Of a DNA stretch of 47,264 nucleotides, positions 1-47,264 are shown piece after piece. Position numbers and translations under genes: made by a program. Below the pieces are notes generated by a model that was given only the letters and a program-made list of their open reading frames with translations, made no database searches and was not told where the DNA came from. The first letter of the stretch is position 1; each line of letters starts with the position of its first letter. The DNA comes from a virus: IMG/VR virus record IMGVR_UViG_3300042260_000250, positions 1-47,264 of that record; one strand, given 5' to 3'.

Positions 1-1
1 C

Positions 2-346
2 GAGGCCAACAAAATATGGGGGTTCGATTTAATAAGTGCCGACGAAGAAATTCAATACACTGAGTATTATGACAAAAATGAAGGCCATTATGATTGGCAT
101 CAAGATATTGGTCCTGGTTCTCCTAGTCATAGAAAAGTATCAATTACCGTACAACTATCAGATTCAGATGAATATGAAGGTGGTGATTTACAAATTTGGT
201 CGGGAGGTCAAAACATACAAAATGCCGCGAGAGGAGCGGGAGTTGTAGTTATTTTCCCAAGTTATATGATGCACCGAGTTACTAAAGTAACCAAAGGAAC
301 TAGACGAAGTTTTGTTCTATGGGTGGGTGGTAGTCATTATAAATAA
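2..346 (+). CDS. 2OG-Fe(II) oxygenase, PKHD-type prolyl hydroxylase-like (5' truncated)
   Basis: Open from the window edge in frame 2 to a TAA at 344-346, giving the last 114 residues; the N-terminus lies outside the window. The core of an iron/2-oxoglutarate dioxygenase is visible: an HxD iron motif (WHQD, H33 and D35 of this fragment), the YEGGDL strand, the distal iron histidine in PSYMMHRV (H91), and the 2-oxoglutarate-binding arginine in GTRRSF (R101/R102). The spacing and the YEGGDL...H-RVTKVTKGTRR pattern resemble the YbiX/PiuC (PKHD-type hydroxylase) group, which also occurs in T4-like phages. It is the only plus-strand gene and converges on the collagen-like gene at 381-2225. Such enzymes hydroxylate prolyl or other side chains; the substrate here is unknown. 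Prolines in the neighbouring Gly-X-Pro repeats are an attractive guess only. Confidence 0.85.
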   Translation, partial: EANKIWGFDLISADEEIQYTEYYDKNEGHYDWHQDIGPGSPSHRKVSITVQLSDSDEYEGGDLQIWSGGQNIQNAARGAGVVVIFPSYMMHRVTKVTKGTRRSFVLWVGGSHYK

Positions 347-376
347 AAAAAGGTCAGAATATTCTGACCTTTTTTT
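345..376. terminator. Bidirectional intrinsic terminator between convergent genes
   Basis: A perfect 32-nt palindrome: seven A, then GGTCAGAAT, its exact complement ATTCTGACC, then seven T. On either strand this reads as a GC-containing stem followed by a T run. It starts inside the stop codon of the oxygenase gene and ends 4 nt before the stop of the 614-aa collagen-like gene, so it can end both transcripts. Confidence 0.85.
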
Positions 377-380
377 ATTA

Positions 381-2225
381 TTATCGAAACATAGGAAAAA
401 CGTACGAGAGTTTTCCACATCCTGCGGTTAAATAACTCACTACTATCGTACCTGCTTTAGGGTCTTCACACACATCAATAGATATAAGTTCACCACAAGA
501 TTCACCACATATACTAAATGGGATACTACCTCCACCTCCACCTCCTGGAGGTCCTGGAGGTCCCGTAGGTCCTATAGGTCCAGGACTACCTGTTGGGCCA
601 GGCCCTCCTGTTGGTCCAGGACTACCTGTCGGGCCAGGTCCCCCTGGCGAACCGCTAACACCTGAAGTACCATTAGACCCTGGCGTTCCGTTTGAACCTG
701 GAGGTCCAGGACTACCTGTAGGTCCCGTTCCTCCATCACGACCATTAACACCTGAGGTACCATCACGGCCAGGACTACCTGTCGGGCCAGGACCCCCTGG
801 CGTTCCGTTAGAACCTGGCGTTCCATTTATACCTGAAGTACCGTTAGAACCTGGGGGTCCAGGACTACCTGTAGGACCAGGTCCTCCATTAGACCCTGGC
901 GTTCCGTTAGACCCTGGCGTTCCATTTATTCCCGATGAACCTGATGTACCATTAGAACCTGGCGTTCCGTTAGACCCTGGTGTTCCATTTATTCCCGATG
1001 AACCTGATGTACCATTAGAACCTGGCGTTCCATTAGAACCTGGCGTTCCGTTTATCCCTGAAGAACCTGATGTTCCACTTGTTCCTGACGTACCAGCTCT
1101 ACCTGAAGAACCTGATGTTCCATTAGAACCTGGTGTTCCATTTATTCCCGATGAACCTGACGTTCCATTAGACCCTGGCGTTCCGTTAGAACCTGGCGTT
1201 CCGTTTGAACCTGGTGTACCATTAATACCTGAAGACCCACTTGTTCCTGAAGTTCCGCTTGTTCCTGAAGTACCCGCTCTACCTGAAGAACCTGAAGTTC
1301 CGTTTGAACCTGGTGCACCATTTATTCCTGATGACCCACTTGTTCCACTTGAACCTGAAGTTCCGTTTGAACCTGGTGTTCCATTTATTCCTGATGAACC
1401 ACTTGTACCCGAAGAACCACTTGTTCCACTTGAACCTGAAGTTCCGTTTGAACCTGGCGAACCGTCACGACCATTAACACCTGAGGTACCATCACGGCCA
1501 GGACTACCTGTCGGTCCATTAACACCACTAGACCCTGATGTACCTGAAGAACCGCTTGTTCCACTTGAACCTGACGTTCCATTAGAACCTGGCGTTCCGT
1601 TTATTCCTGAAGACCCTGATGTTCCTGAAGTGCCACTTGTTCCCGAAGTACCCGCTTTACCTGATGAACCTGAAGTTCCATTAGAACCTGGCGTTCCGTT
1701 TATTCCTGAAGAACCACTTGTTCCTGAAGTTCCACTTGAACCGTTTGTACCTGAAGAACCACTTGTTCCGTTAGAACCTGGTGTTCCATTTATACCTGAA
1801 GAACCACTTGTTCCTGAAGTTCCGCTTGAACCGTTTGTACCTGAAGTTCCACTTGTTCCGTTAGAACCTGGTGTTCCATTTATACCTGAAGAACCACTTG
1901 TCCCTGAAGACCCACTTGTTCCCGAAGTTCCGCTTGTACCTGATGTACCAGCTCTACCTGAAGAACCACTTGTTCCTGAGGTCCCATTAGACCCTGGAGT
2001 TCCGTTAATTCCCGAAGAACCACTTGTTCCTGATGTTCCTGCAAATACCGTTTGTTTACCCATATAACCTTGGGAATCAACAACAATATATGTAGTTCTC
2101 CCTTGGACGTTTCTTAACTTCTCGGTTTTAATCTCCGTAGGGTCAACATCACCAACTTCTTTAAAAACGGTGTCATTAATAGTAACACCTGAAGGTGCAT
2201 TTATCGTATATCCCTTTTTAGCCAT
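381..2225 (-). CDS. Collagen-like fibre protein, proline-richer (614 aa)
   Basis: Residues 1-62 form a non-repetitive head (MAKKGYTINAPSG...), likely the attachment end. Residues ~63-562 are an unbroken Gly-X-Y tract. Its triplets are GTS, GSS, GIN, GTP, GSN, and towards the C-terminus GPT, GSP, GPP and GRD. Proline is frequent and mostly in the Y position, where collagen prolyl-4-hydroxylases act; that is known family behaviour, not something shown here. A Gly run leads into a ~50-residue cap containing four cysteines (SICGESCGEL...DVCED...AGCGKL), perhaps a trimerisation or receptor-binding tip. Collagen-like tracts are known in phage tail fibres. It lies last in the minus-strand fibre cluster, 36 nt after the giant collagen-like gene, and faces the hydroxylase. 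The exact virion location is inferred. Confidence 0.85.
   Translation of the reverse strand: MAKKGYTINAPSGVTINDTVFKEVGDVDPTEIKTEKLRNVQGRTTYIVVDSQGYMGKQTVFAGTSGTSGSSGINGTPGSNGTSGTSGSSGRAGTSGTSGTSGTSGSSGTSGSSGINGTPGSNGTSGTSGTNGSSGTSGTSGSSGINGTPGSNGTSGSSGTNGSSGTSGTSGSSGINGTPGSNGTSGSSGKAGTSGTSGTSGTSGSSGINGTPGSNGTSGSSGTSGSSGTSGSSGVNGPTGSPGRDGTSGVNGRDGSPGSNGTSGSSGTSGSSGTSGSSGINGTPGSNGTSGSSGTSGSSGINGAPGSNGTSGSSGRAGTSGTSGTSGTSGSSGINGTPGSNGTPGSNGTPGSNGTSGSSGINGTPGSNGTSGSSGRAGTSGTSGTSGSSGINGTPGSNGTPGSNGTSGSSGINGTPGSNGTPGSNGTSGSSGINGTPGSNGTPGSNGGPGPTGSPGPPGSNGTSGINGTPGSNGTPGGPGPTGSPGRDGTSGVNGRDGGTGPTGSPGPPGSNGTPGSNGTSGVSGSPGGPGPTGSPGPTGGPGPTGSPGPIGPTGPPGPPGGGGGGSIPFSICGESCGELISIDVCEDPKAGTIVVSYLTAGCGKLSYVFPMFR
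540..2039 (-). repeat. Gly-X-Y coding repeat of the 614-aa protein
   Basis: About 500 codons in a 9-nt rhythm encode collagen triplets. Larger units recur, such as the block GINGTPGSNGTSGSSG and a GRDGTSGVNGRDG block seen twice. The 5' part is GTS/GSS rich and the 3' part is GPT/GSP/GPP rich. Confidence 0.9.
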
Positions 2226-2261
2226 TATATATTTTTATATTAAAGTTTTTTATTACCAATT

Positions 2262-5200
2262 TTAACTAAATAAGTCTAGTGTTATCGTATTAATTCTTGC
2301 AGCAACTTGTATATCTTTAGACGGTGATTGATTGATTATCACAACTCGTAACCTTTCTGGCGATGACGATGCAGTTATAACCGCTCTAAATAAATTAGAA
2401 TCTTGTGCCGAAATAATTTCAGTAAATCCTGGTCCTACAAGTGTGGCAACACCACCAATATTTTTAATTGCTCCTGTATACAGTCGATAATCACAATCAC
2501 CTGTTGACCCTTCAGTAGCCACTAAATATATTTCAACACCATACACTTTATTCTGAAGTACATCAAAATAATATGGGTTAGTAAGTTCAATATACAATTC
2601 ATCCGCACTATTTAGTGCAATTCTGTTTATTAATATATTACGAGTACTTTGTGGTCTACCACCACCTACTACCGCTAAATTGTGATTTGAATAATCTTCT
2701 TCATAATATCTCTCAGAATTAGCGTAAGTTCCCATTTCTAACGCCCCTAAAGTAGTGTTATCGGTGATAGGGAACGTTGAGTCACCTATAGTAGTTGGTG
2801 ATGTAAATTTAACGTATCTATCCAATGTCCCACTAACCGCAACTGATGTTCCACTTGAACCACTTGTACCTGAAGTACCTGATGTACCCGCTTTACCTGA
2901 AGAACCACTCGTTCCCGAAGTTCCATTAGAACCTGGAGTTCCGTTTATACCTGAAGAACCACTTGTCCCTGATGTTCCACTTGTACCTGATGTACCTGCT
3001 TTACCCGAAGTTCCACTTGTTCCGTTAGAACCTGGTGTTCCATTTACACCCGAAGTCCCACTTGTTCCGTTAGAGCCTGGTGTTCCATTTATACCAGAAG
3101 AACCACTTGTTCCTGATGTTCCACTTGTTCCATTAGAACCTGGTGTTCCATTTATACCTGAAGAACCACTTGTTCCTGATGTTCCTGATGTTCCTGAGGT
3201 ACCGTTAGAACCTGGTGTTCCATTTATACCCGAAGAACCATTAGTACCCGAAGAACCACTTGTCCCTGATGTTCCACTTGTCCCGTTAGAACCTGGCGTT
3301 CCATTTATACCAGAAGAACCACTTGTTCCTGAAGTTCCGCTAGTCCCTGATGTTCCAGCCTTACCTGAAGTTCCACTTGAACCATTAGTGCCTGAAGTAC
3401 CATTTACACCTGATGAGCCACTAGTTCCTGAAGAACCGTCAGTTCCATTTATACCGTCAACACCTGAAGAACCTGAAGTTCCACTTGAACCATTTGTCCC
3501 TGATGAACCACTTGTTCCTGAAGAACCATTTGTTCCTGAAGTTCCGCTTGTTCCTGATGTACCAGCCTTACCTGAAGTTCCACTTGAACCATTTGTCCCT
3601 GATGAACCACTTGTTCCTGATGTTCCATTTATTCCTGAAGAACCTGATGTACCACTAGTCCCTGAAGAACCTGATGTACCACTTGTTCCTGATGTTCCAT
3701 TTATTCCTGAAGAACCTGATGTACCACTAGTCCCTGAAGAACCTGATGTACCACTTGTTCCTGATGTTCCGTTTATTCCTGAAGAACCGCTAGTTCCTGA
3801 TGTACCACTTGTTCCTGACGTACCCGCTTTACCTGAAGTCCCACTTGAACCGTTAGTTCCTGAAGAACCATTTGTTCCACTAGTACCTGACGTACCTGAA
3901 GAACCATTAGTACCTGAAGAACCATTAGTTCCACTTGTTCCTGAAGAACCGTTAGTTCCACTTGTTCCTGATACTCCTGACGAACCACTAGTTCCTGACG
4001 AACCGTTAGTGCCCGATGAACCACTTGTTCCTGAAGTTCCGCTAGTCCCTGATGTTCCAGATTTACCTGAAGTACCACTTGAACCGTCAGTACCCGATGA
4101 ACCGCTAGTTCCTGAAGAACCATCAGTCCCATTTATACCATCAACCCCTGATGAACCTGAAGTACCACTAGTTCCTGATACTCCTGACGAACCTGAAGTT
4201 CCACTTGAACCGTTTGTTCCTGAAGTTCCGCTAGTCCCTGAAGTTCCCGCTTTACCTGATGTTCCACTAGAACCATTTGTTCCTGACGAACCACTTGTAC
4301 CTGACGTACCACTCGAACCGCTAGTTCCCGAAGAACCGTTTGTTCCTGAAGTACCACTAGAACCATTAGTTCCAGAAGTTCCACTTGTTCCTGATACACC
4401 CGATGAACCACTTGTTCCTGACGTACCACTCGAACCGTTGGTACCACTTGAACCACTAGTACCCGAAGAACCGTTTGTTCCTGAAGTACCACTCGAACCG
4501 TTAGTACCTGATGAACCTGAAGTTCCACTAGTACCTGACGAACCTGAAGTTCCGCTAGTACCTGAAGTACCATTTATACCTGATGAACCGCTAGTTCCTG
4601 AAGAACCATCCGTTCCATTTATACCATCCACACCTGAAGAACCATTAGTACCTGATGAACCACTAGTCCCTGAAGAACCGTTTGTTCCTGAAGTACCGCT
4701 AGTTCCTGAAGTTCCCGCTTTACCTGACGTACCGCTTGAACCATTTGTTCCTGATGAACCATTTGTTCCTGATGAACCATTTGTTCCACTTGAACCACTA
4801 GTACCTGAAGTTCCTGAAGTACCGCTAGAACCATTTGTACCTGATGTTCCACTAGAACCATTTGTACCTGACGTACCGCTAGTTCCTGAAGTTCCACTAG
4901 TACCCGAAACTCCTGAAGAACCTGATGTCCCACTTGTTCCTGAAACCCCTGAAGAACCGCTAGTCCCTGAAGACCCCGATGTTCCACTAGAACCGTTTGT
5001 ACCTGACGTACCACTCGAACCATTTGTTCCTGAAGTTCCACTAGTACCCGAAACTCCTGAAGAACCTGATGTCCCACTTGTTCCTGAAACCCCTGAAGAA
5101 CCGTCAGTACCATTTATACCATCAACACCTGATGAACCTGAAGTTCCACTTGAACCATTTGTCCCTGAAGTACCACTTGTTCCTGAAGACCCGTTTGTCC

Positions 5201-8200
5201 CTGAAGAACCATTTGTACCTGATGTTCCACTTGTCCCTGAAGAACCATTAGTACCACTTGTCCCTGAAGAACCATTAGTACCCGAAGAACCTGAAGTTCC
5301 ACTTGTTCCTGATGAACCTGAAGTCCCACTTGAACCATTTGTTCCTGATGTTCCACTAGAACCATTTGTTCCTGATGTTCCACTTGTTCCTGAAGAACCT
5401 GAAGTCCCACTTGAACCTGATGTTCCGCTAGTTCCTGACGAACCGTTAGTACCTGACGAACCACTTGTACCTGAAGTACCGCTAGTTCCCGACACACCTG
5501 AAGAACCCGAAGTTCCACTAGTCCCTGAAACACCACTCGTACCTGAAGTACCATTTATACCTGATGAACCGCTAGTTCCTGAAGAACCATCCGTTCCATT
5601 TATACCATCCACACCTGAAGAACCTGAGGTTCCACTTGAACCATTTGTTCCTGAAGTACCTGATGTACCACTAGAACCATTCGTACCTGAAGTTCCGCTT
5701 GTTCCTGAAGACCCATTCGTTCCTGATGAACCTGAAGTCCCTGAAGTTCCGCTTGTTCCTGATACACCTGAAGTTCCGCTTGTTCCTGACGAACCACTTG
5801 TACCTGATGAACCACTTGTTCCACTCGACCCGTTTGTACCTGAGGTTCCACTTGTTCCTGAAGTACCATTAACACCTGAAGAACCACTTGTACCTGAAGA
5901 ACCCGAAGTTCCTGAAGAACCACTTGTTCCCGATGTTCCGCTAGTACCCGATACTCCTGATGAACCTGAAGTACCACTAGAACCATTGGTACCACTAGAA
6001 CCGTTAGTACCTGAAGTTCCACTTGTTCCTGAAGAACCTGATGTTCCTGAAGAACCACTCGCACCTGAAGTACCACTTGTTCCTGAAGAACCGCTAGTAC
6101 CAGATGAGCCTGAAGTTCCACCACCAACGATTAAATAAGCCGAGAAATAACTTGTTGACCTATTAGAACCACCCTCAAGATTTCTACTTGTTGGGTCTCC
6201 ATTATAACCCGTAAATTCAACATAATCAGTAGTCCCATTAAAATAAATTATTTTATTATTACCTTGTGAAACACCTGCAGATGTTGTTGTTTGATTTTGC
6301 CAAATGAATGTTTGATTCCCATTTTTACGGATTTGTGAATTATATTGATTGTTCGCTACCGTAGCTGTTTGCCAAAAAACTTCAAGTGTCACATTGTAGT
6401 AACCCGCTATTGTTGGTGTAAATCTATAAGTTGATACATCCCACCAATTATTAGGGTCAAAATCATCAATAAATTGAATTATAGTATCAACATTTGAAGG
6501 AATTGATTGATTTGTCGATAAATAACCTTGTACAACATAGTCAGATGCAACCAATCCCGTTGGTGAGGTACCACTTGAACCTGAAGTCCCTGAGGAACCT
6601 GACGTTCCACTTGTTCCTGAAGAACCATTAGTTCCCGAAGTACCACTTGTACCTGAAGAACCATTAGTTCCTGATGAACCACTAGTTCCCGCAGAACCTG
6701 AAGTCCCACTTGAACCGTCGGTTCCATTTATACCATCAACTCCCGATGAACCACTAGTTCCCGCAGAACCTGAAGTCCCACTTGAACCATTTGTCCCTGA
6801 AGTTCCACTCGTACCTGATGTACCGTCACCTCCTGATGCACCATCTAAATTTGTTTCCCAAGTACAGTAATTACCTGAACCGTCAATTTCAGTTATCTGT
6901 AATGTTAAAGAACCTGTAGACGGATTATATGAAATCACATCACCGTGAAAGTGATTTGAATTGTCGTACGCAACAATTAAATGTTGGGCAATAGTATATG
7001 ATAAACCTACACTTGTAGTTATTGTTATGTTAGTACCAACAACTAATGTCGATAAATCAATACAATCTGTTGAATTTCCTATATAATCGGCACTTACCCC
7101 AGATGAACCTGAAGTTCCCGATGAACCGCTGGTTCCTGATGTTCCGCTAGTTCCTGATGTTCCGCTCGAACCTGAAGTTCCTGAAGAACCACTTGTTCCT
7201 GAAGAACCTGATGTACCACTTGAACCATTAGTTCCTGAGGTTCCACTTGTTCCTGAAGACCCACTTGTTCCTGAAGACCCATCAGTACCGCTTGAACCGC
7301 TAGTTCCACTCGAACCATCCGTTCCATTTATACCATCAACACCAGATGAACCACTTGTTCCCGCAGAACCTGATTCACCGCTAGTACCTGAAGAACCGTT
7401 TGTTCCTGACGTACCACTAGTACCTGAAGAACCACTTGTTCCTGAAGTACCACTTGAACCGTCAGTTCCCGAAGAGCCGCTTGTCCCACTCGAACCATCT
7501 GTCCCTGAAGTACCACTAGTACCTGAAGAACCATTTGTACCACTTGAACCGCTAGTCCCACTTGAACCATTTGTTCCTGACGTACCGCTAGTTCCACTTG
7601 ACCCATCAGTTCCTGAAGAACCGCTAACACCCGAAGAACCATCTGTACCATTTATACCATCAACACCAGAAGAACCGCTAGTCCCACTCGAACCTGATTC
7701 TCCCGACGAACCTGAAGTCCCTGAAGAACCGTCAGTCCCTGAAGTACCACTTGACCCATCAGTTCCTGATGTACCACTTTCTCCAGAAGAACCATCAGTA
7801 CCCGAAGAACCTGATGTCCCACTAGAACCGTCAGTTCCTGATGAACCACTTGTCCCTGAAGAACCATTAGTACCTGAAGTACCTGAAGAACCACTTGTTC
7901 CAGCAGAACCTGATTCTCCTGACGAACCTGATGTTCCTGAAGAACCGTCAGTCCCATTTATACCATCAACGCCTGAAGACCCTGAAGTCCCCGATGTTCC
8001 ACTCTCTCCTGAAGAACCACTTGTTCCGCTTGAACCTGAAGTCCCTGATGTACCGCTCGAACCTGAAGTTCCTGAAGAACCGCTTGTTCCACTTGAACCT
8101 GAAGTTCCTGATGTACCTGAAGTTCCTGAAGTGCCACTAGTACCTGAAGAACCATTTGTCCCTGAAGTACCACTTGTTCCAGATGTACCTGAAGAACCGT

Positions 8201-10115
8201 TTGTTCCTGAAGTACCACTAGTTCCCGATTCTCCCGATGAACCGCTAGTTCCTGAAGAACCATCCGTTCCATTTATACCGTCAACTCCTGAAGAGCCACT
8301 TGTTCCTGATGTACCTGATTCTCCGCTACTTCCCGAAGTACCGCTTGAACCATCAGTACCATTAACTCCACTTAATCCTGAAGAACCGCTAGTACCCGAT
8401 GTACCACTTTCACCTGAAGTCCCTGAAGAACCACTAGTCCCCGAAGAACCATTTGTTCCTGAAGAACCATTTGTTCCTGAAGAACCATTTGTTCCTGAAG
8501 TTCCTGATGTTCCACTAGTTCCCGATTCTCCTGATGAACCTGATGTTCCTGAAGAACCATCCGTTCCATTTATACCGTCAACTCCTGAAGACCCACTCGT
8601 TCCAGATGAACCTGATTCTCCACTACTTCCCGAAGTACCTGATGAACCGTTAACACCTGATGAACCGCTAGTCCCCGAAGAACCGTCAGTACCTGAAGAA
8701 CCATTTGTACCAGATGAACCATCAGTACCCGATGAACCATCAGTACCTGAAGTACCGCTTGAACCTGATGTTCCTGAAGAACCGTTAGTTCCCGAAGTAC
8801 CACTTGTACCTGAAGAACCATTAGTACCTGAAGTACCACTAATACCTGATGAACCTGATGTTCCACTTGAACCATCTGTTCCATTTATACCATCAACACC
8901 TGAAGACCCTGAAGTCCCTGATGTACCACTTTCTCCCGATGAACCCGATGTTCCTGATGAACCGTCAATACCTGATGTTCCTGATGAACCGTCAATACCT
9001 GATGTTCCTGATGAACCGTCAATACCTGATGTTCCTGAAGTACCTGAAATACCACTAGTACCCGACGTACCACTTGAACCTGAAGTCCCTGAAGAACCGT
9101 TAGTCCCTGAAGTACCACTTGTCCCTGAAGTACCACTTGTCCCTGAAGAACCATCCGTCCCTGAAGAACCATCCGTCCCTGACGTTCCTGAAATACCACT
9201 AGTTCCCGATGAACCTGAAGTTCCCGATGTACCGCTCGAACCATTTGTACCTGAAGTTCCACTTGAACCTGAAGTTCCTGAAGAACCACTAGTACCTGAT
9301 GAACCATTAATCCCCGACGAACCTGATGTCCCTGAAGAACCACTAGTACCTGATGTACCTGAATTAGTCGCAGTAATACCCGTTATTATAATGGTATCAC
9401 CAATATTATTATATAAATGAATCTCAGATGATGCAGAAAAATAAGTACCACCCGTAACATTTATGTCAGTCATTCCTGTAATACTAACTGTATTACCTGA
9501 ATTATCGTATAATTCAATATAGTTGTTGATACCCGAAGCACCTGTAAAGAAAGTTCCTCCCGTGATGTAGGTATCATTTAAATCGGCTATTCTCCAACGA
9601 GCGTCGTTATGAGTAACACCTCCAACACCTTCAATAGTTGACGCAGTCCAAGCGTTAAGGAATAACTCTCCTTGGGGGGTGTCATTAAAACACATATAAC
9701 CTGTCGAGACTTCCGTTAGAGAGCCCGCGGTTTCCGCATTGTTAAAAAGTGTAGTATAATCAGGTATTACATATTGATATGTTAAATCAGTTTCGTGAAC
9801 ATAAACTAACATACCCAATCTTCTTCTACCTGAAGATATACCGTCATTATATAATCTTATTTCATTAGATGTTCCATATGGGACATTATAACTGAAATTA
9901 ATTGGGATACTATTACCTGAATACTCAACGGCACCACCATTAATTAAAACGTCATTAGGTATTGTCCAAATTAAATCTGAAAGGTTGTAAACTTCCATAT
10001 ATCCACCGATACTGTCTACACTGAAATTAGTACCTTCAACGTTAGCTCTATCTACGGATATTGGACCGAAAACAACATTAGCAGAAACTGGATTTTTATA
10101 ATCAAAACTCATCAT
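2262..10115 (-). CDS. Giant collagen-like tail fibre protein (2617 aa)
   Basis: The layout reads: residues ~1-252, a beta-rich head with two tandem strands of the ITGGT(Y/F)F...IELYDNSGNTVSITG type common in phage tail proteins; ~253-1005 Gly-X-Y; ~1006-1091 a first internal globular module; ~1092-1182 Gly-X-Y; ~1183-1333 a second module with a C1q/TNF-like look (YRFTPTIAGYYNVTL, IRKNG, SAYLIVGG); ~1334-2420 Gly-X-Y; ~2421-2617 a beta-rich cap ending RINTITLDLFS. The triplets are mainly GTS, GSS, GTN and GTD, with almost no proline until about residue 2258. The start is one of two adjacent ATG codons, 13 nt after the 311-aa gene. A long distal fibre is the likely role; no single family covers the whole protein. 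Trimer formation is inferred from the collagen pattern. Confidence 0.85.
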   Translation of the reverse strand: MMSFDYKNPVSANVVFGPISVDRANVEGTNFSVDSIGGYMEVYNLSDLIWTIPNDVLINGGAVEYSGNSIPINFSYNVPYGTSNEIRLYNDGISSGRRRLGMLVYVHETDLTYQYVIPDYTTLFNNAETAGSLTEVSTGYMCFNDTPQGELFLNAWTASTIEGVGGVTHNDARWRIADLNDTYITGGTFFTGASGINNYIELYDNSGNTVSITGMTDINVTGGTYFSASSEIHLYNNIGDTIIITGITATNSGTSGTSGSSGTSGSSGINGSSGTSGSSGTSGSSGTSGTNGSSGTSGTSGSSGTSGISGTSGTDGSSGTDGSSGTSGTSGTSGTSGTNGSSGTSGSSGTSGTSGISGTSGTSGIDGSSGTSGIDGSSGTSGIDGSSGTSGSSGESGTSGTSGSSGVDGINGTDGSSGTSGSSGISGTSGTNGSSGTSGTSGTNGSSGTSGSSGTSGTDGSSGTDGSSGTNGSSGTDGSSGTSGSSGVNGSSGTSGSSGESGSSGTSGSSGVDGINGTDGSSGTSGSSGESGTSGTSGTSGTNGSSGTNGSSGTNGSSGTSGSSGTSGESGTSGTSGSSGLSGVNGTDGSSGTSGSSGESGTSGTSGSSGVDGINGTDGSSGTSGSSGESGTSGTSGTNGSSGTSGTSGTSGTNGSSGTSGTSGTSGTSGTSGSSGTSGSSGTSGSSGTSGTSGSSGTSGSSGESGTSGTSGSSGVDGINGTDGSSGTSGSSGESGSAGTSGSSGTSGTNGSSGTSGSSGTDGSSGTSGSSGTDGSSGESGTSGTDGSSGTSGTDGSSGTSGSSGESGSSGTSGSSGVDGINGTDGSSGVSGSSGTDGSSGTSGTSGTNGSSGTSGSSGTNGSSGTSGTSGTDGSSGTSGSSGTDGSSGTSGTSGSSGTSGTSGTNGSSGTSGESGSAGTSGSSGVDGINGTDGSSGTSGSSGTDGSSGTSGSSGTSGTSGTNGSSGTSGSSGTSGSSGTSGSSGTSGTSGTSGTSGSSGTSGSSGVSADYIGNSTDCIDLSTLVVGTNITITTSVGLSYTIAQHLIVAYDNSNHFHGDVISYNPSTGSLTLQITEIDGSGNYCTWETNLDGASGGDGTSGTSGTSGTNGSSGTSGSAGTSGSSGVDGINGTDGSSGTSGSAGTSGSSGTNGSSGTSGTSGTNGSSGTSGTSGSSGTSGSSGTSPTGLVASDYVVQGYLSTNQSIPSNVDTIIQFIDDFDPNNWWDVSTYRFTPTIAGYYNVTLEVFWQTATVANNQYNSQIRKNGNQTFIWQNQTTTSAGVSQGNNKIIYFNGTTDYVEFTGYNGDPTSRNLEGGSNRSTSYFSAYLIVGGGTSGSSGTSGSSGTSGTSGASGSSGTSGSSGTSGTSGTNGSSGTNGSSGTSGSSGVSGTSGTSGTSGSSGTSGSSGTSGSSGVNGTSGTSGTSGTNGSSGTSGSSGTSGSSGTSGTSGVSGTSGTSGTSGSSGTNGSSGTSGTSGTNGSSGTSGTSGTNGSSGTSGSSGVDGINGTDGSSGTSGSSGINGTSGTSGVSGTSGTSGSSGVSGTSGTSGTSGSSGTNGSSGTSGTSGSSGTSGSSGTSGTSGTNGSSGTSGTNGSSGTSGSSGTSGTSGSSGTNGSSGTSGTNGSSGTSGTSGTNGSSGTNGSSGTSGTSGTNGSSGTSGSSGVDGINGTDGSSGVSGTSGTSGSSGVSGTSGTSGTNGSSGTSGTNGSSGTSGSSGTSGSSGVSGTSGTSGSSGVSGTSGTSGTSGTSGTNGSSGTSGTNGSSGTSGTSGTSGSSGTNGSSGTNGSSGTNGSSGTSGKAGTSGTSGTSGTNGSSGTSGSSGTNGSSGVDGINGTDGSSGTSGSSGINGTSGTSGTSGSSGTSGTSGSSGTNGSSGTSGTNGSSGTSGSSGTNGSSGTSGTSGSSGVSGTSGTSGTNGSSGTSGTNGSSGTSGSSGTSGTSGSSGTNGSSGTSGKAGTSGTSGTSGTNGSSGTSGSSGVSGTSGTSGSSGVDGINGTDGSSGTSGSSGTDGSSGTSGKSGTSGTSGTSGTSGSSGTNGSSGTSGSSGVSGTSGTNGSSGTSGTNGSSGTNGSSGTSGTSGTNGSSGTNGSSGTSGKAGTSGTSGTSGTSGSSGINGTSGTSGTSGSSGTSGTSGSSGINGTSGTSGTSGSSGTSGTSGSSGINGTSGTSGSSGTNGSSGTSGKAGTSGTSGTSGTNGSSGTSGSSGTNGSSGTSGSSGVDGINGTDGSSGTSGSSGVNGTSGTNGSSGTSGKAGTSGTSGTSGTSGSSGINGTPGSNGTSGTSGTSGSSGTNGSSGINGTPGSNGTSGTSGTSGTSGSSGINGTPGSNGTSGTSGTSGSSGINGTPGSNGTSGTSGVNGTPGSNGTSGTSGKAGTSGTSGTSGTSGSSGINGTPGSNGTSGTSGSSGKAGTSGTSGTSGSSGTSVAVSGTLDRYVKFTSPTTIGDSTFPITDNTTLGALEMGTYANSERYYEEDYSNHNLAVVGGGRPQSTRNILINRIALNSADELYIELTNPYYFDVLQNKVYGVEIYLVATEGSTGDCDYRLYTGAIKNIGGVATLVGPGFTEIISAQDSNLFRAVITASSSPERLRVVIINQSPSKDIQVAARINTITLDLFS
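2856..9359 (-). repeat. Gly-X-Y coding repeats of the giant fibre, with internal breaks
   Basis: Around 1930 residues of Gly-X-Y are split by two globular modules (DNA near 6840-7098 and 6117-6570). A block VDGINGTDGSSG recurs about a dozen times, visible on the plus strand as CCATTTATACCATC. Charged triplets change along the tract: GES and many GTD before the modules, GKA/GKS after them, and GTP-GSN only at the end. Confidence 0.9.
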
Positions 10116-10128
10116 ATTATTAAATATC

Positions 10129-11064
10129 TTACGGTATTAAACTTCCTCCTCGGAAATATAAATTATTATTAAAATTCTTTATTTTAAAGTCACCAATTGT
10201 ATATGTCGAATACACTCTATAAGTACCTGCAGGTATTGCAGTACCTGTATAATTAACAATGAAACTAGAGTATGTACTATTCATAGTAAAGTAAGTTAAA
10301 GAACCTGGGCTATTTGATTCACCAATTGTCGCATATTTTTGTCCATTTGTCGCCCCTGTTGGAACAAACCAAGTATACCAACAAGACTCATTAGGGTCCA
10401 TAACTGTATTAGGGACTTCGTGAGTTAAGAATCTATACGCAACTATTGGATTACCTTCAGAATCGAATCCTCCCGAAGATGTTGGTACTTGTTCACTTCT
10501 AATTGATGGTACACCTAAACTACCCCATCCTGTATAATTTAAGTAAGCATTCATCTGATTATTAAATGTTGATGAGGCAACCGAAGGGGAATTAATATTA
10601 TAACCTCTAAACGCACTTCCTTGAGATACCATCCAAGTGTTAAATGAAGTTCTTGCACTATATGGTTCAATAGTTAAATAAGCGTAGAATGAAGGTGTTG
10701 CGGTTGGTGTCGGTGTTGGTGTTTGAGTCGGAGTTTGGGTCGGTGTTGGTGTTGGAGTCGGAGTACCTGTAGGTTCTGGTGTTGGAGTTGGTGGTGGAGT
10801 TGCAGTAGGTGTTGGAGTTGCGGTAGGTGTAGGGGTAGGTGTAGGTTCGGTACAAGGTGCGATTATAAATGTTTCACAATTAAGTGAGTCAATAACTTTA
10901 ATCATAACCGCAGGGGCACTATTATACATTGCAGGTAAAACCACAGTATACGGCATTGTTGTTGTGGACCCAACATAGCTACAACTAGCACCAAGCACAT
11001 TACACACATATACTTGATATGGTGATGTTCCTGTTATACTTGTAATAGTTATTGATGACCCCAC
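10129..11064 (-). CDS. Tail adhesin-like protein with partial SprB motif and Pro/Thr linker (311 aa)
   Basis: The frame opens at GTG (11062-11064), two codons after a TAA; the first internal ATG is near residue 37. The N-terminus (SSITITSITGTSPYQVYVCN) looks like the second half of an SprB-type repeat as found in the gene before it, and lacks the usual leading cysteine strand. A Thr-Pro-rich linker ([18 protein letters not shown]) follows at roughly residues 72-125. The C-terminal ~185 residues (FYAYLTIEPYSARTSF...RGGSLIP) form a globular domain I do not recognise; it contains FNTW and CWYTWF segments. A 131-nt gap separates it from the 877-aa gene, and 13 nt separate it from the giant collagen-like gene. 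A small fibre or adhesin is likely. The short start may reflect a module trimmed by recombination. Confidence 0.7.
   Translation of the reverse strand: MGSSITITSITGTSPYQVYVCNVLGASCSYVGSTTTMPYTVVLPAMYNSAPAVMIKVIDSLNCETFIIAPCTEPTPTPTPTATPTPTATPPPTPTPEPTGTPTPTPTPTQTPTQTPTPTPTATPSFYAYLTIEPYSARTSFNTWMVSQGSAFRGYNINSPSVASSTFNNQMNAYLNYTGWGSLGVPSIRSEQVPTSSGGFDSEGNPIVAYRFLTHEVPNTVMDPNESCWYTWFVPTGATNGQKYATIGESNSPGSLTYFTMNSTYSSFIVNYTGTAIPAGTYRVYSTYTIGDFKIKNFNNNLYFRGGSLIP
10690..10850 (-). repeat. Thr-Pro(-Gln) linker repeat
   Basis: A low-complexity 6-nt-based tract encodes TPTPT, TATPTP and TQTPTQ units in the 311-aa protein. It closely resembles the linker in the neighbouring 877-aa protein. Confidence 0.85.
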
Positions 11065-11102
11065 AAATTATGTTACGTTTTTTTTTATGATTAACTCATT
11101 TT

Positions 11103-11109
11103 ATAAATA
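11103..11109 (-). promoter_or_regulatory. Recurrent TATTTAT motif upstream of the 311-aa gene
   Basis: The coding-strand text is AATATTTATAAAATG, 39-45 nt before the GTG. It is one of a set of intergenic copies of the same heptamer. A promoter role is inferred. The plus-strand reading TATAAATA equals the T4 late promoter core, so the orientation is uncertain. Confidence 0.35.
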
Positions 11110-11195
11110 TTAACGAAACCTTTTTATTATTGTAGGTTGTAATAATATTTGTAAGAGTTTTTAAAAGAATGGGAATACCACGTTATTACACGCTT

Positions 11196-13829
11196 TTAAA
11201 TACAACATTGTACAGGTATTGTTGACCCACAAGTAGCCGCAGTTACATTGTATTGTTCAGGGCCATTTGTTAATGATAAAACTTGGTAAGCACAAGTAAC
11301 ACAAGGAACTCTGTCTAAATTAACAAATTCTCCAATACTTAACTGATTTATATATCTAACTACATAAACATCACCACCAATTGCCCCTGTTTCACAATCA
11401 ATAACCTCTTGAACGTTGTAATAGTAATATGTTTCCGTTGGTGTAGGTGTTTGAGTTGGAGTTGTCGTAGGTGTTGGGGTCGGTGTTTGAGTTGGAGTTG
11501 CCGTAGGTGTTTGAGTCGGTGTTGGACTCGGTGTAGGTGTTGGAGTTACCGTAGGAGTTTGAGTTGGTGTAGGAGTTTGAGTTGGCGTAGGTGTTTGAGT
11601 CGGCGTTGGAGTTACCGTAGGAGTTTGAGTCGGTATAGGAGTTTGAGTCGGTGTTGGGGTTTGAGTTGGCGTAGGTGTTGGCGTAGGTGTTGAGTAATCG
11701 TCACAACAGAATCCATAATCTATCATTAATCTAATTATAACGTCCTTATCCGATAAGGCCTTTAAACAATCGGTACTTAACTGAATTGTATTTGATTCGG
11801 TATTAATTATGATAGAACCAATACCAGGTATACTATCTAATAGATTTCGTAACGCGGTAACGTATTGGGTATCTGTTGGGTAATCCAAAATTCCAACTGA
11901 ATTATAAAATTCACTAGTATAACCTGTACCCCCAACATCTAACAATATAGTAAATGTTGCGGCGGTTAATGAACATCCCGTTTCTCCCGAAGTTAGAACT
12001 TCATAACCATCATTTAACATTTGTCTTAAACCTTGTTCAGTACCACTATTCTCAATAAATTCACTATCACAGACATTAAATAATGAATATGTCGAATTAT
12101 TAGAACTACAACTTACTGAAATTGTCTTGTTTGCAACACATCCGTCAGAATCGGTTAAAATTAAACTATACGTTCCCGCAGTCAATCCCGTTATAAACAT
12201 ACCCGTTTGAGAACCAACATTTGAGGACCAACCAAAAGTATATGGTGGTTTACCTCCTGTAATTAAGGCAGTAACTGTACCCTCATTACCGTTCCCACAA
12301 GAAGTACTAGTTAAAGTAAACGCGGTCTTGGTCGATGATGGAATAATAAAACTTGTTTTTATTGTACACGATTCACTATCAGGGTCCGCATCACTAACTA
12401 ATGCGTTATAAAAACCTGCAGGTAGATTGGTAAATGTTGCCGTTTGGCTTGTACTATTTGCAATTATTTGACTACCGACCTGGTAGGTGTAAATACCTGG
12501 AGTGTCCACATAAACAGTAACCGACCCATTTTGATTTCCACAGGTAGTTGCAATTGGGTTCACGTTAACCGCATATGGTTGTACGTTCTCAATAACCACT
12601 GTTTTAGTGTAAGTACAAATCCCACCCTGAGTTGTCATTGTTACGGTATAAGTACCTGAACTTAAATTATTAAAAACCGCACTAGGAGATGTGTTCTGAG
12701 TATTAAGTACAGTACCGTTAGAATCTAATAATTCAAAAATATATGGCGTTTGTCCACCCCCACCTGATATAGTTATTGACCCACTACCGTTTGAACAGGT
12801 TGAGTTTTTAACAACTACGTTAGTTGATGTGAATGAGTTAGGTGTTAAAATAGTAGTACTACCTGAAACAACACATAGTGATGCGTCTGTAACTATAACG
12901 GTGTATGTCCCCGCAACTAAGTTATTATATGTATAAGTTCTACTTCCATCAATATCATTTTCACCATTTGAAAATTGATAATAAAATGGTGGTGTACCAC
13001 CAGATAAATTAACAATAATTTGTCCATTATTATCAAAACAAGTTGGGGATGTGTTAACAAAGTTAATAATCCCTAATCTAGTTGCCGCGGATACCACAAC
13101 ACTTTTAGTTATTGAACAATTATTGGCATCTGTAACAGTAACGGAATACGACCCACCTGACAAACCTGTTAATGAGGGTTGATTTATCGGGCTACTACTC
13201 CACTGATATGTGTAAGGAGAGGTACCAGTTAAACCTGTCACATATATCGCACCAGTATTACCTTGGGTACACGCGGAATCATCAATAGTATATAAACCAA
13301 ATGTGAATTTACCTGAATCAGTAATAACACAAGTGCCTGTAGAACCTGAACAACCACCATCGTCTGTGGCAATAACATAATAAATACCCGATGGTAATGA
13401 ATCAAAAATTTGAACGTCATCAGCAATTGAAGTACTGATAAGGGTACTATTTAATCCCGACAACTGATATAAGTCGTAAGTTACTGGATAATTTTGTGTT
13501 GTAGCAGTTACGGATAACATACCATTACTTCCTTCACAACTCGCTTCAGTTACTGTCTCTAAACTAAGACATAGTCCTGTCGAAATCCAAAGATTTACAT
13601 AAATCTCATCATTTGGCGGGGTATTTGAGTCATTTATTCTTATTTGATATAAACCTCCACTAAGTCCTGTTCTAGTTGAGTCGTCACCATCGTACACTAA
13701 AGTATCAACACCTAAATTTGGGTTATACCAATCGATAGTATATGGTTCGACACCGTCAATAGGGAATATTTGGATTGAACCATCACCCAAACCATTACAG
13801 TCCCCATTTACAATTGCATTATAAAACAT
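11196..13829 (-). CDS. SprB-repeat adhesin-like tail protein (877 aa)
   Basis: Residues ~1-585 hold about seven repeats of 75-90 residues. Each has a cysteine near its start, a G(S/Q/A)I(T/Y/I)V strand, a GG(T/K)xPYxYxW/F turn, a L(S/P/T)(G/A)G(T/S)Y(T/S)V(T/I)VTD strand and a second C. This is the SprB repeat known from Flavobacterium gliding adhesins. Residues ~585-710 form another domain (LLDVGGTG...[11 protein letters not shown]...DYGFCCDD) that resembles the end of the preceding 994-aa protein. Residues ~711-798 are a Thr-Pro-Gln linker, and the last ~78 form a cysteine-containing cap ending IPVQCCI. The start overlaps the previous stop (TAATG). A receptor-binding or host-surface adhesin is inferred; there is no signal peptide, as expected for a virion protein. 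Confidence 0.8.
11436..11694 (-). repeat. Thr-Pro-Gln linker repeat
   Basis: About 85 codons of TPTPTQ / TPTPTV type with a strong 6- and 12-nt period. The near-identical character to 10690-10850 makes the two tracts plausible recombination partners. Confidence 0.85.
12075..13829 (-). repeat. About seven tandem SprB-type protein repeats
   Basis: The units are divergent in DNA but clear in protein. Recurring anchors are [29 protein letters not shown] and [39 protein letters not shown]. Confidence 0.75.
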
Positions 13830-16813
13830 TAATTACACTTAATTGAAAAGTTTATTCCGACATTTAACTCAAATGTCTTATCATTAAATTTAGGGTCACA
13901 TCCTAAATTATAAATAACAAATTTACTTTCACTCGTACTTTCGTCCAACGTAAATCCAAGACCTTGTTCTAATAGTATGTCAGGTAAATATGTAGTTATC
14001 GTATTTAACCATTGTGCTGGTGATGGCACATCTCCTATTCCAAACCCGTTATAAAACATAACTTTCATTATTTGATTACCACCTAATTTAACATCAACAT
14101 ACCAATCAGACACGATTGACTGTTCAGAACAAGTGGTAAATGTTTCACCTATGGATATCAAATAGTTATTGATTGTTTGGTATAGTACATCACCGAATGA
14201 AGTAACAGTACTTTGTCCATTATCCCAAGGATATACATAACAAGTAACTTTTTCCTCACTACAATTATATGGGAATATATTACCATTAATACTACAAGGG
14301 TCACAAGGTAAAGGTACAATTTCACAACCTCTTTGTAATCTATACACGAATTTTTGTCTATGGAAGATTGAGTTTTCAAACTTAGACCCCGCCATCCATA
14401 AAGTGGATGCTGGTATCATTTGTTCAACTAATCTCACCCAATAATCACCTAAACCATTAATATAATTAATCATTGTCTGATAATTAAAATTATCGTTAGG
14501 GATATTAACCGCAGATTCGGATTGTTGATATTTCCACCAAATAGATTGTAACGTAGGGTATCCCCCTGTTTTACCATCAGAAATAAACTGTCTATTTCGA
14601 GTATTAATCATATTACTCCAAAACGTTTGAGCGAATTCAAAAAAGGTCTTCTTACTTGGTTTAGGATTGATAAACGTCCAATCAACTCCTCCAGGTTGTG
14701 GATATGGTGTTGTTAGACCTGTACTAGGAATTGGGTAGTCGTATTTAGTCGACATTGTCCAAACATCATATAACAATCCTTGGGCGGGGTTCATAAATAA
14801 ATCAATGTTCTTAACATTAATTACTAACTTCTCATTATTAACAAAGTAATATGCGTTATAATTTGACCTACCACCACTAACCCTTAATCCAACGTCATTA
14901 ATTGGCCAACTCTTTTTATTATCAATAGTTCTAACTATTTTAAAACCTTCACTCATATATGGGAAAGTTCTATATCTTTCTAAATATTTTTGACCGTAAG
15001 TGAACGGTTCAAAGTATGTTTGAATATTAAAATTTTGCCCCGTAAATACACTAGTCGTCCTATTAACCTGTTGAATACTTTGGTGACTCTCAACCAATTC
15101 AAACCAACCAGCGCCTTTTTGAAAGAAATAATTTTCATTATTCGATAATGAAGAAGGATAACCTTCAGAATCTATAGGATAGTCATCAAGTGTTGCATTG
15201 GCATCTTCAATATTTTTTTGACTTGTAAACCCTGTGTATTTAATACCTTTAATTGAGAAAGTGGTCCCACTATCATATGATGGTAAGTCCTGTGAATAAG
15301 TTCCACCTGAAATATAGGAATATTGTCTTTCAAAATCCCCCATATTAATCTTCTGTCCCGCAACATAAATATTCTCATTAAATTCAACTAACGCTTCAGG
15401 AGCCCCAACCAATCTAAGCATAAATTCAATAGATTTTCGAGTACCTTTAGACTTGAATAAGTAAGCGGCATTCAATATTAAATTTCTATAAAATTGATAA
15501 TTCAACTCTGTTGGAGTATTGGCTCTTGAGAAACCAGGGTATTGTATTTTACTATCATTACCAAATACAGATTCTAAGAAACTATCGTTAGTGATTGGTG
15601 AAACATTAATTTTCCAACCGACTGTCTCCGCAAGGTTTTTAAGTAGTTGGGAAGGAATGTCGTTACCAACATTATAATTTACGGAATTCATAAACGACAA
15701 GGTGTCAATGAATTTTTTAACCTCATCAAAACTTCTACCATATACGTTCAATATTTTCTGAACTTTTTGGTCTTCCGTGTCAAAATCTTTAAAGGCTTGT
15801 GTTGTTAAAAATCTAGTAACTAAATTAGTTCTAAATGAGTCAAACGAATCTGCAATATCACTAACAGTTGCTAAGTAAAAATCAAAAGCCTCGGTTGCAA
15901 TATCTAAATTCCAAACACCATTTAATGGCCAAGTTACTCTTTGGTTATCCGTAAACAGTAAACCATCTTCCGTTTGTCTTGGAACTTGAAAAACCGCAGT
16001 ATACTGAGGAACTATCAATCTATTTAATAAAAATTTCTCAACCTCATCAAATGGTTCCAATAATGACTTATCGGTATAAAAACTATTGGGTCTAATAACT
16101 AAGTACTCTGTACTTGTTGTATTATCACCAAATGGTTTACCAAGAATTGTCACAGTTAAAATACCACTATATAAACTTTGGGTTGGTTGGATGTAAACTA
16201 CAGGATATTCTTTATCCCCAATAAATAACGAATATTTTGTGTATTCAGTCGTTAAATTTCTTAATGGTGAAACTTGATATTCTAATAATGAAATATTTCT
16301 TGTTGAATTTATACTAAAATCAACCCCAAATGGGTTTCTTGTTTTAGCAATATTAATGTCAAATGTCGTATGGTTTTCAAGTATATCATAAACCGCGTTA
16401 GTTGCCGTATTACCTGTAGATGAATCGTAATTTATTGGTGATACCTCTAAAGCACCTGGAAAAAAGTTTATAATTTTTTGTATGGATGTTGACATCCTTT
16501 TAGATAAAGGTCCGTATAGAGTAAATCTTGAAACCTCCGATAAATCAAAATTAGGATAAACTCTAAAATCTTTAGCAATAATTGCTTTAGATTCTAAAAT
16601 ATTACCAATGTTTAAACTATCCAAAGATATCGGTTCTGAAAACGCACCAATATTAAAGTTTCTATTAACTTTCTCAACTACCGATGTTGTGAATTCAAAA
16701 TTACCCTGCGTCAAACCTCCACCGTCAACAATTTGTAAACCTACAATGTTGTCGGAGAAAGTTCCAGCTCCGCTAGAGGGTCTCGGGGGATATCTATAAA
16801 ATCTTTTTGCCAT
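13829..16813 (-). CDS. Baseplate wedge protein with P2 gpI / T4 gp7-like segment (994 aa)
   Basis: Residues ~385-470 carry the pattern of P2 gpI-type baseplate proteins: [11 protein letters not shown], then an [16 protein letters not shown] segment (N-A-A-x-L-x-x-x-KGT) followed by a hydrophobic helix ([11 protein letters not shown]). gpI is the counterpart of T4 gp7, which clamps gp6 dimers in the wedge; that fits its position downstream of gp25 and gp6. [16 protein letters not shown] helix lies near residue 810, and a cysteine-rich stretch ([11 protein letters not shown]) near 840. The last ~110 residues resemble a domain in the next protein. It starts at ATG 16813 in a TAATG overlap with the preceding gene. 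The family call is by pattern, so gp7 equivalence is probable rather than shown. Confidence 0.6.
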
Positions 16814-17721
16814 TATGTTGTAATACTTGTGAAGTTTTTACTGAAATCAATATTATTACCTCTATCTTGTCTAACCTCAAATAACAATTTATTGTATTCA
16901 TCTCTAATTTCGTAAAGATTGTACTGTCTGTATATATTATTTTCAGTGTCGTAGATTGTGTAGATACCGTCGTCAATAGACTTAGTTTGATTACCGTAAA
17001 GAGCTATCGCCAATGTATTGAAATCGTGTTCAGCAACTTCGATATCAATCGTTATTGGGTTAAAAAAAGTATTACTGATAATGATATTTTGACCAGGCTG
17101 ACCAATGAATGGTGTTGCGTTTGGTTTATTAGTAGGTGCAGATGAAGGTGTCAACGTACAAAACATTAAATTAGTAACACCATCAACATAACGATATCTA
17201 ATCGCTTTTTGAGATGTGTTTGTTAAGTTTTGAGTTACAGGTTGACAATAAAAATTAGAGGTGATTACTCTAAAGAAGTTAGGTATCTTAGTACCATCAT
17301 CATTTAAGTATTCAATTCTAAAACCAACTAAACCTTGTGCAGTAAATTTATTTTTAAATTGAGCAGGAACATTATCTAAATTAATTACAATACCTTTAAT
17401 GTTTGGTAACGCTGATAATACACCACAATCATTAATCTGTGTTCTTATTTGAGCAGGTCTAAGATATAAGGTATATATTCCAAGTTTATTAAATTCATTT
17501 GCGGGTAATTTTAAATTATATAACCCACCAAGAATTTCAATGTCGGCATTACCACCTGTACTTGCATTATTGAAGTAAGGTCTTAATATTGTTTTAGCAT
17601 CCAACGATTTTAATATAAAGTTGTCCGTCGCGTCTCTTGAAGGTGTATAATTTAAAATAATATCAACATCTTCGGGTGATACATCAGACGGTCTTATCGT
17701 TCCATATGTTCCTATTGCCAT
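16813..17721 (-). CDS. Putative tail/baseplate structural protein (302 aa)
   Basis: I recognise no named family. The protein is beta-rich, soluble and without signal or membrane segments. It has an N-terminal IRPSDVSPEDVDIILNYTP stretch and a middle part with paired beta strands (ADIEILGGLYNLKLP, IYTLYLRPAQIRTQ). The C-terminus (IRDEYNKLLFEVRQDRGNN) may be helical. It sits between a PKD-containing protein and the gpI/gp7-like wedge protein, with a TAATG overlap to the latter, so a role in the baseplate periphery or fibre attachment is inferred from context. A copy of the recurrent TATTTAT motif lies 22-28 nt upstream of its ATG. Confidence 0.6.
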   Translation of the reverse strand: MAIGTYGTIRPSDVSPEDVDIILNYTPSRDATDNFILKSLDAKTILRPYFNNASTGGNADIEILGGLYNLKLPANEFNKLGIYTLYLRPAQIRTQINDCGVLSALPNIKGIVINLDNVPAQFKNKFTAQGLVGFRIEYLNDDGTKIPNFFRVITSNFYCQPVTQNLTNTSQKAIRYRYVDGVTNLMFCTLTPSSAPTNKPNATPFIGQPGQNIIISNTFFNPITIDIEVAEHDFNTLAIALYGNQTKSIDDGIYTIYDTENNIYRQYNLYEIRDEYNKLLFEVRQDRGNNIDFSKNFTSITT

Positions 17722-17742
17722 TTTGTTTTATTTTGTTTTTTA

Positions 17743-17749
17743 ATAAATA
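17743..17749 (-). promoter_or_regulatory. Recurrent TATTTAT motif upstream of the 302-aa gene
   Basis: The coding-strand text is TAATAAACTATTTATTA, an imperfect 7-bp inverted repeat around CTA, 22-28 nt before the ATG in the only sizeable gap of this gene cluster. A promoter role is inferred. Confidence 0.4.
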
Positions 17750-17768
17750 GTTTATTAGTCTTTTTTGA

Positions 17769-18881
17769 TTATAGATTTTCTTGTTTTATAAAATTAAAAA
17801 ATCCATATCCATAGTTTTCAAGGTCTCCAATGTTATCAACCTCACCCAATCTTTCAATTCGTTCTAAAGCACTGTTCTTCCCTCGTTCAATAAAAACGTC
17901 GGACTGAACTTCTGGTTGATAGACGATATTCATTAATGACTCATCTTTCACAATCGGTTCTTGAACCATCCATTCAGGAATCAAACCACTACTATAGGTT
18001 AAGTACGATGTTGTTCCATCAATAAAATCAAGATACTGAGTATCTTGTATTGTATAACCCGTATATGTTGGTGTCATCGCACTTATCACACCAAAAAACT
18101 GATTATTTTTATCCTTTATAATTTTATTAAGAACATAAGGGTTTTTACCATAAGATTGTAGTTCAGTTATTCTAGACTCCGTATTACCCGTAATTAAGAA
18201 AGGTGTAGAGGTATAGTTACTTGAGACTTGGGAAACTATGTTGTTCTCGGAATCACCTGTAAAAATATAATCATAGGATATTGGAGTAGCACTCCAAGAA
18301 CCAACGTTTGATGTAAAATAAGCGGTGCCCTTAGGATTATCTATTGTAGTACCTGTAAATGGAACCACCACAGTTTTTTTAACGGTATTAACACCCCAAG
18401 GATTTTTTTGTGTTAAAGTTATTGTATACGTCCCATTATTAATATAATCGTGATAAATGTAATTTGGTGATAACGTTGTGATTGTTTGACCACTTACACC
18501 ATCACCCCAATCAACTTCAAATGTTGAAAACTTTAAATAATTTTTAAACTTTTGGTCTGACGTATTATAGAAATAATATCTCTTAGGTGAAACTGTTTGA
18601 GCCGAGAAAACAAAATTCTTCACAACATCAGATTGTAGTAAGTTACCATCAAATATTGAATATAACCCGACATCAACTGCGGTCTCGGTTATCATAATAG
18701 GAATTGTTAACCCCGTTAATAATGAATCTCCATTAGTCCCTCCCGAAAGAACTTGACTCATACCTGAATAAACATATGTACACCCACTCGAGTATGTATC
18801 ACCACTTGGGTAACATATGTTGAATATATCACCCCCAATAACTTCAGGTGAAATTTTAATATAATATCTATCTTCGTTCAT
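17769..18881 (-). CDS. Tail protein with PKD-like domain (370 aa)
   Basis: Residues ~117-172 show the hallmarks of a PKD/Ig-like domain: FEVDWGDG, a YIYHDYINNGTYTITLT strand pair (the usual H-x-Y...G-x-Y-x-V-x-L pattern), then VKKTVVVPF. PKD domains are common in Bacteroidota surface proteins and phage fibres, where they act as beta-sandwich spacers or binding modules. The N-terminal ~110 residues are beta-rich with repeated YSSGCTYVYSG-like text. The C-terminal ~50 residues (QPEVQSDVFIERGKNSALER, then RLGEVDNIGDLENYGYGFF) look like a conserved docking tail. It overlaps the previous gene at TAATG. Its exact place in the virion is unknown. Confidence 0.65.
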   Translation of the reverse strand: MNEDRYYIKISPEVIGGDIFNICYPSGDTYSSGCTYVYSGMSQVLSGGTNGDSLLTGLTIPIMITETAVDVGLYSIFDGNLLQSDVVKNFVFSAQTVSPKRYYFYNTSDQKFKNYLKFSTFEVDWGDGVSGQTITTLSPNYIYHDYINNGTYTITLTQKNPWGVNTVKKTVVVPFTGTTIDNPKGTAYFTSNVGSWSATPISYDYIFTGDSENNIVSQVSSNYTSTPFLITGNTESRITELQSYGKNPYVLNKIIKDKNNQFFGVISAMTPTYTGYTIQDTQYLDFIDGTTSYLTYSSGLIPEWMVQEPIVKDESLMNIVYQPEVQSDVFIERGKNSALERIERLGEVDNIGDLENYGYGFFNFIKQENL

Positions 18882-19693
18882 TATGGGTTAATATATTCAT
18901 ACCATTTTATCGGATTTGACTCCTGACCTGCAAGAGTTTGTCCTCCACTTGAAATATCGTAGATTTTATACGTGTAAGTATTATAATCTAAAATGACCTT
19001 ATAATAGAAATATCTATCCTGTGGGAAATTAAACTTATCGCCAATCAAACTTGATTGGGGTCGATTCATCATCTTAACAAAATACCCGTTTTTCGCATCA
19101 AAAAATTTGGCAGTCATATAAAATGTTGTGATATTTAAAAAATCTCGTTTTTTTAACCAGTAAATAAACATACCTTCTTGGTCCCCTAAATAATCCAATT
19201 TGAATATTGGAGTTTTAATATTCTTAGTCTCATATCCAACTGTTGCTGCAGTTGTTGCTCCCTGTTGTGTTGGAATTATTATTGTCACATAATTTGTTTG
19301 GGTTTTTAAATCCGTACTATCATACAAATCCAATTTAAAAAATGAATTTTTAAAAGGATTTGAATACATATAAACTTCATTCGTTGAGAACCCTTGTACA
19401 ACATACGAAGGTTCCCATATAGTTGTACTGACATTAGCCCCGTTAGGCACAAAATTAAATGAGTAATTAACATCCGTTTTCAACACATTATTTGTAGGGT
19501 CGACAATACCCGCAGGTGCGAATCTGGCAACTTCAAAATCTTTATCTCCATTTAAGATTTCAGTAATGGCGTTTCTTTCAAACGCAACTAAAGAATCCGA
19601 CCTGTCGGTCAAATCCCAAGTCATTTGTACAGGTATCACTAATTCTTTATCAGTATCAGTAGGTAACGATATTTTATATTTATTCACAATCAT
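18881..19693 (-). CDS. Putative tail/baseplate structural protein (270 aa)
   Basis: I recognise no family. The protein is soluble, rich in aromatics and beta-prone (NYSFNFVPNG, FFKLDLYDS, YYKVILDYNTYTYKIYDIS), in keeping with a virion protein. It overlaps the upstream 600-aa gene by 14 nt and the downstream PKD gene by a TAATG, indicating translational coupling within one structural operon. The SYVVQGFSTNE segment resembles the DYVVQGYLSTNQ segment at the start of the second internal module of the giant collagen-like protein. That may be chance, or a short shared strand. Confidence 0.6.
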   Translation of the reverse strand: MIVNKYKISLPTDTDKELVIPVQMTWDLTDRSDSLVAFERNAITEILNGDKDFEVARFAPAGIVDPTNNVLKTDVNYSFNFVPNGANVSTTIWEPSYVVQGFSTNEVYMYSNPFKNSFFKLDLYDSTDLKTQTNYVTIIIPTQQGATTAATVGYETKNIKTPIFKLDYLGDQEGMFIYWLKKRDFLNITTFYMTAKFFDAKNGYFVKMMNRPQSSLIGDKFNFPQDRYFYYKVILDYNTYTYKIYDISSGGQTLAGQESNPIKWYEYINP

Positions 19694-21482
19694 CTATATC
19701 TGGGTCTGAAATTGCATATAATTGTTCAGGGACATTTCCTTCAGGAAATAATCTGAATATTATTTTTCTTGATGGATAATGAGAGCCATTTAAGAATGGG
19801 TAATCCACACCCAATCCATTACCATCTATATAACCATAAGTATATAAGTCTCTCCATCTTAACGTTTGATAGTATTCTGAGAAGTACGCATAATCAGGAA
19901 CTCCTTCTATCGTTTTAACGTCCCCCTCTTCAATATAATCAGAATACACTTTTAGTGTAATCGAATTATGTGGTTGGTAATAATACCCTGGAGGGTTATT
20001 AGGACTACACGAAAAATTAAATGGGTCAGCATTTAAAATACATCCGACTTTAAATAAATTATCATTAAAAACAATCTTATGATATAGAGGTGATATAACT
20101 CTTTCTTTTTGTTCGAATCGATTAAACTCACAATAATCCCCATCAATAATATCACCTTCTTTTAAGTCATTGTTATAATAAAAATTGAAGGTATTACTAC
20201 CAATAGTTTTACTATACGTACCTGTACTAATATTGGTTTTATTTCTTGATTTATTTGACGCTGCCCAATATGGGTTAACGTCTGATGTGATATTAAACCC
20301 AAATCCTTCTCGAATAGCGGGAAAATTTGGCACACTAGTATCGAGTGGCTTATTCATCCACCCAAAATATCCTTTATTTATAATTGTTATGAATAATTCA
20401 CTTAATGGTCTATTCTGATTATCAACATAAGGTGCAATGTTAATGTCTTTACTAAAAGAAATTAAATACGATTGATTACCTTCTTTTTGAGTAATTCTCG
20501 CGGTATGGTCAGGGGTTAATGAACTATATTCGTACTGTCTGACGTTATCAAAAGGATTGTATTCAAATCCCGCTTTAGTTAATATAGTATCACTTACATT
20601 TGTAAGTATTCTATGTTTTCTAACATAATATTCTGATTTAGTTTCACCTGAGTTATAAATGTCGACTATTCTTTTAAAAGTACCTTTAGTATCATTTGTA
20701 AATGTAACACCAGTAAATCCGTAATTATAAAGATTAAAAATATATTCACCCGAACCAAACCCTGATTGACCTAAAGAATAAACTTGGAAAACCTTACTAC
20801 CTCCATATCCCAACCATCCAGGGATGTTTATTTCAACATATTCCCCTTCAGATAGATTGTGTTTAACGGGACAGACAAATGAAATTAAATCTTGCCCTGA
20901 CTCGGTGTATGGGTTTTGAATATAAAAAGGAATACCATCACCAGCAGCCCATCCATTAGTCCCACCATCCTCTTCATAATACTCTAATCTTTTAGTATAA
21001 TCGTTTTGATATGCGTAACTAATATATTGGGTCCAATTATATGTTGTCGCACTTTTATTTACAAAATATATGTGTGGTTGAACCGTACCTGATGTTGTAG
21101 TATATCCTGGAACTTTGTTATCGGTTCGTATAAAATCAAATTCGTTATATAGTGGATACCCTGTCCACATAGTGGTATTAAATGAACTTAGTTGATTGGC
21201 GTAGTACATATTATACGTGAACGGTTTATAGTCAAGTAAACCAGTACTTCCACTATACACGTTATAAAACATAAAATCCATATTAGCACTAAGTCTAAAA
21301 GTGGATGACGCCTGTCTTTCGTCGTCAAACACTTGAGCTAAACTGATTCGATTATTCCTATCAAACTCATCAATTTCTTTTTGAGTATTTTCCAGAGGTA
21401 CTTTAATACCTAAATCCGTATCAATTGCGGTCTTATATCTTTTAGACCCTAATACTATTCTTGTTTCAATTTGATTACTCAT
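19680..21482 (-). CDS. Putative baseplate structural protein (600 aa)
   Basis: I recognise no family by eye. The N-terminal 50 residues (IETRIVLGSKRYKTAIDTDL, then IKVPLENTQKEIDEFDRNNR) include a charged helical stretch. The rest is aromatic- and Asn-rich with predicted beta strands (EYVEINIPGW, EYIFNLYNYGFTG). There are no membrane segments. It is coupled to the 1630-aa gene (8-nt overlap) and to the 270-aa gene (14-nt overlap). It occupies roughly the gp8-gp10 slot of the T4 order gp53-gp5-gp6-gp7-gp8, but I see no sequence evidence that it is one of those proteins. Confidence 0.6.
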   Translation of the reverse strand: MSNQIETRIVLGSKRYKTAIDTDLGIKVPLENTQKEIDEFDRNNRISLAQVFDDERQASSTFRLSANMDFMFYNVYSGSTGLLDYKPFTYNMYYANQLSSFNTTMWTGYPLYNEFDFIRTDNKVPGYTTTSGTVQPHIYFVNKSATTYNWTQYISYAYQNDYTKRLEYYEEDGGTNGWAAGDGIPFYIQNPYTESGQDLISFVCPVKHNLSEGEYVEINIPGWLGYGGSKVFQVYSLGQSGFGSGEYIFNLYNYGFTGVTFTNDTKGTFKRIVDIYNSGETKSEYYVRKHRILTNVSDTILTKAGFEYNPFDNVRQYEYSSLTPDHTARITQKEGNQSYLISFSKDINIAPYVDNQNRPLSELFITIINKGYFGWMNKPLDTSVPNFPAIREGFGFNITSDVNPYWAASNKSRNKTNISTGTYSKTIGSNTFNFYYNNDLKEGDIIDGDYCEFNRFEQKERVISPLYHKIVFNDNLFKVGCILNADPFNFSCSPNNPPGYYYQPHNSITLKVYSDYIEEGDVKTIEGVPDYAYFSEYYQTLRWRDLYTYGYIDGNGLGVDYPFLNGSHYPSRKIIFRLFPEGNVPEQLYAISDPDIDDCE

Positions 21483-24400
21483 TTAAACCTGTAGTTCCTA
21501 AGAACTTATTTGAAAATCTGTTTATGGCAGTATTACCTTTTCTTAATCCAAAATAGAAATACCAAGGAGCACCTCCTAATATAGTCTTACCTTGAATTGT
21601 TGGTGCCGAATAATTGTAAGTTATTGACGCCATATCATTCGAATTACTTGCAAATAAATAACCACGAGCGTTATATTCATTAACCGAAGCGTTCCATACA
21701 GGATATGGACTACCAGGTATTTGTGTTGGTAATCTATCCATTTGTTGATACTTAACCGCCACAATACTCGAAGGGTCAGGAGATGTAGCCCAATTATTAG
21801 TTTGTGTACCAAAGATTGTGTTACCCGAATTTAATCTCCACATATAATGAGGTGTAAGTTGTGATTTAGTTGAGGTATAATCGTAAGCAAAATCATTAGT
21901 TAATGGGTTCCATCTAATTGTTCTAACAGGTGAGATAAAATCTCTAACTTGTATTGATTCCGTACTTGAGGTAAACATAATACCCATCATAATACTATTT
22001 GAACTAGTCCCCGCCGCGATTACAGACGCCCCTCCAGGGGATGAAGGTGATGTAGTATAAAAGGATGTGTCCAACGGAACCACACCAATTTGGGAGTTAA
22101 CCGCCACTGATTGTGCGAAATCAGCATCAACCTTTCTACCACTTCTTGAAAATAATCGAGTAATTTGGTTACCAAAGAAGTTAGCTAAGAAACTAGAATC
22201 AAGTAATCTCATAATACCAAATAGATTAACCATATCTGAAGTATCATTATATGAAGTTTCAGAGAACTCTTTCATATTATACCCATCAAATTGACCGTTT
22301 AAAATAATCTCTTTCATAAATGAATCTCTAGGTCCTAAATTAATAAGAGTTGTTGGGTATTTTAAATTAGTATCATTAGCTCCTTTACCATCATCCCCTC
22401 TTGATTTAAATCCAATAAAGTTACTACCATCCCAAGGTGTACTTCTATAATAAAACGTATTTGTTGTTGGGTGTAGGAAAATAATATCTCGACAATACTC
22501 CCGACCATTAACTTTATTCTTACTATTATAATAGGTATTAATTTTGAACGGATATGCAAATAATACACCGTTAATCCAATTATTATTAAAGACCTGACTT
22601 AAAACTCCTTGACATAATGCAAAGAAGAACTTGAATCTAAGGATATATTCCCCAAAATTTTCAAGGTCTTTACCCATTCCAGCAATTGGCCCGAAAATAT
22701 CATTAATGTCACCACAACGAGGACAAAAACGATAACAACCGTTATCAGTCACCGCATCATCGTTCTTACACGCAGGGTCAACAGTGATATTTAAACCACT
22801 GGTACCCTGGTCGTAACATTTTAATGAAACCATTTTAGTACAAGTAAATGTATTTAAAGCACTATTACTTTCAAACGCGTTGTCATTAGGTTCAAATGTG
22901 TCAGCATACGACGCGTTTGATTGTCCAGCACCTGCAACAATAATACCATTAGTCGAGAAGGTATATACGGTCAACGCAGGATTTTGTTGTAAGAAATAGG
23001 TGTTATTACCATTAGTTGTTTGAAAATCAGAAGTAGGTAATCTATCACTTCTCATAACATTATTCTTATAATAAGACATACTTAAAGTACTACCCGTATT
23101 ATACCCTGGACTATAATAATATGATTTTAAATTGTTAGGGTATGATGTTGATGGGGTAAACACATACGCTCCTCCGTCAACAAATTCACTAGGGTTATAT
23201 TTTCTTGGGGTTAGTGTACCACTATACAAAGCCTGACTTGATAACGATTTAAGTAAACGTCTAGGTGATGATATTGTATTATCAATCTTAGATGGGCTCA
23301 AAACCGTAGCTGGTGGTGATGGTACAAATACCGACGGAATCACTTTAGTATTATCTAAACTAGAATAAAACGTATGAGTATTAGTCGTGTACCCCGTATA
23401 ATAATATGACGATGAATTTGCGGGTTCAAAGAATTGAGAACTAAAATATAAATCAAATCCATTGTTAGGAGTGTTGTTATTCATACCAGAACCAAAATCG
23501 TGGTCAAACATATTCAACGGTGATGATGATGCAGGTAGCGTCGAATTCTTAATTGGAACGTTAACTTTATAATCCCCGATAACTAAACAATCTGGTTGGT
23601 TAATTGATGTGTACCCAAAAACTCGACTCAGGTCAAATTTAGTTTGAACACTAAATGAATTAGGGTCAACACCTCTTTGGATTATTAATACCTTACTGTC
23701 TTGTGATATAAAATCAATAGGTGTCACAGTTACCGTGTCACTAAAAATTCCCGTAAAACTAGTAATAGTTGAAGTACTTTCAATAATATCCCCAAAACTA
23801 TTCGCGAAACGAGTTGCAGGTACTAAACTTCTAAACTGAGCAATGGTCATTCCCGTTATTACTTGGAAATACTCAATATCTGACGGATATGTGTAATATA
23901 TTGTTTTACTAACATTAGTGTTATACATAGTAGGTGTCGAATATGAAAATGGTATATTCGACAATGGGTTAGTCGGACTTGCGTAAGTACCACTTAACGT
24001 AGTTGGTATTGTCGTAGTACCCGTTAACTGAGTACTTCCAATACTATTAACCGTTGCACCTGTAAAGTTAGGGTCTTTAGATGAATATGGACTTGAAAAT
24101 GAGAACATCTTACCCGCACTAAGGGTAGTCGCTTTACTAACTAAAATCGCAATTACATTATCAAAATGTCCCGCAGTAGGACCGTTAGAAGTTGGTTCGT
24201 ATGTCACTTTCACCTGATTAGCACCATTGTAGTAAGAACCTTTAGTATTAAATAAATTAATCCTCTCACCAAACGGTAAATCATAACATTCCATAAAACC
24301 TGAAGAAGTATTTATTCTCCCGACACCTCCCGCAGTCATATTGGTACCATTAACAAATGTACCCCCTAATAATTGTTTGATAATAGGGACATCTGATGGT

Positions 24401-26367
24401 GACCAAAAAAGTGTATTACTGAAAATATTATTAAATACCGATGGGTTGTCCAACTTACCAAAGGCAGTCGGTATGTTAAATGATGTTATAAATTGACTTT
24501 GGTTTTGTTGTGCCTGACCCGTGGTTTGATTAGCCCCACCTGTTGTAGGGTCACTACCATTACCGTCTGACCCATCACAACTACAAGCTTCACAGTCAGG
24601 ATAAGTTAACATTGGCATATCCAATGGTTTAATTGGTAGTTTTGGGTCGTCACAATCAATACCCAAAGAACGACAAATCCATCCAAAAGGATAGAAACTA
24701 ATTGCAACAATACTAAATCCAATACCACAAATACCACAAAGTACTGTTTGAATAATTAGATATATTAGATTTATAAGAAACGCAATAATATCATAGGCGA
24801 TAAGGACGGGTAACATTAAGAACCCAATAATTGAAATTAGAATATTCAATATTATCCATAATAATGATGTATGGAAAACCCCGTCATTCGCAGGAAATTT
24901 ATTTACACTATCTTCACAGGTATCATCATCAATTCTTTTAATTGCTAAGAACTTTTCTTTACCACCAGCAACCTTATAGTTGTCGATTAAACCCGAAACA
25001 GTATAAACTTTATTATAATCGAATTCATAAAATCTATCTTCACAATTAATATAGGATAATAATTCAGGGTTTGTTATATCAACACTACCTGTAGTATACC
25101 CTGACCAACCTAAATCAAACGCATATGATGTTAACGCGTCATTATAATCCCCAAGACCACCTCGTAATGGGTCAGACCCATAAAACTCCCATCCTTTTTC
25201 TTTAATGTTTGGGACTAAGAAATAACCTCTTTTAAAATCTTCCGCAATACTCTTACTTTGTTGCCATTTAATTTTAAACCTGTATTTAGCTTTAGTTGGG
25301 ATACCGACTTTAGGGTCGTTTGAAATAACCTGTTCCCCATATTCATTTGTAGATATGTAGTTATTATTCATTGGTAGGTCAAACATCCACACACCATTAC
25401 CGTCAATAACTTTACCACCATTAGGTAGTTTAGCTTGTTCGAGTATTGGTAACCCGTCAGAGTCGTTAAAGATTGTTTGGGTAATAGCCAAAATCTCACC
25501 AGGTCCTGTGGTCATTTGACACTGATTTCCTGTTTCTTTTCTCGAAACACAATTTTGTTTAATGGCAATAGAGTTTGAGGTACTAACTAATGACCCCATA
25601 AAAATTGCGGTAGGTTTAATATCAATGTTAGCCTCGTTGGTAATGTCAAAATCTGTTCTTGTAATACCTATTTGACATATCTCAGGTTCACCCCAAAATG
25701 GTGCAACCTCAATACTCTTATTAATAACAACAACCTGAGGTAATGAATTAAAGTTCGATGATGAATTAAATTTATTCCCATCAAATTGTTCTTCAGTTGC
25801 AAGTCCCATTCTAACCAAATCCTGAGGTCCTAACGAAAAAGGACCAATATCAGATAGGTCAACATTCATCACTATAGTATGACTACCAACAGGTACCCCA
25901 TAAATTAAGTAATCACCACTGTCATTCGTTTGAACGGTATATTTGTAATACTTGTCATATAATTGAACAACCGTTTGGTCAACTAAGTTATCTTTTCGAG
26001 AAGGGAATGTCCCTGTGGCAACGTGATTACTATAAGAAGGAAGATATGGTAATAGATTAAATTTGTACCCATCCTCATTAGTATCTAAAACCGATTTATA
26101 AGGATATATTGATTTAATGACAGGGTTTTTTAAGTCCTCGTCAGTTACAGGTATGAAGATTGATAACTTAGCGTTTGGTATTCCATAACCATTGTTTGCA
26201 AAAACTCTACCAGCAATAACCCCATAATCTGAGCACATTCTTAAGTAGACATCACCTTGCCTAATTTTTAATGATAATATTTCAAGTTGTTCAAAATCTT
26301 GGTCAACTTGAACTACTAAGTTTTGGTCTTTGCCTGGATTAGCTTTAATTCTATACGAATTCCCCAT
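21475..26367 (-). CDS. Giant baseplate-region protein with internal hydrophobic segments (1630 aa)
   Basis: Residues ~48-185 look like carboxypeptidase-regulatory/Ig-type folds (IAGRVFANNGYGIPNAKLSI, NDSGDYLIYGVPVGSHTIVMNV). Residues ~496-565 form a long, nearly uninterrupted hydrophobic stretch that could make two or three membrane-spanning helices (LLWIILNILISIIGFLMLP, IIAFLINLIYLIIQTVLCGI). That is unusual for a wedge protein. A cysteine cluster follows (CEACSCDG, ~590), then a long Ser/Thr/Asn/Tyr-rich beta region, a second cysteine cluster with CPRC (~1180-1220), and a C-terminus ending PWYFYFGLRKGNTAINRFS. It follows gp6 and precedes unknown wedge proteins, so it belongs to the baseplate by position. 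The start has AAAGGA 5 nt upstream of ATG, one of the few Shine-Dalgarno-like sites here. Its function is unknown; membrane contact during infection is a guess. Confidence 0.65.
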   Translation of the reverse strand: MGNSYRIKANPGKDQNLVVQVDQDFEQLEILSLKIRQGDVYLRMCSDYGVIAGRVFANNGYGIPNAKLSIFIPVTDEDLKNPVIKSIYPYKSVLDTNEDGYKFNLLPYLPSYSNHVATGTFPSRKDNLVDQTVVQLYDKYYKYTVQTNDSGDYLIYGVPVGSHTIVMNVDLSDIGPFSLGPQDLVRMGLATEEQFDGNKFNSSSNFNSLPQVVVINKSIEVAPFWGEPEICQIGITRTDFDITNEANIDIKPTAIFMGSLVSTSNSIAIKQNCVSRKETGNQCQMTTGPGEILAITQTIFNDSDGLPILEQAKLPNGGKVIDGNGVWMFDLPMNNNYISTNEYGEQVISNDPKVGIPTKAKYRFKIKWQQSKSIAEDFKRGYFLVPNIKEKGWEFYGSDPLRGGLGDYNDALTSYAFDLGWSGYTTGSVDITNPELLSYINCEDRFYEFDYNKVYTVSGLIDNYKVAGGKEKFLAIKRIDDDTCEDSVNKFPANDGVFHTSLLWIILNILISIIGFLMLPVLIAYDIIAFLINLIYLIIQTVLCGICGIGFSIVAISFYPFGWICRSLGIDCDDPKLPIKPLDMPMLTYPDCEACSCDGSDGNGSDPTTGGANQTTGQAQQNQSQFITSFNIPTAFGKLDNPSVFNNIFSNTLFWSPSDVPIIKQLLGGTFVNGTNMTAGGVGRINTSSGFMECYDLPFGERINLFNTKGSYYNGANQVKVTYEPTSNGPTAGHFDNVIAILVSKATTLSAGKMFSFSSPYSSKDPNFTGATVNSIGSTQLTGTTTIPTTLSGTYASPTNPLSNIPFSYSTPTMYNTNVSKTIYYTYPSDIEYFQVITGMTIAQFRSLVPATRFANSFGDIIESTSTITSFTGIFSDTVTVTPIDFISQDSKVLIIQRGVDPNSFSVQTKFDLSRVFGYTSINQPDCLVIGDYKVNVPIKNSTLPASSSPLNMFDHDFGSGMNNNTPNNGFDLYFSSQFFEPANSSSYYYTGYTTNTHTFYSSLDNTKVIPSVFVPSPPATVLSPSKIDNTISSPRRLLKSLSSQALYSGTLTPRKYNPSEFVDGGAYVFTPSTSYPNNLKSYYYSPGYNTGSTLSMSYYKNNVMRSDRLPTSDFQTTNGNNTYFLQQNPALTVYTFSTNGIIVAGAGQSNASYADTFEPNDNAFESNSALNTFTCTKMVSLKCYDQGTSGLNITVDPACKNDDAVTDNGCYRFCPRCGDINDIFGPIAGMGKDLENFGEYILRFKFFFALCQGVLSQVFNNNWINGVLFAYPFKINTYYNSKNKVNGREYCRDIIFLHPTTNTFYYRSTPWDGSNFIGFKSRGDDGKGANDTNLKYPTTLINLGPRDSFMKEIILNGQFDGYNMKEFSETSYNDTSDMVNLFGIMRLLDSSFLANFFGNQITRLFSRSGRKVDADFAQSVAVNSQIGVVPLDTSFYTTSPSSPGGASVIAAGTSSNSIMMGIMFTSSTESIQVRDFISPVRTIRWNPLTNDFAYDYTSTKSQLTPHYMWRLNSGNTIFGTQTNNWATSPDPSSIVAVKYQQMDRLPTQIPGSPYPVWNASVNEYNARGYLFASNSNDMASITYNYSAPTIQGKTILGGAPWYFYFGLRKGNTAINRFSNKFLGTTGLNE

Positions 26368-26383
26368 TATATTCCTTTAATCG

Positions 26384-26390
26384 ATAAATA
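26384..26390 (-). promoter_or_regulatory. Recurrent TATTTAT motif upstream of the 1630-aa gene
   Basis: The coding-strand text is CAACTATTTATCGATTAAAG, 17-23 nt before the ATG in a 118-nt gap. Promoter function is inferred from its repeated placement. A further copy of the heptamer lies at 26474-26480, just after the gp6 stop. Confidence 0.4.
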
Positions 26391-26423
26391 GTTGATAGAC
26401 TGTTTTTCAAGTCTGTGCACTGG

Positions 26424-26464
26424 TTTTTATGTTTAGAAAAAACAAGTTACTCTAAACATAAAAA
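26424..26464. other. Perfect 14-bp inverted repeat in the gp6 / 1630-aa gap
   Basis: The arms TTTTTATGTTTAGA (26424-26437) and TCTAAACATAAAAA (26451-26464) are exact complements around a 13-nt loop. The stem ends in A rather than T on both strands, so it is not a standard intrinsic terminator. It could be an RNA processing or stability element, or a protein-binding site. Confidence 0.7.
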
Positions 26465-26485
26465 GATAATGTAATAAATAAATCC

Positions 26486-28327
26486 TTAGCTAATTGATAC
26501 GGTTTGGAAATTCTTAACCTTAACCGTAATATCCTTATTTGGATATCTAATTTGATAGATTTGAGTTGGGAGTGCAAAGATAGTATTGTCGGTAGGTTCT
26601 ATCTGTTTTGTAGAAGAATCCGCGTATTTCATTGAAGTTTCTGAAGATGAATATTCTCCCCCAACTTTATTAAACACTTTTAATTCAGTTAACGATATCA
26701 CTCCATTCTCAGATTGAATTATTTTATTAATTTCAGATATATTAACGTTACCCCCTAATTGTCTTGTTGACGGATTAAAATAATCCGAAATCTTATTAAT
26801 TATCGTACCAACAACAACCCCTTGATTTTGACTTGCATCCAACACAACTGACGCCTCAACGGCTAAATCAATTACATCCGCAGTTTCAATTGAAATGTAG
26901 TCGTTTATCATACGATAGTTTGAAAGATACTCAGCAAGATTATTTAATAACGTATTTGAAACTATAGATGTTAAAGCACCTGAAGTATCGTATGACAATA
27001 TCTTAACTCTAATTTTATTATCTTCCTCAACAACAGAGACTTTAGCAGGTGCACCAAATTGTCCTGGCATTTTTCTAATCAAAGCTTCATAATCATTAAT
27101 CGTAACCGCTCTATTTTGTGCCGAGAAGTTAAACGATACAAAATTTCTTATTTCTTCTAACGTAGGTAATCCCGCTCCCCCAATTGCCGCAGTTACGTTA
27201 GTACATCTTAATGAATTAACCACCGCAGTATTTGTCGATTCTGAAGGTCCGTTTACAAAGAACGAAACCGTACCAATCTGATTGATAGTATTAACTCCGA
27301 TATTGGTACCTAATCCACCACCAATTCTATATTGTACAAAGATTGTGGTGTTTGCTTTTAACGTACTACCTAATGAAAAATTATTTAAATAATTCTGCAT
27401 CGGTAAAGTCTCAATTCCACTTCTCGCAAATTCCCTCAATTGGTCTTCCGCCGATGTGTTACCCCCACCAAACGTCATCTTTAAAAATCCTTCAGGTGTG
27501 TATTCAGTTATAAATCTGTCATTAGTAACAACCCATTGTCCAACTTTAACTCCAGGTAAATCAGTTGGTTTCGTCGAATCCTCGATGAATACCCTATCTT
27601 GAGCTAAGGCATCAACTTCATACCATTTCCCAGCAGGTGATAAAAACTCAGACACCGTAGGTACGTTAGCGTAGTTAGTACCATCTTTCTGTATAACTGA
27701 TGTAACACCTAACACATTCTTTTCTGGTAAGAACAACTCAAAAAACGGTCTAACGTCATTGGCGGTTATAACTTGTTTGAATACTTTGGTAATACCATTA
27801 ACTACTAATTCTCTTTTAGTTATTGTATAACTAATTAAATTGTTGTTACCATCGAAGTTAGGTATTTTAAGTCGGTTTGGGAAACCTTGTGAGTTATATG
27901 GTGATGAAAAATCAATATCGTATACGTTTTCAAAAATTTGTCCCACACCCGTAACTTGACTTCCTCTTCTTAATATACCTTCATATCTCTCATCATCCTT
28001 ATCACCATTTGCAGGTACCGTAATTGAGAAGTCGACTAAAGCAACTGAAGGTCTTTGACCTGGAAGTTTTAATCCATAAGTTCTCGCGATGTTAAATATT
28101 GAAGATTTTTGTTGGGCGTATTGTAAAACTGTTTCTTGAACACTTCTATCAATATGGAAGTGTAAGTTGTCAGATACGGCAGCATTTAAATCTAATAAAG
28201 CCGAGAAAATAGACGCGTCGTTAAAATTATCTATTAACTCAGGATAATAGGTTTTTGTGAAATTTATTAATTCCGTTCTAACTTCTTGGAAGTCCCTTAC
28301 GGTATAGGATATTCTTTTTTCTGCCAT
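26486..28327 (-). CDS. 6: Baseplate wedge protein, gp6 / gpJ-like (613 aa)
   Basis: The opening (ISYTVRDFQEVRTELINFTK, then YPELIDNFNDASIFSALLDL) and the segment AVSDNLHFHIDRSVQETVLQ, followed by SSIFNIARTYGLKLPG, are typical of the BaseplateJ/gp6 family. In this family an N-terminal helical bundle is followed by beta domains. The IRNFVSFNFSAQNRAVTINDYEALIRKMPG region near residues 400-430 is also a hallmark (A-V-T-x-x-D-Y-E-x-L). gp6 forms the ring joining wedges around the hub. The length is close to the 660 residues of T4 gp6. It begins 5 nt after the gp25-like stop, the usual gp25-gp6 pairing. There is no clear Shine-Dalgarno site; an AT-rich leader precedes the ATG. Confidence 0.85.
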   Translation of the reverse strand: MAEKRISYTVRDFQEVRTELINFTKTYYPELIDNFNDASIFSALLDLNAAVSDNLHFHIDRSVQETVLQYAQQKSSIFNIARTYGLKLPGQRPSVALVDFSITVPANGDKDDERYEGILRRGSQVTGVGQIFENVYDIDFSSPYNSQGFPNRLKIPNFDGNNNLISYTITKRELVVNGITKVFKQVITANDVRPFFELFLPEKNVLGVTSVIQKDGTNYANVPTVSEFLSPAGKWYEVDALAQDRVFIEDSTKPTDLPGVKVGQWVVTNDRFITEYTPEGFLKMTFGGGNTSAEDQLREFARSGIETLPMQNYLNNFSLGSTLKANTTIFVQYRIGGGLGTNIGVNTINQIGTVSFFVNGPSESTNTAVVNSLRCTNVTAAIGGAGLPTLEEIRNFVSFNFSAQNRAVTINDYEALIRKMPGQFGAPAKVSVVEEDNKIRVKILSYDTSGALTSIVSNTLLNNLAEYLSNYRMINDYISIETADVIDLAVEASVVLDASQNQGVVVGTIINKISDYFNPSTRQLGGNVNISEINKIIQSENGVISLTELKVFNKVGGEYSSSETSMKYADSSTKQIEPTDNTIFALPTQIYQIRYPNKDITVKVKNFQTVSIS

Positions 28328-28332
28328 ATTAA

Positions 28333-28791
28333 TTAAATATTTAAGATTACGAAATCTTTACTACTAAAGACATCGTCGGTTATTACGTAATCTATTTTAA
28401 CCTTAGCGGTGTATTCATCGGCACCCATACCTGGCATATTATACTCAGTAGTATTACTACCTGAACTTACACCACCACTTTCTGTCTCTTCACTAACATA
28501 AGCTTTGACACTAATACTAGTAATTCTTAATTGAGGTAAATACTTTTCACACGACTCTCGAATCTCAGATTCAATACTGTTAAATGTTGGAGTATCTAGT
28601 GGTTCGAAAATATACTCATATAATCGAGTTCCAAAATCTGGCAAAAAATATCTAGACCCTTTTCTTGTAAGAAGTAGGTGAATTAAATCTGTCCTTATCT
28701 CATCGTTAGCAGTTTGAGTTAATTTCAGATAGTCTCCTTCAGTAGAACTGTTGAAGGGGAATGCAATCCCATATGTTTTACCATTTGCCAT
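28333..28791 (-). CDS. 25: Baseplate wedge protein, gp25 / gpW-like (152 aa)
   Basis: The sequence fits the gp25/GPW family. It has an N-terminal GIAFPFN strand and a central helix (ANDEIRTDLIHLLLTRKGSR). The signature YFLPDFGTRLYEYIFEP is followed by a second helix (FNSIESEIRESCEKYLPQL) and C-terminal strands. T4 gp25 (132 aa) sits with gp6 and gp53 in the inner wedge and helps trigger sheath assembly. A ~25-residue Ser/Gly/Thr insertion (SEETESGGVSSGSNTTEYNM) near residue 110 accounts for the extra length. It is the first gene after the nrdA terminator and has two copies of the TATTTAT motif in its leader. Confidence 0.85.
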   Translation of the reverse strand: MANGKTYGIAFPFNSSTEGDYLKLTQTANDEIRTDLIHLLLTRKGSRYFLPDFGTRLYEYIFEPLDTPTFNSIESEIRESCEKYLPQLRITSISVKAYVSEETESGGVSSGSNTTEYNMPGMGADEYTAKVKIDYVITDDVFSSKDFVILNI

Positions 28792-28821
28792 ATCAATAAA
28801 TATATGTCGTGATTATTTCTT

Positions 28822-28828
28822 ATAAATA
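28822..28828 (-). promoter_or_regulatory. Recurrent TATTTAT motif between the nrdA terminator and gp25
   Basis: The coding-strand text is TACACTATTTATAAG, directly after the intrinsic terminator and 31-37 nt before the gp25 ATG. A second heptamer lies at 28796-28802. Terminator-then-motif-then-gene is the strongest positional support that the motif belongs to a promoter. Confidence 0.5.
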
Positions 28829-28836
28829 GTGTAAAA

Positions 28837-28863
28837 TAAAAAATCCCGACATAGTGTCGGGAT
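28837..28863 (-). terminator. Intrinsic terminator after nrdA
   Basis: In the coding direction the stem ATCCCGACA / TGTCGGGAT (9 bp, GC-rich) closes a CTA loop and is followed by TTTTTTATTTT. It lies 20 nt beyond the nrdA stop and separates the nucleotide-metabolism block from the wedge genes. Confidence 0.88.
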
Positions 28864-28883
28864 AATTGTCGTTATATTTTAAA

Positions 28884-31316
28884 TTAAGATGAACATCCAA
28901 AACATTCAATCTCAATACCCTCAGGTTTTGGTGGTAGATTCATATGACTATAATCTACTTTAGGTACCTCAACATTTTTCTTAGGTGATTCCATTTTTGA
29001 AATATCCATAGCCAAATGTTTTGCTCCTGTTGAAATCGCCTTTGTTCTAACATAATAACAAAGTGTTTTCAAACCTTTCTTCCAAGAGTGGAAGTGTGAT
29101 GAAGATATCTTAGATAATGTTGGGTTTGACATATAGATATTCATTGATTGTGATTGGTCAATGAATGGTGCTCTGTCAGCCGCCATATCAATAAGTTCCT
29201 TTTGTGAGATTTCCCAAATAGTTTTATATTTCGGAATTAAGTGTTCAATTCTCTTAACTTTTTTATTGTAATTTTTATCTTCAGTGTCTAAGTAAGCGTT
29301 GAAGTTAATTTTTTGGATTGACCCTTCGTTGAAGATGATTTCATTTTTTAGGTCCTCACACCAAATTCCAATTTTTTCAAAGTCGTTAATCAAGTACTTG
29401 TTAACAATCATAATTTCACCACCAACAACTCTTCTATTGAATAAAGCCGAGTGAGCTGGTTCTGTCATTTCAAACGAACCTGTAATCTTAGCTGAAGACG
29501 CAACAGGCATTTGAGCCGTGAATAATGAGTTACAAACACCGTATTTTTTAACATCATTTTTTAATGATTCCCAATCAAACATACCTGATAAGTCAGACTC
29601 TTCTAATCCCCACATATCAAATTGGAAATTTCCTTTAGACATAGGTGAACCGTTAAAGAATTTGTAAGGTTTTCTGTTTTCTGTTTTACATAGGTCGTTA
29701 CTTTCAGTAATTGCTGCAAAATAAATTGTCTCAAAAATTTGTTTGTTAAGGTTTTTAGCATCTTCAGACGTAAAGATATAATCCATTAAGTAGAATACAT
29801 CCGCTAATCCTTGTGTCCCAATTGCAATCGCTCTTTGTTCTAAACCACCTTTATGTCCTTTATCTGTAGAGTAGTTGTTTTTATCTACAACGTTGTTTAA
29901 CGCTCTAACAACTTTTCTAACCTCACTGTATAATAATTTAAAATCAAATTTACCATCAACAATAAAGTTTTTCAATACCATAGAAGATAATGTACATATC
30001 GCGGTTGTCTCCTCATCAGTAAACTGATAAATCTCATTACATAAATTAGATTGTTTGATTACCCCAATATTTTGGTGATTAGTTTTTCTATTTGCATTAT
30101 CTTTAGAACATAAATAAGGTACTCCTGTTTCAACTTGCGATTCAATAATTTTATTCCAAATTGTTTGTGCAGATACTTTTTTACCAATACCTAACTCAAC
30201 TGCTTTACGATAATTTTCTTCGTACTCGTCACCATAACATTCTTGTAATGGTTTAATACCTGCTTTAATAATATCATTTGGACAGAACAAATACCAATCA
30301 TCGTTATTTTCTACCGCCTTCATAAAGTTGTCAGGAATCCATAATGCGGTAAATAAATCACGAGCTCTTAATTCCTCAGCACCAGTATTCTTTTTAATCT
30401 CAAGTAAATCTATAATATCCTTATGCCAAGGTTCTAAATAGATTGCCGCACTACCAGGTCTTCTACCTTGTTGATTAAAGAATCTTAAACCTTCGTTTAC
30501 AATTTTCAAATATTTCAATAATCCTCCCGCAAATCCTCCTGAAGAATTGATTCTACTTTCTTTACTACGAATATTAGATAAACATAACCCAATACCTGCA
30601 GCGTCAGACGAATACGTTGATATGTCGTTGAAAGTATTTAATAATCCGTTTCTTGAATCTGAATCGTTATAATGTAACACACAAGACGCTAACTGAGGAG
30701 TTTTAGTCCCTGAGTTAATCATAATTGGTGTTGCTGGTGAAATAAGTTGGGTTGATAGTGAGTTGTAATACTCAACGGCCTCTTCAAAAGTGTTAGTAAC
30801 CCATAACGCAACCCTCATATACATATGTTGAGGTCTTTCAATTACTTTACCTTGTGGTGTTTTTAACAAATACATTTCAATTAACGACCTCCAAGCAAAG
30901 TAATCAAAGTTGTAATCATTTTCGTGATTAATAACCGAATCAATATTACTTGCTCCGTAAGATTCCACAATCTCCATCAATCTATCATTTACCACACCTT
31001 CTACGTGTAATGTGTGCATAGTATTTGAAAAACTTTCAGAAGTTTCTTTATGGTATGAAGATATTGCAACTGACGAAGCTAATCTTGAGTAGTCGTGATG
31101 ACTACCTGTATAAGCTGCAGCAATTTCATAAATAAGTTTATCCAACTCTTTAGTTGTGATTAAACCCTCAGTTGGTACTGAGGTAATCACCTTAATAAAG
31201 ATTTCATCTGAATTAACGTTAAGTCCTTTAGACGCTCTTTTAATTCTTTGATATATTTTTTGTGGGTTAAACGACGCGTCGTCTCCACTTCTCTTTTTTA
31301 TTCTTAATGACATCAT
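28884..31316 (-). CDS. nrdA: Ribonucleoside-diphosphate reductase alpha subunit, class Ia (810 aa)
   Basis: NrdA reduces ribonucleoside diphosphates to deoxy forms for phage DNA synthesis, with NrdB supplying the radical. Residues ~1-95 match an ATP-cone (IKKRSGDDASFNPQKIYQRI, DYSRLASSVAISSYHK), giving dATP/ATP control of activity. Visible catalytic features are a cysteine in LASCVLHYN (~212), NLCNEI (N, radical cysteine and E, ~422-427), the partner cysteine in AICTLSS (~438), and the paired tyrosines in LCYYVRT (~755) of the radical path. The C-terminus ends with the CFGC pair that recharges the active site. Full length; ATG at 31316 with a second ATG next to it. It lies 18 nt after nrdB and ends at a strong terminator. 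Confidence 0.95.
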   Translation of the reverse strand: MMSLRIKKRSGDDASFNPQKIYQRIKRASKGLNVNSDEIFIKVITSVPTEGLITTKELDKLIYEIAAAYTGSHHDYSRLASSVAISSYHKETSESFSNTMHTLHVEGVVNDRLMEIVESYGASNIDSVINHENDYNFDYFAWRSLIEMYLLKTPQGKVIERPQHMYMRVALWVTNTFEEAVEYYNSLSTQLISPATPIMINSGTKTPQLASCVLHYNDSDSRNGLLNTFNDISTYSSDAAGIGLCLSNIRSKESRINSSGGFAGGLLKYLKIVNEGLRFFNQQGRRPGSAAIYLEPWHKDIIDLLEIKKNTGAEELRARDLFTALWIPDNFMKAVENNDDWYLFCPNDIIKAGIKPLQECYGDEYEENYRKAVELGIGKKVSAQTIWNKIIESQVETGVPYLCSKDNANRKTNHQNIGVIKQSNLCNEIYQFTDEETTAICTLSSMVLKNFIVDGKFDFKLLYSEVRKVVRALNNVVDKNNYSTDKGHKGGLEQRAIAIGTQGLADVFYLMDYIFTSEDAKNLNKQIFETIYFAAITESNDLCKTENRKPYKFFNGSPMSKGNFQFDMWGLEESDLSGMFDWESLKNDVKKYGVCNSLFTAQMPVASSAKITGSFEMTEPAHSALFNRRVVGGEIMIVNKYLINDFEKIGIWCEDLKNEIIFNEGSIQKINFNAYLDTEDKNYNKKVKRIEHLIPKYKTIWEISQKELIDMAADRAPFIDQSQSMNIYMSNPTLSKISSSHFHSWKKGLKTLCYYVRTKAISTGAKHLAMDISKMESPKKNVEVPKVDYSHMNLPPKPEGIEIECFGCSS

Positions 31317-31334
31317 ATTTCTCTTTTTTATATA

Positions 31335-32282
31335 TTAAAAATCATCGGTAAATGAAAGTGATTCACCTAACTTTGCTTTTTGGTATTCAACAGTTCTTGA
31401 TTCGAAAAAATTACCTTTTGTTTCAACGGCAATTTGTTCCATAAACTTAAATGGTTGTTCAACGTTAAATTCTTTTTTACAACCAAGTTTAATTAATAAA
31501 CCGTCAGTTACAAATTCAAGATATTGTTTCATTAAATTTGAGTTCATACCGATAAGTGAAACTGGTAATGATTCAATAATGAATTCTTTTTCAATCTCTA
31601 ATGCGGATAATAATATTTCTCTGATTCTTTTCTCACTTGGTTTATTTTCAATGTGATTATTCAATAAATGAATTGCAAAGTCACAATGTAAATTCTCATC
31701 TTTAAAGATAAGTGAATTAGCATTACATAAACCTTGCATTATTCCTCTTGATTTCAACCAAAAGATTGAACAGAATGAACCCGAGAAGAAGATACCTTCA
31801 ACCGCCGCAAACGCGATTAATCTTTCCTCAAAGGTTGAATTTTCAATCCAATCCAAAGCCCATTTTGCTTTCTTTTGTACCGCAGGTAATTTATCAATTG
31901 CGTGGAAACACTCATCTTTTTCTTCAGGACTTGAGACGTAAGTGTCAATAAGAAGAGAATACATTAATGAGTGAATGTTCTCCATCATAAGTTGAAACCC
32001 GTAGAAGAATTTTGCTTCAGGGTATTGAACTTCTTTAAGGAAATTTTCCGCCAAATTTTCATTTACAATTCCGTCAGACGCCGCAAAAAATGATAATATA
32101 TTTTTAATGAAGTATTTTTCATTATCCGATAAATTTTCCCAATCACGAATGTCGTTTGTCAAGTCAATTTCTTCGGCCGTCCAAAACGCCGCCTGATGTT
32201 GTTTGTAAAACTCCCAAATATCATTGTGTTCAATAGGGAAGATAACGAACCTGTTGGGATTTTCTACCAATATTTTTTCCAT
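31335..32282 (-). CDS. nrdB: Ribonucleoside-diphosphate reductase beta subunit (315 aa)
   Basis: The beta subunit holds the di-iron centre and tyrosyl radical. The ligands are in order: D70 (SFFAASDG), E101 and H104 of ENIHSLMY, E162 (AAVEGIFF), and E196 and H199 (KDENLH). The radical tyrosine is Y108, four residues after H104, as in class Ia/b enzymes. Its presence argues for a normal tyrosyl radical rather than the Tyr-less class Ic type. The length (315) is on the short side compared with E. coli NrdB (376). It precedes nrdA by 18 nt and follows the gp41-like helicase by 22 nt, so it is probably transcribed with the replication genes. Confidence 0.95.
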
Positions 32283-32304
32283 AGTAATTTTAATTTAATT
32301 TTTG

Positions 32305-33699
32305 TTAAGACTGTTTTTGTTTTTGTTGTTGCTCTCTTTCTTTTCTTTTCTCAAGAAGTTCTTTAACTCTATCTCTTTTTTGTTCCTCTTTTTGTTCTTC
32401 AAATCCTAAGAATGTTACTGAACTTTCAGTATCAATTTCAATAAGTTCATTATCAAATTTACAGTTTTCGAATACAACACCATCGGAACCAATACGAGAT
32501 TTAGTAATTGCGATAGTAGCAAGTTTCATTTCTTTTTGTTGTAAAGTTTTAGCCACGGAAATGATAACGTGTCCAACTTGTGCTTTCTTAATAGAACCAC
32601 CCATTTGGTCGGTGGTAACCACTTCTGATGAAATCGAGGAACGGTTTCCTTGTGTTGCGGTCCATCCAACAATGTTCAACTCGTGACACATTGCTTCAAA
32701 ACCTCTCATAACTGAACCTTCACTTTTCCATTCATCTCCAAGATTTTTGTCAGGTACTACACAATCAATATAATCTAAAAGAATCATATCAATTTTATTT
32801 CCCTCAGCAATCATTTTCCTAACTTGGTTTTTGATTTGCATCATAGTTAGAGTATCAGAAGGTAATTTTTTAAGAGTTAACTTGTTCGGCATAGATTCTT
32901 TAATTGCCGTAACTTTCTCCATTACTTCTTCTTTCTTATTTGCCATATCATCAGGGGCAATTCCTGTCCAAAGTGTAAAATGTTTTCTTTGAATAATCTT
33001 TGGGTTATCTTCAAAGAATATTTGTAATACGTTATAACCTAAGTTAAATCCGTGATTAGCTATTTTTGTTAATAGTGTAGATTTACCTACACCTGTTGGT
33101 GCCAAAATTACACCGATTTCCCCTTTGGCCAAACCACCTTTAAGTAGTTTGTCTATACCTGGGATTCCCATAGGTACTGGATGTCTGTAATCATCATTTA
33201 AAACATCGTCTAAATTGTGAAAAACATCCTCAGTCCCTTTATCAACCTCCCCGACTTGTAAGGCTTTACTAACCATTTCTTCTAATGTGTCGTAGTTTTC
33301 AAACTCACCCCCATCAATGATTTTTTGAGCCTTTGTCATCACTTTCTGTAACTCTTGTTGTTTACAGAATTTTAATGCCTTTTCCTGAACATAAGTACTA
33401 CCCTCAAGAGGTGCCTCAGCAACTTTATTAATCGTGTCTAATACCATTCTGGCAGCTAATTCCTGTTGGAATTCTGACTTGGCAATCTGACCTAATGTTT
33501 CAAAAGATGGACTTGATTCGTACTTTTTATAGTATTCTTTAATCATCTGAATTATGATTTTAAAATACTTGTTTTCAAAATAATTTAGTTCAATAACATC
33601 AATAATTGAGCGAGCGAATTCTTTATCTAAGATAGTTTGATTAAGAAGTTGTAATTGGAAAGTTTCCCCTAAATAATTAAAATTTTTGCCTGAATTCAT
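32305..33699 (-). CDS. 41: Replicative DNA helicase, gp41 / DnaB-like (464 aa)
   Basis: A DnaB-family hexameric helicase that unwinds DNA 5' to 3' at the fork. Residues ~1-150 form the helical N-terminal domain. The RecA-type motor begins near 175 (MGIPGIDKLLKGGLAKGEIG). Walker A is APTGVGKST (200-208) and Walker B is DMILLDYID (~303). A TATQGNRSS segment (~350) and SVAKTLQQKEMKLATIAITK (~385-400) correspond to later motor motifs. The C-terminus is a charged KEREQQQKQKQS tail. The length is close to the 475 residues of T4 gp41. Neighbours are the 151-aa unknown protein and nrdB. The ATG is preceded by AAATATAGAGT, with a TATTTAT copy 25-31 nt upstream. Confidence 0.93.
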   Translation of the reverse strand: MNSGKNFNYLGETFQLQLLNQTILDKEFARSIIDVIELNYFENKYFKIIIQMIKEYYKKYESSPSFETLGQIAKSEFQQELAARMVLDTINKVAEAPLEGSTYVQEKALKFCKQQELQKVMTKAQKIIDGGEFENYDTLEEMVSKALQVGEVDKGTEDVFHNLDDVLNDDYRHPVPMGIPGIDKLLKGGLAKGEIGVILAPTGVGKSTLLTKIANHGFNLGYNVLQIFFEDNPKIIQRKHFTLWTGIAPDDMANKKEEVMEKVTAIKESMPNKLTLKKLPSDTLTMMQIKNQVRKMIAEGNKIDMILLDYIDCVVPDKNLGDEWKSEGSVMRGFEAMCHELNIVGWTATQGNRSSISSEVVTTDQMGGSIKKAQVGHVIISVAKTLQQKEMKLATIAITKSRIGSDGVVFENCKFDNELIEIDTESSVTFLGFEEQKEEQKRDRVKELLEKRKEREQQQKQKQS

Positions 33700-33723
33700 A
33701 CTCTATATTTGTTTGTGTAATTG

Positions 33724-33730
33724 ATAAATA
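33724..33730 (-). promoter_or_regulatory. Recurrent TATTTAT motif upstream of the gp41-like gene
   Basis: The coding-strand text is TAGTATTTATCAATTACAC, starting at the TAG stop of the 151-aa gene and 25-31 nt before the helicase ATG. In the plus direction it reads ATAAATACTAT, very like a T4 late promoter, which leaves the direction in doubt. Confidence 0.38.
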
Positions 33731-34186
33731 CTATACTGAAAGCGGAAGGCCTATATATTCATAAGTTAAATTTTCACCTGAAAAAATGTCAGTTAAACCC
33801 TTAAGTACAGTTTTTAGGTACGGACGTACGTCTACGGTGTATCTTATTTTTGGCGGGTATAATTTTGCATTGAATTGTCTATGACAAAGTGTCTCATCAC
33901 CAACCTTAATAAATAAATTAAAGTGTTCTTCACCGTCAGTCATTGAGGTGTTTAAAACGTTCTCATCTTCCATAATTTGATTGATATTATCAATCATATA
34001 TGAAACTGTTCTGTTTTTCAAATCTAACTCTAAATCCTCTTTAACATCTTTAATAAACTCGTACAACTCTAACGAATTTTTTGCCGATGAATTAAATCCT
34101 TTTACATTGTAAAATCTTTGTACAATGATTCTGTCGTTTAACGTAAGTAAAAACTCCATTTTCGTTAAGTCTTGCTCTTTTGTCAT
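33731..34186 (-). CDS. Unknown protein in replication cluster (151 aa)
   Basis: I do not recognise a family. The protein has a charged start (TKEQDLTKMEFLLTLNDRII) and a helical acidic middle (LELYEFIKDVKEDLELDLKN). A beta part follows (EHFNLFIKVGDETLCHRQFN, then AKLYPPKIRYTVDVRPYL). No membrane segment, signal or metal motif is seen. It lies 3 nt after the 5' nuclease and 31 nt before the helicase, so it is likely co-expressed with them. A replication accessory role is inferred from position only. T4 has helicase loader and other accessory genes near these loci, but I see no likeness that supports naming one. Confidence 0.75.
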   Translation of the reverse strand: MTKEQDLTKMEFLLTLNDRIIVQRFYNVKGFNSSAKNSLELYEFIKDVKEDLELDLKNRTVSYMIDNINQIMEDENVLNTSMTDGEEHFNLFIKVGDETLCHRQFNAKLYPPKIRYTVDVRPYLKTVLKGLTDIFSGENLTYEYIGLPLSV

Positions 34187-34189
34187 AAT

Positions 34190-35200
34190 TTAATTTTTGT
34201 TTGTTTTATAATTTCTTTTTTCTTTTCGGGTTAGTTTCATAAAAGGTCTGATGAAGTTAACCCAAGCATCATCAGTTTTTGGTAGGTATTTAAAGAATCC
34301 GTTCTCCATCATCATCTTTATTAAGTTTTTATACCCCCTACCATCGGGGTCTAAACTCTCTCTATAATAAAGTTCAACTAACTCTTTCGCTTCATCAGTT
34401 ATTAAAGGATTAGACAAATCTACGATTTTTTCATTAATTACAAAAAATTCATTCCCATATACACCAGTTTTAGTCTTACCTGTAAGTAGATTATTTAACG
34501 CAGTGTTGTTTTTGTCCGTTTCAAATAACTTTTCAGCCTTAGTTAAAATATCGGAAACATTTACCGTATTTTCAAGTAGCTCAGGAAATAATTTAACCAA
34601 AGTTTTCTCACCTAAGTAATAGATACCGTCTATGTTATCCGATTTATCACCAGATAATATCTTATAGGTTTTAATGTTTTGATGTGGGAATTCATAGTGA
34701 TATATCTTAATCTTATCACCATTCTGATACATCGTCTTAGTGTTTGGGGAATAGATAGAGACACGTTCTGAGATTAACTGTGTTAAGTCTCTATCACCTG
34801 AAAATATTGTCTTATTTTCATCAGGAGACACCTGACAATAATAAGCGATTAAATCATCAGCTTCATTATTGTCAATGTCTATCTGTCTTACAAACATTTC
34901 TTCCAAATATTGTTTAACTCGTTCTTTCTGTTTAGTGAAAGAATCTTCCTTATACACATTAGGTTCAGAATGTCTGTTTTCTTTATATTGTGGGTATATT
35001 AGTTTTCTCGCGGATGAACTACTCTCACCATCCCAAAATACTACAACTTTATCATAGTTGTATTCTTCTATGAACTTACGTAGAGTATTAATGAAATGCC
35101 ATATCCCACCAACGTGTTCTCCTTTATGGTAAAAATCTTTTACCCCGTGAAATCCTATTTTTAGTAAATTATTACCGTCAACTAATAATGTTTTAGTCAC
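34190..35200 (-). CDS. rnh: RNase H-type 5'-3' exonuclease, FEN-1 family (336 aa)
   Basis: It is related to T4 RNase H, which removes RNA primers and flaps from lagging-strand fragments. The acidic metal residues appear in order: D8 in [29 protein letters not shown] (arch/clamp region), EADDLIAYY, SGDRDLTQL, and the helix-hairpin-type ILSGDKSDNIDGI that corresponds to ILKGDKKDN in T4. The length is near the T4 enzyme (305). Translation starts at GTG (35198-35200), giving MTKTLLVDGNN; no ATG fits better without losing the first catalytic aspartate. It lies 18 nt after uvsX and 3 nt before the 151-aa gene. Confidence 0.9.
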   Translation of the reverse strand: MTKTLLVDGNNLLKIGFHGVKDFYHKGEHVGGIWHFINTLRKFIEEYNYDKVVVFWDGESSSSARKLIYPQYKENRHSEPNVYKEDSFTKQKERVKQYLEEMFVRQIDIDNNEADDLIAYYCQVSPDENKTIFSGDRDLTQLISERVSIYSPNTKTMYQNGDKIKIYHYEFPHQNIKTYKILSGDKSDNIDGIYYLGEKTLVKLFPELLENTVNVSDILTKAEKLFETDKNNTALNNLLTGKTKTGVYGNEFFVINEKIVDLSNPLITDEAKELVELYYRESLDPDGRGYKNLIKMMMENGFFKYLPKTDDAWVNFIRPFMKLTRKEKRNYKTNKN

Positions 35201-35218
35201 TTAGTTTTGTTTATATTG

Positions 35219-36220
35219 TTACGACTCTTTTTCTTCTCTTAAATCAAAATCACCATCGGTTCCGATAATCTCTTTCCAATAGTCAGCATATTCTTTTTTG
35301 TATTTCTCAATAGATGCCTTCTCTTCTGACGCTTCTTTACCTGCAATAAATCCGTGTGGTGTTACAATGATTTTACCATCCTCATAACCAAGACCATTGA
35401 TGTGGTTTTTCATTACAGATACTTTAGTTCTTGACGCGAATTTGATTGTTCTCTTGTCTTTTGTTGCAGTAATTTTTGTAGTTCCAGCCCCTTTTTGATT
35501 TCCAAATAAGAAAACTAATGATGAGTTTAACCAAATCGCCTCTCCACCTTTAGCTTTAATTTTAGGTTGTCCAAATGGATTATCAGGTAATTCAACCCAA
35601 GGTTGATTAACAATGATTAAAGTATTTTCATACTTAGAATCAGCTTTACGAGAACCTGAAATACGTTGGTTGATACCCATACCTATTTTGTCGGCTAACG
35701 TTGAGGCGTTGTGTTGTTTACCGCCTTTACCTTCGTAAGTCATTTTACAAGGAACTGAACCAACTGAATCCCACATAAAACATAAACTATAATCTAACTC
35801 ACCTTTCTCTTGGGCGTCCAACAATGAATTAATATAATCCGTAATTTGTTCAATATAGTCAAAGTTATTGTTGAAGATGTAAAACCCATCCCAATCCAAT
35901 TCCCCTGTTGTTTCATCAACAACTTCTTCACATTCAAAACCCATAAGTTTTGCGTGTTCAAAAGACCATTTTTGTTCTGTAATAATGAACACAGGTAAAA
36001 TACCTTTTTTCTGAGCATCAACCGCGGTTTTAACCAACGCAGTTGTTTTTCCCGTATCCGAGTGACCTAAAAACATATTCAAGTGACCTATAGCAGGCCC
36101 TGGTAATCCTACCGCGTCCAAAAAGTCAGTACCCAAATCAAAAAATCTTTGTGGTTTGTATTTTGCCGATGTTGAGAACTTATCCTTGATTGATTTAAAA
36201 TCGTTTTTTTTGATTGCCAT
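35219..36220 (-). CDS. uvsX: UvsX-like RecA recombinase (333 aa)
   Basis: A strand-exchange ATPase of the RecA/UvsX family, used in T4-like phages for recombination-dependent replication and repair. Walker A is GHSDTGKT (residues 52-59), Walker B is YSLCFMWDSVGSVP, and a glutamate-containing ITEQKW follows the first strand, as in UvsX. A basic loop region (KITATKDKRTIKFASRTKVS, ~260-280) fits DNA binding. The C-terminus is acidic (GTDGDFDLREEKES), a common regulatory feature. The length is slightly below T4 UvsX (391). It follows the SSB gene after a hairpin and precedes the 5' nuclease by 18 nt, with an AT-rich leader and no obvious Shine-Dalgarno site. Confidence 0.93.
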   Translation of the reverse strand: MAIKKNDFKSIKDKFSTSAKYKPQRFFDLGTDFLDAVGLPGPAIGHLNMFLGHSDTGKTTALVKTAVDAQKKGILPVFIITEQKWSFEHAKLMGFECEEVVDETTGELDWDGFYIFNNNFDYIEQITDYINSLLDAQEKGELDYSLCFMWDSVGSVPCKMTYEGKGGKQHNASTLADKIGMGINQRISGSRKADSKYENTLIIVNQPWVELPDNPFGQPKIKAKGGEAIWLNSSLVFLFGNQKGAGTTKITATKDKRTIKFASRTKVSVMKNHINGLGYEDGKIIVTPHGFIAGKEASEEKASIEKYKKEYADYWKEIIGTDGDFDLREEKES

Positions 36221-36260
36221 ATGTGTCTATGTTATTGTTTCTTTTTATTTAAAATGTAAA

Positions 36261-36297
36261 GAACTTGGACACCTTGTCTGAGTAGATGTCCAAGTTC
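36261..36297 (-). terminator. Hairpin (probable terminator or attenuator) after the SSB gene
   Basis: A perfect 11-bp stem GAACTTGGACA / TGTCCAAGTTC encloses a 15-nt loop. In the coding direction it is followed by TTTACATTTT. It starts 10 nt after the SSB stop and could partly stop transcription so that SSB is made in excess of UvsX. The interrupted T run makes full termination uncertain. Confidence 0.6.
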
Positions 36298-36307
36298 AGT
36301 TGTATTC

Positions 36308-37159
36308 TTAGAATGGCATATCCTCATCAGGTTGTGCATTCTCTTGTGGGTCTTTGTATGAAGAAGCGCTTGTTCCTCCACCCATACTCATTTCTTCAGA
36401 TGAACTATCACCATAAACATAACCACCTTTTTCAGAATCCCAACGTGGAGTTTCTCCTCGAGCAATTGCCTCTAAATAGTCAGTTGGTTTTTTAGAATAA
36501 ACATCTCTCCAAGTTAATTCATCATTAACCCAAGCTTCTAATTGAGTCTTGTCTTCGTGTAATGGTTGTGCATCATCATACATAATTGTTTGGATGATTG
36601 TATAATCCTTACCTTTTGGAGTTTTTGCTTTAGCTAATTCGATAATCAAATCACGACCGTTTTCTGCGTTAGTGATATCTCCTTTATTTCTCCAAATTGG
36701 AATAATTTTGTCTAACACACCTTCGTTTTTGTAGTTGTGTTTGAAACGCCAGAATTTAACACCATCTTCAGGTTTATCTCTGTCGATTACTTTGACAATG
36801 TAGAATTTTCTTGATTTGTAATTTTTAGCAAGTTCTTTGTCAGACTCTTTACCTGTTGAGGTAAGTTCTTCATAAACTTCGTTCAAAGGTGAACGTTCGT
36901 TATCGTTTTTAGAAGGGTCATATAGTTTGTTCCATTGACCACCTACTTGCACTTCGTGGAACCAAGCCTCAACAAACGGTGAACTACCATCTTTTGTTGG
37001 GAGGATACGAATACGTTTTTGAGCAGAGTTTTGTCCTTGTGGAAGAATTGCCGCGAAGTATTTCTTCATACGTTCGTCCATAGACATTTTGTTGGAGTTA
37101 CCTCCTGACTGTTGTGATTTCTCGTACTGAGCTAAGACAGAATCTAGTGTTGACATCAT
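36308..37159 (-). CDS. 32: Single-stranded DNA-binding protein, gp32-like (283 aa)
   Basis: The core MKKYFAAILPQ...KRIRILPTKDGSSPFVEAWFHE matches the gp32 OB-fold (IRILP-KDG-SPFVE). It is followed by the KFYIVKVIDRDKPEDG and FWRFKHNY strands. The C-terminal tail is Ser/Gly-rich, then acidic, ending QPDEDMPF like SSB tails that recruit partner proteins. Unlike T4 gp32 (301 aa), the protein contains no cysteine at all, so the zinc-binding subdomain is absent. It starts at one of two adjacent ATGs. It is placed just before uvsX. The leader is AT-rich (AACTTAAAATTTTAAAAACA), consistent with possible translational self-control as known for gp32, but that is inference. Confidence 0.92.
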   Translation of the reverse strand: MMSTLDSVLAQYEKSQQSGGNSNKMSMDERMKKYFAAILPQGQNSAQKRIRILPTKDGSSPFVEAWFHEVQVGGQWNKLYDPSKNDNERSPLNEVYEELTSTGKESDKELAKNYKSRKFYIVKVIDRDKPEDGVKFWRFKHNYKNEGVLDKIIPIWRNKGDITNAENGRDLIIELAKAKTPKGKDYTIIQTIMYDDAQPLHEDKTQLEAWVNDELTWRDVYSKKPTDYLEAIARGETPRWDSEKGGYVYGDSSSEEMSMGGGTSASSYKDPQENAQPDEDMPF

Positions 37160-37197
37160 AATAATTGTTTTTAAAATTTTAAGTTATTTGTAACCTA

Positions 37198-37226
37198 ATA
37201 ATAAACCCAATTACCTACTTTGTCAA
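37198..37226 (-). promoter_or_regulatory. Sigma70-like promoter upstream of the SSB gene
   Basis: In the coding direction TTGACA (37221-37226), a 17-nt spacer, and TATTAT (37198-37203) sit 39 nt before the SSB ATG, just after the stop of the 228-aa gene. This is a near-consensus proteobacterial sigma70 site. Bacteroidota normally use other -33/-7 boxes, so function in the inferred host is uncertain. Confidence 0.45.
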
Positions 37227-37227
37227 A

Positions 37228-37914
37228 TTAAAATCCGAAATTCTTTTTAGGTTCCATAGTGAATGAATTTTTAATATCCGCAGATGAGAAGTTCTCCACA
37301 TCATCACTTGTTAAAATATATTCATTCTTACCTGATTTTTCCATATCAGGTTCTTTATCGATAAAGAAATCTGTCAATTTTTGATTAAAAGGTCCCGAAT
37401 CTAAACTTCTAAGTTCTAATTTTTCTTGTGGAGTCTTTTCTCTGTATTTTTCAATTTTCTCTTCCATAGAGTTAATCTTACTCATTAATTGGTCCATTTC
37501 ACCTAACTTAGATTCTAAGTTGTCTAAGTGACCAAATAACTTATCAAAATACTCATCTTGTTTTTGACCCATATCTTTTTGGGTAGTTACTAAATCTGTG
37601 ATATCTAACTCTTCACTATCAGTATCTTCCATACCCTCTTCACCTTCAGGATTTCCCTCGTCGTCAATTTTTTCAACATCAGGGTCTGTTTCAGTGTCAA
37701 TAGGTTGTGCCTCTCCTTCCACAGGAGTTTCACCTCCAACAGGAGCGTCTCCAACAGGAGCGTCTCCAACAGGAGCATCTCCAACAGGTGCATCACCACC
37801 TGGTAATGGTGGTGCGTCTCCAACAGGTGGCTCAGGTAATTCTTGTTCTAAGATATATTTGTTAATTGAATTATATCTTTTAATCTCTTCTATAATTTTC
37901 TTATCGATTCCCAT
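37228..37914 (-). CDS. Acidic protein with PVGDA repeats and coiled coil (228 aa)
   Basis: Family not recognised. Residues ~1-25 form a helix (DKKIIEEIKRYNSINKYILE). Residues ~27-65 are Pro/Gly-rich with tandem PVGDA pentapeptides, ~66-105 are very acidic, and ~125-165 form a likely coiled coil (QDEYFDKLFGHLDNLESKLG, then MDQLMSKINSMEEKIEKYRE). A C-terminal region follows, ending FTMEPKKNFGF. No membrane segment or signal is seen. It lies between the 74-aa gene and the SSB promoter. The pattern of helix, flexible acidic linker, coiled coil and short C-terminal motif suits a scaffold, chaperone or virion core protein, but nothing in the sequence decides between these. Confidence 0.75.
   Translation of the reverse strand: MGIDKKIIEEIKRYNSINKYILEQELPEPPVGDAPPLPGGDAPVGDAPVGDAPVGDAPVGGETPVEGEAQPIDTETDPDVEKIDDEGNPEGEEGMEDTDSEELDITDLVTTQKDMGQKQDEYFDKLFGHLDNLESKLGEMDQLMSKINSMEEKIEKYREKTPQEKLELRSLDSGPFNQKLTDFFIDKEPDMEKSGKNEYILTSDDVENFSSADIKNSFTMEPKKNFGF
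37740..37801 (-). repeat. 15-nt tandem repeat encoding PVGDA
   Basis: The unit GGAGCGTCTCCAACA (plus strand) occurs in about four near-identical copies from 37742, with a diverged copy further on (near 37820). In-frame copy-number change would only lengthen or shorten the linker. Confidence 0.85.
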
Positions 37915-37918
37915 ATTC

Positions 37919-38143
37919 TTATCCGTTTAATAATTGTTTAACACCTGTTAGTGTTTCAACTTGAACTTTTTTATTTTTAGACATCATATGGTCAACTCTT
38001 TCAATTAGACCATCCTTCATTCTAACAGTATAACATTCGTTAGTGTCTAAATCACATACTTGTTTAGTACCATCACCCATATCTTTTTCTGTGGTTCTGG
38101 TTTTTTTACCTAAGTAATTATCTAATATTAAATTTGCGTCCAT
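37919..38143 (-). CDS. Small unknown protein (74 aa)
   Basis: Not recognised. It is soluble and charged, with two cysteines (QVCDLDTNECYTV), a short beta pair (ECYTVRMKDGLIERVD) and a C-terminal helix-like stretch (VQVETLTGVKQLLNG). It has a good ATG with a TATTTAT copy 16-22 nt upstream and ends 4 nt before the 228-aa gene, so the two probably share a transcript. The small size and the position after the hub gene do not reveal a role. Confidence 0.65.
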   Translation of the reverse strand: MDANLILDNYLGKKTRTTEKDMGDGTKQVCDLDTNECYTVRMKDGLIERVDHMMSKNKKVQVETLTGVKQLLNG

Positions 38144-38158
38144 AATCTTATTTTTATT

Positions 38159-38165
38159 ATAAATA
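38159..38165 (-). promoter_or_regulatory. Recurrent TATTTAT motif upstream of the 74-aa gene
   Basis: The coding-strand text is GCAATATTTATAATAAAA, 16-22 nt before the ATG, in the 40-nt gap after the hub gene. Same heptamer as the other copies; promoter role inferred. Confidence 0.35.
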
Positions 38166-38183
38166 TTGCGGTTATTGTAAATG

Positions 38184-41100
38184 TTATTGTGTGAATGGTT
38201 GGCTAACCAAATCTATTTTAGTTGAATTTAACGCCCCGTTAGGGTAATATTCTACGTTTAACGTATAAGTTCCAGGGTTTCTACCATTAACTGTACAAGT
38301 TTGAGCTCCTGAACCTGAAGTACAAAAATGAGTAACAATACCTGTAGAATCTTTAAATCGAGCAGTTCCCACATTCTTAAAATCAAAATTAGGGTCTACA
38401 ATCTGCAATACTTTAAACTTACCATTATTTTGTTGTAAATTATAAAATCCATAATTATTACCTTGTAATGTGTCAAACTCGCCTAAATAATTAATAGTAA
38501 CAGGAGGTGGTGGTGGAGTTAACAAACCTAAAGTTGTTGCCAACTTCATCGCTTCAGTTACTTTATACACTAAGTTATCATACTCAGTCTTTTTATCTGT
38601 TTTGAATTTTTCAAAATCGGGAATACCCATAGTACCCTTATTCCATCGTCTAACCCAACTTTCAGTTAATGATTCCGCGTCCATCGTTGACAATGACGAT
38701 ACAGGACCCCATTTTGCACCAAGTAATTTATACACATTATTAATATCACTAAATTCCGCATATGGATATGAATAACCATCTTTAGATAAGACACATAGAT
38801 ATTTGTTTGGGGTAAAGAATTTAGGTAATTCCCCTGGCCAATCATAATTTAATTTAACCCCCGCAAAGTTATTATTGAATGTATAAAACTGATTGTCTTT
38901 AAACGACTCTAAATAAATCGTCACAAATGACATCATTTTAGTAATATCCAAATTATCCCCACTTGAGATATTATAATTAATACCGTCAATTACTTGTTTA
39001 GGGCTTAATGAAGACTGTTCAGGATTAGACCCGATATATTTGTTGTATTTAGGGTCTAACTTAGTTGAACAATTTTGAGAATCATCAATCTTACCTGTAT
39101 TTGTTACCGTAGCATTATTGGTACTTGGGGCCGCGGTCGAACTTGTTGTTGTAACACTATTAGGATTTGAATTAGCGGTAGAATTACTCTTAGCATCCGT
39201 ATTAACTTTTTGTTTAACCTGTTGATATAAATCAAGGAATAACTTTTTAGTTAAAGTTTGGATGTAGTTCTCCATTTTCGGTAATGCAAACACCTGTTGT
39301 CTAATACCTGTAAATGTTGTTTCAAACCTTCCTGGTGATATACTGTGATTAACATCCATAATATAATAAGGACCATTAAACATAGGTACGTGTCTTACGT
39401 TAAAATACATTGTTGGTTGTATCATAACATTACCCAACATATTAACTCTACACTGATATGACCTACTCTTATAAAAATTCCATAATGAAACGTTTTGAGT
39501 GGCAGTTTGTTTACCATTCGATTGGTTAATCAAATTATCCATCTGAAGTAATGATTCCGATGTTTGTTTACCACTATCCTGAGATACGTCAAAATAGTAA
39601 AATATATTTTGATTTCTAATTCCAATATCAACATTAAAACCAACAACTCTATTAGATAATCCCCAATCGGTCTTACCTTCTAACTTATCAGTCAATGGGT
39701 TGTCACTACTTCTTCTTAAATCAAATGAATCTGATTTAAATCTGTTATTTTCATTTTTATCGTTTTCTAAATGCTTACTTGGTTCTGCGGCATATATACA
39801 AACTAATTTTGGTGATGAAGCTCGAGTATCCACATTTAGGTAAGTACCAAATAAAGTATTACCAAATTCCAAACTACCCTCAATTTTAGGTACACTGTTT
39901 TTTTCAACTTCCTGTACATTATAATAGTTAACATACGCAGGGTGCATCATACAAACAAAATGATGAATATCCAATAACGACTCAAGATAGAAATACACAG
40001 ACGCACTAGGATTAATTGTTTTTAATAAATTTCTAACCTTAAATGGGTCAATTAAAACCTCATCAGCAATGTTTCTGTTACCTCTATCTAATAGAAGTAC
40101 ATCTTCTAAGAAAGTTGTCTGAGTATAATCATACCCCGCAACCCAAGTATCATTTAAGGCTTTAAAACTCTCCCACAACTCAACTTTAGTTTGTTCCCCT
40201 TGTAACGCAGTATCCATAGGTTTTTCAGGTATAATGTCAACGTTTGGTAGTCCAAACCTAACTTTCTGAAATACCGAATTTAATAAAGTATCACTAAATT
40301 TTTTATTATCGTTCAAATATTGATTTAACAACGCAATAAATTTACCACGATTCATTGTTGGGTCTAATTTCTTTTGAGTTGCATAAATCTTAATTAAAGG
40401 GGCTAATGTTTGTACTGACTCAGGAATGAACTCAACATTCATATCAATAAAGAAATCGGTAACAACACTACCCGTACTAGTATATTTAACTCCATCCTCA
40501 GTTGAAAACCCGACATATGTTTCTAACGCTTTCCAACTTTCAGGGTTTGCGGATTTGTAAACTGAAAGTGTTGTTCCTGTAACCCCTGATTTAGGTAACG
40601 AACCTTCAACATAATAATTAAACGATATCTTATCTTCAATGAATACGTTAGTTGCAAAACTATCAAATAATCTTCTATTATAATCACCAGGATTACCATA
40701 TTTTAATACAACATCAAATTCCAAGAAATTTTTAATAGTATTGTTAACTTTAATAAATTGTTCTTTTTTTAATGCGTTAGTTTGATTTGAAGAACTGGTT
40801 GATGATGGAGTAACTATGTTAACTGACATCATATCTTTTAATAAAAGTTGGAAGTTTTTATTAATACCGTTCGGGTCCAAATATAATTTATCAATTTGAA
40901 CTCTAGTTGTTACTAAGTCACCAACTTGTTTAGTCTCATATTCGTACATAGATTTTGAGAACTTCAAGAACTCATTTTCTAGCATATCTAAAATCTCTCT
41001 ATTAAAGACTGAGAACATTTCTTCATTGGAGGTGTAGGCACTATATTTACCTAACGTAAACGCTAATTGGTCTGGAGACCCACTTAGTATTGTTTTAAGG

Positions 41101-44100
41101 TGTTGTGTAGGTTGTGGTTTATCAACCTCAAACAAATCAAAATACCCATAATTTGGTAACGCCCAAAAACTTCTAACCGAACCATTAAAAATTGCAGGAT
41201 TTGAAATAACGTTTAATATTAACTTCTGCCCACTATTATCAAAACATTCTGAACTAATTTGATTTGTTACACTACCAAAAGAAGGTACAATATATTCAAT
41301 TTGATTCTTTTTATCCAATAATGTACAGTTCCAAGGTTTAATTGATAGGATATCCGTTAAATCAGAATCATTATATCCCGAATATTTGTTAATTATTGCG
41401 TCAGAAACAGGTTTTAACGTAAAACCGTTAATTGAATTATCTAACTGAGTTTGAATTCCACTATTAGTGTAACTATCAAAAAGATTATAACCTCTATAGA
41501 ATAAATTAAATTTATCAATCACCTTAGGATAGAATCCTAAATTTAACTGGGTTACGGTTCCTCCTACAACAGGAGTTACACTTTGTAAAACAATGTCAGT
41601 AGTTGTCGTATCACCAGGGATTGTTAACGTATACGTTCTTTCAGGGTCACTTACAGTCGGGTCATAGTTACTTGCGGCATCAAAATCAGTCCAAACCGTA
41701 TCTAAAATATCAACACCGTTTTCAACCCAATTTTTATATCTATGCCAAATAGAACCGTACTTTAAAACCCAAGCGTATGGGACTTTATGAATAGCCCCAA
41801 ATTTTTTAAATACCGCGAAAATATAATCTAAATCGGTGGCAACACCATTCGAATATGATTTATATTTTTCTCTAAGAGTTGCTATAGGTAAACTGTTCAA
41901 TAACAAATAAGACGCATTAACGTATGGATATGTATTACCTGACAACCAGTTATCAACCCCTTGTAAAACTGAGTTTACAAACATAGGTGTATTCATCATA
42001 GAAGTTGTTTGTTGTGCAGAAACATTACCACTATAATTTACATAATTAACTTGTCCTTCAGTTACTTGTTGTGTATTTGCGAAGTCGTCACCAGCTCTTT
42101 GAGAATAAAAACTTTGTAACCCCAATCCATCCTGTGTAGGAATGTTAGGTTTTAAATAATTAAAACTACTAACAGGTCTATTATCACTAGTGGTCGTACT
42201 ACTATCAAAATTTGCAACCATTTTTTTATCTTCGTTCAACACATAAACCTTACTAGTGTTATATATGTCTCTAATCGAACCAGAAGTTTTACCATTCGCC
42301 AAATTTTGAGAATACCACCCTTCCATATTATAAGGTAATGTGTCTAAAAAATTAGTACTATTAGTTACATTACTCTTTAAATAACTCTTAAACTTATCAA
42401 TATTGGTAGGTTGTGGGTCAACATTTTGATATCCCGAACTAATAACGGTGTTATCTAAAATAACAAATTGACTTTCAACCTCCTGTTGAATGTATGTCGT
42501 TACAAATTCGTCTCTAATAAATTTTTGCCAACTTTCTCCAAGACCATCATTTGATATACTAGCCAAGAATGGTACGTAATTACTCGAATTAAAACCATAT
42601 CTTTTTAGTTTTTCAATTAAGAATGGGGCGTCTTGTAATAACGATTTACTAATATTGATAAACTCCGATTCCGCAATAACATCAAGAATTTCATTTTCGG
42701 CATTAGGTCTCATAAACCTTTGATAATTCGCAGGTAAAAAGATTCTTTCCCAAATTTCATACATAAATTTAGACTCTTGTTTGTTCGAAAAGAATGTATT
42801 TGTAGTTGGGAAATCTATCGCGTTTAACGAAACTCTATTAACAAGATTGGACGCCGAAGTACTTGATTGTGTATCAGCACTAGGTACTATAGTAACAGTC
42901 TTACCCTTAATAAATTCTTCCACAAATTCAACTTCAGGCCACACATCATAGAGATACCCTTTAGTTTTAGAAATAACTTTAGGGTCACCAGGATATGCAA
43001 TTTCAAACTTCTCACCTTTATCATTATTAGTTTCAATAAAATATTGAGGCCAAGGATATACAGGAATCAGGTTACCGTCAGTAGTCGCCACGGATTGTTT
43101 AGCATCAACGGAAGTTGCTGATTTATCGTTACTTAATACCGCACCAACTCTATATTTGTTTTTTCTTTGGTTCCAAGCGTTTTGGTGAACATCACACATT
43201 ATTCGTAAAAACGCTTCACTACCCGCCAATAAAACGGCAATAACATTTTTCAATGTAGGTTTAAAACCTAAACCACTTTTAGGGTCTGATAACCTTGTGG
43301 ATAATAGTTTAGAGAATTTCTCTTGAATTTCATCTAATTTAGATGTTGCCTTATTGTGCATAATTTGCATACTGTCAACAAATCTTCCAGGTCCCTCAAA
43401 AACATACCAATTAAATGTAACATCTTCACCATCAACAGTTGCTGAACGTAAAACGTTTTGATATGACTTTGTTTTTAATTCTGTAACACCAACTTCATTG
43501 GCCTCTTTACCCGTTCTTTGTCTATAGGTTTCATCCCAATTGATTTGGTCAGGAGAAGAATTAATAGTGAACATTAAAAAATTAATCTTATTCTGAATCT
43601 CCGAATTAAACTCTTCACCACCAACTTTATATTTCCCACCATTACCGAAAGTTTTATTATCCGCCAAAACTTTATTCCATTTAGGAATTAAACCTTTCGA
43701 TAAATCAGTAATTGCGGTTAATTTTTTCTTACCTTCAATAGTTTCTTTATTGAATGTATACATTTTTAACCCTGTTGCCTTATCAATAAAAAACTCAGTA
43801 GTGTTCATATACTTATAAAACCAAGAATTACCTCTAGCAAAATAAACTTCTTTTTCGTATTCAGTTAAACTATTTTGATAGTTTTCACCGTCAGTTATTG
43901 GAGCCATATCCGCTTTACTTAAACTATCTGTGATAGTCTTTTCAAGCACTTCAAGTTTTACTACTAATTCTTGTAAAGTCATCTCAGGAAAATCTTCAGG
44001 AATTAATCCCTTACTTTTATACTCTGAGTATACTTCTTTCATTTTTTCATATCCTCTCGATGTTGATTTCATTTCAACATCTTTAGTCGTATTACCAACT

Positions 44101-44909
44101 TGATTTTGGGCTGATTGTGATGACGCGTCTCCAACAGGGCTTAAAGTATATTTGGTTCTGTACATATACGGAATCGCCTTAACTTGTTCCATACTCACAT
44201 TAGTTAACACATTATACTTATATGCCATAAAGACACATTCAATTTTAAAGTTACCACTAGCAGTGTCAAATCTTGCGTTAAATGTTTTTAACGCCAACTG
44301 ATATTTTACCGCCTTACCTAAATAACCTTTAACCGTTAAATAAAATAATGGATATGGGTAATTAAAAAATACTGAATATGGTGAATTTTCTCCTTGTTCA
44401 AATAACGCCCTACCTCTAATATCCTCCATTTTAATTGTAACTGTCGGTGTTAAATTTAATGGGGTGTTAATTGAAATGTCACTAATTAATAATAAATTAT
44501 TATCAATGTTATTTGAAATTGATTGCGTTTGATATGATTCTGTAGATTTGTCAGACTTAACAATTTGATTATTAGTTTCAATGATTTGATTAGCCCCCTT
44601 ACCTTGGACACTATTGAAACCTGTTATTTCATCTAAATAACCATTATCTAAAAAGGTTTTATTACCTGGCTTTAAAAAATTAATTGCAGCAATTGATACG
44701 GTTTTATTTTCATAATACCCATTATTACCAACCGAAAGTCTTGTTCTTGGGAATAAATTACATTCCAAGTTTGCATAATAAACTAAATTTTCGTGTTTTA
44801 ATAATCTTTCTTTAACGTTTCCTTCACTATCTATTATTTTATTTGGGTCAACTAAAACAATGTTTTGATAATCGAATTCAACTAATACATTTTCATTGTT
44901 ATCTACCAT
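38184..44909 (-). CDS. Giant baseplate hub-like protein with glucosaminidase-like domain (2241 aa)
   Basis: The N-terminal ~250 residues show a tail-hub-type beta region (FYLTVKGYLGKAVKYQLALK, then FNARFDTASGNFKIECVFMA). Residues ~1823-1875 have the late hub pattern seen in gp27/gpD-like proteins (MLGNVMIQPTMYFNV, GPYYIMDVNHSISPGRFETT, FTGIRQ). A Ser/Thr/Asn linker (~1900-1940) precedes a region at ~1953-2120 resembling glucosaminidases: a helix with IYLES (possible catalytic Glu), then NNNFAGVKL, YPYAEFSD and AKWGP. This would cut peptidoglycan during entry, the job of the gp5 lysozyme in T4. The last ~110 residues form a beta cap with TCTVNGRNPGTYTLNVEYYP. It overlaps gp53 by 11 nt. The family calls are by eye; the middle ~1500 residues are unassigned. 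Confidence 0.65.
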   Translation of the reverse strand: MVDNNENVLVEFDYQNIVLVDPNKIIDSEGNVKERLLKHENLVYYANLECNLFPRTRLSVGNNGYYENKTVSIAAINFLKPGNKTFLDNGYLDEITGFNSVQGKGANQIIETNNQIVKSDKSTESYQTQSISNNIDNNLLLISDISINTPLNLTPTVTIKMEDIRGRALFEQGENSPYSVFFNYPYPLFYLTVKGYLGKAVKYQLALKTFNARFDTASGNFKIECVFMAYKYNVLTNVSMEQVKAIPYMYRTKYTLSPVGDASSQSAQNQVGNTTKDVEMKSTSRGYEKMKEVYSEYKSKGLIPEDFPEMTLQELVVKLEVLEKTITDSLSKADMAPITDGENYQNSLTEYEKEVYFARGNSWFYKYMNTTEFFIDKATGLKMYTFNKETIEGKKKLTAITDLSKGLIPKWNKVLADNKTFGNGGKYKVGGEEFNSEIQNKINFLMFTINSSPDQINWDETYRQRTGKEANEVGVTELKTKSYQNVLRSATVDGEDVTFNWYVFEGPGRFVDSMQIMHNKATSKLDEIQEKFSKLLSTRLSDPKSGLGFKPTLKNVIAVLLAGSEAFLRIMCDVHQNAWNQRKNKYRVGAVLSNDKSATSVDAKQSVATTDGNLIPVYPWPQYFIETNNDKGEKFEIAYPGDPKVISKTKGYLYDVWPEVEFVEEFIKGKTVTIVPSADTQSSTSASNLVNRVSLNAIDFPTTNTFFSNKQESKFMYEIWERIFLPANYQRFMRPNAENEILDVIAESEFINISKSLLQDAPFLIEKLKRYGFNSSNYVPFLASISNDGLGESWQKFIRDEFVTTYIQQEVESQFVILDNTVISSGYQNVDPQPTNIDKFKSYLKSNVTNSTNFLDTLPYNMEGWYSQNLANGKTSGSIRDIYNTSKVYVLNEDKKMVANFDSSTTTSDNRPVSSFNYLKPNIPTQDGLGLQSFYSQRAGDDFANTQQVTEGQVNYVNYSGNVSAQQTTSMMNTPMFVNSVLQGVDNWLSGNTYPYVNASYLLLNSLPIATLREKYKSYSNGVATDLDYIFAVFKKFGAIHKVPYAWVLKYGSIWHRYKNWVENGVDILDTVWTDFDAASNYDPTVSDPERTYTLTIPGDTTTTDIVLQSVTPVVGGTVTQLNLGFYPKVIDKFNLFYRGYNLFDSYTNSGIQTQLDNSINGFTLKPVSDAIINKYSGYNDSDLTDILSIKPWNCTLLDKKNQIEYIVPSFGSVTNQISSECFDNSGQKLILNVISNPAIFNGSVRSFWALPNYGYFDLFEVDKPQPTQHLKTILSGSPDQLAFTLGKYSAYTSNEEMFSVFNREILDMLENEFLKFSKSMYEYETKQVGDLVTTRVQIDKLYLDPNGINKNFQLLLKDMMSVNIVTPSSTSSSNQTNALKKEQFIKVNNTIKNFLEFDVVLKYGNPGDYNRRLFDSFATNVFIEDKISFNYYVEGSLPKSGVTGTTLSVYKSANPESWKALETYVGFSTEDGVKYTSTGSVVTDFFIDMNVEFIPESVQTLAPLIKIYATQKKLDPTMNRGKFIALLNQYLNDNKKFSDTLLNSVFQKVRFGLPNVDIIPEKPMDTALQGEQTKVELWESFKALNDTWVAGYDYTQTTFLEDVLLLDRGNRNIADEVLIDPFKVRNLLKTINPSASVYFYLESLLDIHHFVCMMHPAYVNYYNVQEVEKNSVPKIEGSLEFGNTLFGTYLNVDTRASSPKLVCIYAAEPSKHLENDKNENNRFKSDSFDLRRSSDNPLTDKLEGKTDWGLSNRVVGFNVDIGIRNQNIFYYFDVSQDSGKQTSESLLQMDNLINQSNGKQTATQNVSLWNFYKSRSYQCRVNMLGNVMIQPTMYFNVRHVPMFNGPYYIMDVNHSISPGRFETTFTGIRQQVFALPKMENYIQTLTKKLFLDLYQQVKQKVNTDAKSNSTANSNPNSVTTTSSTAAPSTNNATVTNTGKIDDSQNCSTKLDPKYNKYIGSNPEQSSLSPKQVIDGINYNISSGDNLDITKMMSFVTIYLESFKDNQFYTFNNNFAGVKLNYDWPGELPKFFTPNKYLCVLSKDGYSYPYAEFSDINNVYKLLGAKWGPVSSLSTMDAESLTESWVRRWNKGTMGIPDFEKFKTDKKTEYDNLVYKVTEAMKLATTLGLLTPPPPPVTINYLGEFDTLQGNNYGFYNLQQNNGKFKVLQIVDPNFDFKNVGTARFKDSTGIVTHFCTSGSGAQTCTVNGRNPGTYTLNVEYYPNGALNSTKIDLVSQPFTQ

Positions 44910-45222
44910 AATAGAAGAAGTAAGTGTTTAGTTCAGATTCATAATCTTGTACAGAAGCTACTAAAGGAAATGGAATTGTCAATAGAGCATTGTCAGGTAT
45001 GTTCCATTCCAATCCCCCATATAGTGGGTTTGCTGCAAGTATAATCCATCCAAAAAAAGGAGTCCCGTAAAATTCTTGACTTATTTTATCTAAACGGCTA
45101 ATACCTGTTTTGTAAAAATATTTTTTATCCGAAGACTTTACGGGTATTTTTACAAACGGTACCACAGTTTGGTCTCCATTAATTAGAAAGTTATAATATC
45201 TGTTAAAATATAAATCTGACAT
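44899..45222 (-). CDS. 53: Baseplate wedge protein, gp53 / LysM-like (107 aa)
   Basis: The segment YFYKTGISRLDKISQEFYGT, followed by PFFGWIILAANPLYGG, has the LysM-type pattern of gp53 and tail protein X: a strand, a helix (R-x-D-x-I-x-x-x-F-Y-G), then W-x-x-I-L-x-A-N. NALLTIPFPL matches the closing strand. In T4, gp53 links the inner wedge ring to the hub. The protein is shorter than T4 gp53 (196 aa). It starts in a TAATG overlap with the 677-aa gene and overlaps the hub gene by 11 nt, so all three are translationally coupled. The T4 order 53-5 is kept here. Confidence 0.75.
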   Translation of the reverse strand: MSDLYFNRYYNFLINGDQTVVPFVKIPVKSSDKKYFYKTGISRLDKISQEFYGTPFFGWIILAANPLYGGLEWNIPDNALLTIPFPLVASVQDYESELNTYFFYYGR

Positions 45223-47255
45223 TAGTTTAGTTTATTTTTTCCGTTAAATGTTTTGGTATCTTCATTCGAGTTACCATTTTTATATAAATTTTGTACTCTA
45301 GTTGTTTGTTCACCAGTACCTTCAACATACCCATTGAAGTCGAACTTTCTAACCTTACCTGACGGATACGGTGTCCATTTAGAATATTTGTCTTTGTAGT
45401 TCTCAGTTTCTTTAAATGACTTAACAATTAATTGTTCCGCATCATATTCTTCTTTATAACTTGTTTTAATATTTGTAAAATATGTTTTAGTATAATCAAT
45501 TAATGTAGGTCCTGCCGATTTTGAATTGGCGATATCGGTAGGTACAACATCTTTAATAAATGTTTCAAATAAATTACCATCTAAAATTGTTTTACTCATC
45601 AAAGCGTAAAATCTTCTTTCTTCATCACCATTTTTAGGGTCGGTACCTAAACCACCATCTTTATACGTTTTTAAATTATCAGGTTTATATTCCAAATCAA
45701 CTAAAGCATATGTTTTAGGTGAATTACCTGTTGATTTAAAACTTGTCATATCAGTATAAAAAGAATATAGTGAATCTATTGCAGAACTGTAGTCCCCAAC
45801 TAATTCATCATATGTATTTGCAAAGGTTGAACCTGATTGAACTTCAGTAGTTGCGGTTATATTATAAATTTTCGCGGTTTGGTCAGTTTTAATATAACCA
45901 TCACACTTAGTATCGACAATATCTAACTTAGCCAACGTTCTAATCAACTCTAATTGTGTTTTGGTCATTTCATTATCCGCAGATGTCAGAGCCGTTAATA
46001 CATTTGATTTAGTTTTGTTTACTGCATTTTTCAAATTTTCTTTAACTTTTTTAATTACAGAATTTTGAAAATCATTCTGATATAGATTAGTAATGTATTT
46101 AAGTCCATCATCATTTTTACTATTAACCTTATCTATATCCGCAATAACCATTTCATATAATTTACTAATATTACTTTCTATAGTATCTGTTTTACCGTAA
46201 ATCTTTAAATCTTTAGGTGTTGTAAATTCTTTAGTTTTACCTTCAAAATATTTTCTACCCTGAGAATATGCGGTGTAAATTTGGAAGTTATAATCTTTAG
46301 TTATTTGTTCAATTTTATTTAAAATAGTATCAATGTAAGATTGACCTCCCTTTAATAAGGACTCGTCCATTATCTTTTGATAAGTAATAGTACCACTAGT
46401 TCCTAAATCAGATTCCACTTTTTCTTGGATGACACCAATAGTAGTACCACCCTCATTAGACAAAGCATTATTTGCGTCGTTTACACCAACAACAGGTGAC
46501 TTATCTAATAAAGCTCTAAGTAAATCATTATCAATCTTTTTAAACGAATCATCAGTCCAATCAGCTCTTTCGTCATACATCTCAGTATTTGCATAATAAT
46601 TGAATGATAATGCGTTTTGTAATTTATCAATCGGTTCTTTCAATCCTGAACCACCAACAAAGTTAAACCCTAATGATATCTTAGCAATCATTGGTTGAAC
46701 TCCAATACCTTCAGGATTAATATCAAAAACTAACGGGTCGTAACTTATCTGTAACGATGTAGGGATAATTTTTGTATTATAAAAATCACCTATTCTTAAT
46801 ACTAAAACAGGAGGTGCCCCGAAACTAGTATTAACCGAACTATTATACTTAGGTTTACCGTCATTACCAATCACAGGAATAGTATCACCAGGTCTTGTAC
46901 ATTGATGTAAGAAAGTTAATCTAGAGTTAAGACCTTCAGGTGTCATAGAGTGAAACGCTGGGTCAAAATATTTTACCTTTTCTTTAATAGTATCATAAAA
47001 CATAGGATTCTGTTCTTCTATTAATGTGAAATAGTCACATTCAGATAACAATCTTCTAAGTATTTTTTTACTAATACCGTCTTTAAGTTTTTGGGTTGTC
47101 GTTATTGTTGGGGGTACAGGCACCGCGGGCTTATAACCAGGAACTGGTATAGTACCGTTACCACTACCACCTTGTGTGCTATTTTCTGGAGTTACTGTCG
47201 CGTTTGGTTTAATATTCGATTTTACACTTCGTATACTAACCCTTCTACACGCCAT
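45222..47255 (-). CDS. Putative baseplate/tail protein (677 aa, start uncertain)
   Basis: No confident family. The first ~55 residues are basic, then Pro/Gly/Thr-rich (VPGYKPAVPVPPTITTT). Residues ~150-245 (PPVLVLRIGDFYNTKIIPTS, LQISYDPLVFDI, then PMIAKISLGFNFVGG) resemble the beta domain seen in LysM-type hub/wedge connectors of contractile injection systems (P-P-x-L-x-V-x-x-G...S-L-x-I-x-Y-x-x-F). The remainder is long, helical and Lys/Asp-rich (~300-480). The position before gp53 and the hub supports a tail-baseplate role. ATG 47255 gives MACRRVSIRS, but the frame stays open to the window edge (47264), so translation could start further upstream. Confidence 0.6.
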   Translation of the reverse strand: MACRRVSIRSVKSNIKPNATVTPENSTQGGSGNGTIPVPGYKPAVPVPPTITTTQKLKDGISKKILRRLLSECDYFTLIEEQNPMFYDTIKEKVKYFDPAFHSMTPEGLNSRLTFLHQCTRPGDTIPVIGNDGKPKYNSSVNTSFGAPPVLVLRIGDFYNTKIIPTSLQISYDPLVFDINPEGIGVQPMIAKISLGFNFVGGSGLKEPIDKLQNALSFNYYANTEMYDERADWTDDSFKKIDNDLLRALLDKSPVVGVNDANNALSNEGGTTIGVIQEKVESDLGTSGTITYQKIMDESLLKGGQSYIDTILNKIEQITKDYNFQIYTAYSQGRKYFEGKTKEFTTPKDLKIYGKTDTIESNISKLYEMVIADIDKVNSKNDDGLKYITNLYQNDFQNSVIKKVKENLKNAVNKTKSNVLTALTSADNEMTKTQLELIRTLAKLDIVDTKCDGYIKTDQTAKIYNITATTEVQSGSTFANTYDELVGDYSSAIDSLYSFYTDMTSFKSTGNSPKTYALVDLEYKPDNLKTYKDGGLGTDPKNGDEERRFYALMSKTILDGNLFETFIKDVVPTDIANSKSAGPTLIDYTKTYFTNIKTSYKEEYDAEQLIVKSFKETENYKDKYSKWTPYPSGKVRKFDFNGYVEGTGEQTTRVQNLYKNGNSNEDTKTFNGKNKLN

Positions 47256-47264
47256 AGCATTAGG

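Follow-up and report, generated by a model that had tools for sequence, protein, structure and literature searches.

A phage oxygenase with a predicted prolyl-hydroxylase fold beside collagen-like fibre genes, and a candidate collagen-maturation operon in related phages

Results

An oxygenase gene converges on collagen-like fibre genes

The window, the whole 47,264-nucleotide stretch of viral DNA analysed here (IMG/VR record IMGVR_UViG_3300042260_000250), begins within a 2OG-Fe(II) oxygenase gene that faces two fibre genes.

2–346, + strand: 3′-terminal part of a gene for a 2OG-Fe(II) oxygenase (PF13640) with the invariant HxD...H and R residues
342–379, no strand: perfect palindrome with flanking A/T runs (−20.7 kcal/mol, z −7.94)
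381–2225, − strand: collagen-like fibre, 614 aa (PF01391, 233.6 bits against a curated cut-off of 27.2; PHROG tail fibre families)
2262–10115, − strand: second, larger collagen-like fibre, 2617 aa, 645 Gly-X-Y triplets
10129–11064, − strand: 311-aa protein with a Pro-Thr linker and no Pfam match

The 5′ end of the oxygenase gene is lost at the contig edge, leaving the final 114 codons (114 aa). An identical 114-aa stretch occurs on two other contigs, where the oxygenase reaches 152 and 173 aa, and full-length relatives are about 195 aa long. The Pfam scan matched the fragment to PF13640 at 58.3 bits (curated cut-off 27). Bearing out the sequence-only reading that the catalytic residues are retained, the metal triad H92xD94 and H150 and the basic 2OG anchor R160 (numbered on the 173-aa copy in L002) show no variation across 30 aligned rows. 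That reading also placed the enzyme on the strand opposite to all other genes. This is true of the window, in which the remaining + ORFs of at least 100 aa are antisense to longer − ORFs, but genes directly upstream of the oxygenase in L004, the closest relative with upstream sequence (oxygenase 82% identical), are also on the + strand, and a glycosyltransferase operon lies upstream there. The lone + gene is therefore an effect of the contig edge, and we dropped it as a meaningful feature.

None of 200 shuffles of the palindrome was equally stable; its perfect symmetry, A/T tracts and stable fold mark it as a likely bidirectional intrinsic terminator separating the convergent oxygenase and fibre genes. 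The 614-aa fibre contains 158 Gly-X-Y triplets with proline 31 times in Y and 11 times in X (binomial p 0.003, with repeats that are non-independent), as the sequence-only reading had described, and lysine never in Y and once in X. The larger fibre is almost without proline across its 645 triplets (Y 6, X 0) and likewise has no Y-lysine (X 8). No lysyl hydroxylase, PLOD-GT or GT25 domain was found in the 17 window proteins scanned against Pfam, a subset of the ORFs on an incomplete record whose edge falls in the oxygenase gene. The Pro-Thr linker at 10129–11064 is a possible alternative local proline substrate.

The predicted fold is that of prolyl hydroxylases

An AlphaFold2 model of the oxygenase (pLDDT 87.5) gave PHD2 as its best Foldseek match (5l9b, E 4.7e-10), with PiuC and the P. 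putida P4H–EF-Tu complex also among the top 21. VIA Z scores were 18.4 for PHD2, with 166 of 173 residues aligned, 17.2 for P. putida P4H, 15.5 for PiuC and 15.4 for an algal P4H with peptide. On this modelling, the window oxygenase is predicted to have a prolyl-hydroxylase (PHD/P4H) fold, in a family found here in phages; a shared PHD2/P4H fold in itself does not demonstrate function.

Sequence comparison points to YbiX/PiuC as the nearest family, in keeping with the YbiX/PiuC-type pattern noted at the outset. Membership of that family (PRK05467) was nevertheless rejected: NCBIfam scores of 64.8, 63.4 and 60.0 bits fall under the best model's equivalog cut-off of 143, and nothing lies C-terminal of the barrel, the match to PRK05467 reaching no further than position 172 of 221, 6 residues short of the protein's end. 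Comparison with the P4H and PKHD families, which the sequence-only reading had proposed, thus places the enzyme nearest to prolyl hydroxylases by fold and below the PKHD equivalog cut-off.

The oxygenase family is repeatedly close to collagen-like genes

We collected the best 80 of 151 oxygenase loci, mostly spanning at most 10 kb per side with many cut short, and de-replicated them at 95% to 47 clusters, the phage LR756501 among them. Because the loci are short, 'without' a gene here means not in view, and because related lineages survive de-replication, p-values are indicative. A collagen-like ORF was in view in 37 of the 47 de-replicated viral loci, within 2.2 kb of the oxygenase in 24 and in several gene orders. 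Across 16 contigs, collagen lay nearer to the oxygenase than most genes of the same contig (Fisher-combined p 1.2e-5, a generous value because the contigs are related to one another and collagen repeats form the start or end of many; G011 was left out, and 926, 880 and 139 bases of G031, G024 and G015 were omitted). There was no closeness on G035 (64 kb) or on G013 (119 kb, with the oxygenase 6.8 kb from the contig end), and G017 had no collagen. In the closer oxygenase family, collagen was present in 48 of the 50 records searched. The PF13640 profile search gave no match in 20 of 50 records although all had been reached through oxygenase loci, so we disregarded PF13640 absences. A scan of genome contigs returned three loci, all on MAG contigs. 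These data show that the oxygenase family lies repeatedly close to collagen-like fibre genes.

In LR756501, a 735-kb phage, about 57 kb separate the homologue from its nearest collagen match, a weak one, and a PF01391 search of the whole genomes of S-H38, HTVC008M and P-SSM7, all of which carry an oxygenase homologue, gave no match. A hydroxylase in phages without collagen had been named in advance as the refuting case for a collagen role; it does occur, in these remote homologues only (35–39% identical to the 173-aa copy).

The HTVC008M gene adjoins neck genes, and that of P-SSM7 precedes a virion structural gene by about 0.6 kb and tail-fibre genes by 1.9 kb, locations that lend weight to a substrate other than collagen. 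The oxygenase could act on a non-collagen virion protein, such as the product of 10129–11064, or on a host protein, its closeness to collagen reflecting a seat in the late fibre region. Pseudomonas P4H acts in this way on EF-Tu, and the strong fold match to the EF-Tu-bound P4H structure, like the Pro-Thr linker encoded in the window, is consistent with such a role. Pro-Thr type repeats, however, occur in only 6 of the 47 loci, and the near-constant presence of collagen in the closer family also argues against it; we regard this explanation as unlikely.

Y-position proline is unlikely to be a family-wide target

After exclusion of loci with fewer than 20 triplets (10 of 47), proline in Y exceeded proline in X in 4 of the 37 remaining loci: L002, the window's type (Y 34, X 11), L004 (15, 3), L007 (9, 1) and L015 (3, 0). 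The other 33 had no Y excess and several had no Y-proline at all, as in L071 (X 154, Y 0) and L079 (X 176, Y 0). A Y-proline-rich collagen thus does not accompany the enzyme across the family, and on these counts we rejected Y-proline, the residue that the sequence-only reading had favoured, as the family-wide target. In the oxygenase tree, Y-proline loci are mixed with lysyl-hydroxylase loci within one 11-row group (support 91/88, under the starred level).

For the window itself, the oxygenase might still be a collagen Y-position prolyl 4-hydroxylase that converts Gly-X-Pro to Gly-X-Hyp in the adjoining fibre and stabilizes its triple helix. The predicted prolyl-hydroxylase fold is compatible with this activity, as is the Y excess in the four loci, set against the lack of Y-proline preference in bacterial and viral collagens described in PMC3368898. 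Against it stand the 33 loci without an excess, the mixed group in the tree and the scarcity of proline in the larger neighbouring fibre, and we judge this specific activity improbable. Y-position prolyl 4-hydroxylation is a special case of fibre hydroxylation.

Glycosyltransferases are the commonest neighbours

Among the two nearest non-collagen ORFs of at least 100 aa on each side of the oxygenase (short cut-off ORFs removed), glycosyltransferases gave the commonest Pfam matches. Glycosyltransferase family 2 appeared in 22 of 83 upstream neighbours; the 87 downstream neighbours included glycosyltransferase group 1 (14), GT25 (8) and GT4 (7) as well as further 2OG enzymes. Tallies covered the first 25 families. 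In a control of 85 random genes from 17 such contigs (5 per contig, none within 8 kb of the oxygenase, unmatched for genome region), one gene matched GT9 and no other glycosyltransferase family appeared in the list, which showed 25 of 43 families.

Such enzymes may be abundant near fibres in general, and may act on host surface glycans. The oxygenase and its neighbours could form a surface-glycan cassette that alters host LPS, sugar nucleotides or other small molecules and excludes rival phages, an idea that draws on the neighbour tallies and on the interpretation of fibre-region glycosyltransferases of pelagimyophages as O-chain modifiers in PMC7029224. The nearest solved folds are mostly protein hydroxylases, however, and the linked GT25 and PLOD-GT domains match protein-modifying collagen enzymes; we consider a glycan cassette distinctly unlikely.

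A lysyl hydroxylase/glycosyltransferase-like protein accompanies the oxygenase in many relatives

In cyanophages S-CAM9 and S-PRM1 (host of the latter Synechococcus WH7803), a 'hypothetical' protein encoded next to the oxygenase combines COLGALT1-like, PLOD-GT and lysyl-hydroxylase domains in one chain, and Gly-X-Lys fibres adjoin the fusion genes. In the S-CAM9 record the Gly-X-Lys tail fibre occupies 27398–32890. The S-CAM9 protein gp218 (613 aa) matches PF25342 at 160 bits and PF01755 at 101.7 bits, and in PDB comparisons matches LH3 (5.5e-33, the best stretch being the LH3 GT domain), COLGALT1 (1.2e-19) and L230 (1.3e-8). It therefore has the domains of a collagen lysyl hydroxylase/glycosyltransferase, and its fold matches domain by domain.

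As a single fusion protein retrieved four loci, we used an alignment query instead and de-replicated the best 80 of 259 lysyl-hydroxylase loci, again mostly with no more than 10 kb per side and often cut short, at 90% to 38 clusters. A member of the oxygenase family scoring at least 120 bits lay within 1.5 kb in 23 of the 38 phage clusters; 6 were truncated and 9 were without one. S-CAM9 and S-PRM1 share the gene order of the linked clusters. Collagen lay within 4 kb of the lysyl hydroxylase in 24 loci, including L155, whose collagen is probably an antisense artefact (a GPV run).

According to PMC3368898, charged residues favour X or Y in prophage collagens just as they do in human collagens, and on this ground we did not accept a Y-over-X excess of lysine by itself as evidence that lysine is hydroxylated. 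We therefore compared loci that have the enzyme with loci that do not, and used the motif KGQKGE. This motif is present at 17 of the 26 loci that carry a lysyl hydroxylase and at 0 of 29 oxygenase loci without the enzyme in view, the two sets coming from different searches. The 26 represent 25 of the 38 clusters, with the S-CAM9/S-PRM1 cluster counted twice and with loci lacking collagen and L155 excluded. Y-lysine is also plentiful in the clade of L048, L049 and L061, where it reaches 21–36% with no lysyl hydroxylase in view, the lysine triplets being chiefly GDK and GFK rather than GQK. Contig G031 (L052, which shares a 95% cluster with L048) has Y-lysine in 92 of 647 triplets and no lysyl hydroxylase in the 160,000 bases searched.

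Discussion

The position of the oxygenase beside fibres, and the clustering of its relatives with glycosyltransferases, some of them resembling animal collagen-modifying enzymes, suggest that the maturation of collagen fibres may be carried out by enzymes of the phages themselves. We somewhat favour a role for the oxygenase as a protein hydroxylase in a fibre-decoration cassette, most likely acting on side chains of the phage's own tail fibres, and infer the fibre proteins as its substrate. It would hydroxylate these side chains post-translationally inside the infected cell, either together with or before glycosylation by the glycosyltransferases encoded nearby. Should the fibres be the target, proline is somewhat more likely than not to be the residue; the best candidates here would be prolines in GTP, GSP and GPP triplets of the 381–2225 fibre or in the Pro-Thr linker. 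That the target in the window's phage is a Y-position collagen proline is doubtful. 'Fibre-modifying hydroxylase' fits the predicted activity better than 'collagen Y-prolyl hydroxylase'.

For tailed phages including S-CAM9 and S-PRM1, we propose, at even confidence, a collagen-maturation operon. Its triple-domain enzyme would hydroxylate Gly-X-Lys, notably in KGQKGE, and add galactose then glucose, amounting to the animal-type Glc-Gal-hydroxylysine pathway in a single chain. The window's oxygenase family would supply a companion fibre hydroxylase, probably for proline, kept where fibres are without Y-lysine. The original suggestion that phages carry collagen-maturation enzymes gains support from the fibre linkage, the predicted prolyl-hydroxylase fold and the lysyl hydroxylase/glycosyltransferase-type partner; its Y-proline target does not. 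Among the matches listed in a search of titles and the starts of abstracts, with subscription journals mostly outside its reach, none described a phage lysyl hydroxylase of the collagen type.

Should the cassette function as its domains and gene order imply, phages would hydroxylate and glycosylate their own fibres in the manner of collagen. Marine phages have many orphan genes annotated '2OG-Fe(II) oxygenase', and some of these would gain a role; small single-chain enzymes would become available for hydroxylated, glycosylated collagen made in bacteria; and the influence of fibre chemistry on fibre stability and host recognition would become open to testing. Phages in culture allow a direct test of the cassette.

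Several known systems resemble parts of this one. The 2OG oxygenases of T4-like cyanophages and pelagiphages (T4-GC 412; PHROG 61 family) belong to the same wider family; the HTVC008M and P-SSM7 members, from genomes without collagen, share 36% and 35% identity with the 173-aa copy. EGLN3-like folds have already been reported in marine-phage proteins annotated as 2OG-Fe(II) oxygenases (PMC12774648). The PKHD-type enzymes YbiX/PiuC (PRK05467; PDB 3dkq, 9ghl, 9qn1) are closest by sequence (at most 64.8 bits in NCBIfam; E 1.2e-8 to 9.5e-8 against PDB profiles), but the phage protein scores far under their equivalog cut-offs (143–399 bits), ends after the barrel and is encoded among fibre genes instead of iron-uptake genes. 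The HIF prolyl hydroxylase PHD2/EGLN and the EF-Tu-type bacterial P4H are nearest by fold (Z 18.4 over 166 and 17.2 over 164 residues, respectively) and unlike it in sequence (18–21% identity). Bacillus anthracis P4H (PMC8968730) and chlorella-virus vCPH (by its PDB title) are also small 2OG prolyl hydroxylases with collagen-type activity or name; vCPH matched the lysyl hydroxylase fusion model and not the oxygenase in the rows shown. Mimivirus, with its L230 lysyl hydroxylase and R699 glucosyltransferase, and animals, with PLOD3 and COLGALT1, have the domains found beside the Gly-X-Lys fibres of the window's relatives; the 17 window proteins scanned show none of these domains, and the window's two fibres have no Y-lysine. 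Unlike those systems, the one described here resides in tailed bacteriophages, fuses GT25, PLOD-GT and lysyl hydroxylase in a chain of about 613 aa and has an extra small oxygenase alongside.

Gene content of the window

The 47,264-base virus record begins within an oxygenase gene that converges on collagen-like fibre genes.

2-346, + strand: 2OG-Fe(II) oxygenase, last 114 codons; the gene start lies beyond the contig end
Between the convergent oxygenase and 614-aa fibre genes: perfect palindrome, folding at -20.7 kcal/mol
381-2225, - strand: collagen-like fibre gene, 614 aa, converging with the oxygenase gene
2262-10115, - strand: collagen-like fibre, 2617 aa, the next gene after the 614-aa fibre
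10129-11064, - strand: Pro-Thr repeat linker protein
11196-13829, - strand: protein with Pro-Thr repeat linkers and SprB repeats

Baseplate proteins, ribonucleotide reductase, a DnaB-type helicase and a UvsX-type recombinase are encoded farther along, and together with the fibre genes they identify the source as a large tailed phage. From SprB, we take its host to be probably a member of the Bacteroidota. Long + strand ORFs at 2755-6138, 8131-9420 and 1630-2067 (up to 1127 aa) are probably antisense shadows of the Gly-X-Y repeats and not genes.

The sequence-only reading raised the possibility that the oxygenase hydroxylates proline in the third (Y) position of the adjoining fibre's triplets. 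The proline preference is real in the 381-2225 fibre (31 in Y and 11 in X, of 158 triplets); the 2262-10115 fibre has 6 in Y and none in X, of 645. The Pro-Thr linker proteins at 10129-11064 and 11196-13829 are possible alternative substrates for a prolyl hydroxylase. Pro-Thr type repeats occur in 6 of 47 viral oxygenase loci; locus L004 likewise encodes a Pro-Thr repeat protein.

Fold of the oxygenase

The identical 114-aa stretch is carried by two other viral contigs, whose longer copies run to 152 aa and 173 aa; relatives with the complete gene have about 195 aa. The oxygenase was compared with the P4H and PKHD families by sequence and by predicted fold. By sequence the nearest family is YbiX/PiuC, at 60-65 bits against a cut-off of 143 for the best model; membership was rejected on these scores and on the absence of sequence past the barrel. 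The structure model (pLDDT 87.5) is closest in fold to PHD2 (Z 18.4), with high scores also for Pseudomonas putida P4H bound to EF-Tu (Z 17.2), PiuC (Z 15.5) and algal P4H with a Ser-Pro peptide (Z 15.4). Across 30 aligned rows the HxD...H and 2OG arginine residues are invariant, as are a tryptophan six residues past that arginine and an N-terminal R-x-S motif, the last two presumably recalling P4H peptide-binding residues.

Proximity to collagen-like genes

A collagen-like ORF of at least 20 triplets is in view in 37 of the 47 de-replicated loci and lies within 2.2 kb in 24. Its placement varies: same-strand and upstream, same-strand and downstream, or convergent (the window and L004). PF01391 matched in 48 of 50 records, picked mostly by length from 81 loci, so the mere presence of collagen says little. 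On the 16 collagen-bearing contigs of 17 fetched, the oxygenase is nearer the collagen ORF than are most genes of its own contig (Fisher-combined p 1.2e-5), with clear failures in contigs G035 and G013. For the remote homologues in S-H38, HTVC008M and P-SSM7, whole-genome searches gave no PF01391 match. LR756501, of 735 kb, has its nearest such match, a weak one, about 57 kb from the homologue.

Family members in S-H38 (L088 10850-11389) and in the RefSeq records of S-SCSM1 and S-CAM8 are annotated 'ferrochelatase', a label that, we guess, was transferred from PHROG 3531, which carries that name. HTVC008M (L089 11752-14625) has four consecutive 2OG oxygenase genes followed by one labelled ferrochelatase; the neck and baseplate genes on either side are encoded on the other strand.

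A lysyl hydroxylase and glycosyltransferase beside the oxygenase

Of the Pfam matches in the genes nearest the oxygenase, those to glycosyltransferases are the most frequent, and other 2OG enzymes also occur there; for 85 random genes from 17 such contigs, a control unmatched for genome region, the listed families included a single GT9 protein. In L004 the oxygenase ends a + strand gene run containing two FkbM-type methyltransferase genes, one of which encodes a 1454-aa protein with additional domains of the GT sugar-binding, group-1 and GT9 glycosyltransferase kinds.

A lysyl hydroxylase adjoins the oxygenase in 9 of the 47 loci. Eight have a pair of genes downstream, one for a GT4-family protein and the other for a fusion protein of 430-480 aa; in L079 the lysyl hydroxylase is upstream and split across two ORFs. 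The N terminus of the L005 fusion matches procollagen galactosyltransferase 1 (E 2e-17), and the C terminus matches both LH3 (E 7e-26) and mimivirus L230 (E 9.5e-24). Cyanophages S-CAM9 and S-PRM1 share the order tail fibre, small protein, 2OG enzyme, oxygenase and a 613- or 614-aa 'hypothetical protein'.

L087 12339-14180: S-CAM9 gp218, 613 aa, with GT25 (101.7 bits), PLOD-GT (160 bits) and lysyl hydroxylase domains

A structure model of this protein (pLDDT 81.7) gives a match to LH3 over its length. The S-CAM9 fibre a short way upstream has 22 lysines in Y and none in X, of 59 triplets. The partial genome of S-8S53 has the same gene order, PLOD-GT and lysyl hydroxylase domain matches, and Y-lysine in 24 of 55 triplets. 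PHROG 61 spans nearly all of the 613-aa protein (979 bits; GT25, PLOD-GT and lysyl hydroxylase) and is named just '2OG-Fe(II) oxygenase'; phage annotations derived from it may conceal glycosyltransferases.

Y-lysine accompanies the lysyl hydroxylase

An alignment search for the lysyl hydroxylase gave 80 viral loci (the best 80 of 259) in 38 clusters. In 23 clusters the oxygenase is no more than 1.5 kb away, 9 lack it, and 6 are too truncated for a call; 24 have a collagen-like ORF within 4 kb, one probably an artefact. Lysine fills at least 5% of Y positions in 23 of the 25 clusters with at least 20 triplets, and pooled over all 38 it occurs 1,229 times in Y versus 22 in X. Among oxygenase loci, Y-lysine is higher with a lysyl hydroxylase (n=8) than without (n=29; p 0.002). 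Of 26 loci with the enzyme, 17 contain the motif KGQKGE, which is found with three lysyl hydroxylase domain architectures; the count is 0 of 29 where no such enzyme is in view. These links are correlation and not proof, because charged residues generally show such preferences in collagens. One clade without a lysyl hydroxylase in view is still Y-lysine-rich, mostly as GDK and GFK triplets.

The members of that clade, L048, L049 and L061, encode a further 190-aa 2OG oxygenase one or two genes ahead of the oxygenase (9176-9748, 9176-9748 and 430-1002, respectively; PF13640 29.5 bits in L048), possibly an unrelated lysyl hydroxylase. In L265, a locus of a Neomarinimicrobiota MAG and one of only three found in the genome-contig collection, Gly-X-Y runs bearing the GSKGQKGE motif lie within a few kb of a sequence that resembles lysyl hydroxylase (29% identity).

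Interpretation and known systems

The window's fibres have no Y-lysine, and a Pfam scan of 17 window proteins found no lysyl hydroxylase; the record ends at the oxygenase gene. Where the window falls in the oxygenase tree, proline-Y loci are intermingled with lysyl-hydroxylase loci, a pattern that does not suggest an enzyme specialised for Y-proline. The oxygenase is best read as a predicted fibre-protein hydroxylase within a hydroxylation and glycosylation cassette. The idea of a phage with its own collagen-maturation enzyme draws more support from the relatives' lysyl hydroxylase/glycosyltransferase than from the window oxygenase.

Among the papers listed by our literature searches, none described lysyl hydroxylase/glycosyltransferases of the collagen type in phages. 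Collagen modification by mimivirus has been described (PMC9546862), as have phage 2OG proteins with EGLN3-like folds (PMC12774648). Domain by domain, the model of the S-CAM9 613-aa protein matches R699, GGT, COLGALT1 and L230.
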